From: Candidatus Dormiibacter spiritus
GTDB taxonomy: Bacteria; Chloroflexota; Dormibacteria; Dormibacterales; Dormibacteraceae
Assembly: GCA_003244185.1 (NCBI GenBank)
Contig: QHBT01000027.1
Coordinates: forward strand, 1-64,000
Direction of reading: 5' to 3'
DNA: 64,000 nucleotides
In this document: positions 1-64,000 of the stretch, in pieces
Layout: each line of letters begins with the position of its first letter
How positions within the stretch are numbered: the first letter of the stretch is position 1
The notes under the pieces: model-generated
Databases searched by the model: none
What the model was told of the DNA's origin: nothing
What the model saw: the letters and a program-made list of their open reading frames with translations, nothing else
Program-made: the position numbers and the translations under genes

Positions 1-247
1 AGCCGGCCTGCCGGCCTTGGCGTGGCTTTCTGGCCAGTTGCTATCGAAACCCTGAGCCGTCAGGCGACGGCCGGCGAGGCGGGTCCGGCAGGCGCAATCC
101 TGCGCTGTCTCAGTTGCGGCTGGCGGTATTTGACTGGGCGACGGACGGGACGCGCGGGGGCAGTCAAGCAGGCGGCCGGGGAAAGCAGTGTTGGTCGCGC
201 GCAACCCCCTCGGGGCTGCCGTCTACCCGCGACCGCTTACCGAAGCA
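1..247. other. No supported gene
   Basis: The only long open frame here is rich in Arg, Pro and Ser and looks like a shadow of GC-rich DNA. No recognisable protein, RNA or repeat is visible before the converging Mth938 gene. Confidence 0.5.
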
Positions 248-613
248 CTAGCAGGGTACGTGTAGGACCGCGTTCGTCTGCTCCGGGTCCTTTCCCAGTG
301 CCCGTATCGCCTCTTTGGTCGGCAGGGCCTCCAGCTTCACACCTCGGCGCTCAGCCTCCTTGCGGACCTCCGCCATCACCGGGAGGCCCCCGTGCGCGCC
401 GGTGCCCACGAGGAGCCGCCGACAATTCCAGGGGATGTTCTCAGCCAGTGAGAGCGGCGTATGGGCGTACGTGCCGCGGTAGGGCTTGGAAGCCTTCTTC
501 TTGCGCTTGGCGACCTCACCGCGGTCGATCACGACGTCGTACTCGTAAACGACGCCGTCAATCTGGATCGATCCGAACTTGAAGCCGGTGAGCTGCACCG
601 TTGAGGTCAGCAT
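248..613 (-). CDS. Mth938-like domain protein
   Basis: A 121-residue protein of the Mth938/DUF498 family, small alpha/beta proteins related to NDUFAF3 with no settled enzymatic role. The family pattern is visible: an N-terminal strand with FGSIQIDG, the central segment WNCRRLLVGTGAHGG, then the ending LHVPC. The length matches stand-alone family members. The start is an ATG on the minus strand at 613. It is transcribed toward the window edge and diverges from the RusA-like gene, so the roughly 36-bp gap should hold both promoters. It looks like an ordinary chromosomal gene bordering the accessory region. Family assignment is firm; function is unknown. Confidence 0.85.
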   Translation of the reverse strand: MLTSTVQLTGFKFGSIQIDGVVYEYDVVIDRGEVAKRKKKASKPYRGTYAHTPLSLAENIPWNCRRLLVGTGAHGGLPVMAEVRKEAERRGVKLEALPTKEAIRALGKDPEQTNAVLHVPC

Positions 614-649
614 AGTGAGTAAGTCCTCACCCGATGAGGTTCACCGCGC

Positions 650-1195
650 ATGGCTCCCACGTCGAAGTGGAGGGTGCGAACCAAGGACGCGCCAATTACT
701 GCGAAGCGTGACCACCAGAGTGGGGTCATGCTCACCAAGTTGCGGTTGCAGGATCCGCCACCGCCGGCAGCCCTTGAGTTCGAGGTGCCGGGCGAACCGC
801 AACCGCAGGGGAGCCATCAGGCGTACGCCAGCAATGGCCGGGCCTGGGTGACCAGTGACAACCCGCGCTTGCGGCCATGGCGTAATGCCGTCTGCTGGCA
901 CGCCCGAGAGGCGCTGGGGGAGCGTCCCCCTATGAGAGGGCCGGTTCGCGTCGAGCTCTGGTTCTCGTTCGCGCGACCTCGTGGGCACTTCGGCCGACGT
1001 GGACTGCTGCCCTCGGCGCCAGCCGGACACGTGGTGCGTCCCGATTGCGACAAGCTGGCTAGAGGCGCGGTCGACGCTCTCGGTGAGGCGGGCGTTTGGC
1101 GCGACGACAGCCAGGTGGTCGAGCTGGTGGCGAGCAAGGCGTACGCCGAGCGGTCGGGCCTCCGGGTCCGGGTAACTGAGGTGGTCGCCCCATGA
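650..1195 (+). CDS. RusA-like Holliday junction resolvase
   Basis: Likely crossover-junction endodeoxyribonuclease of the RusA family, which cuts four-way DNA junctions and is common in phages and prophages. The C-terminal half carries the family signature RPDCDKLARGAVDAL followed by WRDDSQVVEL, supplying the acidic metal-binding residues. The first 26 or so residues are low complexity, so ATG 728 is an alternative start giving about 155 residues. The stop overlaps a small downstream ORF by ATGA. With the DUF4326 gene and the methyltransferase relic that follow, it forms a short phage-type gene string. Confidence 0.85.
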   Translation: MAPTSKWRVRTKDAPITAKRDHQSGVMLTKLRLQDPPPPAALEFEVPGEPQPQGSHQAYASNGRAWVTSDNPRLRPWRNAVCWHAREALGERPPMRGPVRVELWFSFARPRGHFGRRGLLPSAPAGHVVRPDCDKLARGAVDALGEAGVWRDDSQVVELVASKAYAERSGLRVRVTEVVAP

Positions 1196-1323
1196 GGGCG
1201 CGCGACCTGATGAACCTGGAGGTTCTACACGCCTACTTGGTCACGGAATACGGAACCTACAGCGGTCCGGATGCGCTCGCCGCCTCCATCCCCTCCGTTG
1301 TAGCCCGCCAGCAGCACCTGTAG
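1192..1323 (+). CDS. Small ORF coupled to the RusA-like gene
   Basis: A 43-codon frame starts with ATG overlapping the preceding stop (ATGA), begins MRARDLMNLEVLHAYL and ends at TAG 1321-1323. Phage-type operons often hold such small coupled genes. It has no recognisable domain, and at this length it could be chance. The overlap is the main evidence. Confidence 0.35.
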   Translation: MRARDLMNLEVLHAYLVTEYGTYSGPDALAASIPSVVARQQHL

Positions 1324-1459
1324 CGGGTATACGAGGCGGCAAAGCTGGTTGGCGAGCCGGAGTCCTTCGATCGCTACCCTTGGTGCCGTGACCACCGCGA
1401 TCATGAAAGTAATTGCCCTTGGCCCGACCTACGGGCCGCTCTCAAGGACGCTTCTGCCG

Positions 1460-1777
1460 ATGTCTGAGCGCGTGCAACTTCGTCGTGCGCGCGGCTGGCG
1501 CAAACCGGAGCACACGATCATCGTCAGCCGGCCCTCCCGATGGGGCAATCCGTATCCGGTCAGGGTGTATGGCAGAAACCAGGCGTTGAGGCTCTATGCC
1601 GAACATCTGCGCCAGCACCCGCATGTATGCAGTGCCATCCGCGAGGAGTTGGCCGGCCGAAATCTCGCTTGCTGGTGTCGGCTCGATGAGCCCTGCCACG
1701 CGGACCTACTGCTGTGCGTGGCACGGGGTATCCCACTCGACGCGTTATTGGACAAACCCGGTGAGGACGAGGTGTGA
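1460..1777 (+). CDS. DUF4326 domain protein
   Basis: A 105-residue protein from the chosen ATG, starting MSERVQLRRARGWRKP. The frame is open from 1349, but conserved sequence only begins at this methionine. The DUF4326 features are present: the core RPSRWGNPYPV and the C-terminal LACWCRLDEPCHADLLL with its clustered Cys and His residues. The family is widespread in phages and mobile elements and has no proven function. It overlaps the following methyltransferase relic by 4 nt, indicating one operon with the RusA-like gene. Confidence 0.85.
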   Translation: MSERVQLRRARGWRKPEHTIIVSRPSRWGNPYPVRVYGRNQALRLYAEHLRQHPHVCSAIREELAGRNLACWCRLDEPCHADLLLCVARGIPLDALLDKPGEDEV

Positions 1778-2391
1778 ATGGCTTGGCTCTTTCTGCCACC
1801 GCAATGCCTGGACAGCGCATCCTCAGCCTCTGCGCCGGAGTCGGAGGGCTCGAACTCGGACTCAAGCTCGCCATCCCAGGAGCCCGCACCGTTTGTTACG
1901 TTGAGCGGGACAGCTACGCAGCGGCCACTCTCGTGGCGCGGATGGAGAACCAGGCCCTGGATCCGGCGGCTAACTGGGATGACATTGCCTCCTTCGACGG
2001 CCGCCCGTGGCGTGGCCGAGTGGATCTCGTCACTGCCGGTTTCCCCTGCACCCCAGCCTCATGAGCCGGAAAGCGGCGAGGAACCGCCGACGAGCGATGG
2101 CTTTGGAAAGACATCGTCTTCATTCTCGGTGAGGTCCGCCCACAGCTCACCTTCTTCGAGAACGTGCCTGGATTGCTCACGGTCATTGGTTCCAGGGACG
2201 GTGGCGTATCTGGACTCTGCGAGGATATGGAGGAGACCCCAGACCTCGCTGCTGGAGGGGCCATCGCCGAGGTTCTCCGCTCACCACGCCATATCGGTCC
2301 GTCCCTTCGGCGTTATCGCGGCTCTCGGTTCATACCAGCTTTCAGTTGGGCGATTGAAGCACGGCATGATCTCGGCACACACAATGATTAG
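1774..2391 (+). pseudogene. C5 cytosine DNA methyltransferase, interrupted
   Basis: A C5-type DNA methyltransferase relic. The N-terminal 96 codons include motif I (LSLCAGVGGLELGL) and end at the catalytic motif, GFPCTPAS, with TGA at 2062-2064. The same frame continues without a shift through AGKRRGTADERWLWKDI to motif VI (ENVPGLL) near 2155-2175. Downstream of motif VI it no longer resembles the family, and the target-recognition domain and motifs IX-X are missing. Intact members are about 300-450 residues. TGA is used as a normal stop elsewhere in this window, so recoding is unlikely; the gene is most likely dead. Confidence 0.8.
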
Positions 2392-2427
2392 GTACCGGCG
2401 AGCCCCAGCTCTGGCTGAGGAGCGTCT

Positions 2428-3105
2428 ATGGAGGCTGCACCAATGACCTGGAAGCCATTTCCGGTGGCGTCGCGACACAGAACGTCAGGAGGCGAGTTCG
2501 CTCGATTGGTGACCACCGGTGTGAGCGCTGGCATCATCAGCTCAATCTCGACTGCGACACTCATCGTCATGGGTTCGCTCTACGTCGCGATCATCAAAAC
2601 CAACCACGGAGCGGTGATCGGAGATCCGTCTCTGCAGGTAGAGGTTGTGCCCGACTCATGGTTTGGAAGGATGCCTCTCACATCGGATGGCTCCGCCCTG
2701 TGGCCTGCGGAAGAGAGGCTTGCCAATCAAAAGGGTTATCACCCCTGCAAGAGGGATACCATTCACGAGGCTCGATATCTCTTTCAAGGTTACGCCTGCA
2801 CCGTTGCAAATAGGACTGACTACAACGGTGAGCAGAGCGTCGTCTTTTTCTACGACGGTCGCTGGATGGGCCCCGACGCCACTCTGCCTAGTCGCCATGT
2901 CGAGGTCGTCGACCGGTCTGGGAATGTGATCACGGTGCAATACGAGTTGCATCATTTAGTTCCGGGCCAGCAGCCTGGTACGACGCTAGCTGAAACTACT
3001 GGAGGGACTGCCATTGTGCACTATCGGCTGGCGGACGATGATAGTGTGGCGATTGCGCAAGATCCGATTCCTTCCCGAGTTACCGCGTTGGGGGTCGGTC
3101 GATGA
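2428..3105 (+). CDS. Membrane-anchored extracellular protein, unknown
   Basis: A 225-residue protein with one hydrophobic segment at about residues 33-56, followed by a likely extracytoplasmic domain. The middle contains FFYDGRWMGPDA and then a repeated strand-rich pattern ending in VHYRL. This layout is reminiscent of mycobacterial LppP/LprE-like lipoprotein domains, but no lipobox is visible and the similarity is only suggestive. It stands alone, about 35 bp after the methyltransferase relic. Function is not known. Confidence 0.55.
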   Translation: MEAAPMTWKPFPVASRHRTSGGEFARLVTTGVSAGIISSISTATLIVMGSLYVAIIKTNHGAVIGDPSLQVEVVPDSWFGRMPLTSDGSALWPAEERLANQKGYHPCKRDTIHEARYLFQGYACTVANRTDYNGEQSVVFFYDGRWMGPDATLPSRHVEVVDRSGNVITVQYELHHLVPGQQPGTTLAETTGGTAIVHYRLADDDSVAIAQDPIPSRVTALGVGR

Positions 3106-3455
3106 CACTGTATTGGGCTCCCAGCGTCTTCAACTGACCGCCAATGGCGCGAGGCCGTGCCGCTCCGACAGCAAGGAGTTCACAACCTGCAGGCCAGCCA
3201 TGTTTACGGCCGGCTGGAAGTAGTTCGACCTCGGCGTCGGCGCCGCCAGCGAAAGGTTGGGCTCCGGCGAGGGATTAGAGAGGTATAGCGCTGGCTCGCT
3301 TCTAGGCCGCGATCTTGCAAGCGCAGCGGCGTTCCGGGTGAGCGACTCGTCAGTCAGCGTGGCATGGGGGGCAGTGCGGGCCGGTTTCTTCTGACTCGAC
3401 CGGCTGAGCGTGGCGTACGCCGGTTGGCTTTGAGGGGAGCTGTAGAAGGCCCGGC
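3106..3455. other. Intergenic stretch, no gene seen
   Basis: No frame in these 350 bases has plausible protein composition, and no RNA gene or repeat was recognised. It presumably carries the promoter of the gene starting near 3456. Confidence 0.45.
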
Positions 3456-4379
3456 ATGCGATGCTGGTCAAGAAGCATGTCGTCCAATGTTGCGGTCAAC
3501 CTCCATGGAGCCGGCCAGCTCGGCCTGACGTACGAGAACGTCGCGGGTCGGGGCCGTATCTATCCGCAGCTAGTGTTCACGATCCAGGCCCGATTGCATC
3601 CCACCGGGCGATCGCCTGAGCCCCATGAGATCGAAATCAGCCGCCTAGTTGTCGACGTCACTGCCGGTACTGAGGTGATCGGCCACGGAGAGGCGCGCCA
3701 GGTCGGGACGAGGATCTCGTCGAGCAACGACGGTAATGTACAGGTTGAGGTACCAGTCAGCCCTGGCGCGATCCGCTACGTGAACGAGATCAGCCGCGGC
3801 GCTGTCGTCCACTTGCGCCTGAGCTTCCAGGGCTTGGTCCGCTACAGGCGCTCAGCCGAGATTACGGTGCAGGGAGCGCTCTCGCAGCCTCCAGGGCAAT
3901 GGGAGGAACTCAACGGAGGCATTCCTCCGATGGAGGTCGACGTTCCGCGCAGCACATGGGTTAAGGCCGTCCTTGAGCCCCTTGGCACCGAGCGCTACAT
4001 TTGGATTGAGCTGCCCCTACCACCTCTGCCGGCGGGCCATAGGTGGGAAACGGTTCTAGAGCATCTGCAGCTGGCCGAGAGAAGGAACCAAGAGGGCTCG
4101 GATGCTGACGTCCTGATCCGTTGTTACGATGCCCTTGGAGCGCTGGCACCGACCGACCCGAAAGCGATTATCCCGGCCGACATCAATGCGGAGAAGAGGG
4201 CTGTGCTAGACAAAGCCCTCCTGGAGTTCCGAGACTTTCTCCAACGCGGCCGGCATCCGCAGAAGACGGGCGACGCTCGAGGTCGGTATGACACTGATCA
4301 CCGGGATTCCGAATTCGCACTGGCCATGACGAAGGTGTGGCTGACTTACATCGCGCGGCTCGAGGCAGGGGCTCGGTAG
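3456..4379 (+). CDS. Uncharacterised protein, possible HEPN-like C-terminus
   Basis: A protein of about 300 residues; ATG 3480 (MSSNVAVNL) is a likely alternative start because the first eight residues look unstructured. The N-terminal two thirds is strand-rich, and the C-terminal third is helical. Near the C-terminus is ARGRYDTDHRDSEFALAMTK, which contains an R-x4-H pattern like the catalytic motif of HEPN RNases. That resemblance is a short motif only, with no wider domain match. It faces the disrupted minus-strand gene downstream. Function is not assigned. Confidence 0.6.
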   Translation: MRCWSRSMSSNVAVNLHGAGQLGLTYENVAGRGRIYPQLVFTIQARLHPTGRSPEPHEIEISRLVVDVTAGTEVIGHGEARQVGTRISSSNDGNVQVEVPVSPGAIRYVNEISRGAVVHLRLSFQGLVRYRRSAEITVQGALSQPPGQWEELNGGIPPMEVDVPRSTWVKAVLEPLGTERYIWIELPLPPLPAGHRWETVLEHLQLAERRNQEGSDADVLIRCYDALGALAPTDPKAIIPADINAEKRAVLDKALLEFRDFLQRGRHPQKTGDARGRYDTDHRDSEFALAMTKVWLTYIARLEAGAR

Positions 4380-4434
4380 CCGCGCGGCATTCACTCGGCA
4401 ACCGAGAGTTCGCTTTTGGGGGCACCGGAGACTG

Positions 4435-5411
4435 TCACTGAAACGTACTTTCCGGATGTTCAGAGGAATACTGAACCGTCAGGGAAGTTGCCAGCATGAC
4501 GGCGACGAGCGCTGACAGCGGCGCGAAGACACCGACGTAACCAACGGCATGAGCGGTGGTGTGGCGCGCGAAGTGCTCCGGAGGCGCTTCACCCGACGCG
4601 GGCCACCAGGCGGTCAACGCGCGGAATAGGGGTCGGAGGGTCAGGCTTTCCGCCGCGAGCTGTAGGGGTACGTCGTCGAAGTCCTCTGCCGCGCGCTGTT
4701 TAGCGTGGTCTCGCCCTTGTTTGCCGTGAAGCGCGCTTACGATGCTGTCGACGATGTTCCCGGCATGGGATTGTGCCGGCGAATGGAACCCGGCGCGCAG
4801 GGCGCCGATGGCGTTTCTGCACTCACGGGCCCATTCGGTGTCGTTGGCAACGAGCGCAGCTTCACAGTCGTCGAGTATGTCGATGGTTCGGTTGCGCAGG
4901 ATCACGTGCCGCTCCTCGCGGCTGCTGGCACTGATGAGGGCGACGACGATCTCTGCACGCGGTATCCAGCTGAGTGGGAGACCCTCGTCCAGTGAAATGC
5001 GGGCCGCGGTGGCAAGCCCTTCTTGTACCCCTTGCAGGTTGACTGGGATCCAGCGGTCGAGGCGCCCGATCCACTTCGCAAGATCGAGCGTTGGCAGATC
5101 GAACCTGAAGCCTTCCGCTATTCGGGCAAACACCTCGGCCTGCTGCTTGAGCGACTCGGTGAAGCCCTTGACCTCGCCGTAAGCGTCGGTGAGCGTGGCG
5201 CTGGCCGCGAGCGCGTCGTAGAGGGCCGAGAAGTCGATCGTCTTCGCGAGTGACTCTGCCCACTCAGTCTGCGCGACAGCGGCTTCAGTGAGGGCGTCGG
5301 TGTTGATCAGCGCCTCATGTGTAGGGACGAGGCGGGCAAAGTCGACGGAGCGCGCGTAGTGCTTGGCCACGGTATCCTGGGCGGCCAACATCGCCGGACC
5401 GTTGAACGACT
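4435..5411 (-). pseudogene. C-terminal part of a gene split by the IS3 element
   Basis: This is the larger piece of an uncharacterised gene interrupted by the IS at 5412-6726. It holds about 325 codons: a helical, Ala- and Leu-rich body with repeats of the type DFSALYDALAAS, and one hydrophobic segment close to the C-terminus (near VFAPLSALVAVMLATS), suggesting tail anchoring in the membrane. Removing the IS and one ACT copy joins VAQAK in frame to SFNGPAMLAAQ and restores a protein of about 393 residues. Apparent N-terminal sequence beyond 5411 in this frame is read from the IS itself. The family is unknown. Confidence 0.8.
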
Positions 5412-5463
5412 TGAACCGCGCTGGGATTGATGGAGGCTCCATTCCTTTGGGAGGATGGGGACA

Positions 5464-5802
5464 ATGTCCAAGCCGAGCGTTCCCACACAACGTCGCTACC
5501 CGCCCGAGCTTCGTGAACGGGCAGTGCGCATGGTCAAGGAGGCGATCGCCGAATCCGGCGGCGAGCGCCACGGCGTAGTCACCCGGATCGCCATCCAGCT
5601 GGGCATCGGCAGCGAGTCGCTGCGCCACTGGGTGAAGCAGGCGGAGGTCGACGGCGGCCAGCGGCCCGGGGTCACATCCGAGGAGCGCCGGCGCATTGCC
5701 GAGTTAGAGCGAGAGGTCCGCGAGCTGCGGCGAGCCAACGAGATCCTCAAGAGCGCGTCAGCTTTTTTCGCGGCCGAGCTCGACGGCCGACGGCCGAGGT
5801 GA
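5464..5802 (+). CDS. IS3 transposase OrfA
   Basis: A 112-residue DNA-binding subunit of the IS3 transposase. It has an N-terminal helix-turn-helix (about residues 10-55, with YPPELRERAVRMV and LRHWVKQAEVD) and a C-terminal leucine-zipper-like coiled coil (LEREVRELRRANEILK). ATG 5464 is preferred over ATG 5455. Near its end, codons GCT TTT TTC (5761-5769) form a T-TTT-TTC slippery heptamer; a -1 slip there would enter orfB and give the OrfAB fusion transposase usual for this family. Confidence 0.93.
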   Translation: MSKPSVPTQRRYPPELRERAVRMVKEAIAESGGERHGVVTRIAIQLGIGSESLRHWVKQAEVDGGQRPGVTSEERRRIAELEREVRELRRANEILKSASAFFAAELDGRRPR

Positions 5803-6686
5803 CTCGCTACATCGACGGTCACAAAAGTAGGTACGGGGTCGAGCCGATTTGCAGGGTGCTGGAGATCGCCCCTTCCACCTACTACGCGGCAGCCAGCCGG
5901 CCGCCCTGTGCTCGTCAGGTCCGCGACGAAGCTCTGCAGCCGGAGGTGGCCCGGATCCACAAGGACAACTACGGCGTCTACGGCGCCCACAAGGTCTGGC
6001 GCCAGCTCCACCGGGAGGGCTACGAGGTCGGCCGCGACCGGGTGCGCCGGCTAATGCACAGACTTCAGCTGGCCGGTGTCCGGAGGGGCAAGGTGAAGCG
6101 GACGACGTTCCCGGGCGAGCTCAGCGAGCGGTCCCAGGACCTGGTCGAGCGCAGCTTCGTGGCCAGCGCGCCCAACCGGCTCTGGGTGGCCGACTTGACC
6201 TACGTCAGCGCCTGGACCGGCTTTGTCTACGGGGCCTTCATCGTTGACGCCTTCAGTCGCCGGATCGTGGGCTGGCGGATCGCCGCCTCGCTGCAGGCTG
6301 AGCTGGCGCTGGACGCCCTGGAGATGGCGATCTGGTCGCGACGCTCGGAGCAGTTGGAGGGCTTGGTCCACCACTCCGACCGCGGCGTCCAATACCTGGC
6401 CATCCGCTATACCGAGCGCCTGGCCGACGCCGGCGCGGTCCACTCCGTCGGCTCGCATGGCGACTCCTACGACAATGCCCTGGCGGAGACCGTGGTCGGC
6501 CTCTACAAGACCGAGCTCATCCGCCGCCGCGGACCTTGGCGCTCGCTTGAGCAGGTCGAGCTGGCGACGGCCGAGTGGGTCGACTGGTGGAACCAACGCC
6601 GGCTTCACGGCGCCGACGGCGACTTGCCGCCGGCCGAGTATGAGGAGCGCTACTATCGTCAGCGCGACACCAGAGACGTCGCGTGA
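5799..6686 (+). CDS. IS3 transposase OrfB (rve integrase domain)
   Basis: The catalytic part of the IS3 transposase, 295 residues, overlapping orfA by 4 nt in the -1 frame. The N-terminal HTH_21 region (YGVYGAHKVWRQL) precedes an rve integrase core. The DDE triad can be placed at Asp132 (WVADLTYV), Asp194 (HHSDRG) and Glu230 (DNALAETVVG), with 61 and 35 residues between them, the canonical spacing. All three residues are present, so the enzyme should be active as an OrfAB fusion made by frameshifting. The annotated GTG start may never be used independently. Confidence 0.95.
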   Translation: MTRYIDGHKSRYGVEPICRVLEIAPSTYYAAASRPPCARQVRDEALQPEVARIHKDNYGVYGAHKVWRQLHREGYEVGRDRVRRLMHRLQLAGVRRGKVKRTTFPGELSERSQDLVERSFVASAPNRLWVADLTYVSAWTGFVYGAFIVDAFSRRIVGWRIAASLQAELALDALEMAIWSRRSEQLEGLVHHSDRGVQYLAIRYTERLADAGAVHSVGSHGDSYDNALAETVVGLYKTELIRRRGPWRSLEQVELATAEWVDWWNQRRLHGADGDLPPAEYEERYYRQRDTRDVA

Positions 6687-6726
6687 ATCCAAGCCGCCGA
6701 GTCTCCACAAAACTCAGCGCGGTTCA

Positions 6727-6931
6727 ACTTGGCCTGTGCGACCGCGTTTTGTGCGGCGCGCAAAGCCGAGAAGTCGATGGCGGCAAGTTGCCGTTGGATA
6801 TTCGAGAACGCTCGAAGGCCGCTGTACAGGTCGCTCGCTCGGGTCTCCCGGTGCGGTGGGAGATCGTCAGCGGCGGGAGCCGGCTCCTTTCCTAGCTCAT
6901 CAGAAGAATCGCGATTCTCGGTCACGTCCAA
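6727..6931 (-). pseudogene. N-terminal part of the gene split by the IS3 element
   Basis: The first 68 or so codons of the interrupted gene, from a TTG start at 6931: an acidic polar leader, then a helical segment with IDFSALRAAQNAVAQAK that stops at the IS boundary. The repeat theme IDFSAL recurs in the C-terminal fragment (TIDFSALYDALAA), supporting their common origin. After the junction this frame runs into IS sequence, giving a spurious tail. The product is presumably non-functional. Confidence 0.75.
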
Positions 6932-7171
6932 GAGTTTGCATCCAAACGTGGGGTGGCGGCCAAAACTGGCTTAGTGGCACATCGCCATTCGACGCGAACT
7001 CACCGCCCACCCCTCTAGGTCCAAGCGCGGATATCGAGCTTCCCAAGTGAGGTCGGAACGAAGTCGTGAGAGGCCGGCGGAGCCCCCTCGGCAGAGGCTC
7101 AAGGGCCGTTCCCGAGGTCCGAGGCAACCCGCCGCCCTCTCTCGGAGTACCGCTCTAGGCTCGAGATCGGC

Positions 7172-7525
7172 TCAGACAGGCGTGATGATGCGGAGCTTGG
7201 GGACGCGATCATAGTGGTGCCTGTTGCGGGTCATAAGCGGGAGGCGGTGGGTGAGCGCGGTCGCCGCGACGAGTGCATCGGGCGTCGCGATGCCTGTATT
7301 ACGTCGTGTCACCCCGGCCAACTCGGCAATCTCCAGGTCGATCGGCAGCTCACTCATCGGTGACAGAAAGCGGCGGAGTCGCTCCGGCTCGTCGTGGCCG
7401 GCGAATAGCTCGCAATGTGAGATCACCGAGATGGCTATGGATCCAACCTCTGCCGAGAGCCGACGGTCCCCACGCAGGTGATCGATGAGCACGTCGGTGT
7501 CCACCAGCAGATCAGCCATAGCCAC
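7172..7525 (-). CDS. vapC: PIN-domain toxin VapC
   Basis: A 117-residue PIN-domain ribonuclease, the toxin of a type II module that typically cuts tRNA or rRNA. Acidic metal ligands are visible in DLLVDTDVLIDHLRG, in SVISHCELFAG, in TPDALVAATAL and near the end. The length is standard. Its start overlaps the end of the RHH antitoxin gene by 14 nt, the usual vapBC coupling. Neutralisation by the upstream product is inferred from context. Confidence 0.92.
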   Translation of the reverse strand: MAMADLLVDTDVLIDHLRGDRRLSAEVGSIAISVISHCELFAGHDEPERLRRFLSPMSELPIDLEIAELAGVTRRNTGIATPDALVAATALTHRLPLMTRNRHHYDRVPKLRIITPV

Positions 7526-7739
7526 GGTTCCAATCGCTGCGGTCGGGCACTTCCAGGTCCGGCATCGAGCCGAACGCCTCGTCGAGGACGGACTCGAGGT
7601 CTGGGGGAGGCTGAGCCGTGTGGGCGTCCACGGCTTCGCGCACGACCTCGGCGAGCGTCTTTCCTTCGCGCTTGGTCAGGGCGTCAAGCTTGCGGCGCTG
7701 CTCCTCGGTGAAGTAAACCTGCGTCCGAGTGGCCGCCAT
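7512..7739 (-). CDS. vapB: Ribbon-helix-helix antitoxin VapB
   Basis: A 75-residue antitoxin. The N-terminal 45 residues form a ribbon-helix-helix DNA-binding domain (TRTQVYFTEEQRRKLDAL, then the KREGKTLAEVVREAV helices). The acidic, Pro-rich C-terminus with a DRSDWNRG ending is typical of the segment that wraps the PIN toxin. It should repress its own promoter. A TATACT hexamer on the minus strand at 7748-7753 ends 8 nt before the ATG, suggesting a leaderless transcript. Confidence 0.9.
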   Translation of the reverse strand: MAATRTQVYFTEEQRRKLDALTKREGKTLAEVVREAVDAHTAQPPPDLESVLDEAFGSMPDLEVPDRSDWNRGYG

Positions 7740-7747
7740 ACAGCATT

Positions 7748-7753
7748 AGTATA
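7748..7753 (-). promoter_or_regulatory. Probable -10 box of vapBC (leaderless)
   Basis: TATACT read on the minus strand matches five of six bases of TATAAT and sits 8 nt before the vapB ATG. No strong -35 hexamer is visible. The identical hexamer precedes the second vapB gene at 16787-16792. Confidence 0.55.
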
Positions 7754-7811
7754 CAGCACGCTGCCCTCAGCTGACGATATCCTGAGGAGCACGAGAGTTC
7801 CGTATGAGCCG

Positions 7812-8186
7812 ATGACGTTCAGCAGGGCGAGCAGCGAGATTCGCCGCCTCTTGGAGGCGAGGGACGAGCGCAATGCGCTGCGGGTGGTCTTCCAGTTGGT
7901 TGACGACATGCGTCGGGCGCTTGGCGACGGAAGAGAAGGTTTCCTAGAGCTTGGACCTATGCCGACCGGCGATCGTCGATTTGATGCTCTGTTGGCGGGG
8001 CTCGCCGAGCATGAGGCGCGCGAGGCTGGGCAGTCGCCGCCCAAGTGGGCGACCCGATTGTCGGTCGTCCTTGATCCTCCCTGGTATGTGAGCCCCTATC
8101 TGCGCGCTATGGCGGAAGTCGAGTCTCCGGAGCCGCTTCGCGCCCGAGGCATCCTCATAACAGCGGCCGATCTCACTCGGGTCTAG
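7812..8186 (+). CDS. Conserved-looking hypothetical protein
   Basis: A 124-residue protein from ATG 7812 (MTFSRASSEIRRLLEARD). The frame is open from 7485 but is antisense to vapB there. The N-terminal half is helical and charged; the C-terminal half has PPWYVSPYLRAMAEVE followed by RARGILITAADLTRV. Proteins with this architecture are often linked to toxin-antitoxin and defence loci in high-GC bacteria, but I recognise no named domain. It lies between two PIN modules and just upstream of a Phd antitoxin remnant. Confidence 0.6.
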   Translation: MTFSRASSEIRRLLEARDERNALRVVFQLVDDMRRALGDGREGFLELGPMPTGDRRFDALLAGLAEHEAREAGQSPPKWATRLSVVLDPPWYVSPYLRAMAEVESPEPLRARGILITAADLTRV

Positions 8187-8192
8187 AGGAGG

Positions 8193-8315
8193 GTGCTGGT
8201 TGAGGAAGAGCTCTACGACTTTGTTCTTGCCAACGCGCCTGAGTACGTCGCCGACATGCGTACGGCTGACGCTGAAGTCGTCCAAGACGAAATAGGGCGT
8301 CCCCTGGTCGAGGTT
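8193..8315 (+). pseudogene. C-terminal remnant of a Phd-type antitoxin
   Basis: This strand encodes EEELYDFVLANAPEYVADMR and a GRPLVEV tail, nearly identical to the C-terminal half of the Phd antitoxin at 30282-30545. The nucleotide sequence is also closely similar over about 110 bases. The N-terminal DNA-binding half is missing and the frame drifts into unrelated residues after GRPLVEV. It is a broken duplicate, left by recombination or loss of a former Phd-RelE locus. Confidence 0.8.
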
Positions 8316-8360
8316 CCCACCGACTCGACGCGTGAGAGCGGCAGGTTCAGCTCTCGCTGC

Positions 8361-8753
8361 TTAGGCCGTGTCGAGGCCTTCGTTTCTAGCTGCCTTAAGA
8401 ACCTTGTGGTCAAACGAGGTGAGGGTTGACCTGGTGTGCTTCGCGGTCGCGAGGCAATAAGCGTCGGGAAGACTGACCGGGTGGCGCTGTCTCAGCCTGG
8501 CTGCCTCGACACCAATGGCCTCGTTGGGAAGTTGCACCTCGACGCCGAGCGCGGCGATCGCCTCCCGAGCCGAGGCCAGGCGCGCCTGATCAGCCGCGGG
8601 AGCGATTAGCACCTCGCTGAGGTTGACCACGCTGATCGTCACCTCGTCCTGCCGCTGGCGCCACCCTGTCAGCAGCCGGCGCGCGCGGGCGTGGTGGGCG
8701 TCGCTGCTGTCCAACGCGCCGACGAGAACGTTGGCGTCCAGCAGTCGCCTCAC
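8361..8753 (-). CDS. vapC: PIN-domain toxin VapC (second copy, distinct)
   Basis: A 130-residue PIN-domain ribonuclease. Metal-binding acidic residues are visible in RRLLDANVLVGALD, in VVNLSEVL, in LPDAYCLATA and in LTSFDHKVLK. It shares little sequence with the PIN proteins at 7172 and 16145, so it is an independent module rather than a duplicate. Its start overlaps the AbrB-like antitoxin stop by 4 nt. It is most likely an mRNA- or tRNA-cleaving toxin. Confidence 0.92.
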   Translation of the reverse strand: MRRLLDANVLVGALDSSDAHHARARRLLTGWRQRQDEVTISVVNLSEVLIAPAADQARLASAREAIAALGVEVQLPNEAIGVEAARLRQRHPVSLPDAYCLATAKHTRSTLTSFDHKVLKAARNEGLDTA

Positions 8754-8971
8754 CGTTGAGTGTCTTCGGCGTCGAGCTGATCGAGATAGCCGGGCGGGTA
8801 GGTGCCGGTTAGTGCGCCGAAGGCATCGTCGAAGGTCAGTGCCGCACGGTGGACTCGAAGCTCACCATTGCCGGCCGGCTCGACGCTCACAGCCTCGCCG
8901 GCGCGAAGCCCGGCCTCTTCAAGCGCCGCGACCGGAATCGTGATCTGGTTCTTGGTGGAGATCTTCGGCAC
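8750..8971 (-). CDS. AbrB/MazE-type antitoxin
   Basis: A 73-residue antitoxin with an N-terminal SpoVT/AbrB swapped-hairpin DNA-binding domain (PKISTKNQITIPVAALEEAG). The C-terminal segment (AFGALTGTYPPGYLDQL) is the short motif typical of antitoxins paired with PIN toxins. The start is a GTG at 8971. A palindrome abuts the start codon on its upstream side, fitting autoregulation by the complex. Confidence 0.9.
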   Translation of the reverse strand: MPKISTKNQITIPVAALEEAGLRAGEAVSVEPAGNGELRVHRAALTFDDAFGALTGTYPPGYLDQLDAEDTQR

Positions 8972-8972
8972 G

Positions 8973-8993
8973 CCTTTACTTTACCAGTAAAGG
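8973..8993. promoter_or_regulatory. Palindromic operator of the AbrB-VapC module
   Basis: Arms CCTTTACT and AGTAAAGG are perfect 8-bp inverted repeats separated by TTACC. The palindrome starts 1 nt upstream of the antitoxin GTG, and TAAAGT, a candidate -10 on the minus strand, lies inside it. Binding here would occlude the promoter. Operator role is inferred from position and symmetry. Confidence 0.65.
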
Positions 8994-9110
8994 CATATCG
9001 CTCCAGGGCTCTACGGCGGCCGCTGCGCCGTGGCCCGGCTTCCTCGCTGGGGCGTTTCGACCGTAACCCGTATCTCTGGGAGGCGTGGAACAGTCCCTCT
9101 TGCCGGCGGG

Positions 9111-9683
9111 GTGCCGCGGTTGACGGGAAAGACTCACGCCCTGATCGGCGCGGCGGTGGCGGCCCCAATCGCTCTCTCCTTGGGCACCGCTACGCCGCCG
9201 CCCCCAGTAGGACTGGCACAGCTTGGGGTGTCGTCGAACCTGCTGGCGGAGGCCGGTTTGGGCGCGCTGGGGGTGTTCGTCGCCCTGCTCCCCGACTGCG
9301 ACCATCCCGGCTCGATGCTCGGTCGCCAGTTCCATGTGCCGCTGGAGCATCGAGGCCCCGTGCACTCCTTCTTCGCGACCGCCATCTGGACCGGGCTTTC
9401 CGGCTTGGCGGCCTGGAAGTGGGTGCCCTGGCTCTTGCTTCCGATCGTGACGGTGACCGCCCTTGCCTACCTATCTCATCTGGCTGCCGACCTGACCAAC
9501 CCGAGTCCGATGGCGCTGCTCTGGCCGATCGTGCGCGACAAGGTACGCCCAGGCTGGCTACCAGCGCTGCGTGAGCACAGCCTCGGCGGGGCCTCGCTGG
9601 AAGCTCTGGTGACGGTGACCATCGTCGGCATCTTTGGGTACAAACTGGCGACCGCCTTTCACCACACCGGTGTTGTATGCTGA
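9111..9683 (+). CDS. YdjM/DUF457-type membrane metal-dependent hydrolase
   Basis: A 190-residue integral membrane protein from GTG 9111 (VPRLTGKTHALIG); the frame opens at 9030 but the conserved start GKTHALIG lies here. Family features include the first histidine in GKTH, LLPDCDHPGSMLG, HRGPVHSF, and AYLSHLAADLTNPSP, supplying several His and Asp residues within four to five hydrophobic segments. The family is described as LexA-regulated in E. coli (YdjM); its substrate is uncertain. It faces away from the neighbouring toxin module. Confidence 0.8.
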   Translation: MPRLTGKTHALIGAAVAAPIALSLGTATPPPPVGLAQLGVSSNLLAEAGLGALGVFVALLPDCDHPGSMLGRQFHVPLEHRGPVHSFFATAIWTGLSGLAAWKWVPWLLLPIVTVTALAYLSHLAADLTNPSPMALLWPIVRDKVRPGWLPALREHSLGGASLEALVTVTIVGIFGYKLATAFHHTGVVC

Positions 9684-9788
9684 ATGTGCTCTTTTCGCGG
9701 TTCCTAAGCGCTGCTGGGTCGCGACTCGTGAGGTCGTATCCGGAGCGACTTTGCGGGTCTGCTGCCTATTCCGGCTGCGGAGATACAG

Positions 9789-10235
9789 ATGGAACCGATC
9801 GACGCCGAGCAAGGCCCGATCAGTCTCTTTCACGTGCTCAGTGAGCGCGACTTGCCGCCCGAGGCGCTTGCCGTACCGCTGCCGGCGGCCTGGCGAGGTG
9901 TCCCGGTGATTGTGCGCGCGGTCTTGGAGCGTACGGCTGTCGTCTTTCCGGCTGCCACTGGCGGGAATCCTGAGGAGCGTTCCCTGGTCCAGCTGGACCA
10001 ACTGATGGTGGCCGCTGAGCGGCTGCGCTGGCGAAAGGTGCCCGCCTACTCGCGGAATTGGGGAGAGGGCCGGTATCCAGGCCTTCACCGACCGCGCCAG
10101 TGCATTCGATGTCGTCATGGCGAGCTAGATGTGGAGTTCCCGCCCGCGAGGTCGTCGTTCTGCCGTGGCTGCCGGCGCCAGCTGTCGCGGGAATGGCGGG
10201 CGCGTCGAAAGACAACAGGAGCGGCGGCTGCGTGA
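9789..10235 (+). CDS. Hypothetical protein with C-terminal zinc ribbon
   Basis: A 148-residue protein. The N-terminal 90 residues have no recognisable fold. The C-terminal part contains CIRC and, about 20 residues on, CRGC in a basic context, a likely zinc ribbon that could bind nucleic acid. The last codons overlap the GTG start of the FtsK-like translocase (GTGA), so the two should be co-transcribed and coupled. It is plausibly the first gene of the DNA-translocation operon running to 14810. Confidence 0.6.
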   Translation: MEPIDAEQGPISLFHVLSERDLPPEALAVPLPAAWRGVPVIVRAVLERTAVVFPAATGGNPEERSLVQLDQLMVAAERLRWRKVPAYSRNWGEGRYPGLHRPRQCIRCRHGELDVEFPPARSSFCRGCRRQLSREWRARRKTTGAAAA

Positions 10236-12028
10236 AGAAGGACGCCAAGAGCAACCAGTCGACCGGCGCTGAGGGCTCCGGCAGCGATCCGGACAAAGAA
10301 GCATGGGAGGCTCTAACCGGTATTTTGCTCCTGGTCGGCGGCGGCTACCTATGGTGGCGCGCTGGGCATCCGATCCCCTTCCTCAGCCACAATCCGTTGC
10401 GCGCTCTCGCATTTCCGCGCTGGCTCTCACTGGCGGCGGGCGCTGGAGCGGCCGCTGCCGTGGCCGGGGCAGTCTGGTGGGCCTGGCGCTGGTGGCAGCG
10501 ACGGCCAGCGCGGAAGGTTCTGAAGGCGTTTACTGAGCTTGGCTTGGAGAGCCGGTCGGGGGTCAAGCCGAAGCTAAAGAAATTCTCGCGCGAGGGTAGC
10601 CATACCATCCGCATGGGCTTCCGGCTGCCGGTCGTCGCCTCCAGCATGGGCTTGAAGCGGCTGCAGGCGAACCTGGAAGAGCACCTCGACGCCTCAGTTC
10701 GGGCCAGCTTCAACCAGGGCCTGGTCTGGATTCACCTCGGCACCCACGCCATGCCCAACCGGATCGACCTCGCCAGCTTCCGCCAGAAGACCAGGCCCGA
10801 GGGCGAGCTGCCGGTGGGCATTGGGATCACACGGGAGGGAAGCCGATATGCCGACCTGACCAAGATGCCGCACCTCCTGGTCGGTGGCACGACAGGCGGC
10901 GGTAAAAGTGTGTTCCTTCGCCAGGCGCTGACCGAGCTGGTGCGGGAGCGGCCGCCCACGCAGCTGCGCCTCGTGCTCGCCGATCTGAAGGGCGGCATGG
11001 AGTTCACGCTCTTCAGCCGCGTGCCCCACCTGCTGTGCCCGGTAGTGAACGACGTCCAGGGCTTCGCCGAGGCGATGACGGTCGTCACCGAGGAGTTGGA
11101 CCGGAGGATGGGGCTGCTTCGAGAGGCGGGCGTGGAGAGTCTCAAGGCCTGGAACCTCGCCTATCCCGAGCGCCGGATGCCCTATGTGGTGGTGGTCGTC
11201 GACGAACTCGGCGAGATCACGATCAAGAGTTCCGAGCGCGAGGACCAAATAGCCCGCCAACTCAATGTCAACTTGCTCTCGCGAGTTGCCAGGCTGGGGC
11301 GGGCACCGGGCGTCCATATGATCCTTTGCACACAGCGGCCGGATGCCGAGGTCGTGCCCGGCCAGATCAAGGCCAACCTGAACGCGATCCTTGCCTTCCG
11401 AGCCCAGGACCCCATCCAGTCCCAGATCTTGCTCGGCCAGGGGGATATTGCAGCGGCGCTGTTGCCCGCCGAGGCTCCAGGTCGCGCGATCTGGAAGTGG
11501 ATCGACGACGCGACAACGGTCCAGACCCCGCTGCTCGAAGTGTCGGAGGCGAAGCAGATGATCGACGCGGTAAGCGGAACCAGTGAGCCCCTGCCGCCGG
11601 CGGGTGCCACCGCCAGATCGGCGGAGCCGCGGGTGGCGGGCGTTAAGCGCCCCTCCGTACCTATTCCCGGCCACAGGCCAGAGCTGACAGTAGTGCCCAC
11701 GAGTCGCCCACCAGCGTCGGCGCCTAATGCGGCAGCGGACACGACCTCAGCTGCGGCAGGGGAGGTCAAACGGTCGCCTGGCGTCGATCTGCGGCGGCTC
11801 AAGTTGGGCGGCAAGTATGAATTTCACCTGCGTAACGGACGCGTGGTCCAAGGCACTGTGCGCTCAATCGATTTCGCGCCGGGCCGCGGTGGAGCCAATG
11901 CCGACGGCGAGCATCCGCTGTGGGTGAGCGGAAACGGACAGGACCACTGGTTGTCGCCCCGCGATCTGGCTCAGGCCAAGCGAGCTGCCACCACAACGAC
12001 AGCCGAAACCCTTACGGAGGAGACATGA
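10232..12028 (+). CDS. FtsK/SpoIIIE-type DNA translocase (TcpA-like)
   Basis: A 598-residue membrane-anchored DNA pump from GTG 10232, chosen for its overlap with the upstream stop; the frame itself opens at 10058. Two hydrophobic segments occupy about residues 25-95. A FtsK/SpoIIIE ATPase domain follows with Walker A GGTTGGGKS near residue 218 and Walker B VVVVVDELGE near 320, then RAPGVHMILCTQRP-type sensor sequence. The C-terminal 150 residues are Pro/Ala-rich, then a small strand-rich domain. The absence of an FtsK gamma domain and the position beside a Tcp-like secretion operon fit a conjugation coupling ATPase such as TcpA. Confidence 0.85.
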   Translation: MKKDAKSNQSTGAEGSGSDPDKEAWEALTGILLLVGGGYLWWRAGHPIPFLSHNPLRALAFPRWLSLAAGAGAAAAVAGAVWWAWRWWQRRPARKVLKAFTELGLESRSGVKPKLKKFSREGSHTIRMGFRLPVVASSMGLKRLQANLEEHLDASVRASFNQGLVWIHLGTHAMPNRIDLASFRQKTRPEGELPVGIGITREGSRYADLTKMPHLLVGGTTGGGKSVFLRQALTELVRERPPTQLRLVLADLKGGMEFTLFSRVPHLLCPVVNDVQGFAEAMTVVTEELDRRMGLLREAGVESLKAWNLAYPERRMPYVVVVVDELGEITIKSSEREDQIARQLNVNLLSRVARLGRAPGVHMILCTQRPDAEVVPGQIKANLNAILAFRAQDPIQSQILLGQGDIAAALLPAEAPGRAIWKWIDDATTVQTPLLEVSEAKQMIDAVSGTSEPLPPAGATARSAEPRVAGVKRPSVPIPGHRPELTVVPTSRPPASAPNAAADTTSAAAGEVKRSPGVDLRRLKLGGKYEFHLRNGRVVQGTVRSIDFAPGRGGANADGEHPLWVSGNGQDHWLSPRDLAQAKRAATTTTAETLTEET

Positions 12029-12330
12029 ACGACACAAACAAGGCCTGGGCCGATTTCGGTGAGATCGCCCAGACGGTGGAGCGGGTGCTGGTTCGCGAAG
12101 AGGAAGCCTGCGCTGCCCAGGAGCGCGAGCTGGCAGCGCTCCGCAAGAAGCTGCGCCGGCGGCAGTCCAGACTGCGCGCTAAGCGACGCGGTTTGGAGCG
12201 CTTCGCAGAGGAATGGCGTCGGGCGGACGATGGCGCAGGCTCGGCAAGCGACGTTCAGGGCGAGAACAGCATGGAACCGGAGAAGCTCGGTGCGGAACCG
12301 GTAAGGGTAGCCGTGGGGACCGGTAGATGA
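12025..12330 (+). CDS. Small coiled-coil protein in the translocase operon
   Basis: A 101-residue protein whose ATG overlaps the translocase stop (ATGA) and has GGAGGA just upstream. Residues about 20-70 form a highly charged helix (LVREEEACAAQERELAALRK, then an Arg-rich stretch), a probable coiled coil. Its own stop overlaps the next start by 4 nt. Frames upstream of 12025 belong to the FtsK-like gene. It could be an assembly or adaptor subunit between the translocase and the terminase-like proteins; this is inferred from position only. Confidence 0.7.
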   Translation: MNDTNKAWADFGEIAQTVERVLVREEEACAAQERELAALRKKLRRRQSRLRAKRRGLERFAEEWRRADDGAGSASDVQGENSMEPEKLGAEPVRVAVGTGR

Positions 12331-12845
12331 TGGAACAGCAGGTCTCAAACGAACCCGAAGACGCCGTTGTGCCGTTGAAAGACCCCGAGCGCCGGACCGG
12401 CCGTCCCTACGCGATCACTTCCGAGGTCGAGGAGCGCCTGATCCGGGCCTTAAGCGAAGGTCATCCGGTGACTGTCGCCTGCGGTGTGGCTGGCGTGGGT
12501 GTTTCCACTTATTTCGCTCATGCGCACCGCTTCCCGGAGTTCCGGCAACGAGTGACGCGCGCCCGTGCGAGAGGCATGGAGGAGCTGGGAAACACGGTCT
12601 ACGAGGCAGTGAAGATGGAGGCCGCGACCGGCAACACCCACGGATTGGTCGCGTACTACAAGTTGCGCCTTTCGTCGTGGCAGGTGGACCAGGACGCGGA
12701 GGAGCGGGCACTTGCGGGTGCCAAAGAACCCGAAGATATCGGCGGTGACGGGAAGTTTTTGAGCCTGGTTGTGAAGACCATCAAGCGAGAATTGGAAACC
12801 GGGCCGGGCACGAAGCGCGCCAGCGCACATCGTCCGGGGGCCTAA
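12327..12845 (+). CDS. Terminase-small-subunit-like HTH protein
   Basis: A 172-residue protein with an N-terminal helix-turn-helix at about residues 27-65 (TSEVEERLIRALSEGHPV, then VAGVGVSTYFAHAHRFPEF). A helical segment follows with GNTHGLVAYYKLRLSSW, resembling the tail of phage TerS proteins just before they contact the large subunit. It overlaps the coiled-coil gene by 4 nt and is followed after 9 nt by a protein with a terminase-large-type ATPase, the same gene order as in phages. The role, recognition of a DNA start site, is inferred from this pairing. Confidence 0.65.
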   Translation: MMEQQVSNEPEDAVVPLKDPERRTGRPYAITSEVEERLIRALSEGHPVTVACGVAGVGVSTYFAHAHRFPEFRQRVTRARARGMEELGNTVYEAVKMEAATGNTHGLVAYYKLRLSSWQVDQDAEERALAGAKEPEDIGGDGKFLSLVVKTIKRELETGPGTKRASAHRPGA

Positions 12846-12854
12846 GCGGCGGAC

Positions 12855-14810
12855 GTGCTTCGAGTCCAGGAAGATGTCGCCTCGGGCATTGAGCCGAAGT
12901 GGCTCACCGAGGCCGGTTCGGAGCTGCTTGTGAAGCGGATCGCGGAGTCCCTGACCAACGTCGCCGAGAGTCGGCACATCCCGGTGCTGCCGACTTTGGA
13001 ACAGGCTGAACTGCTCACCGCTACGGAGCCGGAGGCACTGCTAGCAGGCACAGCGCGCAGCGCCAAGACGATTGGGGTACTGATCTCTCTGGTGGCGGCT
13101 ATGGATCGGCCGTGCTCGGCGGTGCTGGTGGTTCCCGCCCTTGCCACTTCCCCGGCTCCGACTCTGCTGCGAGCCTGGCTCCAGGGCACGGAGGCTCGCT
13201 GGGACCCCAAGATCGGCAGTACTGGAAGCTGGCGGTTCCCTTCCGGAGGAACGCTGGGGGTAAGTCACCGGCGGGCACTTCCGAGTGCGGGCTACCAGGT
13301 GATCGGGGTCGACGATCTGGTCGAATTCGGCGAGGACGAATATCGGCGGCTGCTGGCGCTGCTCACCCCTCATCCGGAACTCATACAAGCTCCGTTGATG
13401 CGAGCGGCCTCGTCCCCCGATGGCCCCGGACGGAACTGGGTGGCCCGTCACTTTGGGCTTGATGGGCGACCAGCGTCGGGTTCTGGCCGCCGCGTGGTGG
13501 TGGCGGGCTACAAGAGCAACCCACATGTGGACTCAGAGGGGGTGCGCCGTGCGTTGGCTGGATTGCCGGAGCCACGGCGTTCGCGGCTGCTCCTCGGCGA
13601 CTGGACAGCCGGTGACCGGGAGGAGCAGGACGAGCCGTCGGAGGAGTCGGAAGACGACGGCATGTTCAACGGCGAGAAGGAGGAACCGGTGAGGCTGCGG
13701 GCGTTACTGGGCCATGCTGGTGAGCGCGAGGTCTGGTTCGACCCCTACCTGCCCAGGCGACCGCTCCCCAACTGCCATCTGCTGGCGACCGGGGAGACCG
13801 GCAGCGGAAAGACACAGACTGTGATGGCGGTGGCCGCAGAGCTGCGGGCCAAGGGAGTGGCACCGGTCATGCTCGACTTCTCCAAAGACGACTACTCCCA
13901 GGAGTGGGCGGCCGAGCAGGGACTTGAGGTGATCGATCCCTCGATCGGACGGCGACTGCCCTTCAACCCGCTGGCCGCAGTAGCGGATCCGGCGACCAGC
14001 TACGTCAACGGCCTACATCAGATCCACCGCGCCGTGGACATCGTGAAGCGGGTCTGGCGGCTCGGCGATCAGCAGGCATTCCGCTTTCGGGAGGCAGCTA
14101 AGGCAGCCTATCAGGAGGCGGGGCTACCGCTCGATCCCTACCGGCCCGAGAAGACGCTGATTTACCCCGGCCTACAAGAGGTGGTCGCTCGCCTCGACTC
14201 GGAGGACCCGACGCGGGGTCGGCTCTCGCCGCTCGTTGACCTGGACCCGTTCGACCAGACCACGGATGGGGGCGTCGCGTCCCTGCTCACGGATGGGGCG
14301 GTGATCCGCCTGACTGGGCTCCCGGGGGACGAGGCGAAGGCCTCGGTGGGAGAGTTCTTGCTGCTCGCGCTCTACCACGAGATGCGAGCACACGGCCACG
14401 TGCTTGGTCTGCGCTGGGTGCTCGGTCTCGACGAAGCGCATCGAGTTGCCTCCAGCCCCTTCTTGGAGCCGATACTCCGCGAGAGTCGCGCCTTCGGGCT
14501 TGGGGTAATGCTGGCGACTCAGTTCCCGCGCGATCTGAGCCTTGTTGTCAAGGGCTGCTGCGCCACTCAGCTGTATTTCGGCCAGACGCAGCTGGAGCAG
14601 ATCGCGGAGATCCAGCGTGCCGTGCACGGGGAGACGCGAGGCCGGGAAGCAAGCCGCCTCGCTCAGGCGCTCAGAACCCTCACCCCCTGTCACGCCGTCG
14701 TTCACTCCCGCGCAAGCTGGGGCCTCGTGAAGGTGAAGCCGTACTTCGAGCGAGGCACGTCTCGATTGTCTGGCTCGACGGATACGGTGGTACAAGATCC
14801 GGTACTATAG
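12855..14810 (+). CDS. TerL-type ATPase fused to a HerA/VirB4-type ATPase
   Basis: A 651-residue two-ATPase protein from GTG 12855. Residues 1-255 follow a phage terminase large-subunit ATPase: Walker A-like AGTARSAKT (64-72), Walker B-like GVDDLVEFGEDEY (151-163), coupling motif SSPDGPGRNWVARHF (187-201), then NPHVD and LLLGDW, which in terminases end the ATPase domain. The nuclease domain expected next is absent. An acidic linker (254-277) leads to a HerA/FtsK/VirB4-like domain with Walker A ATGETGSGKT (311-320) and Walker B VLGLDEAHR (522-530). The first Walker A departs from GxxxxGKT, so that site may not hydrolyse ATP. I know of no named family with this fusion. Confidence 0.8.
   Translation: MLRVQEDVASGIEPKWLTEAGSELLVKRIAESLTNVAESRHIPVLPTLEQAELLTATEPEALLAGTARSAKTIGVLISLVAAMDRPCSAVLVVPALATSPAPTLLRAWLQGTEARWDPKIGSTGSWRFPSGGTLGVSHRRALPSAGYQVIGVDDLVEFGEDEYRRLLALLTPHPELIQAPLMRAASSPDGPGRNWVARHFGLDGRPASGSGRRVVVAGYKSNPHVDSEGVRRALAGLPEPRRSRLLLGDWTAGDREEQDEPSEESEDDGMFNGEKEEPVRLRALLGHAGEREVWFDPYLPRRPLPNCHLLATGETGSGKTQTVMAVAAELRAKGVAPVMLDFSKDDYSQEWAAEQGLEVIDPSIGRRLPFNPLAAVADPATSYVNGLHQIHRAVDIVKRVWRLGDQQAFRFREAAKAAYQEAGLPLDPYRPEKTLIYPGLQEVVARLDSEDPTRGRLSPLVDLDPFDQTTDGGVASLLTDGAVIRLTGLPGDEAKASVGEFLLLALYHEMRAHGHVLGLRWVLGLDEAHRVASSPFLEPILRESRAFGLGVMLATQFPRDLSLVVKGCCATQLYFGQTQLEQIAEIQRAVHGETRGREASRLAQALRTLTPCHAVVHSRASWGLVKVKPYFERGTSRLSGSTDTVVQDPVL
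14803..14808 (+). promoter_or_regulatory. Probable -10 box of yefM-yoeB (leaderless)
   Basis: TACTAT lies 6 nt before the antitoxin ATG and overlaps the last codons of the fused-ATPase gene. Transcription from it would start at or next to the start codon. No clear -35 is visible. The module thus seems to have its own promoter. Confidence 0.5.
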
Positions 14811-14814
14811 CGGT

Positions 14815-15063
14815 ATGGCTATCTCCGCAAGCGAAGCTCGTAAGCGCCTCTTCCCCCTGATTGAGCAGGTCAACAGCGACAGCAAACCAGTTGAGATCCT
14901 GTCTCGGCGCGGAAACGCTGTTCTGCTCTCTCGCGACGAGTTCGACGCCCTGGAAGAGACAGCCCATCTTCTGCGGTCCCCGGTGAACGCCGCGCGCCTC
15001 GTGGAGAGTCTTGTTCAAGCCAAGAGGGGCGAGCGTCAGGAGCACTCTCTTCCGCCCGGTTGA
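14815..15063 (+). CDS. yefM: YefM/Phd-type antitoxin
   Basis: An 82-residue antitoxin of the Phd/YefM family. The N-terminal domain is typical: [17 protein letters not shown], then [20 protein letters not shown]. The C-terminal part is helical and charged and should bind the toxin. It is followed with a 4-nt overlap by a YoeB-like toxin. The pair sits immediately after the translocase operon. Confidence 0.92.
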
Positions 15064-15314
15064 GGCTGGTCTTCACGCCGAACGGCTGGCAGGACTACAT
15101 CTACTGGCAGGCTAACGATCGTTCAACCCTGAAGCGCATCAATCGGCTCCTGGCGGAGATCGTGCGGGACCCGACGGCCGGGATCGGCAAGCCAGAGCCG
15201 CTGCGTCACTTGCTTGCGGGCTGCTGGTCGCGTCGGATCAGCGATGAGCACCGCCTCGTCTACCTCCTCGACGGCGACGACGTTGTGATTCTTCAAGCGC
15301 GATACCACTACTGA
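15060..15314 (+). CDS. yoeB: YoeB-type mRNA interferase toxin
   Basis: An 84-residue ribosome-dependent mRNA endonuclease of the RelE/YoeB fold. Family residues are clear: [46 protein letters not shown] and the terminal ARYHY, which carries the catalytic C-terminal His/Tyr. The start is TTG, overlapping the antitoxin stop (TTGA). The ordering, antitoxin first, is the classical one. Confidence 0.95.
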
Positions 15315-15393
15315 CGTAGACGCGCGAGCCATCCGGCGATAGGATCGAAGCTGGCGGAGCGGTTGGCGCGGTTCATCTTCGGGGGCGAGTCCG

Positions 15394-16083
15394 ATGCATA
15401 CAGCAGGCTCTCTTCAGGTTGATCTGTTGGGCGGCTTTCGCCTTGGAGCCGACCGGATGACCGTTGTGCCGACTTCGGTCCAACGCTTGGTCGCCTACCT
15501 TGCGGTCCGGTTGCGCCCGCACAGCCGTCCGGAGCTTGCAAACGTGCTTTGGCCATTCAGAAGTCGGGATCAGGCGGCCGCGAACCTTCGCAAGACGCTC
15601 TGGCAGGAGCGGTTAGGCAGCTGGGGCCTGGTGGAGTCGAACGCCTCTGCCGTCCGCCTGGTTTGCGAGGCGCGAGTCGACTTTCAGCTTGCCTTAAGCG
15701 CTGGGTACCGCCTGCTTACCGGCGGCCGTCCGGAGCCGAGCGACCAGGAACTGCTCGCAGATGATCTGCTGCCGACCTGGCCGGACTCTTGGGCGCGGTT
15801 CGAGAGCGCGCGCTGGCACGAGCTGCGCCTGGCGTCGCTCGAGATTCTGGGCGAGCGACTACTCGCTGACCACAACTACGGTGCGGCAGCCAGTGTGGCC
15901 TTGATGGTCGTAAGCGCCGAGCCTTGGCGTGAGCCCCCGCGGGCACTGTTGATGCGAACCCACCTCGCGAACGGCGATTATCCCGGCGCCGAGCGAGCGT
16001 TCGAGGAGTACCGACGCCAGCTCAAGGCCGCTTTTCGCGATCTAGCTCCCTCTGACCGATTGCATCGGCTACTGCAGGCTTGA
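15394..16083 (+). CDS. SARP-like regulator with BTAD domain
   Basis: A 229-residue regulator of SARP layout. The N-terminal 95 residues resemble the winged-helix domain (LQVDLLGGFRLG, then VQRLVAYLAVRL, and FRSRDQAAANLRKTLWQERL). Residues about 100-229 form the helical BTAD, with the typical LLPTWPDSWARFESARWHEL and ending GDYPGAERAFEEYRRQLKAA. It lacks the NB-ARC/TPR extension of large SARPs. It stands alone between two toxin modules, upstream of the secretion operon, and is a candidate activator of that operon; this is inference. Confidence 0.85.
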   Translation: MHTAGSLQVDLLGGFRLGADRMTVVPTSVQRLVAYLAVRLRPHSRPELANVLWPFRSRDQAAANLRKTLWQERLGSWGLVESNASAVRLVCEARVDFQLALSAGYRLLTGGRPEPSDQELLADDLLPTWPDSWARFESARWHELRLASLEILGERLLADHNYGAAASVALMVVSAEPWREPPRALLMRTHLANGDYPGAERAFEEYRRQLKAAFRDLAPSDRLHRLLQA

Positions 16084-16144
16084 GCTGTTGACGTTAGCCG
16101 ACCGCGCGCAGCAACCGTGGGGCTCACCCGGCGCGGTCGTCCGC

Positions 16145-16567
16145 TCAAGGCACGCTGCCCTGCGGCATCACCCATTCGGCGTCCAGTCCGACCACTGCGC
16201 GGAGAGCCTCGAAGTCACGGTCGTAGTGGAGGACGGTAAGCCCGCTTCGCTCAGCGACCGCTGCCAGGACCAAGTCGGGAATCGGAACCGAACGGTGCAG
16301 GCCGCGCTTCGCTAACAGCCCCAAGTAGTCCGCCGCCCGCTCGAAGTCGTCCTGCCGGGTATCAGCGAGAGGGAGAGCAAGGCTGAGATCCCGCCGATCG
16401 TTGTCGAGTTCCTCGGCGTTTCGTGCGCTATAGAAGACTTCTAGCTCGAAGATGCCGCACCGCGCCAGCGACCCTGTCGCAATCAGAGGATCAATTACAC
16501 GCGCTACATCAGGATGGGACTTGCGAGCGAATGCACTCTTGTCGACGAGATAGCGCGCGTTCAGCAC
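16145..16567 (-). CDS. vapC: PIN-domain toxin VapC (third)
   Basis: A 140-residue PIN ribonuclease with acidic sites in RYLVDKSAFARKSHPDV, FELEVFYSA, VPIPDLVLAAVAE and VLHYDRDFEAL. The opening VDKSA and central PDLVLAAVAE resemble the actinobacterial VapC group common in Mycobacterium. It is preceded after 9 nt by an RHH-like antitoxin gene. A type II module by architecture and length. Confidence 0.92.
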   Translation of the reverse strand: MLNARYLVDKSAFARKSHPDVARVIDPLIATGSLARCGIFELEVFYSARNAEELDNDRRDLSLALPLADTRQDDFERAADYLGLLAKRGLHRSVPIPDLVLAAVAERSGLTVLHYDRDFEALRAVVGLDAEWVMPQGSVP

Positions 16568-16576
16568 CTCAGCCTC

Positions 16577-16780
16577 TCAATCCCGCCAGGCGCTGGCCAT
16601 GACCTCGTCGTCAGCAAGGTCGGTCGGCCGGCTGAACCGATCTATCAGCCTTCGCCGGGCTGCAATGGCCACGACCTCATCCAGAGATCGGTCCACGGTC
16701 TCCTTCAAGCTCCGCGTTCCCAAGGCACGGGCCGCCTCACTGACTTTGTCGTCATCCACCGCGATCGTTGTCTTACGCAT
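16577..16780 (-). CDS. vapB: VapB-type antitoxin
   Basis: A 67-residue antitoxin from ATG 16780; a GTG 6 nt upstream is possible, but the -10 box placement favours the ATG. The N-terminal MRKTTIAVDDDKVSEAARAL and SLKETVDRSLDEV are typical of the VapB antitoxin paired with mycobacterial-type VapC. The C-terminus contains a short acidic tail ending in AWRD. Confidence 0.9.
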   Translation of the reverse strand: MRKTTIAVDDDKVSEAARALGTRSLKETVDRSLDEVVAIAARRRLIDRFSRPTDLADDEVMASAWRD

Positions 16781-16786
16781 GGTCAC

Positions 16787-16792
16787 AGTATA
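16787..16792 (-). promoter_or_regulatory. Probable -10 box of vapBC (leaderless)
   Basis: TATACT on the minus strand ends 6 nt before the vapB ATG at 16780, which would put the transcription start at the start codon. It is the same hexamer as upstream of the other vapB. Confidence 0.55.
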
Positions 16793-16864
16793 TCGGCCGT
16801 CACTCAGATTGGCTATCCAAAAAATCAGTGGATTAGATATCAGACTTACCCTCGTCAGGAAGGG

Positions 16865-17152
16865 CTAGTCTGACTCGTCGGGTCTGATCAGAAAGCCGTC
16901 GAGCCAATTGCTGACTAGTCGTAGAACCTCCTCCCGACTAGCGATGATCACATCCTGCCGCTCCGACTCCAGCAAGTCCTCGCAGCGGCTCAGCTCCGCC
17001 CAAACTAGCCCAGGAGGGTAGTGAGGCTCCCTGACCACTCGTAGCACCAGGAAAGCGGAGCGGGGCCGCGGCCAGCAAAGAGTCGTCTGCACCAGCGATT
17101 GAGTACCACGACCGCGGCCTAGGCGGCACGTCCTTGCCGACTTGGAACGCAA
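16865..17152 (-). CDS. Possible small hypothetical protein
   Basis: A 95-codon minus-strand frame whose last 65 residues have natural composition (FLVLRVVREPHYPPGLVW, then RQDVIIASREEVLRL and LDGFLIRPDESD). Its first 25 residues look like noise, so the true start is unclear or the gene is truncated. No domain is recognised. It lies in the otherwise empty 460-bp stretch between vapBC and the secretion operon, which should also contain the operon promoter. Confidence 0.4.
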   Translation of the reverse strand: MRSKSARTCRLGRGRGTQSLVQTTLCWPRPRSAFLVLRVVREPHYPPGLVWAELSRCEDLLESERQDVIIASREEVLRLVSNWLDGFLIRPDESD

Positions 17153-17243
17153 TCGGAACGGAGAACGAACGCAACTGGAACGCTCATGGCGTTCGCGTGA
17201 CCCATACGGTTGAACTCGTCATGTCGAACGTCCAGAGGCGGCC

Positions 17244-18533
17244 TTGAGCACGGAACCCCACGGCCGCGTCGTGCCATACCCACGGCGGTACGGCCGGGAG
17301 CGGGAGCAGCCAGCCAATCAAGACTGTCTGCAGTCGATTCCGCCGCCACCGTCGGCGCCACCAGCCGGCTGGCAGCCGCCCGCCCCGTCCACCACTTCGG
17401 GCGAGATCCCGCCTCCGCCCAAGGAACCGCCCCCAGGCTGGAACCCTGTACAGCGCCAGATCCCGACCGGGCCGGCGACGGCCGTACGCCCGCCGCCATC
17501 ACCGCTTGCGGAGCCTGCGGAGAAGAAGGGGCCAGCCAGTGGCCAGCGTCGGCCGACTGAGCCCAGAGCTGATGAAGCTGCGGCATCGGAACCTGCGGCT
17601 CCATTGCCCACCCCTGGCTCCCGCTCGGCGCGCCTGGCGCGCCGCATCTATTCAGCTCAGGTGGGCGGCCTGCGCGAGATGGAGTGGTCCGAGCGGGCAA
17701 AGCAAGTTGCGCTGCCCTTGCTGGTCTATGCGGTCATCGTTGCGCTCACCGCGGGCGTCGTTAACGCCTGGCAGAACCTCCATCGGCCACCGGCACAGGT
17801 GGTGACAAACCAGGCGGGCGTGCCAGCCGACTATGCGTTTCCGCGTCCGGCGGCTTCGAGCCTGGCGGTCCAGTTCACCTCCGTCTACCTGGACACGGGC
17901 CGATCGGCGGACGAGCGTAAGGCTCAGCTGGCGACCTTGACGGTGGCCTCCCCCGACGATCCCAGCTATGGGTACCCCGAGGGTGGGAAGGCACCGGGCG
18001 TGGCGGTTCTGGGCGCTTACGTGGCGGGCTACCAGCAGCTCGATCCCAAGACTGCTCGCGTAATTGTGGTCGCAACCCTGGCGCCCTCTCTGCGGCGCGT
18101 GGTGCTGGCGGTCAAGGTCAAGCAGGATTCCAGTTCGGGGAGCCTGGCGGTAGCGGCTCCGCCGGCTTTTGTGTCGGCTCCAGCGCCTGGCCAGATGGAT
18201 CAGCTGGGGGGCGACGCAAACAGCAGCCTGGATTCGAGTGTGCAGGCCGCGTTGAAAGTGTTGTTCACCGCGTACGGAGCCAGCGATAAAGCAGCCTTGC
18301 AGTCGGTCGGTGTGAGTGGCGGTTCGGTCAGAGGCGGTCTTGGTGGAGCGGTGACGCTGGCCGCCATCGCACCAGTCAAGGTGCTGACCTGCGATTCAGC
18401 ACAGATGGACTGCACTTTGAACGTCATGGTGACCTGGCACATGGACAACCAGGGAACCTTCGTCCAGCCCTATCGGGTCCATATGCGCAGTGTTGACGCC
18501 GCCTGGCGCGTCGTCAGCCTGAATGCCATCTGA
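17244..18533 (+). CDS. TcpC-like conjugation channel protein
   Basis: A 429-residue protein with a TTG start. Residues 1-150 are a Pro-rich cytoplasmic region (IPPPPSAPPAGWQPP), followed by one transmembrane segment near 155-175 (VALPLLVYAVIVALTAGVV). The extracytoplasmic half has two alpha/beta repeats of about 120 residues, the arrangement seen in TcpC/Orf13 of pCW3 and Tn916, which resemble VirB8 NTF2-like domains. It opens the secretion operon, as TcpC genes often do. Assignment rests on architecture and neighbours rather than strong motif identity. Confidence 0.75.
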   Translation: MSTEPHGRVVPYPRRYGREREQPANQDCLQSIPPPPSAPPAGWQPPAPSTTSGEIPPPPKEPPPGWNPVQRQIPTGPATAVRPPPSPLAEPAEKKGPASGQRRPTEPRADEAAASEPAAPLPTPGSRSARLARRIYSAQVGGLREMEWSERAKQVALPLLVYAVIVALTAGVVNAWQNLHRPPAQVVTNQAGVPADYAFPRPAASSLAVQFTSVYLDTGRSADERKAQLATLTVASPDDPSYGYPEGGKAPGVAVLGAYVAGYQQLDPKTARVIVVATLAPSLRRVVLAVKVKQDSSSGSLAVAAPPAFVSAPAPGQMDQLGGDANSSLDSSVQAALKVLFTAYGASDKAALQSVGVSGGSVRGGLGGAVTLAAIAPVKVLTCDSAQMDCTLNVMVTWHMDNQGTFVQPYRVHMRSVDAAWRVVSLNAI

Positions 18534-18539
18534 AGGAGG
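18533..18539 (+). promoter_or_regulatory. Strong ribosome binding site deciding a start
   Basis: AAGGAGG overlaps the stop region of the TcpC-like gene. It lies 8 nt before GTG 18548, so that codon rather than GTG 18539 is the start of the next gene. Confidence 0.7.
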
Positions 18540-18547
18540 TGGAAAAA

Positions 18548-18808
18548 GTGATTTCGAACATGATTCTGGCCAGCGCCCCAACGGCTGCCCCGCTTGCGGA
18601 CTGGTTTCTGGGGCTGATCGCCGTGGTGCTCGGCGCCGCCGCCGTCTTCATGTTGCTCAAGCACTTCGTCAAGGGTGCCTACCCGCAGATGGTGGTTACC
18701 GTCCTGGCAGCAGTCCTGGTGGCGATGTTCGTGTTCAACCGCGACGCGCTGAAGATCGTTGCAGACAGTGCCTGGTCGCTGTTCAAGACAGCCTTCGGGC
18801 AGAGCTAG
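18548..18808 (+). CDS. Two-helix membrane protein, TcpD/pilin-like
   Basis: An 86-residue protein with two hydrophobic segments (about residues 16-37 and 50-66: WFLGLIAVVLGAAAVFMLL and MVVTVLAAVLVAMFVFN) and a short C-terminal helix. Small proteins of this shape occupy the TcpD or VirB2/TrbC position in conjugation operons. A pilin or channel-rim role is possible but unproven. The start was chosen from the preceding AAGGAGG. Confidence 0.75.
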   Translation: MISNMILASAPTAAPLADWFLGLIAVVLGAAAVFMLLKHFVKGAYPQMVVTVLAAVLVAMFVFNRDALKIVADSAWSLFKTAFGQS

Positions 18809-18829
18809 GGACAGGTAGGAGGGCCGGGC

Positions 18830-18958
18830 GTGCTGATACTGCTGATGTGGGCCTGGCTTACGGCTCTCCTGGTAGCGCTGTGGTTGTTGCCTGGTCAGAC
18901 CCGGCAGCTCCTGGACCAGATGTGGCTCGGCTCCGGTCCTATCGGGGGGCGCGGCTGA
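18830..18958 (+). CDS. 42-residue single-helix membrane peptide
   Basis: A GTG-started 42-residue peptide with one hydrophobic helix (LILLMWAWLTALLVALWLL) and a short polar tail. A GTAGGAGG ribosome site precedes it, and its TGA overlaps the ATG of the TcpE-like gene (ATGA). The ribosome site and coupling support translation. It is likely a small accessory subunit of the secretion apparatus; no homologue is recognised. Confidence 0.6.
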   Translation: MLILLMWAWLTALLVALWLLPGQTRQLLDQMWLGSGPIGGRG

Positions 18959-19407
18959 TGCACCTGGAACTTCCCGTCTACAAGGGGCTGCTGGACATCA
19001 GCCATCGGCTCTACGCGATCGGCAAGTGGCAGCTCTGGCGGCCGGTGGACCTGATGCAGGCTGCAGTCGCGGGCTGCGCCTTCCTGCCCCTCGTCTTCTT
19101 CTGGTTCCGACTTCTTCCATTCGCGCCCAGCCAGATCCGCCTCGGCTGCTGGATCGTGTCGATGTGGATCGTGTACAGGCTGGCGGGCACGGAGACGCCG
19201 GACGGGCTGTCGCCGATCCGGTGGGCCTGGTATGCCATTCTCTACCTGTTCGAGCCGCCCAAGTTCAACGCATGGGGCATCGGTGTCTTCCTGCCGGGCT
19301 CTGATCGGCTAAGGGTGGAGACCGTGGTTGCCCGCGCCCCCAAGCCACGGCGACTACAACGGACTTCTAAGGCCCAGCCGGGCCGCGCGCCCGGAGCGCC
19401 GGCTTGA
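18958..19407 (+). CDS. TcpE-like conjugation membrane protein
   Basis: A 149-residue protein from ATG 18958, in a frame open well upstream. Two hydrophobic segments (near residues 37-58 and 62-78) are followed by FEPPKFNAWG and a basic tail. In Tn916/pCW3-type systems the TcpE protein sits directly before the VirB4-type ATPase and has this topology and size. It overlaps that ATPase gene by 4 nt here. Confidence 0.7.
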   Translation: MHLELPVYKGLLDISHRLYAIGKWQLWRPVDLMQAAVAGCAFLPLVFFWFRLLPFAPSQIRLGCWIVSMWIVYRLAGTETPDGLSPIRWAWYAILYLFEPPKFNAWGIGVFLPGSDRLRVETVVARAPKPRRLQRTSKAQPGRAPGAPA

Positions 19408-21995
19408 GAGCGGAACGTGGCTATGTGGCTGACGGCTACAGCCTCTTTGACGGCCGCCCAAGCCTCTGGTTCCAGTTGCCGATGCGACGCTACGACCTCT
19501 CGACGCAAGAACAGCTGGTCAGCCAGGCCAGGGCCTACTCGCTCCTCTTCGACCGGCTCCCGGAGGGGACGCATCAGCTGAAGGTGGTCGCCACGCCCAT
19601 CGACCTCCCCCAGTGGGAGGACGAGGCGAAGACGCTCAAGGTCGCGGGCGCCCGAGACGGGCTGTGGGACGAGTTCGTTGAGCTCCAAGCCGCCTACCTG
19701 TTCGGCAGCCAGATTTACAGCCGCGAAGCCTTCTTGGGCGTTGACATCGCCAACGAAGATTCGCTGCTGGCCGCCAGCAAGCGATGGTGGGCGGCGCACA
19801 GCCGTGCAAAGCGGCGGGCGGAGCGACTGTTAGGGGCAAGTAACCCGCGCCCGAGCCGCTTTGAGATTCGGGAGCTGGAGCAGGCCCTGCGCTCGGCGCT
19901 GGCGCTCTATGAGGAGCTGGTGCCGGGCATCGCTCTCGCGACCGCCGCCCAGCTCCGCTGGCTAATTGCGCGCCAGAGCTACTTGGGCCAGGGCCAGCCG
20001 GAGGCAGTGCCCTACCGCCGCTCCTTCTGGGGCGCCGAGCTCGAAGTCCTGGCCGACGCCGAGATAGAGAACGGCCGCGGCCGCGTCCGCTTGACCCGGC
20101 CAGAAGGTACGACCAGCTATGTCGCGCTGCTCCCGGTCATCCGGATGCCCGAGATCATGCACTACCCGGCCGGTGGCCACGAGTGGCTTCTCGCCTACGA
20201 CTCCCTGAACTTCCCCGTCGACGTGGATTGCCACGTCGAGGTGATCGGCACCAAGAAAGCGGTCAAAGCCCTAAGCCGCACAATTCAGGTCGCGCGCTCT
20301 CAGAACGAGGACGCCCAGGCATCGGGCGACCTGGATATCTCCACTGCACGCACCATCGCCGGTGCCAGCGAAGTCCAGGCCCAGATCCAGCGCGACCATG
20401 CGCCGTTGGTGCGCTTTCACGCCCGCTTTGTGGTCGCCGCTTCCTCCGAGGAGGAGCTGAAGATTCGGGTCAACAGCCTTCGCGGCCTGTATACGAACCT
20501 AGGCTTGGAGGCCCGGGCGGTCTGGAACCGGCAGAAGGTGCTCTTCGAGGAAGCCATGCTGGCCGCAGCCTTAAAGCAGCGCACTTGGGGCCAGCTGGCA
20601 CCGTCTATAACCCTGGGCGGCTCAGGCTTCTTCGCTGATACCGACCTGGGTGACGACGTGGGAGCTTTCGCCGGCTGGAACTACTCGCTTCGGCCGCAGC
20701 CGGTCTTCCTGGACGTGCTTGGCGCCGGCCGCTCTCGCGGAACATCGGTGACCGCGATCGTCGGTCAGTCCGGTAGCGGCAAGAGCAACCTCGCCTACTA
20801 CCTCTGCTACCAGGCCCTCTGCATGGGCGCCGCCTGCCTCCTGATCGACCCCAAGCGGGAGTCGAACGGATTGCAGTTCTTAGTTCGCGAGGTGGGCCTG
20901 CCAGTCCGCGTAGTGCGTTTCGATGCCTCACGGCATCCGGGCGTCCTCGATCCTCACCGCTTGATTGATCCGGAGCGGAAAGACCCGCATTCCCTGAATA
21001 AGGTCCGCGACCTCGCCTCCAATCAGGTTCAGCAACTGGTCGGACACCACCTCTGGGAGCAGGGCGGTGCCGAGGAGTTCTACCAGGCGATGAGCGCCGC
21101 GCACAGGGAAGGCCAGTACGACATGGCTGCGGTATTGGAGCAGATCAGGGGCTTTATCGGGCAGCCGGACCACCCCTTCGCGCGGAACATGTACGTGCGT
21201 CTGACCGAGATCAGCCGCTCGGCGGCGGCTGGCATCTTCTTTGGCGATGGTCGGCCGCTTGAGGAGCTGGACCTATCTGAGGGGCTGACCGTCGTCCAGT
21301 TCAGTGGCCTTGATATGCCGCAGCCAGGCACCCCGCGCAGCGAGTGGACGACCAGTCAGGTGCTCTCCTCGGTCCTTCTCCAGGGTGTGGCCCAGCTCAG
21401 CATCGGCTTGCTGGAAGCTGGTGGGCACGCTCGGCCAAAAGCGTTCTTTGGCGACGAGCTGTGGATGCTCTCGGACATACCACAGGGTCGGACCCTCATC
21501 TCCCAGCTCGCCCGCCTGGGTTCTTCCAAGAACGTCTCCGTCTACCTGATTAGCCAGAACCCCTCCGACCTTCAGGACGAGCGCATCCGCAACCAGATCG
21601 GCATCACCATCTGCCTGCGGATGGGCTCTGAGGGCTCCGGGCGCGACGCCATGCGCTTGCTGGGTCTGTCCGAGGAGCATCACGAGCTCCTGACCGGGCT
21701 CGACGAAAACACAGACAAGGGCAAGGGCATCATGAAGGATCGCCAGGGCCGCATCGGGCATTTCGCGTGTGACCTGATGGGCGCCATGGACCGCACGTTC
21801 CTCGACGCGTTCGACACCACGGCGGGACGCCAGACGAACCTTGAAGTTGAGGAGCTGCCCGAGCTGCACGCGACTGGCGCGGACGGCGTGGATGGCAACG
21901 GCCATGCGGCGGAGATTGCGGAGGAGCCGCGCTGGCTAGGTTCAACCCCGCTGTTCGGCTCCGAGCGCCCCCCGGAGCAGGAGCCTCGTTCATGA
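19404..21995 (+). CDS. VirB4/TcpF-like secretion ATPase
   Basis: An 863-residue ATPase that would energise the conjugative type IV channel. The N-terminal 400 residues form the TraC/VirB4 N-domain; the C-terminal ATPase has Walker A VGQSGSGKSN near residue 452 and Walker B AFFGDELWML near 680, then a conserved VSVYLISQNPSDL sensor-like motif. The family signature after Walker A, LLIDPKRESNGL, is also clear. The TTG start overlaps the TcpE-like stop and the end overlaps the next gene by 4 nt. Confidence 0.92.
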   Translation: MRAERGYVADGYSLFDGRPSLWFQLPMRRYDLSTQEQLVSQARAYSLLFDRLPEGTHQLKVVATPIDLPQWEDEAKTLKVAGARDGLWDEFVELQAAYLFGSQIYSREAFLGVDIANEDSLLAASKRWWAAHSRAKRRAERLLGASNPRPSRFEIRELEQALRSALALYEELVPGIALATAAQLRWLIARQSYLGQGQPEAVPYRRSFWGAELEVLADAEIENGRGRVRLTRPEGTTSYVALLPVIRMPEIMHYPAGGHEWLLAYDSLNFPVDVDCHVEVIGTKKAVKALSRTIQVARSQNEDAQASGDLDISTARTIAGASEVQAQIQRDHAPLVRFHARFVVAASSEEELKIRVNSLRGLYTNLGLEARAVWNRQKVLFEEAMLAAALKQRTWGQLAPSITLGGSGFFADTDLGDDVGAFAGWNYSLRPQPVFLDVLGAGRSRGTSVTAIVGQSGSGKSNLAYYLCYQALCMGAACLLIDPKRESNGLQFLVREVGLPVRVVRFDASRHPGVLDPHRLIDPERKDPHSLNKVRDLASNQVQQLVGHHLWEQGGAEEFYQAMSAAHREGQYDMAAVLEQIRGFIGQPDHPFARNMYVRLTEISRSAAAGIFFGDGRPLEELDLSEGLTVVQFSGLDMPQPGTPRSEWTTSQVLSSVLLQGVAQLSIGLLEAGGHARPKAFFGDELWMLSDIPQGRTLISQLARLGSSKNVSVYLISQNPSDLQDERIRNQIGITICLRMGSEGSGRDAMRLLGLSEEHHELLTGLDENTDKGKGIMKDRQGRIGHFACDLMGAMDRTFLDAFDTTAGRQTNLEVEELPELHATGADGVDGNGHAAEIAEEPRWLGSTPLFGSERPPEQEPRS

Positions 21996-24253
21996 AGGGA
22001 TTTCGCCGGAAGCTCTGTTTGACCCTTCTCGGTGCCCTGGCGTTGGCGGCGACGCCGCTGCTGGCCCAGGCTGCAACAACCCCGGGAAATCCTGACTCCT
22101 GCGGCAGCACGGCCATTTTCGGGAACGTGAGGGTCAGCGATATGCGCTGTGGGTCTGAGAAAAACCTCTTCGAGGCCTATCCACCGCCGGCCTACCAGAT
22201 GTATGCGGACTACGGAAGCCCAGCCGACCCGACTGCCCTTGGGCTACACGGGCCGATCAACAACGCCGCCAACCTGGAGTTCTCCGCTGCCGCCATGGTC
22301 GGCCGGATATCGATGCAGCTGCTCCAGGTCGCCAGCCAGGCCAGCCTGCTCGACGCCGTGGACGATCCCTACCGCGACCCCATCACCGGGCGCTCGGTTG
22401 GGAAAGGGCCGGTCCACTCCGTGGTCGACGCGCTCAAGGCTGGCCTCTACGAGCCCCTGCTCGTCATCCTGGCCGCCGTCTTCGCCTTCAACCTCTTGCG
22501 CGCCTACCTGCGCGGCCGCTATCAGGAGATCGGCAGCCAGATCGCTCTGGCCTTTTTGATCGGCGGGCTGACCAGTGCCTTCGTCGTCGATCCGCTCTAC
22601 GTTCCGCGCCTGGTCGACAACGCCAGCAGCGCGATCACCAGCTCCGGCTTGCAAGCCGAGATCTCCGCGGACCCGCAAATGGCCCGCGTTGCAAACTCAG
22701 CTCAGTACAAGTACGGCTCGCCGGTGGACAAGGGGATGAGGCTCCTCGCGGACGAGTACTGGCGGACCTTCATCTTCATCCCCTGGGAGGTCGCTACGTT
22801 CCAGGACGCCTCGATCGGCCAGAAATGCGTCAGCGCCGACGACGTGAAGCCGGGCGATAAAAACTACTTCGGCGTCACGGTGCCAGGCTCCGCCGATAAA
22901 GGACCGGACGTCCGACCGGTGGCCAACCCAGATTGCAAGAACAGCGGTCAGGTGGGCTCGGCGGGCGACGCCATCTTGGCCTACAACGCCTCTGGCCAGA
23001 CTAACTCCGATATGACGAAGAAGATCACCAAGGTGGACGGTCAGTTGGACCAGGCCAACAACTACCACGACTTTTATCTCAAGGGGAACGCGCCGTTCTG
23101 GCGCGTGACGATCGGGATCGTCACCATGCTGCTCGCCGGGATCTCTGGGCTCATCATTGGCGGGCTGGCTTTGATCGCCTTGATCTCCCAGGCAGGCGAG
23201 ATAGCGCTGGTCTGCCTGACGCCGGTGGTCGGATTGATCGGCATGTCCGAACAGGGGCGCCCGCTCTTCCTGACTTGGCTGCGCTTGATCCTCAGTCTGG
23301 CCGTGCTGCGGCCCCTGGCCATCTTCACCACCGGACTCCTCTTGGTGCTCAACGGCCTCCTGACCTCTTCGACGGACACCGCCGGAGTCGCGCAGTCGGA
23401 GTTCTGGTGGGCGCCCCCATTCCTGGAGCTGGCCTTCCTCTCTGTTGTCTACGTCTTCCGCCGCCCGCTGCTCCATGCCGCCTCCGCCGCGCTCCACATC
23501 GACAGCCGGGCGCTGAATCTGGTCCACGCCAGCCGGGCCAAGCAGAATGCGATCCCGGGCGGCAGCGGCACCCAGGCTGCGGTGCCAACCGGGGCAGCAT
23601 CGGTTCCTGCCACCACCCAGGGCGCGACCGGCGCTGGCAGCAGCACCACCGGCCTCAGCTCTCGGCGCCGGGTGCCCGCGTTGGTGGGGGCGTCGAACTC
23701 GCTCGGCAGCCAGATCGGCCGCGGCAGGTCCGGCTTCACGGCCTGGGCGGACGGCAATCGGCGGGAGTTCACGGGGAATGTGAAGGACGGAAGCGGCCAC
23801 GGCAGCCGATTGGTTGCCTCTGGCGGAACGGACGCATCGGCTTGGGTCGGGATTGGCAAGGCCGGTCTTGGCAACGCCAAGCTCCAAGCTCGGGTGGCGG
23901 GACAGGTCGCGAAAGGCACGGCGCTGGCTCCGCGCAACCTCATGCGAGCGGCGCAGAGCGCGGCCTGGAATGCCACCGAGCGGGCAACAGGCATGTCGCC
24001 CGAGTACAGCGCGGACCATCGCAAGGTCAAAGCCGATCAGGAGAAGGCGGCTGGCGAGCGCGTTACGGCGCGAGCTCAAGCCCTTATGCCGGAACACCTA
24101 GTCAAGCAGCGAGCGGAGGAATACCTCAAGTTCAGACAGCAGAACAAGGACTTGTCGGCTGCTCAGGAGATGGGTCAGGATCGTCTACTGCCGGCGAGTC
24201 CACCCCGCCTGCTTTCCCAACGCCGACCCCTGCCAAAGGACGGCCGACCGTGA
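21992..24253 (+). CDS. VirB6/TcpH-like polytopic membrane protein
   Basis: A 753-residue protein with a cleavable-looking signal peptide (LTLLGALALAATPLLAQA). Hydrophobic segments cluster around residues 145-165 and 185-205, then 370-500, surrounding a large extracytoplasmic loop. The C-terminal 230 residues are a long hydrophilic tail rich in Gly, Ser and Lys. Topology and the position after VirB4 fit the channel scaffold VirB6/TrbL or TcpH. The last part (PASPPRLLSQRRPLPKDG) has unusual composition, so the end could be affected by a frame change. Confidence 0.8.
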   Translation: MKGFRRKLCLTLLGALALAATPLLAQAATTPGNPDSCGSTAIFGNVRVSDMRCGSEKNLFEAYPPPAYQMYADYGSPADPTALGLHGPINNAANLEFSAAAMVGRISMQLLQVASQASLLDAVDDPYRDPITGRSVGKGPVHSVVDALKAGLYEPLLVILAAVFAFNLLRAYLRGRYQEIGSQIALAFLIGGLTSAFVVDPLYVPRLVDNASSAITSSGLQAEISADPQMARVANSAQYKYGSPVDKGMRLLADEYWRTFIFIPWEVATFQDASIGQKCVSADDVKPGDKNYFGVTVPGSADKGPDVRPVANPDCKNSGQVGSAGDAILAYNASGQTNSDMTKKITKVDGQLDQANNYHDFYLKGNAPFWRVTIGIVTMLLAGISGLIIGGLALIALISQAGEIALVCLTPVVGLIGMSEQGRPLFLTWLRLILSLAVLRPLAIFTTGLLLVLNGLLTSSTDTAGVAQSEFWWAPPFLELAFLSVVYVFRRPLLHAASAALHIDSRALNLVHASRAKQNAIPGGSGTQAAVPTGAASVPATTQGATGAGSSTTGLSSRRRVPALVGASNSLGSQIGRGRSGFTAWADGNRREFTGNVKDGSGHGSRLVASGGTDASAWVGIGKAGLGNAKLQARVAGQVAKGTALAPRNLMRAAQSAAWNATERATGMSPEYSADHRKVKADQEKAAGERVTARAQALMPEHLVKQRAEEYLKFRQQNKDLSAAQEMGQDRLLPASPPRLLSQRRPLPKDGRP

Positions 24254-24903
24254 CGGATCATCGCGCCTGGATAGGTCCCCTGGCGGCTCTGGGGTTGCTG
24301 TTGGTGGCGGCGTGTGGCAGCAGCGGTGCCGGCGCGACCAAACCGTCTCCGTCACACCTGCCGTTGACGGAGAGCGGACCGCCCGCATTCCGGGGTGAAC
24401 CCGACTACCAGAAGGTTCCCGTCACAGGCGCGAAGGACGTCGGGCTGAGCGATCAAGACGCCCGCGATCTGCTGCGCTGGACAGTCCGCTTCGCGAACTA
24501 TCTGTGGACATTCGACGAGGGTCAGACCGGAGGCCAGGAACGGCAGAAGGTCTGGCCGTTCTACACGCCTCGCCAGCAAACACGTCTCCCAAGTCCTAAC
24601 GACCAGGAGGCGAGAAGCCCTGGTGGCAAGTGGGGATGGCAACCAGGTCGCCAGAGGCTTACCTGGGCTAGTCCTCCGCTGGCAGCGAAGCTCGAGAAGT
24701 CAACGTCAAAGGAATTCCCCGGCGACATAAGGATCACTGTGGATCATGCGCAAACCATTGCCGAAATTAAAGGGCCAAAGCCGGACGACACCGCTGTGGT
24801 TCACGAGGTGCAGAAGATCGCCGGACACTGGCGGATAGACGCATACAACGCATACGTGGTCGGCGGGTCGTTCAGCCGCGATGAGGAGGCAAGTGCAGTA
24901 TGA
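24250..24903 (+). CDS. Secretion-operon lipoprotein
   Basis: A 217-residue lipoprotein from GTG 24250. The N-terminus has a type II signal with lipobox LLVAAC at about residues 17-22. The mature part contains YQKVPVTGAKDVGLSDQD and FANYLWTFDEGQ, and its size and strand pattern suggest an NTF2/VirB8-like or VirB7-like accessory role. It overlaps neighbours on both sides by 4 nt, so it belongs to the apparatus operon. The frame is open from 23275 but upstream of 24250 it is antisense-like noise. Confidence 0.75.
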   Translation: MTDHRAWIGPLAALGLLLVAACGSSGAGATKPSPSHLPLTESGPPAFRGEPDYQKVPVTGAKDVGLSDQDARDLLRWTVRFANYLWTFDEGQTGGQERQKVWPFYTPRQQTRLPSPNDQEARSPGGKWGWQPGRQRLTWASPPLAAKLEKSTSKEFPGDIRITVDHAQTIAEIKGPKPDDTAVVHEVQKIAGHWRIDAYNAYVVGGSFSRDEEASAV

Positions 24904-26114
24904 GTCAGCCTTTGCACAACAGCCCGTTGAGCCCCGACGGCTCCTGGCGTTGGAACGGGTCCCAATGGGTGCCGAATATGCCGGGCTCCGAGCAGGAACC
25001 GGTTCCGGTGTTGGCGCGGGAGTCGGGCTTCCCGACCTCTGAGACTTCGGTTCCCGCTGGCCCGCTCAGCCCTAGTCTCGCAGCTGACAACGACGACTTG
25101 AGCCGGGCACTCGCCGAGCGTCGGCGGAGCAAGCCCATTCCTCGGACGGGATTGCGCAACCTGCTCTACAAGGTCACCGGTGGTCGGGTGAACCTGGGTG
25201 CCAGCGAGAGGGAGTTGCATCAGCTCCAGCTGATCCAGAAGATCCGCTCAGGGATCACCAGTCGGCCGCATCGGCTGGGGGTGGGGTCAGCCAAGGGGGG
25301 CGTCGGCAAGACGACACTCAGTCTCCTCCTGACCAGTTTGCTCGGCCTTGAGCGCAAAGATCTACCGATCTATGTGGAGGCCAACCCACATCACGGCACC
25401 TGTCGGGAGCGGGTGCATCTGCAGCACGAGGAGTCGATCTCTGACCTCCTCGAGTTCCTGTGCAGCCGCGGAGGCCCGGAGCTGGACCTTGAGGTGGGTC
25501 AGCCTCGTGTCAACTCGTTTGCCCCCGTGGTGTCGGAGATGGGCATGGCCGTCCTCACCGCACCCCGTGACAGCTGGACGCGGGCCGCGCTCAATGAAGG
25601 GTCATATCGCCGAATCTTGCGCCTCCTCTACCACTACTGCCAATCCTTTCTAACTCTCGATTTGGGCACAGGTCTAGTGGACTCAGCGACGACGTACGCG
25701 TTCCAGGTCTGCGATCAGGCATTGATTGTCTCCTCGCCGACGGCGGACACCGCAAGCCTGGCCGATAAGACGATGCGCTACGTGGCCGATCTGCGCGGAG
25801 CGGAGTTCGTGCGGGAGCGGGTGCTGGTGGCTATCAACGAGGTGGATGGCTCCAAGAGCGCCAAGCAGGACGTGGAGGTGTTGACCAACCACTTCAGCCG
25901 GCACGTGCGCAAGGTGCTCCACGTCCACCGGGATCCACACCTGGCCGAGGGAACGTTCCTGGATTGGAGCAAAATCTCACGGCCGGTTCGCGACGACCTC
26001 CTGGAGGTGGCTGCAGAGGTCGCGTCTGGGTTCGCACTCGGGTTCGCCCACGACAACGATCCGGTCCTTGAGGAGCGGAAGCTCCAAGATCTCACCGGAT
26101 CCGCCGCCACCTAG
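24900..26114 (+). CDS. ParA/MinD-type ATPase of the secretion operon
   Basis: A 404-residue protein. The N-terminal 25 residues (LSPDGSWRWNGSQWVPN) match the short Trp-rich DUF2510-like motif found on actinobacterial membrane proteins. The central domain is a deviant-Walker ParA/MinD ATPase with GSAKGGVGKTTLSL near residue 127 and DLGTGLVDSAT near 255. A partner ParB is not visible. In conjugation systems such proteins can localise the apparatus or partition the element. It overlaps the lipoprotein gene by 4 nt. Confidence 0.8.
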   Translation: MSQPLHNSPLSPDGSWRWNGSQWVPNMPGSEQEPVPVLARESGFPTSETSVPAGPLSPSLAADNDDLSRALAERRRSKPIPRTGLRNLLYKVTGGRVNLGASERELHQLQLIQKIRSGITSRPHRLGVGSAKGGVGKTTLSLLLTSLLGLERKDLPIYVEANPHHGTCRERVHLQHEESISDLLEFLCSRGGPELDLEVGQPRVNSFAPVVSEMGMAVLTAPRDSWTRAALNEGSYRRILRLLYHYCQSFLTLDLGTGLVDSATTYAFQVCDQALIVSSPTADTASLADKTMRYVADLRGAEFVRERVLVAINEVDGSKSAKQDVEVLTNHFSRHVRKVLHVHRDPHLAEGTFLDWSKISRPVRDDLLEVAAEVASGFALGFAHDNDPVLEERKLQDLTGSAAT

Positions 26115-26123
26115 GCGACCTCA

Positions 26124-26777
26124 ATGGGTGAGTTCTTCGGAGTCTACCCTCGGATGAGGTGGCTGGCGGGGCTGGCCGCAGTACTGCTGTTGCTGGGCAT
26201 CGGCGCGCTGGTCTGGCATCAGCTCCAACCTCCCACAGCGTCGTCCCGGCAGATGGCGGCTGTAGGGCCGTCAGCCCCGGCACAAGCCACTGCGGTGCCT
26301 ACGGCGGTCGCTCAGCCAGGTAGTGCCCCGCCGCCCACTACTGCGGTATCAGCGGCGCCTACAGCGGCTTCTACTCCCCCGCCACTGGTGCCCTATCCGG
26401 AGGCAGAGGTGGCAGCCGCCAGGGAGGTTGCCATGAAGTTCCTGGTGGCGCTGGAGAGCTATCGCTACGATGACCCGCTCGACGCCGTGCGGAAGGCCGT
26501 TCGCCCCTATGTGACCGACAAACTGCACCAGGAATTGAGCAAGTCCTCAAGCGGTGCAGCTGGCAACGCAAAGCGAGCCGCCTCGCATGAGATCAGCACT
26601 GCGACAGTGGTTCACGTCGCGTGTGAGGGCTGCGCTGGCGGAGCCCCTCTGGGGTTCATCGGCCAGATCAAGCAGCACATCCATTCCGACGCGGGCGACC
26701 GCGACGAAACGGTTCCGATCGAGACCATCATGGCCAAGACGCCAGCAGGCTGGCGAGTGGCCGAGGTGAACTTCTAG
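26124..26777 (+). CDS. Membrane-anchored accessory protein
   Basis: A 217-residue protein with one N-terminal hydrophobic segment (about residues 14-34), a Pro/Ala/Thr-rich stretch to residue 90, then a compact alpha/beta domain of about 125 residues containing FLVALESYRYDD and ETIMAKTPAGWRVAEVNF. The C-terminal domain resembles an NTF2-like/VirB8-type fold by pattern. It lies between the ParA-like and TcpG-like genes, within the operon, and probably spans the wall region. No named family is recognised. Confidence 0.65.
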   Translation: MGEFFGVYPRMRWLAGLAAVLLLLGIGALVWHQLQPPTASSRQMAAVGPSAPAQATAVPTAVAQPGSAPPPTTAVSAAPTAASTPPPLVPYPEAEVAAAREVAMKFLVALESYRYDDPLDAVRKAVRPYVTDKLHQELSKSSSGAAGNAKRAASHEISTATVVHVACEGCAGGAPLGFIGQIKQHIHSDAGDRDETVPIETIMAKTPAGWRVAEVNF

Positions 26778-26779
26778 CG

Positions 26780-27808
26780 ATGAAGAAGTGGTTCTTGGCC
26801 GGACTCGTGATTCTGGTCGTGGTTGCGGTGGCGCCTCTCTTTCTGCTAGCAAGCGTGTTCCAGCCCAGCGCGGGGAGCAATCCGGGCGGAGGGCCCGGCG
26901 TCGGCGCTCCCAGCGCAGCGGCCCTGGCTGACATCCCACCCGACTTCCTAGCGGCCTACCAGCACGCCGCTACAACTGTTAAGGACGTGCCCTGGTGGAT
27001 CATCGCGGCGATCGGAAAGGAGGAGACTGACCACGGCCGCTCCACCCTGCCTGGCGTCCGTTCGGGCACCAACAGCGCCGGTGCGGCTGGGCCGATGCAG
27101 TTTCTGCTAAGCACCTGGGCGGCCTACAAGCACGACTGCGGTGGCGGCGGCAACGTCTACGACATCCGTGACGCTTCCTGCGGAACTGCGGCCTATCTCC
27201 AGGCCCTTCTCAACGAGCACGGCGGCGACATGGGTCGGGCGATCTTCGGTTACAACCATGCCGCCTGGTACGTGGCCGACATCCTTCGGATCGCGGCCAC
27301 TTACTACGTTCAGGTGGCGACCACCGCCGTGGTCAATGCTGCCACCGGTGCCCTCGACAAGTTGCTAGCGGATGTGCACTACTCAGCCAGCCAGATCGCG
27401 CACGGGTTCGGCACGATCCTCGAGCAGCACCCCTACCGCAGCGGCGAGAAGCTGTTTGAGGGCGTGCCCGGCAACGGCTTCCCTCACGACACGTATGCGT
27501 TTGGCCAGTGCACTTGGTGGGTGGCAATCAACCACAACGTCGACGGTCATATGGGCGACGGCGGTATCTGGATTCGCTCAGCCGTGGCGCTCCATCTGGC
27601 GGTCTCCCAGACGCCGTCGGTGGGTGCCGTGGTGTCCTATGCGCCCGGCAAGTATTCGGGGTACGGCCACGTCGCCATCGTGATCCTGGTGGATAGAGAG
27701 CACAACGCGATAGTCGTCAGCGAGAGCAATGTGCGCGGCCTCGGCACCATCGACACCCGGGTAAACGGCCTCGATGATCCGGACATTCAGGGATTCATCG
27801 CTGCCTGA
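26780..27808 (+). CDS. TcpG-like peptidoglycan hydrolase (SLT plus CHAP)
   Basis: A 342-residue cell-wall hydrolase that would open peptidoglycan for the conjugation channel. After an N-terminal signal or anchor come a lytic transglycosylase domain (catalytic Glu in IAAIGKEETDHG near residue 76, then GAAGPMQFLLSTW and YNHAAWYV) and a CHAP amidase/peptidase domain (catalytic Cys in FGQCTWWV near 243, His in GYGHVAIV near 297). This two-domain build is the signature of TcpG/Orf14 of Gram-positive conjugative elements. The catalytic residues are intact. Confidence 0.92.
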   Translation: MKKWFLAGLVILVVVAVAPLFLLASVFQPSAGSNPGGGPGVGAPSAAALADIPPDFLAAYQHAATTVKDVPWWIIAAIGKEETDHGRSTLPGVRSGTNSAGAAGPMQFLLSTWAAYKHDCGGGGNVYDIRDASCGTAAYLQALLNEHGGDMGRAIFGYNHAAWYVADILRIAATYYVQVATTAVVNAATGALDKLLADVHYSASQIAHGFGTILEQHPYRSGEKLFEGVPGNGFPHDTYAFGQCTWWVAINHNVDGHMGDGGIWIRSAVALHLAVSQTPSVGAVVSYAPGKYSGYGHVAIVILVDREHNAIVVSESNVRGLGTIDTRVNGLDDPDIQGFIAA

Positions 27809-27826
27809 GATTGGGAGGAAGAAACA

Positions 27827-28102
27827 TTGAGATTGATTGAGAGTTACGAACCGGGCGAGCGTGTGCGCATCGAGCCTGGCCGCTGGAGTGATGGACAGGC
27901 CGATGGCAAGAGGGCCGAGGGGGCCAGGGCCGAGGGCAGGATCGTCCGGTTGGGCGGCCACTCTGCGGTCAGACTGCCCAACGGAAGCGAAGAAGATCTC
28001 TACGTCGTCGAACTCGATCACGGCGGTCGGACCTGCGTCGGCACCGGGTCGCTGGTGTCGCTCCGCGAAGAGAAACCGCTGCGGCGGTCCGGGCAGCGCT
28101 GA
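27827..28102 (+). CDS. Hypothetical protein at the operon end
   Basis: A 91-residue protein from a TTG start preceded by GGGAGGAAG. The sequence is strand-rich (GRIVRLGGHSAVRLPNG, then DLYVVELDHGG), suggesting a small beta-barrel like an SH3 fold. No name can be given. Spacing of 18 bp from the TcpG-like gene fits co-transcription. Confidence 0.6.
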   Translation: MRLIESYEPGERVRIEPGRWSDGQADGKRAEGARAEGRIVRLGGHSAVRLPNGSEEDLYVVELDHGGRTCVGTGSLVSLREEKPLRRSGQR

Positions 28103-28136
28103 GCATCTCCGGGCATGGCGCCAGCGGCTCGGCCGT

Positions 28137-28250
28137 ATGTTGCGCTGCGGCGTCGTGGTTGTGGCGCTCCTGCTGCTGCTCGCCCTGCTTTCCGCCACTC
28201 GCCTTTCCATGGGCGTTCCGCCGCAGCGCTCCTCCTCGCTGGTGGGTTGA
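28137..28250 (+). CDS. 37-residue membrane peptide
   Basis: A short ATG-started frame with one hydrophobic helix (VVVVALLLLLALLS) and a polar tail, ending at TGA 28248-28250. It follows the operon by 35 bp. Composition supports a membrane microprotein, but it is short and lacks a clear ribosome site. Confidence 0.4.
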   Translation: MLRCGVVVVALLLLLALLSATRLSMGVPPQRSSSLVG

Positions 28251-28366
28251 TCTGGAGCCAGGGCCGTCTCCTGGCGCGAGTGCGGCACCAATCGACCGGT
28301 CCGCTGAGGTCACTGGATGTTCATCGCCGGACGTTTCGGGTAGCCGCGGCGTGGCCGCGGTCGCCA

Positions 28367-29053
28367 CTATGACGCCGCCTGGATCGGCCACCGTTCCTGG
28401 CAGTATCCCATGTCCCAGAACATCCACTCGTAACGGCTGGTCGTGGCGAAGTGGCCGGCGACCAGCCCGCGCTCGCTCGCGCTGAGTTCGGGTCCCAGCC
28501 GGTCGGTGAGCGAAATGACGTCCCGGACGATGGCGGCGAACTCCTCGCCGCCATAGGTCTCGATCCAGCGCAGGTAGAGGGCGTCGGGCGAGCCGCGCTC
28601 GAGCAGCGCCTTGCCGACCTCCCAGTAGATCCAGTAGCAGGGCAGGAGCGCGCCAAGGGCCTCCGGAAAGGAGCGGCCGTAGGCGACGGCGAGCAAGTAG
28701 CTCGCGTAGGCGAGGTTGGTGGGGGCCATGGGCGTCGCCGCAACCTGCTCATCGCTCAGTCCAAACTCCCTGAAAAAGCTCTCGTGCAGGGAGCGCTCGA
28801 CCTCGATCGCGCCCGAGGCGTGCTGGGCGAACATCGCGATGTCACGCTCTTGCGGGGCGCGCGCGGCCGCGACCGACAGCGCCCTCGCATATTCGCGCAG
28901 GTAGTGGGCGTCCTGGACGATGTAGAAGCGGAAGCAATCGCGGTCGAGCGTGCCTTTGGTCAACCCAGCGATGAACGGGTGGCCAAGGATCGCCTGGTAG
29001 GTGTCCTCGATCCCCGACCACAGCACGTCGCTGAAGGCCTTGCCCTCCATCAC
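28367..29053 (-). CDS. tenA: TenA-type aminopyrimidine aminohydrolase
   Basis: A 228-residue TenA/thiaminase II family enzyme that salvages thiamine breakdown products (hydrolysis of 4-amino-5-aminomethyl-2-methylpyrimidine). The all-helical fold is evident, with FRFYIVQDAHYLREYARAL near residues 42-60 and the catalytic Cys in ALLPCYWIYWEVG near 139. The C-terminal DFxxTSRYEWMFWDM-like region is also typical. It overlaps the adjacent TenA-like gene by 4 nt. No TPP riboswitch was recognised upstream. Confidence 0.93.
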   Translation of the reverse strand: MMEGKAFSDVLWSGIEDTYQAILGHPFIAGLTKGTLDRDCFRFYIVQDAHYLREYARALSVAAARAPQERDIAMFAQHASGAIEVERSLHESFFREFGLSDEQVAATPMAPTNLAYASYLLAVAYGRSFPEALGALLPCYWIYWEVGKALLERGSPDALYLRWIETYGGEEFAAIVRDVISLTDRLGPELSASERGLVAGHFATTSRYEWMFWDMGYCQERWPIQAAS

Positions 29054-29733
29054 GCGATCCCCTCGGCGAGCGTGTCCCAGAAGAGCAGCTCATACGCCTG
29101 TAGCAGCCGCGCGGTGCGGCGGGCGCGCACGGGCGAATCCCCGGCGCCAAGGCCCTCGTCGAGCACCGAGAGCAGCCGCTGCTCGGAGTCTGGCGGCGGC
29201 TCGGCGAAGAAGCGGAAGAACGCGACCCCCTCGGCGTTGAGGCTGTAGCGGTCGCGCAGGGCCGCGGCGACGCGGGCGCAGTTGGCGCCCCAGGCGGCGA
29301 GGTTGGCGAGCAGCGCCAGGCTCACGTCGCTGCGGGAGCCGTTCAGCGCCAGCCACGCCACGAACGCAGGGTAGGCCTGGGCACCGGCGGCGGGCTCGTG
29401 GGCGGGCAGCGCTTCGGAGTCGACCCCCATCGCGGCGGCGAAGGCGCACAGCAGCGCGAGCGCCTGCCCCTCGCCCTCGGCGAGCGAGAGAAACAGATCG
29501 CCAGCCGGCGGGGCCGGGAAGCGCGATGCGAGCAGGGCGAAGCTGCGGCGGTCGCTGACGATGATCGCCTGCTGCTCACCGGCGAGCATCGCCAGCCGCT
29601 CGCGGGGGACGCGCCCTTCCTCGAGCGCCTCGAGGAAGCGGTGCGAGCGGATATTCCGCTCCACGTCGGACAGGTCGCGGTGCGACTGGTCGGCCAGCTC
29701 CTGGCCCGGCGAGCCATCCGTCGAGCAGGTCAC
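29050..29733 (-). CDS. TenA/heme-oxygenase-fold partner protein
   Basis: A protein of about 227 residues from GTG 29733; the frame is open to 29823 but the extra residues look non-coding. It is all-helical with FLEALEEGRVPRERLAML, an EQQAIIVSDRRSFALL segment and FFAEPPPDSEQRLLSVLD, a heme-oxygenase-like fold related to TenA. The catalytic Cys of TenA is not evident at the equivalent position, so it may be a divergent paralogue. The overlap with tenA suggests a pair acting together. Confidence 0.75.
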   Translation of the reverse strand: MTCSTDGSPGQELADQSHRDLSDVERNIRSHRFLEALEEGRVPRERLAMLAGEQQAIIVSDRRSFALLASRFPAPPAGDLFLSLAEGEGQALALLCAFAAAMGVDSEALPAHEPAAGAQAYPAFVAWLALNGSRSDVSLALLANLAAWGANCARVAAALRDRYSLNAEGVAFFRFFAEPPPDSEQRLLSVLDEGLGAGDSPVRARRTARLLQAYELLFWDTLAEGIA

Positions 29734-29770
29734 CTGACCACGCCTGCCATGTGAAGGAGGACTCGGCGCC

Positions 29771-29998
29771 TCAATCGGACCCCCAATTCTCGCTGATGAG
29801 ACCTGGCACTCGTTTGAATTCATGGACGTTGCGACTCAACAGCATGAGGATTCGTGCCCGTGCTTGGCCGGCGATCAGAACATCGTAAGGACCGATCGTT
29901 CGGCCCGCCTCGGACAGAAGGGTGCAGACCTCGCCAGCATGGCGTGCGTCTTCCTTGTCGAAGTCGACGACTTCGAAGCGAAGGGCATGGACTGAGGC
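29771..29998 (-). pseudogene. C-terminal remnant of a PIN-domain toxin
   Basis: The minus strand encodes a VapC-like C-terminal half: TIGPYDVLIAGQARARILML followed by SRNVHEFKRVPGL and a terminal ISENWGSD. These match the third and fourth acidic regions of PIN toxins. The N-terminal catalytic Asp and any antitoxin gene are missing, and no start codon with a complete domain precedes it. It is a dead toxin beside a live Phd-RelE pair. Confidence 0.75.
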
Positions 29999-30021
29999 TA
30001 AGTTGACTTAAACTTAGGGGC

Positions 30022-30285
30022 TCACTCCAAGGTTCGGACGCCCTTCTCAAGGTCCTGGCGGGAGACGATGCGCTCGACCAGGAATCCGTTCTGGATCGTG
30101 CGGTAGAGGACCCGATGCTCACCGACCCGTAGTCGGAACCAGGGCGGAGAGCCCTTGATGGGTTTGATGTCGAGGTTGGCAGCCGCACTGTCCAGCGCCT
30201 GTAGGCCCGCCACGATTCTCCGGCGGACCTGAGGATCCAGGCGCCGCAGGTCGCGTTCACCCCGGGTCGAAAGCCGGACGGTCAC
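30022..30285 (-). CDS. relE: RelE-type toxin
   Basis: An 87-residue RelE/ParE-superfamily toxin: VRLSTRGERDLRRLDPQVR, then KPIKGSPPWFRLRVGEHRVLY and VERIVSRQDLEKG. Arg residues in FRLRVGEHRVLYR fit a ribosome-dependent mRNA interferase. The start overlaps the upstream Phd gene by 4 nt. Complete by length. Confidence 0.93.
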   Translation of the reverse strand: MTVRLSTRGERDLRRLDPQVRRRIVAGLQALDSAAANLDIKPIKGSPPWFRLRVGEHRVLYRTIQNGFLVERIVSRQDLEKGVRTLE

Positions 30286-30545
30286 GCGTCGAGGTCTGCG
30301 AGGACCTCGACCAGTGGACGCCCCAGCTCGTCCCGACCGACTTCAGCGTCAGCTGTACGCATGTCGGCGACATACTCGGGCGCGTTGGCAAGAACAAAGT
30401 CGTAGAGCTCTTCCTCGTCGAGGGGCATGAGGACCGCGATCGGTCGGCCGCGGCGCGTGACGAAGGTCGGTCGGCCTTTCTCCTCCAGCTCCTTCAGGAC
30501 TCGGGCCGGGTCGCGCTGAAGGTCTCGCACAGTGACGATGGACAT
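30282..30545 (-). CDS. Phd-type antitoxin
   Basis: An 87-residue Phd/YefM-family antitoxin from ATG 30545 (MSIVTVRDLQRDPARVLKEL); the longer frame to 30584 lacks plausible sequence. The DNA-binding N-terminal part contains GRPTFVTRRGRPIAVLMPL. The C-terminal half, DEEELYDFVLANAPEYVADM and onward, is nearly identical to the remnant at 8193-8315. It pairs with the RelE toxin downstream. Confidence 0.9.
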   Translation of the reverse strand: MSIVTVRDLQRDPARVLKELEEKGRPTFVTRRGRPIAVLMPLDEEELYDFVLANAPEYVADMRTADAEVGRDELGRPLVEVLADLDA

Positions 30546-30798
30546 ACGACAAAGGTACGACCATGCGGCGGCGACTGCTGGCAAGCTGGACCGGCGTCAC
30601 CGGGAGGCTGTCTGCGCCACCCGCTGCACGGAGACCGTGGTCACGCTTCATTGCACCCGCCTGCCTCGCCGTCGCGTGACCCCGTACGATCCGTCTCGGG
30701 CCCCCCGGCGCGAGCCTGACGCCTGAATACGGTTGTCACCGCTCCTCGTCGCGGGGCGCCACCTTTGCCGGCCCCCGGTCATCGCGTCAACCCACCCC

Positions 30799-30829
30799 TT
30801 GACGGAACGCGTCTACCCCTAGGTAGACT
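30799..30829 (+). promoter_or_regulatory. hicAB promoter with palindromic operator
   Basis: TTGACG (30799-30804) is a near-consensus -35, and TAGACT (30824-30829) a -10, with 19-nt spacing. Between and over them, GTCTACC and GGTAGAC (30811-30828) form a perfect 7-bp inverted repeat around CCTA. The -10 ends 7 nt before the hicA GTG, so the mRNA is probably leaderless. The palindrome is a likely autoregulatory operator. Confidence 0.7.
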
Positions 30830-30836
30830 ACACTAC

Positions 30837-31052
30837 GTGAAGCGTGAAGAGGCTATCCGCAGGATCAGGCGGGAGGCCAAGCGGAAGAACGTCGAGTGGC
30901 ACCTTGACCACGAGGGCGGGCGGCACTCGATCTTTCGGCTCGGCGAGACGATGATCCCGATCCCTCGACATGTCGAGCTTGGCGAGCGATTTGCCGAAGA
31001 GATCTTCAAAGAATGCGAAGGAGAGTTTGGAACGAAGTGGTGGAGGCTATGA
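30837..31052 (+). CDS. hicA: HicA-type toxin
   Basis: A 71-residue mRNA interferase of the HicA double-stranded-RNA-binding fold. Typical segments: RREAKRKNVEWHLDHEGGRH with the catalytic His near residue 30, and MIPIPRHVELGERFAEEIF. The start is GTG 30837; the open frame from 30765 crosses the promoter. It overlaps the HicB gene by 4 nt (ATGA). Confidence 0.85.
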   Translation: MKREEAIRRIRREAKRKNVEWHLDHEGGRHSIFRLGETMIPIPRHVELGERFAEEIFKECEGEFGTKWWRL

Positions 31053-31471
31053 GAAAGTACCGAGCAGAGGTCAGCCGCGACGGGCGGTTTTGGCTAGTAC
31101 ATGTTCCGGAGGTCGAGCGCACGACGCAGGCTCGAACTCTTGGCGAGCTTCAATCCATGACTGAAGATCTAATCTCGATCATGACCGGCGCGTCGCCCGA
31201 AGCGTTCGAGGTCGAGTACCAGATCAGAGTGCCACCGGCCGCCATGGCACACCTTGACGCGGCGACACGGCTCCGTGACGACGCCACACGAGCGCAGGCG
31301 CGGGCCGCAGCCGAGGTCCGGGAGGCGGCGAAGGCGCTGCGCGCAACCGGGATGCCGGTACGTGACATCGGGCGCACAATGGGCATCTCCTATCAGCGCG
31401 CTCATCAGCTGCTGGTGGGCAAGCCGGAGTCGAGTCGACGCCGACCGACACGGCGGAGGCAACTCGCGTAG
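31049..31471 (+). CDS. hicB: HicB-type antitoxin with C-terminal HTH
   Basis: A 140-residue antitoxin from ATG 31049, preceded by GGAGG. The N-terminal 50 residues are a HicB partial RNase H fold (RKYRAEVSRDGRFWLVHVPE, then TLGELQSMTEDLISIM). After a long charged helix, the C-terminus has a helix-turn-helix (MPVRDIGRTMGISYQRAHQL) that should bind the upstream palindrome. Gene order toxin-antitoxin is usual for hicAB. Confidence 0.88.
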   Translation: MRKYRAEVSRDGRFWLVHVPEVERTTQARTLGELQSMTEDLISIMTGASPEAFEVEYQIRVPPAAMAHLDAATRLRDDATRAQARAAAEVREAAKALRATGMPVRDIGRTMGISYQRAHQLLVGKPESSRRRPTRRRQLA

Positions 31472-31504
31472 CCCGACTAACCTAAAGCTCATCGGGTAAT
31501 GGAC

Positions 31505-31672
31505 ACACGCCGCGACATCGTCCGCCGTGCCCCTCGCCCAGCATCTCGCTGAGGTGTTGTTGGTTGAAGCCCTGGTAGCGGGTGGTGGCCAGCGCGATCA
31601 CGCTCCGGCGCACCTCCTCAGAAGTGGCGTTGGCCGGCAGCCGACCGCGGTTGCCGTGGGCAAGGGCGGCGG
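31505..31672 (-). pseudogene. Transposase N-terminal remnant
   Basis: The minus strand reads RRSVIALATTRYQGFNQQHL followed by SEMLGEGHGG, which resembles the N-terminal helix-turn-helix of ISNCY/IS1202-type transposases (VALATTRYxGFNxxHLSELLA). The rest of the gene is missing. It lies after hicB and before the YggT gene, marking a scar of a lost element near the right part of the accessory region. Confidence 0.6.
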
Positions 31673-31736
31673 CGCCCCTCTCTCAGAGTAGGACTGCATG
31701 CCATATGATGACTCCTGCCTCCAGCGGGCAGTCAGC

Positions 31737-32111
31737 ATGGACCCCCAACCGCCACCAATTTATTCCGAGCCGGCCGCTCCGGTTGTTCCCGTCAGGCCGA
31801 GCTACAACTTTCGAGCGGTGGCGGTGGTCTGGTTCCTAGCCGGAGTGATCGATGTCCTGATCGGACTTCGCTTCCTGCTCAAGCTGCTCGGTGCCTCCAC
31901 CCAGGCTGCTTTCGTGGGGTTCATCTACGGAATCACGGCGCCTCTGGTGGCCGCCTTCCGCGGCATCTTCGGGGACAGCGGCCAGGGGTCATATGTGTTC
32001 GAGCCGGCATCTTTGGTGGCTATCGTGGTTTACGCCTTGCTCGCCTGGGGCATCGTGGCCATGATCAGGATTCTGACCGCGCCGCGTGGCAGCCAGCCGC
32101 TAGCTCGATAG
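31737..32111 (+). CDS. YggT-family membrane protein
   Basis: A 124-residue protein from ATG 31737 (MDPQPPPIYSEPAAP). After a Pro-rich N-terminus come hydrophobic segments around residues 30-52 and 90-110 separated by FVGFIYGITAPLVAAFRGIF, which matches the YggT pattern. YggT proteins are small membrane proteins, often near division genes, linked to osmotic stress in some bacteria; molecular role is unclear. The downstream region to 32330 is empty. Confidence 0.8.
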   Translation: MDPQPPPIYSEPAAPVVPVRPSYNFRAVAVVWFLAGVIDVLIGLRFLLKLLGASTQAAFVGFIYGITAPLVAAFRGIFGDSGQGSYVFEPASLVAIVVYALLAWGIVAMIRILTAPRGSQPLAR

Positions 32112-32330
32112 GCCCGTCCCCGTCGCGTGGACAGCGATTCGGCCGGTCGGCCTACTTGGTGGGGTCCCGCTCATTGACGTGGCCTGATCTCGAAGCGAAC
32201 CCTCGCGAGATGCGGAATTGGGATCGCTGAAAGCGGGTGGATCCACCGGCGTGGGGCAGCAGCGTTCCGGCATCGCCAGGTCCCCAGGCCCCTAACGAAT
32301 GGCACAGCTTGCCCCATGCGATCCTGTGCA

Positions 32331-33077
32331 ATGAACCAGTCTCCGGTTTCGCTTTCGAGGTCAAGGACACTCATCAGGGCCCTGCTGTTCGACACGTTCG
32401 GGACGGTTGTGGATTGGCGGTCCGGCGTGGCGCGTGACGCAGCGCCGTTTCTGACCCGCCATGGAATCGCCGCTGATCCGCACGAGTTCGCCGACGCCTG
32501 GCGAGCCCGCTACCAGCCTGCGATGGAGGAGGTGCGCTCCGGCGCCCGTCCCTTCACCCGGCTCGACCAGCTCCACCGGGAGAACCTCGACGCCGTGCTT
32601 CGCGACTTTGGGACGGACCCCGGCCGCCTGCCGGGGGATTCACTGGACGACCTGAACCGCGCCTGGCACCGTCTTGACCCCTGGCCTGACTGTCTTCCTG
32701 GCCTGGCGCGCCTGCGCCCGCGGTTCATCATCGCGCCGCTCTCGAACGGCAACGTGGCGCTGCTCGTGAACATGGCCAAACGGGCCGGCCTGCCCTGGGA
32801 CGCCATTCTGGGCGCCGAAGTGTCCCGCGCCTACAAGCCGCAGCGGGAGGCGTACACACGCACCGCCGACGTGCTCGAACTGGCGCCAGCTGAGTGCATG
32901 ATGGTCGCCGCGCACAACAGCGACCTGGAAGCCGCCCGGAAAGCAGGCCTGGCCACCGCTTTCGTGCCGCGACCGCTGGAGCACGGTCCAAATCAAGCTA
33001 GTGATCTGGTGGCAGAGGAGGGATGGGATGTCGTGGCGCCGGATTTCACTCAGCTGGCAGAGCGCCTCGGAGCCTGA
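32331..33077 (+). CDS. HAD-superfamily hydrolase, haloacid dehalogenase type
   Basis: A 248-residue hydrolase. HAD motifs: nucleophile Asp in ALLFDTFGTVVDW near residue 19, motif II SNGN (APLSNGNVALL), motif III Lys in SRAYKPQREAYTR and a C-terminal Asp in MMVAAHNSDLEAARKAG. The cap domain between motifs I and II fits type II haloacid dehalogenases or the related haloalkanoate group. In motif I the usual FDxYGT is FDTFGT. ATG 32316 is an alternative start. Substrate not predictable. Confidence 0.85.
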   Translation: MNQSPVSLSRSRTLIRALLFDTFGTVVDWRSGVARDAAPFLTRHGIAADPHEFADAWRARYQPAMEEVRSGARPFTRLDQLHRENLDAVLRDFGTDPGRLPGDSLDDLNRAWHRLDPWPDCLPGLARLRPRFIIAPLSNGNVALLVNMAKRAGLPWDAILGAEVSRAYKPQREAYTRTADVLELAPAECMMVAAHNSDLEAARKAGLATAFVPRPLEHGPNQASDLVAEEGWDVVAPDFTQLAERLGA

Positions 33078-33227
33078 AAGTGCCCGGTCACCGCGTACCT
33101 GGCCGGGCCGCGACGGTCAGACGGGCGATACTGACGCTGGAATCAGCGACAAGCACGGCACCGTGCCTGCAAATGGTCCACGACGCTCACTGGGGAATGA
33201 CCGATCCTGGTCTAGTGCGTTGCCGAC

Positions 33228-33398
33228 TCAGGCGATGACGTGCAGACTGTCAATCACTGCCGGCTCCTCGTGGACGTAGTGCCCGCCTCTAAGGACAGAC
33301 GCAACGGCTGCCACCAGGCTGGCCAAAATCGAGAAGCTGAGCACCAAGACCAGGCCATGCTGGATGGGACCTGCGATCAGCCATGGATAGCGAACCGG
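33228..33398 (-). pseudogene. C-terminal remnant of a membrane transporter
   Basis: The minus strand encodes HGLVLVLSFSILASLVAAVA followed by SVLRGGHYVHEEP and a stop at 33228-33230. A last transmembrane helix with the RGGxYVHEE tail is typical of actinobacterial MFS drug exporters. Stop codons lie just upstream at the junction with the APH gene, so only the tail survives. The rest of 33078-33404 shows no gene. Confidence 0.45.
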
Positions 33399-33404
33399 CT
33401 CCTA

Positions 33405-34205
33405 TCAGGGGCCGAGGTCCCAGAGTAGGCGGTAGTAGCGAGTCCGGCGAGTGTCGGGGGCGATGCGGTAGGAGTCGAGAAGCAGTCCCTCCCAACCCGG
33501 GCCGAAATTCCACTCAGCGCTCCATGTGGCGACGGCGAGATCGGCCCAGCGGTCTGCGACGCCCATGGCGGCGAGATCGACGTGACCAGAGCAGGCACCG
33601 CCCTCAGTCAACAGTGTGTTCGGCGCGCAGGCGTCACCGTGGCACACGACGAACTCGGCAATCTCAGGGGGATCGGCGAGCAGTTCCAGTGCGTGGACGA
33701 CACCGAGAGGCTCGTGGACGGCATGCCATTGTGCCGGCTGAAGGCGATCGGCCGCGGCACGGCGGTGAACGTCCGCGATGCGGTCCTCTGTTGACCACGA
33801 GAACGGGCAACTGGCGACCGGGAGAGCGTCGTGCATGGCCCTCAAGCCACGCCCGATTGCCGTAACTGCCGTGGCTGGGTCGGCTTTCCAGCGGTCGCTG
33901 ACGGCGTTCTCTCCCGGCAGGCCAGTGGTAACGATCCAAGCACCTTCCTCGTGGTCGCCCTGATCGATGACCAGCGGTACGGGGGTAAAGGCAGCAGCCC
34001 ATCGCAGGCGGGCCGCTTCCGTTTTGAGATTCAGGCCGCTCCCAGCTGGTGCCCATTTGATGAAGCGTCGCTCTGAGCCAGTCCCGGCGGCGAAGGTGAG
34101 GCCACCCACCTCGTTCTGCCACACAGGCCAGACGGGCTCGCCTGCGGCTGCCCCCTCGACAGCTAATGGCACTCTCACCGGAACGCGCGGCGGTCCTGCA
34201 AGCAC
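33405..34205 (-). CDS. APH(3')-like aminoglycoside phosphotransferase
   Basis: A 266-residue antibiotic-kinase-like protein. Motifs in order: LPGENAVS-like loop, catalytic HGD in VVCHGDACAPNTLL, then DLA in GHVDLAAMGVADRWADLAV, the metal-binding and DxxxD region typical of APH(3') enzymes. A short start LAGPPRVPVRVP also resembles streptomycete APH(3') proteins. It would transfer phosphate from ATP to kanamycin-like aminoglycosides, but the in-vivo substrate is unverified. The start is TTG 34205. A transporter remnant lies just downstream. Confidence 0.85.
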   Translation of the reverse strand: MLAGPPRVPVRVPLAVEGAAAGEPVWPVWQNEVGGLTFAAGTGSERRFIKWAPAGSGLNLKTEAARLRWAAAFTPVPLVIDQGDHEEGAWIVTTGLPGENAVSDRWKADPATAVTAIGRGLRAMHDALPVASCPFSWSTEDRIADVHRRAAADRLQPAQWHAVHEPLGVVHALELLADPPEIAEFVVCHGDACAPNTLLTEGGACSGHVDLAAMGVADRWADLAVATWSAEWNFGPGWEGLLLDSYRIAPDTRRTRYYRLLWDLGP

Positions 34206-34768
34206 CTGCCTAGCGTGCCATGCGACTCAAAGGGTTCGAGCGATCCAGTTTCCCGGTCCACGGCCGTCTTCGCGTCGGACCTGCCGGCCCGGCCGTCGCG
34301 TGACCATCTCTTGCCTCTGACGATGAGATCGCCAGCACCGCCATCGTTACACCTGTGATTACCGCGTACACGCATTCACGAAGGCGAATGCGCACGGAGT
34401 GGGAAGATGTTCCCGCGCAGAGGTGCCCCCGGAACAATGCCTCAAAGCCCTTTTCCGACGATTTGTTCGTCCGACTTGCGTCTGCCTTGACCTATCCGTC
34501 GCCGTCCTTGACCTGAACTCGCTGCGAATTGAGCGGACGGCTCCTCTTGCAGGATGGTCGGGGAATGTGATCTGAACCCGCACCCCTTGGCCCCCGGCAA
34601 TGAGAAGCCGTTTGCTGACTTCAAAACCCATGCTAGTCATCGATTTGGGGCGTGAAAGCCCCCCTTGTTTCCGGAGTTCTTGTCATCGACTGGGCCGAGC
34701 CGCGTCCACTGCTTTCGCCCCCCTCTGATCACGTGGCGCGGGCGCCCGGCGGTCACGTCGCGCGAGCT
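34206..34768. other. Intergenic region with a tRNA-like remnant
   Basis: No convincing gene is present. On the minus strand at about 34555-34640 there is a tRNA-like segment: an anticodon-arm-like hairpin CGGC-TTCTCATT-GCCG, then GGGTTCAGATC resembling a T arm, ending in CCCCGACCA. The T stem is imperfect and no matching 5' acceptor strand is visible. This may be a decayed tRNA or att-type sequence. The IS256-family element starts at 34769. Confidence 0.35.
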
Positions 34769-36114
34769 GGTGTAAATCCGGTTGTGCGGTTCCGACATCA
34801 GGTTAAGCGGTTTCAAGCTCGAGCAGCTGCCTGACCACCTCCTCGTTTGTGGGCTGGAAGAGCTTGTCCATGGACTCGTTGCTGAAGTAGCGACGTCCGA
34901 CTGCCCACTCATCGTTCTGTTCTTCGAGCACAGCTCCGACCAGGCGCAACAGTGACTGCCGGTTGGGGAAGATGCCGACCACATCGCAGCGCCGTGAGAC
35001 TTCGCGGTTGAGGCGCTCGAGTGAGTTCGTGGACCAGACCTGGCGGCGGTGCTCGGGCGGGAAGCCGTAGTAGGCGAGGATGTCCACCTCCGCCTCCTGA
35101 AGACAGCCGACCAGCACCGGGTAGCGCTTCTCGAAGAGCCGGCTGACCCGCTCCACCGCCTCCTGGGCAGAGGCGGCATCCGGCTGGGCGAAGATCGTGC
35201 GCAGGGTGGCGGCCACCATCTGCTGAGCCAGCTTGGGCACGGTGGCCAGGGCGTTGCGCATGAAGTGGACGCGACAGCGCTGCCAGGTGGCGCCGACAAG
35301 GACCTCAGCCACCGCCTGCTTGAGCCCGAGGTGGGCGTCCGAAGAGACCAGGCGGACGCCGCGCAGCCCGCGCTCGACGAGCTGACGGAGGAAGGCCTTC
35401 CAGAACTCGTGATCCTCGGCTGGGCCCACATCGACTGCCACCACCTCGCGCTCGCCAGTGCGCTTGACGGCGACCGCGATCAGGACTGCCATCGCGATCA
35501 CGCGGCCGTTCTCGCGCACCTTCTCGAAGGTGGCATCCAGCATCAGGTAGGGGTACTCCCCGTCGAGCCGGCGGGTGCGGAAGGCGGTCACCTGGCCATC
35601 CAGCTCCTTGCAGATCCGGCTCACCTGGTCCTTGGAGATGCCCTTCAGGCCAAGCGCTTCGGCGAGCTGGTCGACAGCCCGGGTCGAGACTCCCTGCACG
35701 TAGGCCTCCTGGACCACCGAGAGCAGCGCCCGCTCGTGGCGCCGGCGCGGCTCCAGCAGGCTCGGGAAGTAGGTCCCTTGGCGCAGCTTGGGGATCTGCA
35801 GCTCAAGGGTGCCGACCCGGGTGTCCCACTCCCGCTCCCGATAGCCGTTGCGATAGGTGAGCCGGTTCTCGCTCCGCTCGTGGAGTCCGGCCCCCGTCAA
35901 CTGGCTCACCTCGGCGTCCATCAGCTCCTGGGCCAGCAGCCGCACGCCATCGCCGAGGAAGCTGGGGTCGGCGCCCTGCTCATCCTTGTTGAGTAGGTCC
36001 AACAGTGTCATCCTGAGATTGGCCATCGTCGTGGTCCTCCAAGCGGTTGAAGTGAATAGCTCCACTTGGAACCACACGGTGGCCGCCTTCGTCAAGCGGC
36101 CCCGGATTTACACC
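34769..36114 (-). mobile_element. IS256-family insertion sequence
   Basis: A 1346-bp element bounded by perfect 13-bp inverted repeats GGTGTAAATCCGG at 34769-34781 and its complement at 36102-36114. It holds one full transposase gene. The 8 bases outside the two ends (CGCGAGCT on the left, ACCTACTG on the right) do not match, so no target duplication is visible; the insertion is old or its flanks were rearranged. Confidence 0.88.
34803..36026 (-). CDS. IS256-family transposase
   Basis: A 407-residue mutator-type transposase from ATG 36026 (MANLRMTLLDLLNK); an upstream extension to 36095 lies in the terminal region. DDE residues are visible in YPYLMLDATFEKVRENG, VRLVSSDAHLGLKQA and the C-terminal NSLERLNREV. 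The zinc-like CxH is represented by WQRCRVHFMRN. The frame is intact, so the enzyme could still be active. Confidence 0.95.
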   Translation of the reverse strand: MANLRMTLLDLLNKDEQGADPSFLGDGVRLLAQELMDAEVSQLTGAGLHERSENRLTYRNGYREREWDTRVGTLELQIPKLRQGTYFPSLLEPRRRHERALLSVVQEAYVQGVSTRAVDQLAEALGLKGISKDQVSRICKELDGQVTAFRTRRLDGEYPYLMLDATFEKVRENGRVIAMAVLIAVAVKRTGEREVVAVDVGPAEDHEFWKAFLRQLVERGLRGVRLVSSDAHLGLKQAVAEVLVGATWQRCRVHFMRNALATVPKLAQQMVAATLRTIFAQPDAASAQEAVERVSRLFEKRYPVLVGCLQEAEVDILAYYGFPPEHRRQVWSTNSLERLNREVSRRCDVVGIFPNRQSLLRLVGAVLEEQNDEWAVGRRYFSNESMDKLFQPTNEEVVRQLLELETA

Positions 36115-36209
36115 ACCTACTGCGACGCAACTCGCCCGGCCGCAGCCTTTATGGATTTAACCGCGCTGCCGGCGGCCGATGCAAAGGGGTTCCTGAAGTC
36201 AGGGCTACC

Positions 36210-37463
36210 TCAGGCGGCAAAGCCGAATTGCCGCTTGAGCAAATTGGCGAGGGACCCCAAGTCCGGCTTGACGAGCGGCAATTCGCCTTCCGCCGACGTC
36301 GTCTCGGTATCTTTCAGGCCGCTCGAGGTGATCAGCATCACGATCCGATCGTGACTCGTGAGCTCACCCGTCGACTGCAGGCGCCTCGCCGCGGCGAGCC
36401 CATACGCGCTTGCCAGTTCAACGAAGAGGCCCTCCTTCTCCCGCAACTCGTGATGTGCCTGGAGGGCGTCGTCATCCGAAATTGCGAGCGCCGTGCCCTC
36501 CGATTCGCGGATGGCCAGCAGGGCTTGGTATGTGCCTCGAGGCGTGCCGACGGAGAAGGCCAGCGTCTGACCGCCCTCGGTCGCAACCGGTCCGGCCGCG
36601 TCCTCGGCCACGGCCCGCGTCAGGGATGGGTATGTCTCAGCTGCGATCAAACGCGGGAGGCGGCCGATCAGTCCGGCGGCGAGCAACTCCTTGAACCCGC
36701 GATGGATCCCGTAGATGGCGTCACCGTAGGCAACGGGAACGATGACGGCGTCGGGCGGCCGCCAATCGAGGTCCTCGCAGATTTCAAAAGCGATCGACTT
36801 GTAGCCTTCGACGCCGATCGGATGGCTCCCAACCGGCGGGGTCGCGGTATTCGAAAGTGGAAGCCATCCCCACTCGCGGGCAAGCGCGCGGTTCAGCGTC
36901 CACCGGTCGGGGCCAGTCGGGGCCGCGACGACCATCGCGCCATAGCTGCGCATCAGGCGCTGCATGGCACCGGGGTAGCCGCGAGTCGTGAGGATCACGC
37001 AGGGCAGACCTGCCCGCGCCGCGTAGGCTGCTGCCGCGGTGCCGGCGTTTCCGGACGACGATATGGCGATGCCGGGGCGCCCGTTGAGGTGAGCCCAGGA
37101 GATGGCGACGCTCGCCAGCCGATCCTTGAAGGACCAGGTGGGATTCTGCGACTCGTTCTTGGCGAACAGCTGCAGTAGACCGATCTCCTCTCCAACGGTT
37201 GAGCAGGCCACCAGTGGCGTGCCCCCCTCGCCCAGGCTGATCGCGTTGGACGGGTCCACGGGCAGCGACTCCGAGTAGCGCCACAGACCGCGACGTCGTC
37301 CCACCCACGTCGCCGGTAGCCCTCCCCCTGCCCCGTTGACGAGGCCAGTCGCATAGACCACCTCGAGATTCGACGGGACTTCCGCTTCGCAGCGAGCGCA
37401 CCCGAAGTAGTCGGCTGAGGCGTCGTACTCCGTGTGGCACCTGATGCAGCGAAAGGCGGCCAC
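36210..37463 (-). CDS. Threonine-synthase-like PLP enzyme
   Basis: A 417-residue fold type II PLP enzyme from GTG 37463, just after the ABC ATPase stop. It has an N-terminal zinc-ribbon-like CIRC...CARC, then the PLP lysine in NPTWSFKDRLASV, SSGNAGTAAAAYAA and a PVAYGDAIYGI-type phosphate loop. This matches threonine synthase (O-phosphohomoserine to threonine) and close relatives. Its place at the end of a peptide-uptake operon rather than with homoserine genes raises the option of another amino-acid lyase; substrate is inferred. Confidence 0.75.
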   Translation of the reverse strand: MAAFRCIRCHTEYDASADYFGCARCEAEVPSNLEVVYATGLVNGAGGGLPATWVGRRRGLWRYSESLPVDPSNAISLGEGGTPLVACSTVGEEIGLLQLFAKNESQNPTWSFKDRLASVAISWAHLNGRPGIAISSSGNAGTAAAAYAARAGLPCVILTTRGYPGAMQRLMRSYGAMVVAAPTGPDRWTLNRALAREWGWLPLSNTATPPVGSHPIGVEGYKSIAFEICEDLDWRPPDAVIVPVAYGDAIYGIHRGFKELLAAGLIGRLPRLIAAETYPSLTRAVAEDAAGPVATEGGQTLAFSVGTPRGTYQALLAIRESEGTALAISDDDALQAHHELREKEGLFVELASAYGLAAARRLQSTGELTSHDRIVMLITSSGLKDTETTSAEGELPLVKPDLGSLANLLKRQFGFAA

Positions 37464-37464
37464 C

Positions 37465-38451
37465 TCAGCCAACGCGCAGTCCGCCCTCGACCCGGCTCTC
37501 CTCGGACAGGTGGCAATAGCTGACGTGGCCCTGCTCCACCAGGGTGCGCTTGGGAATTTCAACCGGGCACCGCTCGAAGGCTTCCGGGCAACGCGGATGA
37601 AACCTGCACCCGCTCGGAATGTCCGTCGCGCGCGGCAGTTCGCCCGATAGGAGAACACGACTGCGCGTCCGTTCCAGCTCGGGGTCCGCTGTGGGCGTCG
37701 CTGCGATCAGCGCTCGCGTGTACGGGTGGCTGGCAGCCTCAAAGAGCCGATCGCTGGGCGCCTCCTCGACCACGGCACCGAGGTACATCACCGCGATGCG
37801 GTCGGCGATTCTGCGCACCAGCGGCAGGTCGTGACCGATGAACAGGTAAGCAAGGTTGAAGTCCCTCTGCAGCTGGAGCAGCAGGTTCATGATCTGGGCG
37901 CGAATGGAAACGTCGAGCGCACTCACCGGCTCGTCGCAGATCAGGACGCGCGGCTCTAGTGCGAGGGCGCGAGCGATCGCGACACGTTGTCGCTGACCCC
38001 CCGAAAGTGCGGAAGGCAGTGTATCGAGGGACGAGAGCGGCAATCCCACCAGGCCAACCAGCTCCTCCGTGCGCGACACCTGCGCAGCCCCTCGGTGCAA
38101 GCCTGCGACCGTGAGGGCTTCAACCAGAGTTTGGCGGACGGAGTAGCGCGGATTCAACGATGAATAGGGATCTTGAAAGATGTACTGCACGCGCTTGCGG
38201 TACGCGCGAAGGTCGCGGCCGCCAAGCGCGCCGACATCCTGGCCTTCGAACAGGATGCGTCCGGCAGAAGGTTGGTGCAGCCGGACGATGGTTCGCGCCA
38301 GGGTCGACTTGCCGCAGCCGGATTCACCGATCAACCCCACGACTTCCCCGGCCTGAAGGAGGAGGTCGACCCCGTCCACCGCGGTGAGCTTGCCGCCGTG
38401 AGGGCTTGGGAAGGTGACACTCAAGCCCTCCACGGCGAGCAGTGCGGTCAT
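37465..38451 (-). CDS. Oligopeptide ABC transporter ATPase (DppF/OppF-type)
   Basis: A 328-residue ABC ATPase with Walker A GLIGESGCGKSTLART near residue 37, signature LSGGQRQRVAIARALA near 143 and Walker B LICDEPVSALDV. The C-terminal oligopeptide extension has CRFHPRCPEAFERCP, probably binding a metal or cluster. It is the second of two ATPases of the system and overlaps the DppD-like gene by 4 nt. Complete. Confidence 0.95.
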   Translation of the reverse strand: MTALLAVEGLSVTFPSPHGGKLTAVDGVDLLLQAGEVVGLIGESGCGKSTLARTIVRLHQPSAGRILFEGQDVGALGGRDLRAYRKRVQYIFQDPYSSLNPRYSVRQTLVEALTVAGLHRGAAQVSRTEELVGLVGLPLSSLDTLPSALSGGQRQRVAIARALALEPRVLICDEPVSALDVSIRAQIMNLLLQLQRDFNLAYLFIGHDLPLVRRIADRIAVMYLGAVVEEAPSDRLFEAASHPYTRALIAATPTADPELERTRSRVLLSGELPRATDIPSGCRFHPRCPEAFERCPVEIPKRTLVEQGHVSYCHLSEESRVEGGLRVG

Positions 38452-39476
38452 CTGGCCACCGCGGAACTGACTGGGGTGGTCACGCGGGGGTGCCGCCAGC
38501 AGGCGGAGAGCTGCCGCTCACCGGATTGGCCGCCGGCCAGCGGCACTGGCTCAAGGGCCGGTCTCTGGCCCACACACCGCTCGACCGCGAGCTCGCATCG
38601 GTCGGCGAACCGGCAACCGACGCCCGCCGACGCGAGGTCGGGAGGTGCGCCGGACAGTGCTCGGAATGCCGTGCCATGCGGCAACCGGGGATCCGGGATC
38701 GAGTCCAAGAGACCTCTCGTGTAGGGATGGTCAGGGCACTTGAGGACGGAGGTGGCGCTACCGTACTCGGCAATCCGGCCCGCGTACATCACTGCCACCT
38801 GGTCAGCCAGTGCAGCGACCACGCCCATGTCGTGGCTCACCAGCACCAGGCCCATGTTCAAGTCACGGCCGAGCCTCTTGAGCAGTTCGAGTAGTTGGGC
38901 CTGGGTCGTTACATCGAGGGCGCTAGTGGGCTCGTCCGCAATGACCAGGGACGGCCCGCTGACGATTGCCATCGCGATCAACGCCCGCTGCCGCATCCCT
39001 CCCGAAAGCTCGTGAGGATAGGCCACGTAGTGATGCCTGGGATTGGGCAGGCTCACGTCGGCCATCACCTCGAGGGTTCGCCTCTTGGCCTGATCCGCGG
39101 ATAGGTGGAGATGCCTTCGGGCGGATTCTGCTATCTGGGGCCCGACTCGACGCGCGGGGTTGAAGGCGGCCAGCGGATCCTGGAAGATCACGCCGACCTC
39201 CGCGCCTCGCACTTTGCGGAGCTCTGACTCGGGCAGCGAAAGCAGGTCGCGGGCGCCAAGGTGCGCGCTGCCGGCGGTGTCAGTGACCACATATTCCGGG
39301 ATCAGACCTAGCAGGGCCATCAATGACACGGTCTTGCCGGACCCCGACTCGCCCACGATGGCGAGGGTCTCGCCTCGCCCCACCGACCAGGAGACATCGT
39401 CGACCACCGTGAGACTCGACGTCGCCGTATGGAGTTGCACAGAGTAGTTGCGAACGTCCAGGACGACGTCAGTCAT
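38448..39476 (-). CDS. Oligopeptide ABC transporter ATPase (DppD/OppD-type)
   Basis: A 342-residue ABC ATPase: Walker A AIVGESGSGKTVSLMAL, signature LSGGMRQRALIAMAI, Walker B LVIADEPTSALDVTTQ, and the C-terminal CRFADRCELAVERC motif of OppD/DppD proteins. It overlaps both neighbours by 4 nt, so the five transporter genes form one transcript. Complete. Confidence 0.95.
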   Translation of the reverse strand: MTDVVLDVRNYSVQLHTATSSLTVVDDVSWSVGRGETLAIVGESGSGKTVSLMALLGLIPEYVVTDTAGSAHLGARDLLSLPESELRKVRGAEVGVIFQDPLAAFNPARRVGPQIAESARRHLHLSADQAKRRTLEVMADVSLPNPRHHYVAYPHELSGGMRQRALIAMAIVSGPSLVIADEPTSALDVTTQAQLLELLKRLGRDLNMGLVLVSHDMGVVAALADQVAVMYAGRIAEYGSATSVLKCPDHPYTRGLLDSIPDPRLPHGTAFRALSGAPPDLASAGVGCRFADRCELAVERCVGQRPALEPVPLAGGQSGERQLSACWRHPRVTTPVSSAVAR

Positions 39477-40381
39477 GACGCCCTTTCAGCTGCTTCAGGA
39501 CTTCGAGCTGCCGGCGCCGGCAGCGATGCCCGCCGCCGCCTCATGCCTCGAGCCGACACTCTCCGCGGCAACGTGTCGACGGCGATCGAGCGGGAGAAGG
39601 CGTTCCACGCGGCCACGAAACCCGTCAGCGCGAGGCCAGGCAGCAGTACGAGCATCGGATTGCTCTGCATGTAGGGAAGAGCCGTCACCAGCATCTGGCC
39701 CCACTCAGCTTGTGGAGGCTTTACCCCCAGACCCAGGAAGCTCAGAGTGGCGACCGACACCGCCAGGCCCCCAGCGTCCCCGCTCGCGTACACGAGCGTG
39801 GCTCCGACGGCGGGAGGCAGCAGGTAACGGAGCACGACACGGAGCGGGTGGGCTCCGAGCACATTGACAGCTTCGACGTAAGGCTGTTGCCGCGTGGAGA
39901 GAACGCTGTTCCGCACCACGCGAGCGTAGTTGGGCCACCAGGCAAGGCTGAGTGCGAGCGCCATGTGGCTGTACCCGGGCCCGATGGCACCGAGGACCGC
40001 CAGGGCCACGATCAGGCTCGGGAGACTCATGGCGACGTCGACCAGCCGCATCAAGAAGTTGTCGATGACGCCACCGATGGTCGCGGCCAGCAGGCCAATC
40101 GTGCCACCGGCCACGATCGCCACCACCAGGACGAGCAGGACGGTGGTGGCGGTGGTTTGAGCAGCAGCCAGCAGCCGGCTCAGTTCGTCGCGCCCAAGGT
40201 CGTCCGTGCCTAGCAGATGCTGCCAGCCGGGGCCGGCCAGCGTCTTGGGCAGGTCAATGTAATTCGGGTCGTGAGGCGCGAGGATCGGTGCGAAGGTGGC
40301 GATCAGCACGACAGCAACGACCGCCAGGGTCGCCGTCCGCGGCAGGCCCTTGACAACGGCCAGAAGCCGTCTGGCTGTCAT
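39473..40381 (-). CDS. Oligopeptide ABC transporter permease (DppC-type)
   Basis: A 302-residue inner-membrane permease with about six hydrophobic segments. The N-terminal OppC-type leader contains HDPNYIDLPKTLAGPG and GTDDLGRDELSRLLAAA, and the EAA loop reads YVEAVNVLGAHPLRVVLRYL. It pairs with the DppB-type permease. Overlaps of 4 nt on both sides. Confidence 0.93.
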   Translation of the reverse strand: MTARRLLAVVKGLPRTATLAVVAVVLIATFAPILAPHDPNYIDLPKTLAGPGWQHLLGTDDLGRDELSRLLAAAQTTATTVLLVLVVAIVAGGTIGLLAATIGGVIDNFLMRLVDVAMSLPSLIVALAVLGAIGPGYSHMALALSLAWWPNYARVVRNSVLSTRQQPYVEAVNVLGAHPLRVVLRYLLPPAVGATLVYASGDAGGLAVSVATLSFLGLGVKPPQAEWGQMLVTALPYMQSNPMLVLLPGLALTGFVAAWNAFSRSIAVDTLPRRVSARGMRRRRASLPAPAARSPEAAERAS

Positions 40382-41361
40382 CCTGCAGCTCGGTTTGACG
40401 CCAGCCGCTGACGCGGGTCGGCGAGGGTCTGCAGAGCGTCGGCCAGCAGGTTGAGGCCGATCACAACCGCGACGAAGATGAGAAGAACCGCCTGCATCAC
40501 CGGGAAGTCGCGGAACAGCACGGCCTGCAAGAAGTAGTTGCCGAGGCCATTCCAGGCGAACACCGTCTCCGCCACGATCGTCCCCGGCAACATCGAGAAT
40601 CCAACTTGCGTGAGCAAGGTCGAGATCGTCTGCGGCGCGATATTGGGCAGCGTCTCCCTGAAGACGATTCTCGAGCGGGTGGCGCCGCGGCTCCGAGCGG
40701 TGACGACATAGGGGTTGCTGATCTCGCGCTCAAGAAGCACGCGAGCGAACATGCTGACGACGGCGGCCGGCGCCAGTCCAAGTGCGATGGTCGGGAGGAT
40801 CCAGGACACCGGCCCGGTGTCCCCGAGGATCGGCAGTATCCCCAGCTTGAGCCCAAACACCAGGATGAGCACGGCGCCCAGGTAAAACATGGGGACCGAC
40901 ACGGCCCCGATCGAGAACGCCCTGATTGTTCGATCCACCAGACCGTATGGGCGTGCGGCCGCGAACAAGGCCGAGCCGACACCGACCGCTCCCGCGAAGA
41001 TGGTTCCCAGGAGCAGCAGGATCAGCGTGTGTCTCGACCGATCGACGAGGTCAGGCGCGATTGGGTGGCCGGTTCTGAACGAAATTCCGAGGTCGCCGTG
41101 CAACGAGTTGCCCAGCCACAGCAGGTAGCGCTCGGGATAGGGTTTGTCGAGCCCCAGCTCCCGTCGTACAGCCTCGACTGTCTTGGTGGTCGCCGCGCCA
41201 CCCGCCTGCTGTTCCGCCACCAGCCGCTCGACATGGCCCGGCGCCAATTGAATCAGCGCAAATATCAAGACGGTGGCGAACACCAGCGAGATACCGGTGA
41301 GCGCCGCCCGACGGGCCAGTCGCAAGGTGACTGGCTCCGTCAGGACGGCCCACAGCTTCAT
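40378..41361 (-). CDS. Oligopeptide ABC transporter permease (DppB-type)
   Basis: A 327-residue permease with six hydrophobic segments. Family features: an N-terminal RRAALTGISLVFATVLIFAL helix, RRELGLDKPYPERYLLW in the periplasmic loop, and the EAA-like YVVTARSRGATRSRIVFRE. It forms the channel with the DppC-type subunit. Starts about 55 bp after the binding-protein gene. Confidence 0.93.
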   Translation of the reverse strand: MKLWAVLTEPVTLRLARRAALTGISLVFATVLIFALIQLAPGHVERLVAEQQAGGAATTKTVEAVRRELGLDKPYPERYLLWLGNSLHGDLGISFRTGHPIAPDLVDRSRHTLILLLLGTIFAGAVGVGSALFAAARPYGLVDRTIRAFSIGAVSVPMFYLGAVLILVFGLKLGILPILGDTGPVSWILPTIALGLAPAAVVSMFARVLLEREISNPYVVTARSRGATRSRIVFRETLPNIAPQTISTLLTQVGFSMLPGTIVAETVFAWNGLGNYFLQAVLFRDFPVMQAVLLIFVAVVIGLNLLADALQTLADPRQRLASNRAAG

Positions 41362-41415
41362 CAGCTCTCCGAAGATTCCCGGTGAGTGGTCAGAGAACCC
41401 CCAGCATGGCTGCGG

Positions 41416-42990
41416 TCATGAGACCCAGACACCATGGAGGGGGAAGTCGTAGTCGGTAGGCGCCAGCGAGACGTCGTGCACGCGCTTGCCTGAGGCCCAG
41501 ATGCGGCTGGGATACGCGAGCGGCAGAACGGCCGCTTGATCACGGAAGAACCTGTAGACATTGTCGTAGGCAGTCTTGCGCTCGGCATCCGACTGAGCTG
41601 CCACCACGGCCGCAACCAATGGATCCAGCGACTTCTGGTCCATCCAGATGCGCCCCTCAGACGGATTCAGAGTGCTGACGAAGTAGTTCGTCAGGGTTGT
41701 CAGCGGGTCATACGGCGCGCCGATGGTCTCGAACAGGGTCAGGTCATACTTCCCGGCGGGAACGGCGTCGTGGTAGGTGGCATGGTCCACCGACGAGATG
41801 TCGACGTTGATTCCGACCGGCTTCAGCTCCGATTGAACGATCTCGGCAATCGCCTGCGAGCCGGGTGACACTTCGTCACTCACGAGGAAGGTCACGCTGA
41901 GATTGGTCGAGCCCTTCTTCCGAGTGCCGGTACCCGTCCAACCATCCGCCGTCAGCGCGTCTTGAGCGGCTTTGGGGTTGGCGGCCGGCACCGGGGTGCT
42001 GGCATCGTTCAGGGGGACGGCGGCAGGGTAGAAACCGCCGGCCGGCTGCGCGAACCCCTGGAGCCGGCTCTTGGTCAAGGCGGCGCGATCGACCGCCAGC
42101 GTGATGGCCTTCCTCACCGCCAGGTTGGTGGTGAGATGACCGGGCATGTAGTTGAAGGCGATCAGGAGCGTGGCTGTACCGGATCCGGTCACCAGGTGCA
42201 CACCGTTCGCGGACTTCAGGGTCGAGGCCTGCTGTGGGGTGATCGGGGCGGTGAAGTCGCCGCCGATGAGGTCGACGTCACCACTGCCCACCGCGGCCAA
42301 CCGGGTCTGGGCGTCGGGGATGACCTTGAGGACGACCTGGCTGACTTTCGGCTTGGGGCCCCAGTACTTGTCGTTCCGGGCGAACACCGTCTGGGTGTCC
42401 GAGTCGCTCACGAGCTTGAAGGGGCCGGTTCCAATCGGGGTCTGGTAAGCGCCCGACGCGTCGAACCCGGCCTTGCCCAGGAACCTCACCGGCCGGACGA
42501 TGGTCAGGTCCTGCAGCAAGGGGGCGTATGGCTGCTTCAGGTGCATCACCAGCGTCATGTCGTCGGGCGCGTCTACGGATCCAATCGCGCCGGCCGCGCC
42601 CAGGAAGTCAGCGACACCGGGATCGGCGACCCACTTCTTGAGGCTCAAGAGTGCCGTGGCCGCGTTCCATGGACTGCCGTCGGAGAATTGAACATTCGGC
42701 CGCAGGTGGAATGTCACGGTGCGTCCATCCGATGAGGTCGTCCACGACTGCGCCAGGGCCGGGAGGATCTTCCCGTCCGGTCCGTATTGGACCAGCGGAT
42801 CGAACACCATGGTCTGGGCGTTGAAGATCGCCTTGTACTTGAACGGATTCAGATTGCCCACGGCCTTCGACACGGCAATCGTGAGCGTGCCGTTGTTGTT
42901 GGGCGTGGCTCCCGTGGTAGTCGAACCGCTGGCGCAGGCGGTCAGAACGCCTACCACCACGAGCGCCGTTGCGCGACGCGTCCAACGCAT
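41416..42990 (-). CDS. Peptide-binding lipoprotein of the ABC transporter
   Basis: A 524-residue SBP family 5 protein from ATG 42990 (MRWTRRATALVVVG). The lipobox is VLTACASG, anchoring the mature protein outside the membrane. Typical segments are VFDPLVQYGPDGKILPALAQ, YAPLLQDLTIVRP and AVRKAITLAVDRAAL. It determines the substrate: peptides or amino-acid derivatives are likely, but specificity cannot be read from sequence. First gene of the transporter set. Confidence 0.92.
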   Translation of the reverse strand: MRWTRRATALVVVGVLTACASGSTTTGATPNNNGTLTIAVSKAVGNLNPFKYKAIFNAQTMVFDPLVQYGPDGKILPALAQSWTTSSDGRTVTFHLRPNVQFSDGSPWNAATALLSLKKWVADPGVADFLGAAGAIGSVDAPDDMTLVMHLKQPYAPLLQDLTIVRPVRFLGKAGFDASGAYQTPIGTGPFKLVSDSDTQTVFARNDKYWGPKPKVSQVVLKVIPDAQTRLAAVGSGDVDLIGGDFTAPITPQQASTLKSANGVHLVTGSGTATLLIAFNYMPGHLTTNLAVRKAITLAVDRAALTKSRLQGFAQPAGGFYPAAVPLNDASTPVPAANPKAAQDALTADGWTGTGTRKKGSTNLSVTFLVSDEVSPGSQAIAEIVQSELKPVGINVDISSVDHATYHDAVPAGKYDLTLFETIGAPYDPLTTLTNYFVSTLNPSEGRIWMDQKSLDPLVAAVVAAQSDAERKTAYDNVYRFFRDQAAVLPLAYPSRIWASGKRVHDVSLAPTDYDFPLHGVWVS

Positions 42991-43008
42991 GTCAGTCCTC
43001 CTCCGCAA

Positions 43009-44178
43009 TCACTGAACCGCCGTCGCCACTTCCGGGTCTGATCGGACGAATCGGCTGGGCCGGAATGGTTCCAATGCCCGTTGCTGCTCCCTCAAGACGA
43101 TCTCTGATCCCGCCAGCTCGGCGATGATCGCGGCCAGGCTTATGCCGCTGTGGGTCGCGGCGACGTAAAGCCCGTCAACGCCTGGTGCGTGACCGATTAT
43201 CGATACGCGGTCTGTGGGCAGAGCCCGAACGCCGATCACAACCGACGTGCGGGATGCGACGCGAAGCCCGGGCAATCCCTCACGAGCCCGGCGTAAGACC
43301 ACATCCGCCTTGAGAGCCAGGAGCTCGGCGGGCGTGTCCAGGGTCAACTCTGGATCGCCCTCAGCGTCGACCATCAAGACGCGCCGGTCACCGTTGGGCC
43401 TCACCGCCACGCCATTGACATGCACGATGCGGTGCGGGGGTGCCTCGTCGGACGGGACCTGGCAATGAACCAGCAGGCCCGCCACCGACGGTGAGGCGCG
43501 CTCGACCATCGGAATACTGACGTCGGCCAGGGCGGCGAGGGCCATGGTGTCGATGCCCGCCGCCAGCACGAAGATGTCAGCCTCGACGCTTGACCCGGAT
43601 GCGAGCTCGGCCCTGGCCACTCGACCGTTCTGGATGGCGAAGCGCACGACCGCGTCCGACTCGACGAGGTCGCCGCCGGTGCGCCTCAGCCCATCGACCA
43701 GCGAACGCACCAAATGCGGCCCATCGATCCAACCCTCGTGTGGATAACACGCCGCCATGGAATCGGCGGGCAACCGGAGGGCGGGCTCCAAGTCCGACGC
43801 CGCTTGGGCGTCGACGAGTGAAACCGGATAGCCGCGGCCGACCATCTCGGCGACGTCGGTGCGGAGCTGGTCCATACCGCGGCCGGATACAACCTCGATA
43901 TTGCCCGTCGGGTGCAGCCAGCTACCGTCGGGGAGCTCTCGCGCCAGGCGGTAAGCGTGCTCGACACCGGTCTTGTTGAGCTCGAAGTATTCGCGTGGGT
44001 AGTCAAGCCGGATCTTGCTGCTGGCGTTGAACCACGAGAAGGTCGCGCCCGTAGTCCCTGATCCGGCGCGGCCGGCATCCACGAGGACAACCGAAGCCCC
44101 GAGGCCGCGCGCCTTCAGTGCGATTGCCGACCCGATGGCGCCAGCGCCAAGTACCGCTACGTCCGCCCTATATCGCAC
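43009..44178 (-). CDS. FAD-dependent amino-acid oxidase (DAO family)
   Basis: A 389-residue flavoprotein of the glycine/sarcosine/D-amino-acid oxidase family. The N-terminal Rossmann motif VAVLGAGAIGSAIALKARG binds FAD, GTTGATFSWFNASS follows at the flavin-contact position, and the C-terminal GLYVAATHSGISLAAI completes it. It starts with GTG and heads the leftward operon with the transporter, which suggests oxidation of imported amines or amino acids. The exact substrate is unknown. Confidence 0.85.
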   Translation of the reverse strand: MRYRADVAVLGAGAIGSAIALKARGLGASVVLVDAGRAGSGTTGATFSWFNASSKIRLDYPREYFELNKTGVEHAYRLARELPDGSWLHPTGNIEVVSGRGMDQLRTDVAEMVGRGYPVSLVDAQAASDLEPALRLPADSMAACYPHEGWIDGPHLVRSLVDGLRRTGGDLVESDAVVRFAIQNGRVARAELASGSSVEADIFVLAAGIDTMALAALADVSIPMVERASPSVAGLLVHCQVPSDEAPPHRIVHVNGVAVRPNGDRRVLMVDAEGDPELTLDTPAELLALKADVVLRRAREGLPGLRVASRTSVVIGVRALPTDRVSIIGHAPGVDGLYVAATHSGISLAAIIAELAGSEIVLREQQRALEPFRPSRFVRSDPEVATAVQ

Positions 44179-44263
44179 CGCGTCCCCATCTCCTCAGACC
44201 GATTGACAAGACCTGATCGAGTTCGTGGGCTCCCCTCGAATTGGCCGGAAGCCGTAAACCGAA

Positions 44264-44279
44264 TGAATGGACTAATTCA
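44264..44279. promoter_or_regulatory. Candidate RpiR operator
   Basis: TGAAT and ATTCA form a 5-bp inverted repeat around GGACTA (TGAATGGACTAATTCA), an unusually AT-rich palindrome here. It lies between the divergent oxidase operon and the RpiR regulator, so one bound dimer could control both. TAGACT just downstream may be a -10. Position-based inference only. Confidence 0.4.
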
Positions 44280-44381
44280 CCAGTGGATGCTAGACTGAAT
44301 GGCCTCAACCGTCAAGTACCACCCCGAGCCGGTACCACTCCGAGCCGGAATTGGGCTGAACTGAGAGGAGGCGCACCACGA

Positions 44382-45341
44382 TTGCGGCCGGATGCGAGCG
44401 TGCACGAAGACGGCCTCGTGGGATCGGCGGGTGGCTTCGATTCCGACGCGACCATCGACGGCAGCGAGCTCGTCGCCGGCCAGGCCGCCCACCTCGAGGC
44501 CCAAATGGCGATGTTGTTCACCCGGCGCTGGATTCCGCCGACACAACGTCGGGTCGCGCGGTACCTGATGGACAATCCAACCGACGGCGTCTTTCTCTCC
44601 AGCGTCGAGCTTGCCTCCCGAGCCGGGGTCAGCCAGGCAACCGTGACGCGCCTCGCCACCTCAGTCGGTTTCAAGGGCTATACCGACTTCCAGCGGCGCC
44701 TGCGGGTGATGGCCATGAACCGACATGCCCCGGCGACGGCCAGGAGCCGCAACAAGCTCCAGGCGGCGGTGCGGGCCGAGATACACAACCTGAGTGCGCT
44801 TGAGGCCATCGTTGCCGACACCCGGTTGATAGGGAAGATCGGGCAGAACCTCGCCGCCTCCCAGCCGTTGGTCGTGATGGGCGTGAGAATGGCGTCCTAC
44901 GCGGCGTCGTACTTCGCCTATTTCTCGGCCAAGGTCCATCCGGACGTTCGCGTGGTGACCTTTGGCGGATCGTCGGGACTGGACCAGCTCAGCCAGGCTC
45001 GCCAGGCGGGAGCGACCTGGCTTCTCGGCTTCCTTTTCCCGCGCTACCCCAGGGAAGCGCTCTTGCTTCTAGAGCACGCTCGTTCATCGGGGATGAAGAC
45101 GGTGGTGTGCACCGATCGAGTGCCCGGCCTGGCGGCCGACTACGCGGACATTGCGTTGCCGGTGGCGGTCGGTCGCCGCCTGGTGTTCGACTCCCACGCC
45201 GGGGTGGTCGTTCTGGCCAATGTGTTGTTGGAAGCTCTGAGCGACGCCAACCCCGTCAGGACGCAGCAACGACTGGAGGAGTACGAGCGCATGGTGACCG
45301 ACCGAGACGTGTTCGTTCCCAACCGCGACTCTCAGCCGTAG
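44382..45341 (+). CDS. RpiR-family transcriptional regulator
   Basis: A regulator of about 319 residues with an N-terminal HTH_6 domain (FTRRWIPPTQRRVARYL, then VELASRAGVSQATVTRLATS) and a SIS phospho-ligand-binding domain (PLVVMGVRMASYAASYF and VCTDRVPGLAADYADIAL). The start is uncertain: TTG 44382 follows GAGAGGAGG, but the frame is open from 44241. It divides the leftward uptake operon from the rightward hut genes and is the likely regulator of both. The ligand is not predictable. Confidence 0.88.
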   Translation: MRPDASVHEDGLVGSAGGFDSDATIDGSELVAGQAAHLEAQMAMLFTRRWIPPTQRRVARYLMDNPTDGVFLSSVELASRAGVSQATVTRLATSVGFKGYTDFQRRLRVMAMNRHAPATARSRNKLQAAVRAEIHNLSALEAIVADTRLIGKIGQNLAASQPLVVMGVRMASYAASYFAYFSAKVHPDVRVVTFGGSSGLDQLSQARQAGATWLLGFLFPRYPREALLLLEHARSSGMKTVVCTDRVPGLAADYADIALPVAVGRRLVFDSHAGVVVLANVLLEALSDANPVRTQQRLEEYERMVTDRDVFVPNRDSQP

Positions 45342-45346
45342 CCTTG

Positions 45347-46627
45347 GTGACTGGCCTGACGACGAGCGGTACCGGTAGTCACAGCCATGGCGGACCGAGC
45401 CTGGAAACGAGATTTGGCAGCCTCTTTGCGGAGCTCGCCGAGATTGGACGCCGCCCCGACGGCTCCTACGACCGCAAAGCCTGGACGCCGGAGGACGCAT
45501 CGGCTCGCCAGTGGTTCCAATCTCAGGCCTCGCGATTGGGACTGGCTTGCGAGGTCGACCGCAACGGAAACCTGTGGGCCTGGTGGGGTGGACCCGGCGC
45601 GAAAGCGGTGGTGACAGGCAGTCACCTTGACACCGTCGTCGGCGGTGGCGCCTTCGACGGAGCGGTCGGGGTGGTGGCGGGATTCGCCGCCCTGGAGCAC
45701 CTGATGCGGTTGAACCGACCTCCACGCCGCCCGATCGCGGTCGTCGCTTTTGCCGACGAGGAGGGGGCCAGGTTCGGCGTACCGACCTTTGGCAGTCGCT
45801 TGATGATGGGGCAGCTGGAGCCCGCGGCCGTGAGGCGGCGCGATGACGGGCATTCGACGACTGTGGAAGAGGCCCTGCGCGCCGCGTCCCTCGATCCCGA
45901 CGCGCTGGGCGCCGATGAAGCGCGGGTGAATCGGATCGACACCTTCATCGAGGTCCACATCGAACAGGGAACGGACCTTGCGCACGCTGATTACCCGATC
46001 GGCCTGGCGGAATCGGTGTGGCCGCACGGCCGGTGGCGGCTCAGCCTGGCCGGGTCGCCCAACCACGCGGGCACGGCCCGCATGCGTGATCGGCACGATC
46101 CGATGCTGGTCGCCGCCTCTGGCATCCTCGGCGCTCGTCAGATCGCCAGCGACGATGCCGTCTTTGCGACCGTCGGCAAGGTGGCGATCAAGCCGAACAG
46201 CGCCAATTCCATCGCCGAGAGCGTCGATCTCTGGCTGGACCTTCGGGCCTCGAGCGATGTGATTCTCGACGCGGCGCTGGAAGAGTGGATGGCCGCCGTG
46301 CGCAAGGCCGCCCAACCGCACACGGTCGATCTCAACCTGACGTGCGAGTCGCGGTCCCTCGGGGTCGGGTTCGACCGTGGCCTGCGTGAGGCGATACGGG
46401 AGTTGGCCGGCCACCGCCCAGTGCCGACGCTGAGCACGGCCGCCGGGCACGATGCCGCTGTGCTGGCGAGCTCCTGCAGGACGGCGATGATTTTCGTTCG
46501 GAACCACACCGGCATCAACCACGCGCGCGCTGAGGCGGCAACCCTGGAGGACTGTGCGGTGGCAACCGACCTCCTGGCGGCCGCATTCCTGCGACTCGCA
46601 ATCGATGAGCCAGCAGAGGGGGTCTGA
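45347..46627 (+). CDS. AllC-type M20 amidohydrolase
   Basis: A 426-residue M20/M28 peptidase-superfamily enzyme of the allantoate amidohydrolase / N-carbamoyl-amino-acid hydrolase group, from GTG 45347 just after the regulator. Metal ligands: TGSHLDTVVGGGAFDG (His, Asp), ADEEGARFG (Glu), EVHIEQG (His), and a C-terminal GHDAAVLA His. In a histidine-utilisation cluster it may hydrolyse an N-formimino- or N-formyl-glutamate-type intermediate in place of HutG; this is inferred from context. Confidence 0.85.
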   Translation: MTGLTTSGTGSHSHGGPSLETRFGSLFAELAEIGRRPDGSYDRKAWTPEDASARQWFQSQASRLGLACEVDRNGNLWAWWGGPGAKAVVTGSHLDTVVGGGAFDGAVGVVAGFAALEHLMRLNRPPRRPIAVVAFADEEGARFGVPTFGSRLMMGQLEPAAVRRRDDGHSTTVEEALRAASLDPDALGADEARVNRIDTFIEVHIEQGTDLAHADYPIGLAESVWPHGRWRLSLAGSPNHAGTARMRDRHDPMLVAASGILGARQIASDDAVFATVGKVAIKPNSANSIAESVDLWLDLRASSDVILDAALEEWMAAVRKAAQPHTVDLNLTCESRSLGVGFDRGLREAIRELAGHRPVPTLSTAAGHDAAVLASSCRTAMIFVRNHTGINHARAEAATLEDCAVATDLLAAAFLRLAIDEPAEGV

Positions 46628-46628
46628 A

Positions 46629-48173
46629 GTGGTGCGTGCCAATGCCGCCGTCGAAATTGGTAGCGGCCTCAAGGCCGACGATGTCGTTGCCGTTGCTCGC
46701 GAGCACCAGCTGACATCGCTGTCGACGGAAGCCAGATCGAAGATGACGGAATCGGCGCGCATCGTCGCAAGCCTGGCCGACTCGGCGCTGCCGACCTACG
46801 GTGTCTCGACCGGTTTCGGCTCGCTCGCCAATACGTACATCCCTCCTGACAAGAGAGATGAGTTGCAGCGCGCGCTGGTGCGGTCGCACGCCGCCGGGAT
46901 GGGCGCTCAAGTTGAGCCTGAAGTCGTGCGCGCCATGATCTTGCTGCGCGCGCGGACTCTCGCCATGGGGTTCTCCGGGGCCCGACCGGAGGTGGCCGAG
47001 ACGATGCTGGCCCTGCTGAACGCGGGCATTACGCCGGTGGTCCGGGAGCATGGATCCCTCGGAGCAAGCGGAGACCTGGCGCCGCTGGCTCACTGTGGGC
47101 TCGCTCTCATTGGGGAAGGTGAGGTGACCGACAGCGGCGGACGGCACGCGCCCTCCGCCGAGGCACTCGGAGCGGCCGGCATCAGACCCCTCACGCTCAG
47201 CGTCAAGGAAGGCCTGGCACTGATCAATGGCACCGACGGGATGCTGGGGATCCTGATCCTCGCTCTCCACGACCTGCGGCGGCTGCTCAAGGTCGCCGAC
47301 CTTGCCGCGGCGATGTCGACTGAGGCGTTGCTGGGAACCGACCGCGCCTTTGCCGCTGACCTGCAAGAGCTCCGGCCGCATCCCGGGCAGGTAGCGAGCG
47401 CCCGCAATCTCACGCGGCTCCTGGCGGGTTCAGCCATCGTCGCCAGCCACCGCCTGGGCGACGATCGCGTCCAGGACGCCTATTCAATTCGCTGCACCCC
47501 CCAAGTCCACGGGGCGGCGCGCGACACCGTCACCCACGCCGAGCGGGTGGCCGACATCGAGCTCGCCTCCGCCATCGACAACCCGATGATCCTGCCCGAC
47601 GGCCGGGTGGAGTCGTGCGGGAACTTTCACGGTGCCCCGCTCGGCTTCGCCTGCGACTTCCTGGCCATCGCGGCGGCCGAGGTGGGTGCCATCTCCGAGC
47701 GCCGGACCGACCGCCTGTTGGACCCCCGCCGCTCGCAAGGGCTGCCGCCGTTCCTCGCGGTGGACGCCGGCGTGAACTCGGGAATGATGATCGGCCAGTA
47801 CACGCAGGCGGCCATGGTTGCGGACAACCGGCGGCTCGCGGCGCCCGCCAGCGTCGACTCGATTCCTACCAGCGCGATGCAGGAGGATCATGTCTCGATG
47901 GGTTGGGGGGCCGCCAGGAAGCTGCGTAGCGTAGTGGCCAACCTGGGCCGGATACTCGCGGTGGAGCTTCTCTGCGCTGCGCGCGGGCTCGATCTGCGTG
48001 ATCCGCTTGAGCCGGCGAAGGGTACGGCGGCGGCCCGGCTCTCAATTCGGTCCGTGGTACCCGGTCCGGGGCCGGATCGGTGGCTCAGTCCGGACCTTGA
48101 GGCCGCTGAACGCCTCGTGATTTCGGGCGACATCCTCGTCGGCGTCCAGGCTGCCGTGGGAGCGCTGGAATGA
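46629..48173 (+). CDS. hutH: Histidine ammonia-lyase
   Basis: A 514-residue histidase that converts L-histidine to urocanate and ammonia. The self-forming MIO cofactor tripeptide Ala-Ser-Gly is in [14 protein letters not shown] near residue 142. [12 protein letters not shown] near residue 60 and [20 protein letters not shown] are also canonical. GTG 46629 is preferred because GAGGGGG precedes it; ATG 46605 is an alternative. Its stop overlaps the urocanase relic by ATGA. Confidence 0.95.
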
Positions 48174-48704
48174 GCCTTCCCGGCGCCAGGCCAGTACGCG
48201 CGCCCCGCGGTACCGAGCTCAGCTGCCGCTCGTGGCCCCAGGAGGCCGCGATGCGAATGCTCATGAACAACCTTGACCCGGAGGTCGCCGAGCGCCCCGA
48301 CGATCTCGCGGTGTACGGGGGCCCTGGGCGTGCAGCACGCTCCTGGCAAGCGTTCGATCGTGAGCTCGTTGCGCGGGCTGGCCGACGACGAGACGCTGCT
48401 GGTGCAGTCCGGCAAGCCGGTCGGTGTCTTCCGAACACACGAGTGGTCCCCGCGCGTGCTGATCGCGAACTCGAACCTGGTGCCGGAGTGGGCCACCTGG
48501 GATGAGTTCCGGCGCCTCGAGCAGCTCGGCCTGACCATGTACGGCCAGATGACCGCCGGCTCCTGGATCTACATCGGGAGCCAGGGCATCCTCCAGGGCA
48601 CACCGGATGTTCGCGACGTCATGGTCGGCGGCCGGTGGATCGTCCGGGACGGGGTGCACGCGTCGCTGGATGTGTCAGCCGAGCCAAAGGCTGCCATTCG
48701 TTGA
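48170..48704 (+). pseudogene. Collapsed urocanase (HutU) fused to a HutF tail
   Basis: A relic of two genes. From ATG 48170 the frame encodes the start of urocanase ([20 protein letters not shown], then [17 protein letters not shown]). At about 48355-48362 it shifts by one base into a second frame that continues the same protein ([20 protein letters not shown], ending [11 protein letters not shown]). Near 48600 urocanase stops abruptly and the sequence becomes the C-terminus of an amidohydrolase of HutF type ([15 protein letters not shown]). About 400 residues of HutU and most of HutF are missing. Neither can function. Confidence 0.85.
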
Positions 48705-49900
48705 CCACGCTGGTAGTTGATCGAATCGGCCTCCTGGTCACGAACGACCCAGCTTTGGGCGACGGGCCGCTCGGGATACTCCGGGATGCGGCCTTGGTAA
48801 TGGAGGGTGGTCAAGTCATAGCCGTCGGCCGATCGGGCGCCGCCGGCGACGAGCACGTGGACGCCGGCGGCAGGTGTGTGCTGCCCGGCTTTGTTGACAG
48901 TCACACGCACCTCGTTTTCGCGGGCGACCGATCCGACGAGTTCGCCGCCAGGATGGCCGGCCAGCCCTACCATGCCGGTGGCATCCGGGTCACGACGGAA
49001 GCCACGCGGGCGGCGAGCACCGACGAGCTGACCGCACTGGCGCGCGCGCGGCGAGCCGAGGGTTTCCTGGCCGGGATCACGCATGTCGAGATCAAGTCGG
49101 GATACGGTCTCGATGTCGAGACCGAGCGACGTTGCTGCGAGGTCGCGTGCTCCTTTACCGACGACGTGACGTTCCTCGGCGCACACGTGATCCCCGTCGA
49201 GTACCGGGATCGGCCCGATGCCTATGTCGACCTTGTGTGCACGGACATGCTGGCAGCGTGCCGGCCGTTCGCCAGGTGGATCGACGTCTTCTGCGAGGAC
49301 GGCGCGTTCGATGCCGACCAGTCGCGCGCAGTGCTGTCAACAGGTCGTGAGGCAGGCCTCGGGCTTCGGGCGCATGGGAATCAGCTTCGGGCCGGCCACG
49401 GTGTGCGGCTGGCTGTGGAGATGGGAGCGCCATCGGTCGACCACTGCACGTACCTCGCCGATGCCGACGTGGACGCGTTGGCCGGTGGCGACACGGTGGC
49501 CACGTTCCTGCCGGCAGCCGACTTCTCGACGCGCCAGCCTTACCCAAACGCCCGTCGCGTAATCGATGCTGGGGCTCCGGTGGCGATCGCCACCAATTGC
49601 AACCCGGGCTCAAGCTACACGACCTCGATGAGCTTTTGCATGGCCCTGGCGGTGCGCGACCTCCACATGACGATCGAGGAGGCCCTGTTGGCGGCGACCC
49701 TGGGAGGAGCCAACGCACTGCGCAGAAAAGACATCGGTCGCCTGTCTCCTGGAGCCCGCGCCGACGCCGTGCTGCTGGACGCACCCTCGTATACGCACCT
49801 CGTCTACCGGCCGGGCGTTCCGCTCATTGCGGCGACCTGGTCGGCAGGGTCGCGAGTACCCGGCCGATCCGGCGATGAGCGATGGCCAGTCAATGGCTGA
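48701..49900 (+). CDS. hutI: Imidazolonepropionase
   Basis: A 399-residue amidohydrolase of the HutI family from TTG 48701, overlapping the relic. It hydrolyses imidazolone propionate to N-formimino-glutamate. Metal and catalytic motifs: [46 protein letters not shown] and [10 protein letters not shown]. The sequence is intact and of normal length although the urocanase step upstream is lost. The last 18 residues are atypical and overlap the following gene. Confidence 0.93.
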
Positions 49901-50657
49901 GCACCCGCTCAAATGGCAGCAATGGTTGACCCGGTGGGACGAGCAGCAGCGCGGATATCTACCCCATCGCGAAGAGCGGTTCGAGGTCATGCTGGATCTC
50001 TTGGAGGCAACCACCAAGACCCGCGAGCCGCTGGTGGTCGACATCGGATGCGGTCCGGGATCATTGGCTTCTCGGGTGCTCAAGAGACTGCCAGGCGCCA
50101 ACGTCGTGGCGGTCGACAACGATCCGGTCCTGATGCAGCTCGGCCAGGCCGCACATTCCCAGTCGCCGCGGCGGATTCGCTGGATCGACGCCGACCTGCG
50201 CTCACCACTTTGGACGCAGGCCCCTGGCATGCCTGACCAGGTGGATGCGGTGGTGTCGACGACCGCACTGCACTGGTTGCCATCAGACCGATTGGCCGCC
50301 CTGTACAGGCAGCTCGCGGGCCTGCTGAGGCCGGGTGGGATATTCATCAATGGAGACGACATGGCATTCGGGTCCAACCAAGGTCGTATTGCCGAGGCCG
50401 TGCACGCTGTCGGTGCCGGCAGGGCTGACCTCAAAGGAGAAGTCGAGAGCTGGGACGATTGGTGGCGCGCAATCGAATTGGAGCCCTCGTTGGCGGCCGC
50501 CTTCAGCCAACGTAACCAGCGGCAGGATGGCCAGCAAACCTCCCACCAACCATCCAGTTACGCGTCGCACCGAGAGGCTTTGCTGCAGGCGGGCTTCGCC
50601 GAAGTGGCAACCGTCTGGCAGGTTCTAGAGGATAGGGTCCTGGTCGCCGTTCGCTAG
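49875..50657 (+). CDS. Class I SAM-dependent methyltransferase
   Basis: A 260-residue methyltransferase. The SAM motif [17 protein letters not shown] is at about residues 55-70, motif [13 protein letters not shown] follows, and ALHWLP and [12 protein letters not shown] complete a UbiE-like core. ATG 49875 overlaps the hutI end by 26 nt; ATG 49893 is an alternative. Substrate unknown; not a known part of histidine catabolism. Confidence 0.85.
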
Positions 50658-50720
50658 CGGTCGCTGGGAGTCTTGGACGCCGACCAGCGCTTTTTAACGA
50701 TCCATGCATTTCTTTGGAAG

Positions 50721-50849
50721 ATGACGGCCGTCGAACCCAAGGCTGTGACCGAGGCGAAGGCCTGGATCCAACGCATAGTCATCGGCACTATCGGCGTCGA
50801 GCTGGCCGGCACCCTGGTCAACGTACTCACCGCGTCCATCCCCAAGTAG
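50721..50849 (+). CDS. 42-residue membrane microprotein
   Basis: An ATG-started 42-residue peptide, TAVEPKAVTEAKAWIQRIVI followed by GTIGVELAGTLVNVL, with an amphipathic start and one hydrophobic helix. It lies 33 bp before the VirB6-like gene in the same direction. Size and position recall the tiny pilin-like subunits that precede VirB6-type genes, but no homologue is recognised. Confidence 0.5.
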   Translation: MTAVEPKAVTEAKAWIQRIVIGTIGVELAGTLVNVLTASIPK

Positions 50850-50882
50850 CGGCGGGACGCTAGGCGAGCGAAGCCCAAGGCG

Positions 50883-51836
50883 ATGGTCGATCCAGGCGGC
50901 ATTCTGAACGCGCTGCATCAGCTGCAGGACACGGTGAACGGGATCAAGGATTCAGTCACCGCGATCGGCGACGCGCTGAATTTCGTTGCCAACATCGAGC
51001 GCTTCATCAAGAGCACCGCTCAAGACGTCGCGCATGCCGCGGCAACTTACGTCTTCATCACAGCTGACCCCTACGATCCGAAGCACGCCTTCGTCGAGAC
51101 GGAGGCGATCAACAAATGGCTCCCGCTCACCAGGTCGGTTGCGAACGGTGCGCTGACGGTGGCGCTCACCTGGGGGTTCTTTCGCGTCATGTTCGCACAC
51201 GGCACACACAGCCAGCACGGCCTCCGCCAGATGCTGCCCCGAGCCATGCTCGCGGCCATCCTGATCAACTTCTCCACCGTCCTCATCCAGGCGGGTGTGG
51301 AGGCCACGAACGCAATGAACCTGGTAGTGCTGAGGGCCAACCAGGCCGACCACTTCAAGCTCCTGCTGGGGTGGTTGCTGCCGGTGTCCCAGCCGAGCGA
51401 TCTGACGGCGCCGGCCTGGAATGTGCTGGCGCGCCTGGCGCTCGTCCTCTCCTACGGGTTGCTGGCCATCGTGTACATCGTCCGCTTCACGGTGCTGGTG
51501 ATCCTCACGATTCTTGCTCCCCTGGCTGCGCTGGCCTTCGTGCTGCCCGAGACCAGCCACTACGCCAAGCAATGGGGACATCTGTTCAGCCTCACGCTGC
51601 TCATGCAGCCACTGCAGCTGTTGATCCTGGAGATCGGAATCACGCTTGACGTGACCTGGCAGAGGCTGCCGCTCTTCCCAGTCCAGCACCTCTTCGCGCT
51701 GGCCGCCGTCTACATCTGCTTCAAGGTGCCGGGCGCCCTCGGCATGTCGACCAAGGTCTTCGGCAAGGCCAGCTCGGAGGCGAAGAAGGAGGCGGATCAC
51801 GCCTGGAAAGCCGCCGTGAAGGTCCTGGCCAAGTGA
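50883..51836 (+). CDS. VirB6/TrbL-like polytopic membrane protein
   Basis: A 317-residue membrane protein. After an amphipathic N-terminal helix (VNGIKDSVTAIGDALNFVAN), six or more hydrophobic segments lie between residues 85 and 295, with MLPRAMLAAILINFSTVLIQ and FTVLVILTILAPLAALAFVL. The C-terminal tail is charged (ASSEAKKEADHAWKAA). This matches the TrbL/VirB6 scaffold layout and differs from the larger VirB6-like protein at 21992. It is followed directly by a wall peptidase and ssb. Confidence 0.75.
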   Translation: MVDPGGILNALHQLQDTVNGIKDSVTAIGDALNFVANIERFIKSTAQDVAHAAATYVFITADPYDPKHAFVETEAINKWLPLTRSVANGALTVALTWGFFRVMFAHGTHSQHGLRQMLPRAMLAAILINFSTVLIQAGVEATNAMNLVVLRANQADHFKLLLGWLLPVSQPSDLTAPAWNVLARLALVLSYGLLAIVYIVRFTVLVILTILAPLAALAFVLPETSHYAKQWGHLFSLTLLMQPLQLLILEIGITLDVTWQRLPLFPVQHLFALAAVYICFKVPGALGMSTKVFGKASSEAKKEADHAWKAAVKVLAK

Positions 51837-51840
51837 GGCG

Positions 51841-52380
51841 ATGGCAGTGAAGGTCGCCCTCATCGGCATGGCCATCGCCGCGGTGGTCTCCATGCTCGGA
51901 GCGGCACCTCGCCAGCACACCACCCCTGTCGCGGCCGGTGCACCTTCGGGGCCGGCGCCGGCTCACCTCTTGCTCCCGGTGCACGGGGCGGTGGTCACGC
52001 AGCCGTTCGGCTGCACTGAGTTCACCCTCGAGCCTTTCACCTTTGCCTGCCCCTCGCGCCACATCCATACAGGCCTGGACCTTGCCGCGGCGACCGGGAC
52101 GCCGATCTATGCGGCGGCTGATGGCCGGGTCCAGGTGATCAACAGCGGCGGGGGTGGGTACGGCCTGCACGTGCAGCTGACGCACGCCGGTGGCCTTCTC
52201 ACGCTCTATGGGCACCTGAGCTCGGCCGAAGTCACCGACGGCCAGCTGGTCACAGCCGGCAGCGAGATAGGTCGCATGGGCTCCACCGGCATGTCGACCG
52301 GCTCCCATCTTCACTTCGAAGTCCGCCGCGACGGCCGGCCGGTGGACCCAGTGCCTTTCCTGCCGGCCTCACTCAGCTAG
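51841..52380 (+). CDS. M23-family peptidoglycan endopeptidase
   Basis: A 179-residue secreted zinc metallopeptidase. A hydrophobic signal segment spans about residues 5-22. The M23/LytM domain follows with HTGLDLAAATGTPIYAA (zinc His and Asp) and GSHLHFEVRRDG (second His). It should cut peptide crosslinks in peptidoglycan, as the wall-opening enzyme of the small secretion-like cluster. It starts 4 nt after the VirB6-like stop. Confidence 0.92.
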   Translation: MAVKVALIGMAIAAVVSMLGAAPRQHTTPVAAGAPSGPAPAHLLLPVHGAVVTQPFGCTEFTLEPFTFACPSRHIHTGLDLAAATGTPIYAAADGRVQVINSGGGGYGLHVQLTHAGGLLTLYGHLSSAEVTDGQLVTAGSEIGRMGSTGMSTGSHLHFEVRRDGRPVDPVPFLPASLS

Positions 52381-52391
52381 GGAGAAAGAAA

Positions 52392-52739
52392 TTGGTCAAC
52401 AAGGTAATACTCATCGGGCGGCTGACAGCCGATCCAGAGGTGAAGGCGCTCCCCGCCGGAACGCACGTCACTTCTCTGCGGATCGCCACCAATTCCTTCG
52501 GCGGTCGGGAGGAGGACGGCACCCGCAAAGAGCACACCGAATTCCACAGCGTGGTGCTGTTCGGCAAGCTGGCCGAGGTCGCCGGCAGCTACCTGCGCAA
52601 GGGGCGCCTGATCTACGTCGACGGCCGCCTCCACCACCGCAGCTGGGACGGCGCGGACGGCCAGAAGCGCCATGCCAGCGAAGTGGTCGTCGACAGTTTC
52701 CAGATGCTCGGCTCGAAGCCGGAGGAGGCGGCCGCTTAG
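52392..52739 (+). CDS. ssb: Single-stranded DNA-binding protein
   Basis: A 115-residue OB-fold SSB: MVNKVILIGRLTADPEVKAL, FHSVVLFGKLAEVAGSYLRK and GRLIYVDGRLHHRSW. The start is TTG with GGAGAAAG upstream. It lacks the long disordered tail and the acidic DDDIPF-like tip of a housekeeping SSB; the C-terminus is SKPEEAAA. The co-directional position 12 bp after the M23 gene suggests a role with the secretion-like cluster. Confidence 0.9.
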   Translation: MVNKVILIGRLTADPEVKALPAGTHVTSLRIATNSFGGREEDGTRKEHTEFHSVVLFGKLAEVAGSYLRKGRLIYVDGRLHHRSWDGADGQKRHASEVVVDSFQMLGSKPEEAAA

Positions 52740-52786
52740 TCCATCCGATCCCGAGATCTTGAGAACCCGAGCAGGCATTTTTGCGT

Positions 52787-52811
52787 CCTCCCCCCGCGGG
52801 GCGGGGGGAGG
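52787..52811. repeat. G-rich palindromic hairpin, copy 1
   Basis: CCTCCCCCCGC and GCGGGGGGAGG form a perfect 11-bp stem around GGG. No downstream T run is present, so it is not an ordinary intrinsic terminator for ssb. A second copy lies at 52979-53000. Confidence 0.8.
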
Positions 52812-52978
52812 CTGGGAGGGGGGCGTCGGCGGCCCGCCTTGGCCCCGCCGCCCCGTGGTGAGACCTTTGCGTCCAAGGTCCGTCAAATTCCTCTCGAGCG
52901 CCCGGGAGCTACGGCGAGATGCCCAAGGACCGAAATGGCGGCTCTGGTCCAGCCTGCAATCCAAGGCCCCCCACCTAA

Positions 52979-53000
52979 CCTCCCCCCGAGCGGGGGGAGG
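52979..53000. repeat. G-rich palindromic hairpin, copy 2
   Basis: CCTCCCCCCG and CGGGGGGAGG form a perfect 10-bp stem around AG. The arms equal those of copy 1, 168 bp upstream, within a gene-free stretch between ssb and the AAA+ gene. Confidence 0.8.
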
Positions 53001-53070
53001 ACGACCTCAACCAAGAGCGTCTCAGCTTACTCGGGGACCGGACAGCTTAGTCCATCCGAGCCCGAGTAGT

Positions 53071-53100
53071 TGAGACGCTAAACGCCTCCTCGGCGTCTCA
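53071..53100. repeat. Inverted repeat before the AAA+ gene
   Basis: TGAGACGC (53071-53078) and GCGTCTCA (53093-53100) are perfect inverted repeats with a 14-nt loop. The preceding TCCATCCGAGCCCGAG also has a near copy at 52740-52754 just after ssb. No gene is seen in 52740-53201. Confidence 0.6.
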
Positions 53101-53201
53101 GGATCTCGGAGACCAGACAACCCCACATGCGGCGTCGGCGGCGCAGTCGTCGCGTCCATGAAGCCGCCACACCGGATCGCAGCTCGGCGGATTGCCCTCG
53201 C

Positions 53202-54677
53202 ATGCCGGAAGATGAAACCGAGATGGGCGCTCGAATCGAGGTCGACCCCGAGCTCGCGCGGCGGCTGACAGGCGGGCTGCCGGTGACCGTCCTGGAAGCG
53301 GCGCCGCTGCCGGCGCCGCTTTCGCGTCTGCTCGTCATGGCGAGGAGCGAGCGGTCTGAACCGGACCGCCCGGGGCGAGTCTCCCTGGCGGGTGTTCTGG
53401 TTCCCACTCCGAGCGGGGCATTCCCGATCTCATCGCTGGGACTCGGCCGCGGTGCCCGCGCCCGCTTGCCAAGAAGCCTGGAACCGATGAAGACTCGGTG
53501 GGATGCCGGCGCGCTCTTCTTGCTGGACGAGGCAGGCGAGGACGTGCTGGTAATCGGCCAGGGCGCGATCGGCCAGGTGACGCTCTCGTGCGGGGCCTGG
53601 CCCGGACTGGTTCCGCTGGTCGGACCCCGCGCCCGCGCTCGGCGAATCGCGGGCGTTGCCGGAGCGGAGCGCGAGCTCGCGCGCTTCGCAGACGTACTGG
53701 CAGCGCTTCTCGACGCCGTCTACGCGAGCCGGCCGAGGACCCGCGAGCTGGCGCTTACCCTGCGCGCCGGCGAGGCGGGCGCGGAGGTGGCCCGGCGAGT
53801 GCTTGCGCAACTTGGTCGGGAGGCGTCCGGTCTAGTCGGCCGCGTCACCGGGTCCGGCGGCCCGGCCCAGCAGTTCCGGCCCGGCCTCGCTGGACAGCAA
53901 CGCGGCGAGAGCGCTTTCGACGACGTTGGCGGCCAGGAGGCGGCCAGGTTGGAGCTGGAGACGGTCTGCCTCGGGCTCAGACAGCCAGAGGCCTTCCACG
54001 CCTGGGGGGCCCGCCCGCCGCGAGGGGTACTGCTCTACGGGCCGCCGGGAACCGGGAAGACCATGCTGGCTCGGGCACTTGCTCGCGAGTCAGGCGCCAC
54101 CTTTCTGCACGTCCGGGCGACCGATGTGGTGTCCAAGTGGTACGGCGAGGCGGAGCAGCGGCTGCAGCGGTCATTCGACGAGGCCCGCAGGCGAGCGCCC
54201 GCGGTGCTCTTCTTTGACGAAGTCGACGCACTGGCCCGCGATCGCGGGGAGGCCCACGAGGCGACTCACCGCATGGTCTCGGCTTTCTTGGAGAACATGG
54301 ACGGCCTGCAGCAGCTGGACGGCGTCGTCGTGCTGGCCGCCACCAACCGGCCGGAGGCGGTGGACCCCGCGCTGATGCGCCCGGGACGCTTCGACCGACT
54401 GGTCGAGGTGCCGCTGCCCGACCGGCGTGGCCGGCGCGCCATCTTCGAGGTTCATCTGCGGCAGGCCGAGCGCAAGGCAGGCCGGCCACTTTTCGAGCTT
54501 CCGGACGAGCCTGGATGGGAGCGGCTGCTGGATGTCACCACAGGTCTCAGTGGCGCGGAGCTGGCGGAGGCGGTGCGGCGAGCGCTGGAGGTTCGAGTGC
54601 GGAGCGGCGCGACCGACGGAGCGATCACGCCGGACGAGCTCATGCTGGCCGCGGCCGGCGTTGCACGCACCTGCTGA
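53202..54677 (+). CDS. AAA+ ATPase (CDC48/FtsH-like)
   Basis: A 491-residue ATPase from ATG 53202; the frame opens at 53127 with an Arg-rich stretch that is probably not translated. A 230-residue N-domain without known motifs precedes one AAA module: Walker A GPPGTGKTMLARALA, Walker B VLFFDEVDALARDRG, second region of homology ATNRPEAVDPALMRPGRFDR and sensor-2 DVTTGLSGAELAEAV. One module resembles Cdc48/VAT-type unfoldases; no protease domain is attached. It is alone on the plus strand. Confidence 0.88.
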   Translation: MPEDETEMGARIEVDPELARRLTGGLPVTVLEAAPLPAPLSRLLVMARSERSEPDRPGRVSLAGVLVPTPSGAFPISSLGLGRGARARLPRSLEPMKTRWDAGALFLLDEAGEDVLVIGQGAIGQVTLSCGAWPGLVPLVGPRARARRIAGVAGAERELARFADVLAALLDAVYASRPRTRELALTLRAGEAGAEVARRVLAQLGREASGLVGRVTGSGGPAQQFRPGLAGQQRGESAFDDVGGQEAARLELETVCLGLRQPEAFHAWGARPPRGVLLYGPPGTGKTMLARALARESGATFLHVRATDVVSKWYGEAEQRLQRSFDEARRRAPAVLFFDEVDALARDRGEAHEATHRMVSAFLENMDGLQQLDGVVVLAATNRPEAVDPALMRPGRFDRLVEVPLPDRRGRRAIFEVHLRQAERKAGRPLFELPDEPGWERLLDVTTGLSGAELAEAVRRALEVRVRSGATDGAITPDELMLAAAGVARTC

Positions 54678-54853
54678 GGGCAGGGAGCACCATGACTGTC
54701 GACGCCGTCCAAGGTCACACCGCCGGTTGAAGCCAAGCTCTGTCCGAGAGGTGCTGGCTACAGCGGTGACCGCTTCCCGTGAGTGGTAAACGCATCCGGC
54801 TCGCCATTGATCGGCCCACCCGCGCCCAGCGAGGAGGGCCTGCCGCACTTCCC

Positions 54854-55952
54854 TCACTCCGCTGAGGTCTCCGCGATCAGCAGGTCCACAACATCCTTCA
54901 GTCGCTGCCTGCGGGCGAAGGCCCTGCGCTGGCGATTGGCGCCATTTCCTCCAGCCAGCGTAGCGGCCAAAAGGCTCGAGACCTCCTCCCAGTCGCCCTG
55001 CTCTTCAAGCGCCGGCCGCACGCAGCTGAGGAACCTCTCGATAAGTGTTTTGGCTGGCACCGAGCCGGGCTCCTCGATGTCCAAACAGCTCACCGTCGAT
55101 GCCATACCGAGCAGCCCGCCAGTTGGCCGCCACCAGGAGCTCCGTACGCACCCCCGGTACAGGCTCTTCGCGCTGGGCCTGGAGGTGGCAGGTTCGCGCC
55201 AGGGCGCGAACCAGACCGGCCACCAGCACGGCCTCATCCACAGACAGGCAGACGTCAGTGACACGAAACTCGAGCGTCTCAAACCGCTCCGAGGGTCGGA
55301 TGTCCCAGTACAGCTTCGTCGGCTCCGCGATGGTTCTGGTTTCCACCAGGAGCCGGATGAACTCCTCGTAGTCGGCGCGGGAGGAGAAGACGGGGGGAAC
55401 ACCAGCCATCGGCCACCGCCGCCACATCTAGCGACCGAAACTGGCATAACCGGAGTCGATGCCCAACCAGTACGGGGAGTTGGCGGCCAGCGCAAGTATG
55501 GGCGCGAGCCAGAGGCGCGCTCGATTCATGATCTGGATGGCAGCCTCGCGGCTCCCGATCCCAACATGGACGTGGTTGCCGAAGATCACCTCCTCCCGGG
55601 CGAGCTGCTGGTACTGGTTGACTATCCGCCCGTACCGCGTCTTGGGCGTGAGCTCCTGCTCGGCCCAGTGGGAGAAAGGATGGGTGCCGGCGGCGGCGAT
55701 TCGGCATCCTTCGGCCGCCGCCGCGCTGGCCGCCGCACGCCGCAATCGGATGACTTCCCGGCGGACCTCGGCCAGCGTTTGACAGACAGGTGTCCCGACC
55801 TCGACTTGGGATAGGTAGAGCTCACCGGTCACCTCGTCTCCGACCTGCCTTGCGGCCCTGCCCAGGACTCGCTGGGCGTCCGACCGAAGTTCATGGGTGG
55901 CTGGGTCGACCACCTGATACTCCTCCTCGACGCCGAGAGTGAAGTCGTCCAT
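54854..55952 (-). pseudogene. YbdK-type carboxylate-amine ligase, broken twice
   Basis: A glutamate-cysteine-ligase-like gene (YbdK family). The first part, from ATG 55952 (MDDFTLGVEEEYQVVDPATHE), is intact for 174 codons, including FGNHVHVGIGSREAAI. TAG at 55428-55430 then interrupts the same frame, which continues into WRRWPMAGVPPVFSSRADYE. At about 55083-55085 an extra base in a T run moves the frame; the C-terminus (DIEEPGSVPAKTLIERFL to the end) is readable in the shifted frame. Restoring both would give about 366 residues, the normal size. Confidence 0.85.
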
Positions 55953-55959
55953 CCGATGG

Positions 55960-56317
55960 TCAGTCCAGAACGCTGAGACGAATGTGGGCGCCTACCGAAG
56001 GTCGACCAAACACCTCCCAGGCGTTGCCTCCGCGCAAGACGAGCTCCAGCCAGCGTGCCTCGCCGCCACGCGCATCAGGCCAACCACTGCTGCCCGGTGC
56101 GAAGGCCAGTTGGCCGGGTTCAACCGCGAAGCTCGTCTCGCTGGCGATCACTTCTCTCTCGACGGTTCCTATCTTCAGCCGAAGCCGGGATCCGGCAATG
56201 CCCTCGACCCTCCTGGGCTTGATGGTCGCCATGGGCAGGTAGCACTTGATGCGCTGGATGCACCTCGGCGAAAGCGAGGTCCCCATGACCGTAGTCGGCG
56301 ATCACGTGGACCAGCAA
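55960..56317 (-). pseudogene. SAM hydroxide adenosyltransferase relic
   Basis: A relic of the SAM hydrolase/halogenase-type family. The N-terminus (TTG start, then LVHVIADYGHGDLAFAEV) matches the family opening. One extra base at about 56255-56257 shifts the frame, after which QRIKCYLP continues. The sequence then jumps to the C-terminal domain (VEGIAGSRLRLKIG, ASETSFAVEPGQLAFAPGSS, GGNAWEVFGRPSVGA). Roughly 130 central residues holding the Asp-rich active site are missing. It lies 8 bp from the ybdK relic. Confidence 0.75.
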
Positions 56318-56450
56318 GGTCCAACTGATGCTACGGGAGGGCGGTTCGAGGCCCTGTGGACCGTGTGTCGATCACCTTCGGAGCGTGGGCAATGTCTTGC
56401 TGCTGCCGGAAGGGGTGCCTGCCGGCCGATCGAAATGTAACACTGTAATC

Positions 56451-56981
56451 ATGACGCATCCAAATCTGGCAACCTGGCTCCAGGCCGAAGTGCCGGCCGG
56501 CTGGTTCCAGGAGCCGGCGCGGGCAGAGGTCGATCCTGACGAGATAGTTGTCGTCGGGGCGCTACCGGGAAGGCCCGGAGTGCCGCTGCGCGAGTTGGTT
56601 CAGAGCTTTCGAGAGGAATCGCGCCAGGTCCGAATGGGCATCGCTCAGAGGGCCGAGCTCCGCTTCGGCCGCCGTCTCTCTTGGGCGGTTGAGGTGGGCA
56701 GGGAAAGGTTCGATTTCACGAGTCTGGCGACGCCTGTCATGACGCGACTGCGGATGAGGGAGCGACAAGTCCTGGACACGCTGGTCGAGGCAAGTGTGGC
56801 GCGAAGCCGCAGCGAAGCCCTTGCCTGGTGCGTGAAGCTTGTGGCAGAGCACGAGGCGGACTGGATAGGAGAGCTGCGCGAAGCGCTGGTCAAGGTAAAC
56901 GAACTGCGCAGGAGCGGCCCTAGAGCTCGGCAGCGGGTCAGGTCTCGGCGACCGTCTCCAGATGCCGAAGTACCTCGCTGA
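56451..56981 (+). CDS. Hypothetical protein
   Basis: A 176-residue protein from ATG 56451 (MTHPNLATWLQAEVPAGWF); the open frame extends to 56328 but those residues are unstructured. The C-terminal half is helical with MRERQVLDTLVEASVARSRS and EALAWCVKLVAEHEADWIGE, a ribbon-helix-helix-like or coiled-coil pattern. TGTAATC just upstream could be a -10. No family is recognised. Confidence 0.65.
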   Translation: MTHPNLATWLQAEVPAGWFQEPARAEVDPDEIVVVGALPGRPGVPLRELVQSFREESRQVRMGIAQRAELRFGRRLSWAVEVGRERFDFTSLATPVMTRLRMRERQVLDTLVEASVARSRSEALAWCVKLVAEHEADWIGELREALVKVNELRRSGPRARQRVRSRRPSPDAEVPR

Positions 56982-57243
56982 GGAGCGCGCGGGCATGAGC
57001 GAATTGTCGCCGCACCACCTGTTCCTCAGCTTGGTCCAAGAGGTCCACCAGCTTGCTGGAGCCTGACTGACCACCCAGCGCCGCCTTGACCTGGCCGATG
57101 GTCTGGGTGGCGAAGAGCAGCCCTCCACCAGGGTTGTCCAAGATCTCGGCCGCCACGCCCAGTTGATTGCGCATCCAGGTAGATCGGTCGACGCCGCCGT
57201 AGGGGAACGGCCCCTTCGGCCCCAGCACTTCCACACGGGCCAT
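56938..57243 (-). CDS. Small helical hypothetical protein
   Basis: A 101-residue protein from ATG 57243 (MARVEVLGPKGPFPYGG). Most of it is helical: TWMRNQLGVAAEILDNP, then LVDLLDQAEEQVVRRQFAHA. It overlaps the end of the plus-strand gene by 44 nt, tail to tail. It sits 47 bp after a small membrane-protein gene on the opposite side of the converging pair. Not recognised. Confidence 0.6.
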   Translation of the reverse strand: MARVEVLGPKGPFPYGGVDRSTWMRNQLGVAAEILDNPGGGLLFATQTIGQVKAALGGQSGSSKLVDLLDQAEEQVVRRQFAHARALLSEVLRHLETVAET

Positions 57244-57290
57244 CCTAGTGGACGGCTGGGACAGTTCCACTGGGCTATCCTGCACGCCCT

Positions 57291-57539
57291 TCAGCGGGCG
57301 CCTTGTTCGTCGGCGTCGCCGCCGCTCAGGGCAGAGAAGACGATCATGCTGAGCAGCCAGCCGCCGTAGAGACCGCCAGCGCCGAAAATCAGGCCGACAA
57401 TCAAGAGCGCCGCCACTGAGTCCTGGAATACGCGCTGGTAGAGCACCCAGCCGAAGAGTGCCAGCAGCGAGAAGCCGGCGCAGCCCGCCAGGGCCGCCAG
57501 CAGAATGGCCTGAAGCCGGCGCCCGTTCACGGGGCGCAC
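57291..57539 (-). CDS. Small two-helix membrane protein
   Basis: An 82-residue protein with two hydrophobic segments (ILLAALAGCAGFSLLALFGW and VAALLIVGLIFGAGGLYGGW) and a short charged tail. It may be co-transcribed with the downstream minus-strand gene. Function unknown. Confidence 0.6.
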   Translation of the reverse strand: MRPVNGRRLQAILLAALAGCAGFSLLALFGWVLYQRVFQDSVAALLIVGLIFGAGGLYGGWLLSMIVFSALSGGDADEQGAR

Positions 57540-57914
57540 TGAATAACGGCCCCCAGCCAGAGGAGCGGCGGGGGGCCCGCCGCCTGACAGCCGACCAGCA
57601 CGAAACCTAAGGCAGCGGCGGTCTCTGCAGGCGGCGCCGGGCGCGCCGGATGCGGGAGTCGGTGTTGCGCCCAGCTTGCGCCACGGGAGGTTCCGAACGT
57701 AGTGACAGCCGCTTCAAGTAACCGGTAGTAATGGACCTGGAGAGAGAATTCAACTCCTCGCGGCGAGTAACCTCGGGCACCTTCACGTTCCTCTCTGAGC
57801 TGGCCGACGGGGACGGCGCCAGAGAGAAGCGGGAGCTGGCAGCGGCGCATCGCAATTGTGGGACAAAAGCCCATCCCTGTCAAGGACAACCTTCGCCTAG
57901 ACAGCCAGATTTGC
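57540..57914. other. Intergenic stretch, no confident gene
   Basis: A minus-strand frame at 57607-57855 contains VPEVTRREELNSLSRSI and could be a small protein, but the composition near its ends is Arg/Ala/Pro-rich and no start stands out. No RNA gene or repeat is recognised. Confidence 0.4.
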
Positions 57915-58613
57915 CTAGACATCCATGATCCGCAGATCGGTTGCCGCGCGGTCCAGGTGACCCGAGTGAATGTGGTTGAAGATGAAGCGCGTGCCGGGAT
58001 GGCGGGCGGCAAGTGCCTCCGCCTCCGACCAACTCGTGTGGACGCTTGACTCGCTGGGCGCGGTCGCTTCCGTGATGGCGATATCGGCGCCTTCCACCAG
58101 CCGCTCGAGCGGTGGGCTGGCAGTCGTGTCCCCCGCGTAGGCGAGCACGCGTCCCTCCAAGTGCAGTCGGTAGCCCCGGCAGTCCATCTGACCATGCTCC
58201 AGCTTGACTGTCTGGTAGCGGATTTCCGCCACCTCCCCCTCTGCCTGAGCCTCCTGATAAGTGACTCCCGCCCGCTCCCGGGCATCCGGCCAATCGTCGC
58301 TCCAAGCCAGGCTGCAGAGCTGCTCGATCCGTTTCCTGACACCCGGCGGTCCCAGCACGGGCAGCTGGCCACCCGTCGGGTGAAACGCGCGATAGAGCAG
58401 AAAACTGGGCAGTCCCAGCAGGTGGTCGCCGTGAAAGTGGGTGAGGAGCACAGCCTCAATGCCGCCGGGATCGAGACCGAGGCGGTGCATGTGAGGCAGC
58501 ACGGGCGCCCCGGCGTCGAGGAGGAAGCGGCCGTCGACGACCACAGCTCCGTTGTAGCGCTCGAGCGAGAACGCCGATCCGGTCCCCAAAAACGCCAGCT
58601 GCATCTCAGGCAA
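57915..58613 (-). CDS. RNase Z-like MBL-fold hydrolase
   Basis: A 232-residue metallo-beta-lactamase-fold protein. The zinc motif is THFHGDHLLGLPSFLLYRAF near residue 61, with further ligands in YAGDTTASPPLERL and the C-terminal FIFNHIHSGHL. The N-terminus LAFLGTGSAFSLERYNGAVV matches RNase Z and related short hydrolases. It is shorter than tRNase Z (about 300) and lacks an obvious exosite arm, so tRNA 3' processing is not assured. Confidence 0.85.
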   Translation of the reverse strand: MPEMQLAFLGTGSAFSLERYNGAVVVDGRFLLDAGAPVLPHMHRLGLDPGGIEAVLLTHFHGDHLLGLPSFLLYRAFHPTGGQLPVLGPPGVRKRIEQLCSLAWSDDWPDARERAGVTYQEAQAEGEVAEIRYQTVKLEHGQMDCRGYRLHLEGRVLAYAGDTTASPPLERLVEGADIAITEATAPSESSVHTSWSEAEALAARHPGTRFIFNHIHSGHLDRAATDLRIMDV

Positions 58614-58692
58614 GAGTACGGTTCGGACGCGGCTTCGGCCGCAGCCTGCGCCGCTCGCTCAGAGGAGCCGGACGAGCTGTGCTTAGCCGGCG

Positions 58693-59769
<1,077 letters not shown>

Positions 59770-59843
59770 GGTGTCCTTCTCCTTGGGTGTTGCTGGCGCT
59801 GTCCGGCTTCAAACGGCTAGGCGCTCTTCTCTATATTGCACCG

Positions 59844-60413
59844 GTGCAGCTGCTGGGCCCGGAGTTCTTCGCTCGGGACACGCTCACGGTGGCCCCTGAC
59901 CTGCTCGGCAAGCTGGTCTTCCGGGAGTTGGACGGCCGGCGCTATTGGGGCCGGCTGGTCGAGGTGGAGGCCTACTGCGGACCTCAAGACCGCATGGCCC
60001 ACTCCTGGCGCGGTCTCACGCCGCGTACGCGGCCCATGTTCGGGCCGCCCGGCCACGCCTACGTCTACACCAGCTACGGCATGCATCGCTGCCTGAACTT
60101 CGTGACCCAGCTCGAGGGAGTTCCGCAGGCGGTGCTGGTGAGGGCGCTCGAGCCAGGCCCCGGGCTTGGCCGCTGTTCCGGTCCAGGCTTGGTCTGCCGG
60201 GAGCTGCACATCGTCGACACGAAGCTTTCCGGAGCGCCGTTGGTGCCGCCCGACCTCTATGTCATGGACGACGGCTTTCGACCTAAACCCGGCGCCATCG
60301 CCCAGACGAAGCGGATCGGCATGGACTACAGCAACGAGTGGGGCCATCGGCCCTGGCGGTTCTGCCTGGCTTCACCTCACCTGTCGCGGCCGCTGCCCCG
60401 CCGGCGGGCATAG
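59844..60413 (+). CDS. 3-methyladenine DNA glycosylase (AAG/MPG type)
   Basis: A 189-residue base-excision glycosylase from GTG 59844 (VQLLGPEFFARDTL); longer frames to 59787 are unlikely. Motifs: LLGKLVFRELDGRRYWGRLV with the catalytic-region Glu in EVEAYCGPQDRMAHS, GPPGHAYVYTSYGMHRCLN and the conserved HWxF-like C-terminal region. It removes alkylated purines. Convergent overlap of 37 nt with the GGDEF gene. Confidence 0.92.
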   Translation: MQLLGPEFFARDTLTVAPDLLGKLVFRELDGRRYWGRLVEVEAYCGPQDRMAHSWRGLTPRTRPMFGPPGHAYVYTSYGMHRCLNFVTQLEGVPQAVLVRALEPGPGLGRCSGPGLVCRELHIVDTKLSGAPLVPPDLYVMDDGFRPKPGAIAQTKRIGMDYSNEWGHRPWRFCLASPHLSRPLPRRRA

Positions 60414-60958
60414 AGATCGGCGTCCGCGCGGGCCACCAGGTCCGCGACAGTCTCACCCGGCTGCAACTGAGCCAACCCGAAGTGAAAACTGTGAGAGGTC
60501 GCGGCGCCGAAGCTCTCGGCCAGCCTAGTCAGGATCGTTTCCCCCTGGCCGAAATCCGCCGCCAGGCCCAGGACGAACTCGTCACCGCCCCAGCGGATGA
60601 TCACGTCATAGGCGCGCAGGCCCTGGCGGAGGGTCTCGGCGAGCGTCCGGAGGAGTGCGTCACCCGCGGCATGGCCCTCCGTGTCATTGACCTGCTTCAG
60701 GGAATGCAGATCGAGAAAGGCGACCGTCAGCCGCTGGTCTCCCTGGCGCTCTGCCCTGCGCAGCTCCCGTTCCAACGCCGGCAGGCCGGCACCTCGGCGG
60801 AGGAGACCGGTCAGCTCGTCGGTGGCCGCCGCCGCCAGCAGCTCCGACATCCGGCGGAGCAGGTCTTCGGCCAGCGCGGGTTCAAGGCCGTCGAACCGGC
60901 TGGCTTCCGCGCCCACCAGTTGGGCGAGCAGCTCGGCAGTTCGGCTTACCCGGGCCAT
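60377..60958 (-). CDS. GGDEF-domain protein
   Basis: A 193-residue protein from ATG 60958 (MARVSRTAELLAQLVG). After a 55-residue helical segment comes a diguanylate-cyclase domain with DELTGLLRRGAGLPAL, FLDLHSLKQVNDTEGH and the intact signature RWGGDEFVLGL, so c-di-GMP synthesis is plausible. The I-site RxxD is not obvious. No sensor domain precedes it, so the input is unknown. It overlaps the upstream cupin gene by 13 nt. Confidence 0.88.
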   Translation of the reverse strand: MARVSRTAELLAQLVGAEASRFDGLEPALAEDLLRRMSELLAAAATDELTGLLRRGAGLPALERELRRAERQGDQRLTVAFLDLHSLKQVNDTEGHAAGDALLRTLAETLRQGLRAYDVIIRWGGDEFVLGLAADFGQGETILTRLAESFGAATSHSFHFGLAQLQPGETVADLVARADADLYARRRGSGRDR

Positions 60959-61314
60959 GCTCCCGGGCGGGGATCGTGCCGGGGAAAGGCATCCCAATCT
61001 CGCCGCACAGGGGAGAAGGTGTCGATTACCGAGCAGCCCTGAGGACCGGTCAGCGCCGAATGCGGCACATCCCCCCGCAGCACGTAGGTACCACCCGGCC
61101 CCAGCGTGCGGGCCTCGCCGGCGACTGTCAGGGTGATCTCGCCCCTAAGCACCATGCCCACCTGCTCGTTGACGTGATGATGCTCCGGAACCTGCGAATT
61201 GGGCTCCAGGTCGATGACTGCAAACGTGATCTGATCGCCCATGACTGCCCTCGCCTCAGCACCGCCCCAGATCGGAATTCGCTCCAGCTCCTCCAGCCGA
61301 CCAAATACATCCAT
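60946..61314 (-). CDS. Cupin-domain protein
   Basis: A 122-residue single cupin: motif 1 VPEHHHVNEQVGMVLRGEIT with the metal-binding His pair and Glu, and motif 2 GGTYVLRGDVPHSALTG. Such proteins are small isomerases, dioxygenases or ligand binders; the reaction cannot be predicted. It is joined to the GGDEF gene by overlap and may act with it. Confidence 0.85.
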   Translation of the reverse strand: MDVFGRLEELERIPIWGGAEARAVMGDQITFAVIDLEPNSQVPEHHHVNEQVGMVLRGEITLTVAGEARTLGPGGTYVLRGDVPHSALTGPQGCSVIDTFSPVRRDWDAFPRHDPRPGAWPG

Positions 61315-61449
61315 AGCCGGACTCTAGCAACCAAGCCAACGGGCTGGTGCGCGCTGCTTTGATCCACGAGGGCGCGTGATGGTCGCTTCGGTGGCCCTGC
61401 AGCTCACCTTCTTCAAGAGGCGCGGCTTTCTCTCCTGAGGTAGCCAAAG

Positions 61450-62688
61450 CTAGCCGTCCAAGCCTTCGGCTGCCAGAGGGTAGCCGGGCCTGTCGCTGCT
61501 CAGCCAGTGTTGGAAGGCAGCTTCAGTGCCCACATCCCTGCCGGCTTCAGCCGAAAGCAGGTAGCGATGATGCAGCAGATCGCAATACGCCTGGAGGGGG
61601 TCAGCTTCGGGGGGAAGGTGGCGTGCCAGCCGGCGCAGCCAGGGCTCGAACTCCTCAACGCGCCAGCGCATCCTGAGCAGCGGCTTGGCCGACTCGCCCC
61701 TGCCCTCCTTGACTTCGAAATAGCGGAGGTCGGCAAGGATCTGGCGGGCCTGGTTCTCAGCGGCTTCGACGCCCGTCAGTTCTCGCAGCCGGCTGCTGTG
61801 GAAGTTACGATCTCCGACCTTGAGCCGCAGGTGCAGGTGGTCGCGGCCTGGGTGCGGAATGACCTCCAGTTGATCCACCTGGAAGCCCAGATCGTTGAGT
61901 TTGGCGATGCGCTCAGTGATCAGGTACTGGCGATCCACCGGAATCCTTTGCTCGCTGCCCAGCTCGGTCCAAAGCCTCTCGTAACGACGGGCGATGTCGT
62001 CGCCCAAGCCCAGGTCGGCGCTGTCAAGAGACACGCCCTGTACGGCGGCAATGTCGCCCATCTCGCCCCCCACGTTGTCGATCATGATGCTGAGATCGTG
62101 CTGCCGCTGCCCGTCGGAAAGGCTGGGATGCAGTGCAGTCGTCTCCGCGTCGACCAGCAGAGTCTCGATGGCGCCGGCATCGTAGCGGTAGAGCACGTTT
62201 GAGAGTGAGCAATCGCCCCAGAAGCAGCCGAGGAGGTGGAGCTCGACAAGCAGGAAGGCGAACGCATCCAGGAGCTGATCACGGCGAGGACCGAAGCTTT
62301 CGCCCGAGAGCAGCTCTCGGTAGGAGAAGGAGTAGTCCACATAACGCGTAATGACAACGCCTGACTGCTCGGAGCCGGGATCCAACAACCTACGCAGCAC
62401 CAACCCGGCCGCCCGCACTGCTGAGCCACCCAACTCCTCCAGGCGGCGGAGTGCGTGATATTCACGCGTTGCCAGTCCACCCGGCAGTTCCTTCAACGCA
62501 AACGTTGCACCGTGGAGCGCCAGGAAGCGGACCTCGTGACGCGAGATTCCACGCGGCAGGTCCACGATTCGATCGTCCTGCCAGCCAAGAAGGGGGCGGG
62601 CCCAGTCGAGTCCTATCAACCCTGACCACTCCGGGCGAATGATCACTGAATAGGATTCAGCGGCTAGCTTGTCGCTTTCATCGCTCAA
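61450..62688 (-). CDS. DUF4032 kinase-fold protein
   Basis: A 412-residue protein of the actinobacterial DUF4032 group with a degenerate protein-kinase fold. FALKELPGGLATREYHAL supplies a kinase-like Lys, the catalytic-loop equivalent is CFWGDCSLSNVLYR, and LLVDAETTALHPSLS the DFG-like region. The C-terminal half is the DUF4032 domain (RHLPPEADPLQAYCDLLHHR). Substrate and pathway are unknown. Confidence 0.82.
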   Translation of the reverse strand: MSDESDKLAAESYSVIIRPEWSGLIGLDWARPLLGWQDDRIVDLPRGISRHEVRFLALHGATFALKELPGGLATREYHALRRLEELGGSAVRAAGLVLRRLLDPGSEQSGVVITRYVDYSFSYRELLSGESFGPRRDQLLDAFAFLLVELHLLGCFWGDCSLSNVLYRYDAGAIETLLVDAETTALHPSLSDGQRQHDLSIMIDNVGGEMGDIAAVQGVSLDSADLGLGDDIARRYERLWTELGSEQRIPVDRQYLITERIAKLNDLGFQVDQLEVIPHPGRDHLHLRLKVGDRNFHSSRLRELTGVEAAENQARQILADLRYFEVKEGRGESAKPLLRMRWRVEEFEPWLRRLARHLPPEADPLQAYCDLLHHRYLLSAEAGRDVGTEAAFQHWLSSDRPGYPLAAEGLDG

Positions 62689-62764
62689 CCGGCGCAGATC
62701 CTTGGCTCGCCACTAAGGCCCACGGGCGAGCGGCAGACCAGCCCGCCGGTCAGCACTCCAGCCA

Positions 62765-63922
<1,158 letters not shown>

Positions 63923-64000
63923 CGTTTGTGTCTCCCTTTGGATCTCTGACCCCGCGGACGCACTCTGCCTATGGCGAGCGAGACGGGGAGGCTGATGGCT

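Follow-up and report, generated by a model that had tools for sequence, protein, structure and literature searches.

The window, the whole 64,000-nucleotide stretch analysed here (positions 1 to 64,000 of contig QHBT01000027.1 of Candidatus Dormiibacter spiritus, with zero Ns), carries a run of four plus-strand genes. They encode an FtsK-type DNA pump, a 101-amino-acid protein, a protein related to phage terminase small subunits (TerS), and a fusion protein, here called Q, in which a domain derived from the terminase large subunit (TerL) is followed by a second, HerA-family ATPase. These genes, the parts of Q and the gene pair that follows them are:

10058..12028, plus strand: FtsK/SpoIIIE-type DNA pump with about two N-terminal TM segments by eye (Pfam FtsK_SpoIIIE, 4e-33; phrog_1358, 2e-69); translation may in fact begin downstream of 10058
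12025..12330, plus strand: 101-aa protein, coiled-coil-like from its sequence; no family match found
12327..12845, plus strand: TerS-like protein of 172 aa, an HTH followed by helices (terminase small subunit families phrog_1482, 1e-8, and phrog_4102, 5e-8)
12855..14810, plus strand: fusion protein Q, 651 aa, apparent pseudo-TerL ATPase joined to a HerA/DndH-type ATPase (ORF, tblastn, alignment, fold model and Foldseek)
12960..13610, plus strand: Q aa 36-252, ATPase domain of the TerL type, its catalytic motifs degenerate (tblastn 2e-13; motif comparison with 80 viral TerLs)
13044..13070, plus strand: degenerate Walker A AGTARSAKT (TerL consensus GGAAGGGKS in the same comparison)
13617..13766, plus strand: acidic disordered linker, Q aa 255-304, at the point where phage TerLs start their nuclease (pLDDT <50)
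13767..14729, plus strand: Q aa 305-625, HerA/FtsK-clade ATPase of the DndH/DptH C-domain type with intact motifs (Foldseek, PADLOC and sequence identity)
13791..13814, plus strand: intact Walker A GETGSGKT (motif comparison)
14427..14444, plus strand: Walker B LDEAHR (motif comparison)
14815..15314, plus strand: YefM/RelB-YoeB-like toxin-antitoxin pair (ORFs 14815-15063 and 15060-15314; identity by inspection only), probably separate from the four-gene module

The FtsK and 101-aa genes, and likewise the 101-aa and TerS genes, overlap by four nucleotides (ATGA), and nine nucleotides separate TerS from Q. A preliminary description of this DNA, made from its letters alone, had placed an FtsK-like pump with 4-nt coupling two genes upstream of the TerS-like gene, and the gene order is as it stated. 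The Q reading frame opens with GTG and runs for 651 codons without a break, and all of the motifs reported in that description lie within it: AGTARSAKT (aa 64-72), VDDLVEFGEDEY, SSPDGPGRNW, LLLGDW, ATGETGSGKT (aa 311-320) and LDEAHR (aa 525-530). A fold model built with 21 relatives has two confident domains, at about residues 30-254 and 305-590, and is disordered from 255 to 304. Codon-position GC is similar in the two halves of Q and in the neighbouring genes. When the halves were submitted to Foldseek separately, the N-terminal one found phage terminases (TerLs) and the C-terminal one found the DndH C-domain, VirB4 and HerA. Q is a real two-domain fusion.

The N-terminal half contains an ASCE ATPase domain of the TerL type. 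The preliminary description had let this assignment stand or fall on a terminase match, and tblastn against phage records finds annotated TerLs of PhiF3 (2e-13), psiM2 (9e-9) and a Pelagibacter phage (3e-6); a profile of this half gave no match by sequence to solved structures. A small alignment used to scan viral contigs recovered 474 relatives of the N-terminal half, the best 80 of which (E 1e-29 to 1e-23) we compared with Q. Among these best 80 of 474, 76 loci have a TerL ORF that is closed at either end and continues about 170-270 residues beyond the matched stretch, the size of a TerL nuclease (three of the other ORFs leave their contig at the 3' end and one at the 5' end), and the HerA half is absent from all 80. 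Since the viral proteins continue with a nuclease-size stretch and lack the second half of Q, Q departs from TerL at the border between ATPase and nuclease. The C-terminal RNase H-like nuclease of TerL is absent from Q, and the linker and HerA domain stand in its place, so that the earlier claim of a TerL ATPase domain running into a second ATPase where the nuclease should begin is supported by tblastn, the viral alignment, the fold model and Foldseek alike.

The same 80 TerLs show what has been kept and what has been lost. Q shares with phage TerS-TerL cassettes (those with psiM2/PhiF3-type TerL, phrog_979) its gene order, ATPase fold and P-x-x-P-x-x-x-Q motif ahead of Walker A, as well as the scaffold residues P46, Q50, E60, G65, W108, W126, F128, P129, R183, P188, G192, W195, N222, P223, L234, L237, G248 and W250. 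It differs from them in having a second ATPase and no nuclease, in having no recognised portal or capsid genes beside it, and in its catalytic positions. In the P-loop G70 (100% in the TerLs) and G64 (99%) are both Ala; Asp takes the place of the catalytic Glu that follows Walker B (100%; E154D); the motif-III, or coupling-motif, Asn (100%) is Ser (N187S); a 99% conserved Arg past the P-loop helix and strand has gone through a short deletion; and the conserved RLRR stretch is missing. Thus this half has neither an intact Walker A nor the catalytic Glu or the coupling motif of TerL. K71 and D153 are retained, so it may still bind nucleotide, and with the other catalytic residues lost it is unlikely to hydrolyse ATP; judged from its residues it looks like a pseudo-ATPase. 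The "complete" TerL ATPase layout formerly attributed to the first 255 residues has the motifs quoted for it and is degenerate at its catalytic positions. The accompanying remark that the first Walker A is degenerate and that this half may be structural was apt, and understated: every catalytic position tested is degenerate, and the half is probably structural.

The gene before Q encodes an HTH protein homologous to TerS, as the preliminary description had said. Beyond its PHROG matches (its match to Pfam Sf6_terminase, at 1e-3, is under the cut-off), in six of the 80 viral loci (L041, L045, L063, L070, L075 and L080; E 3e-8 to 3e-4) it aligns to the ORF that immediately precedes TerL. Because its homologues have this place in phages, what was captured is a TerS-TerL cassette and not a single domain. 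A single-sequence fold model of the protein is poor (pLDDT 40); a ring oligomer that binds a pac-type site is a putative form for it. Candidate pac or oriT repeats are weak two-copy matches only.

The C-terminal half keeps the Walker A, Walker B, arginine and sensor Gln positions and belongs to the HerA/FtsK clade. Its Pfam matches are weak and of the HerA/TrwB type. The DndH C-domain (PDB 7es4) is the first Foldseek match (E 4e-17, target TM 0.70), with VirB4 and HerA next, and its PADLOC match is also DndH (5e-22). It is 33% identical to a DUF87 protein adjoining dptF and dptG on a Priestia plasmid and 50% identical to its closest relative, a DndH-like protein of a genome of the same class (G370) whose operon also encodes SspG and a DruA/SspF fusion. 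In a tree it adjoins that protein and lies far from the VirB4 and FtsK of the window (support 80-93%, long branches). Profile, fold and identity all place DndH ahead of VirB4, and with the window's own VirB4 distant in the tree we reject a VirB4 origin of this half; the label "HerA/VirB4-type" given to it earlier is thus right as to HerA and wrong as to VirB4. Q has the C-domain only, and neither the DptF/DptG partners nor the REase and inactive methylase domains of DndH were found; its neighbours are FtsK, the 101-aa protein and TerS. The G370 operon is a hybrid Ssp/Dnd restriction module (contig C144, L129 2-9658), with a 1259-aa DruA(DUF4338)-SspF fusion, an SspG-like protein and the DndH-like protein, which is truncated by the contig end.

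The FtsK-Q genes appear to belong to a conjugative mobile element. The toxin-antitoxin pair and some opposite-strand genes lie between Q and a set of type IV secretion system (T4SS) genes that begins 2.4 kb downstream:

17244..27808, plus strand: T4SS operon (Pfam)
17244-18533, plus strand: TcpC/VirB8-like (Pfam)
18539-18808, plus strand: small TM protein
about 18958-19407, plus strand: TcpE-like (Pfam)
19404-21995, plus strand: VirB4 (Pfam)
21992-24253, plus strand: TrbL/VirB6-like (Pfam)
24250-24903, plus strand: unnamed gene of the operon
24900-26114, plus strand: ParA/MinD
26124-26777, plus strand: unnamed gene of the operon
26780-27808, plus strand: SLT-CHAP

Relatives of the VirB4, ParA and SLT/CHAP genes co-occur on a Nocardiopsis plasmid, and the FtsK-Q genes and the T4SS putatively form one element. 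The arrangement is like Tcp-type conjugation (Tn916/pCW3, with TcpA as FtsK-like coupling protein) in combining an FtsK-like pump with a TcpC/TcpE/VirB4/VirB6/CHAP set, and unlike it in that TerS and Q follow FtsK here and the usual MobT-type relaxase gene was not found. The whole genome has no PF02486 relaxase; it has two of PF03432, on contigs C4 and C16, and none on the Q contig. The end of contig C4 encodes a MOBP relaxase and a VirD4-like coupling protein (L127 16727-19626), which may be the missing part of the Q element or may belong to another one; we found no overlap joining C4 to the start of the Q contig. Part of the element may be missing, since the contig starts at window position 1. 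A search for the element's border at the right flank found no synteny with a genome of the same genus.

Several other mobile or addiction-type genes are present in the window. At its left end a RusA gene (650-1195) and a DUF4326 gene (1349-1777) are followed by a truncated C-5 cytosine methylase (1774-2064). An IS3-like element at 5455-6686 (orfA 5455-5802 and orfB 5799-6686, by inspection) overlaps the end of a minus-strand ORF (4435-5628); three PIN-toxin-like/antitoxin-like pairs (by inspection; one RHH antitoxin, 7512-7739, by Pfam) occupy 7172-8971 and 16145-16786 on the minus strand; and an intact Mutator-family transposase lies at 34803-36095 (Pfam, 1.5e-130).

The FtsK subfamily recurs with 35-48% identity in several genomes of the same class and once more in the Q genome, and two of these related loci have RusA- or recombinase-like ORFs nearby (by inspection). 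Neither TerS nor Q was found at the other FtsK loci of the class. The second copy in the Q genome (contig C11, L164 2224-3998) is immediately preceded by a RusA-like gene (by inspection), and its FtsK match contains an in-frame TGA.

The TerL-HerA fusion is known from one copy in one draft genome of 71 contigs. Homologues keeping both domains, for which the preliminary description had proposed a search, did not turn up: there is no second fusion in the sampled 400 genomes of the phylum or in all 110 genomes of the class that were examined, nor in pattern-limited scans of genome contigs and viral contigs with full-length Q, and matches in the plasmid and phage searches cover just one half of Q. 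A lone relative of the TerL half in another genome (G083) runs into the end of its contig and may or may not be part of a fusion. These negative searches are unequal in strength and some of the scans are insensitive; the alignment-based scan of genome contigs, for example, gave no fusion among the matches listed, but its patterns went to generic P-loop peptides and the absence is a weak one.

The comparisons show that a TerS-TerL pair of the tailed-phage type was captured, and that its TerL lost the nuclease and the hydrolysis residues and kept its scaffold. A flexible acidic linker connects the TerL remnant with an ATPase of the HerA/DndH type whose motifs are intact. The safest reading is of a HerA DNA pump whose target would be set by a phage-derived recogniser, TerS plus a dead TerL, and throughout this reading function is something we infer. 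The suggestion that such a machine recognises DNA like a packaging motor and does not cut it fits a TerS paired with a TerL-derived domain that lacks a nuclease. More specifically, we tentatively favour, at somewhat less than even odds, a targeted dsDNA pump built from the captured packaging cassette and serving the transfer or handling of the element's own DNA. TerS would bind a specific dsDNA site; the pseudo-TerL domain might dock onto the TerS-DNA complex or stand in for TerL as an adaptor; and the HerA half, as a hexameric ring, would move the bound DNA without cutting it. The most likely client would be the element itself, because the FtsK, 101-aa, TerS and Q genes are tightly packed on an apparently conjugative element, and Q would gather this DNA and feed it to the FtsK pump in the membrane, to be transferred or segregated.

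We count in favour of the pump reading, besides the features of Q and TerS and the close gene spacing set out above, the recurrence of the FtsK subfamily in the class and the Tcp-type T4SS downstream on the same strand. TdtA, a HerA-family hexamer encoded by ICETh1 of Thermus thermophilus and required for DNA donation in transjugation (PMC5365140), gives a precedent for a HerA-family pump in DNA donation; unlike Q, it has no terminase domain or TerS, has a NurA-like nuclease partner, and is a HAS-barrel HerA rather than one of the DndH type. The same HerA module as in Q also occurs C-terminal to another DNA-handling domain, in this case an SF1-helicase domain, in a 1004-aa protein annotated as UvrD-helicase on Vibrio fluvialis plasmid pIDH5335-2 (L040 8150-11161), beside mobI and traG in a conjugative region. 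Against the pump reading stand the single copy, the other FtsK loci of the class that lack TerS and Q, the defence proteins that are the nearest relatives of the HerA half, and the MOBP relaxases elsewhere in the genome, which could serve the T4SS conventionally. Delivery of double-stranded DNA to a type IV channel, formerly suggested as a possibility, is less secure: the T4SS is 2.4 kb away behind toxin-antitoxin and opposite-strand genes, MOBP relaxases lie on other contigs, and DndH-type HerA fusions have been proposed to act against invaders. The boldest form of the idea, a "capsid-less packaging" in which the element swapped relaxase-type selection for choice by TerS, with the dead TerL presenting uncut dsDNA for export by the HerA ring and FtsK, strikes us as unlikely.

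A serious rival, although we think it the less probable, is interception of phage packaging. Here TerS and the dead TerL would act as a decoy that joins the packaging complex or pac DNA of an infecting phage, and the HerA ring would divert or stall the DNA and so protect the host. The DndH type of the HerA half and the place of its closest relative in an SspF/DruA-SspG-DndH defence operon of the same class speak for this, and a dominant-negative decoy would be a dead motor. In the described "HerA/FtsK capture systems" DndH-type HerA domains are paired with mobile-element enzymes that are catalytically dead, and their proposed task is to intercept the DNA of invaders in replication, transfer or packaging (PMC10853773). 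A decoy made of a terminase and attached to HerA agrees well with this proposal. Q likewise couples a HerA/FtsK domain to an inactive-looking domain of mobile-element origin; it resembles DndH/DptH and these systems in ATPase clade, in the C-terminal position of the ATPase after a linker, in its dead partner and in the mobile-element genes nearby. It is unlike them in having as its dead partner a terminase, a kind of enzyme absent from that paper, and in that TerS and FtsK genes lie at the locus, with no REase, methylase or DptF/G recognised. The described systems have an active endonuclease, but the four genes of the set gave no recognisable nuclease family or other effector domain (Pfam, PHROG, PADLOC); moreover, a decoy does not need a coupled FtsK pump, and TerS has no PADLOC model match.

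Two further alternatives are less probable still. PICIs redirect the packaging of their helper phage by means of their own TerS, and the element's TerS and pseudo-TerL could similarly redirect helper-phage packaging to element DNA. TerS has been kept beside a TerL-derived domain without nuclease, and genes of the RusA and DUF4326 kinds, typical of phages and satellites, lie at the left end of the window, but no capsid, portal or head-remodelling gene was found among the ten window ORFs scanned against PHROGs, a HerA pump is not a known part of PICI packaging, and the T4SS offers another route of transfer; we consider this satellite-like role improbable. That Q arose from two genes joined in assembly, or is a decaying remnant without function, is the least probable explanation of all, even with a single draft genome and no independent copy, given an N-free open frame of 651 codons with similar codon-position GC in both halves and the neighbours, a join that falls precisely on a domain border and has a linker, losses that cluster at the ATP site while scaffold and fold are kept (unlike random decay), and a HerA half most closely related to a protein of the same bacterial class.

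Packaging terminases and HerA/FtsK pumps move double-stranded DNA in two distinct ways. If the targeted-pump reading is true, Q represents a new way to aim a DNA pump at chosen DNA, and a single protein in which one dead motor serves as recognition platform for another pump would be a natural case of DNA-pump retargeting. It would also bring terminases into the published idea of HerA capture, and it touches on the possible borrowing of packaging-site recognition by conjugation or anti-phage defence.
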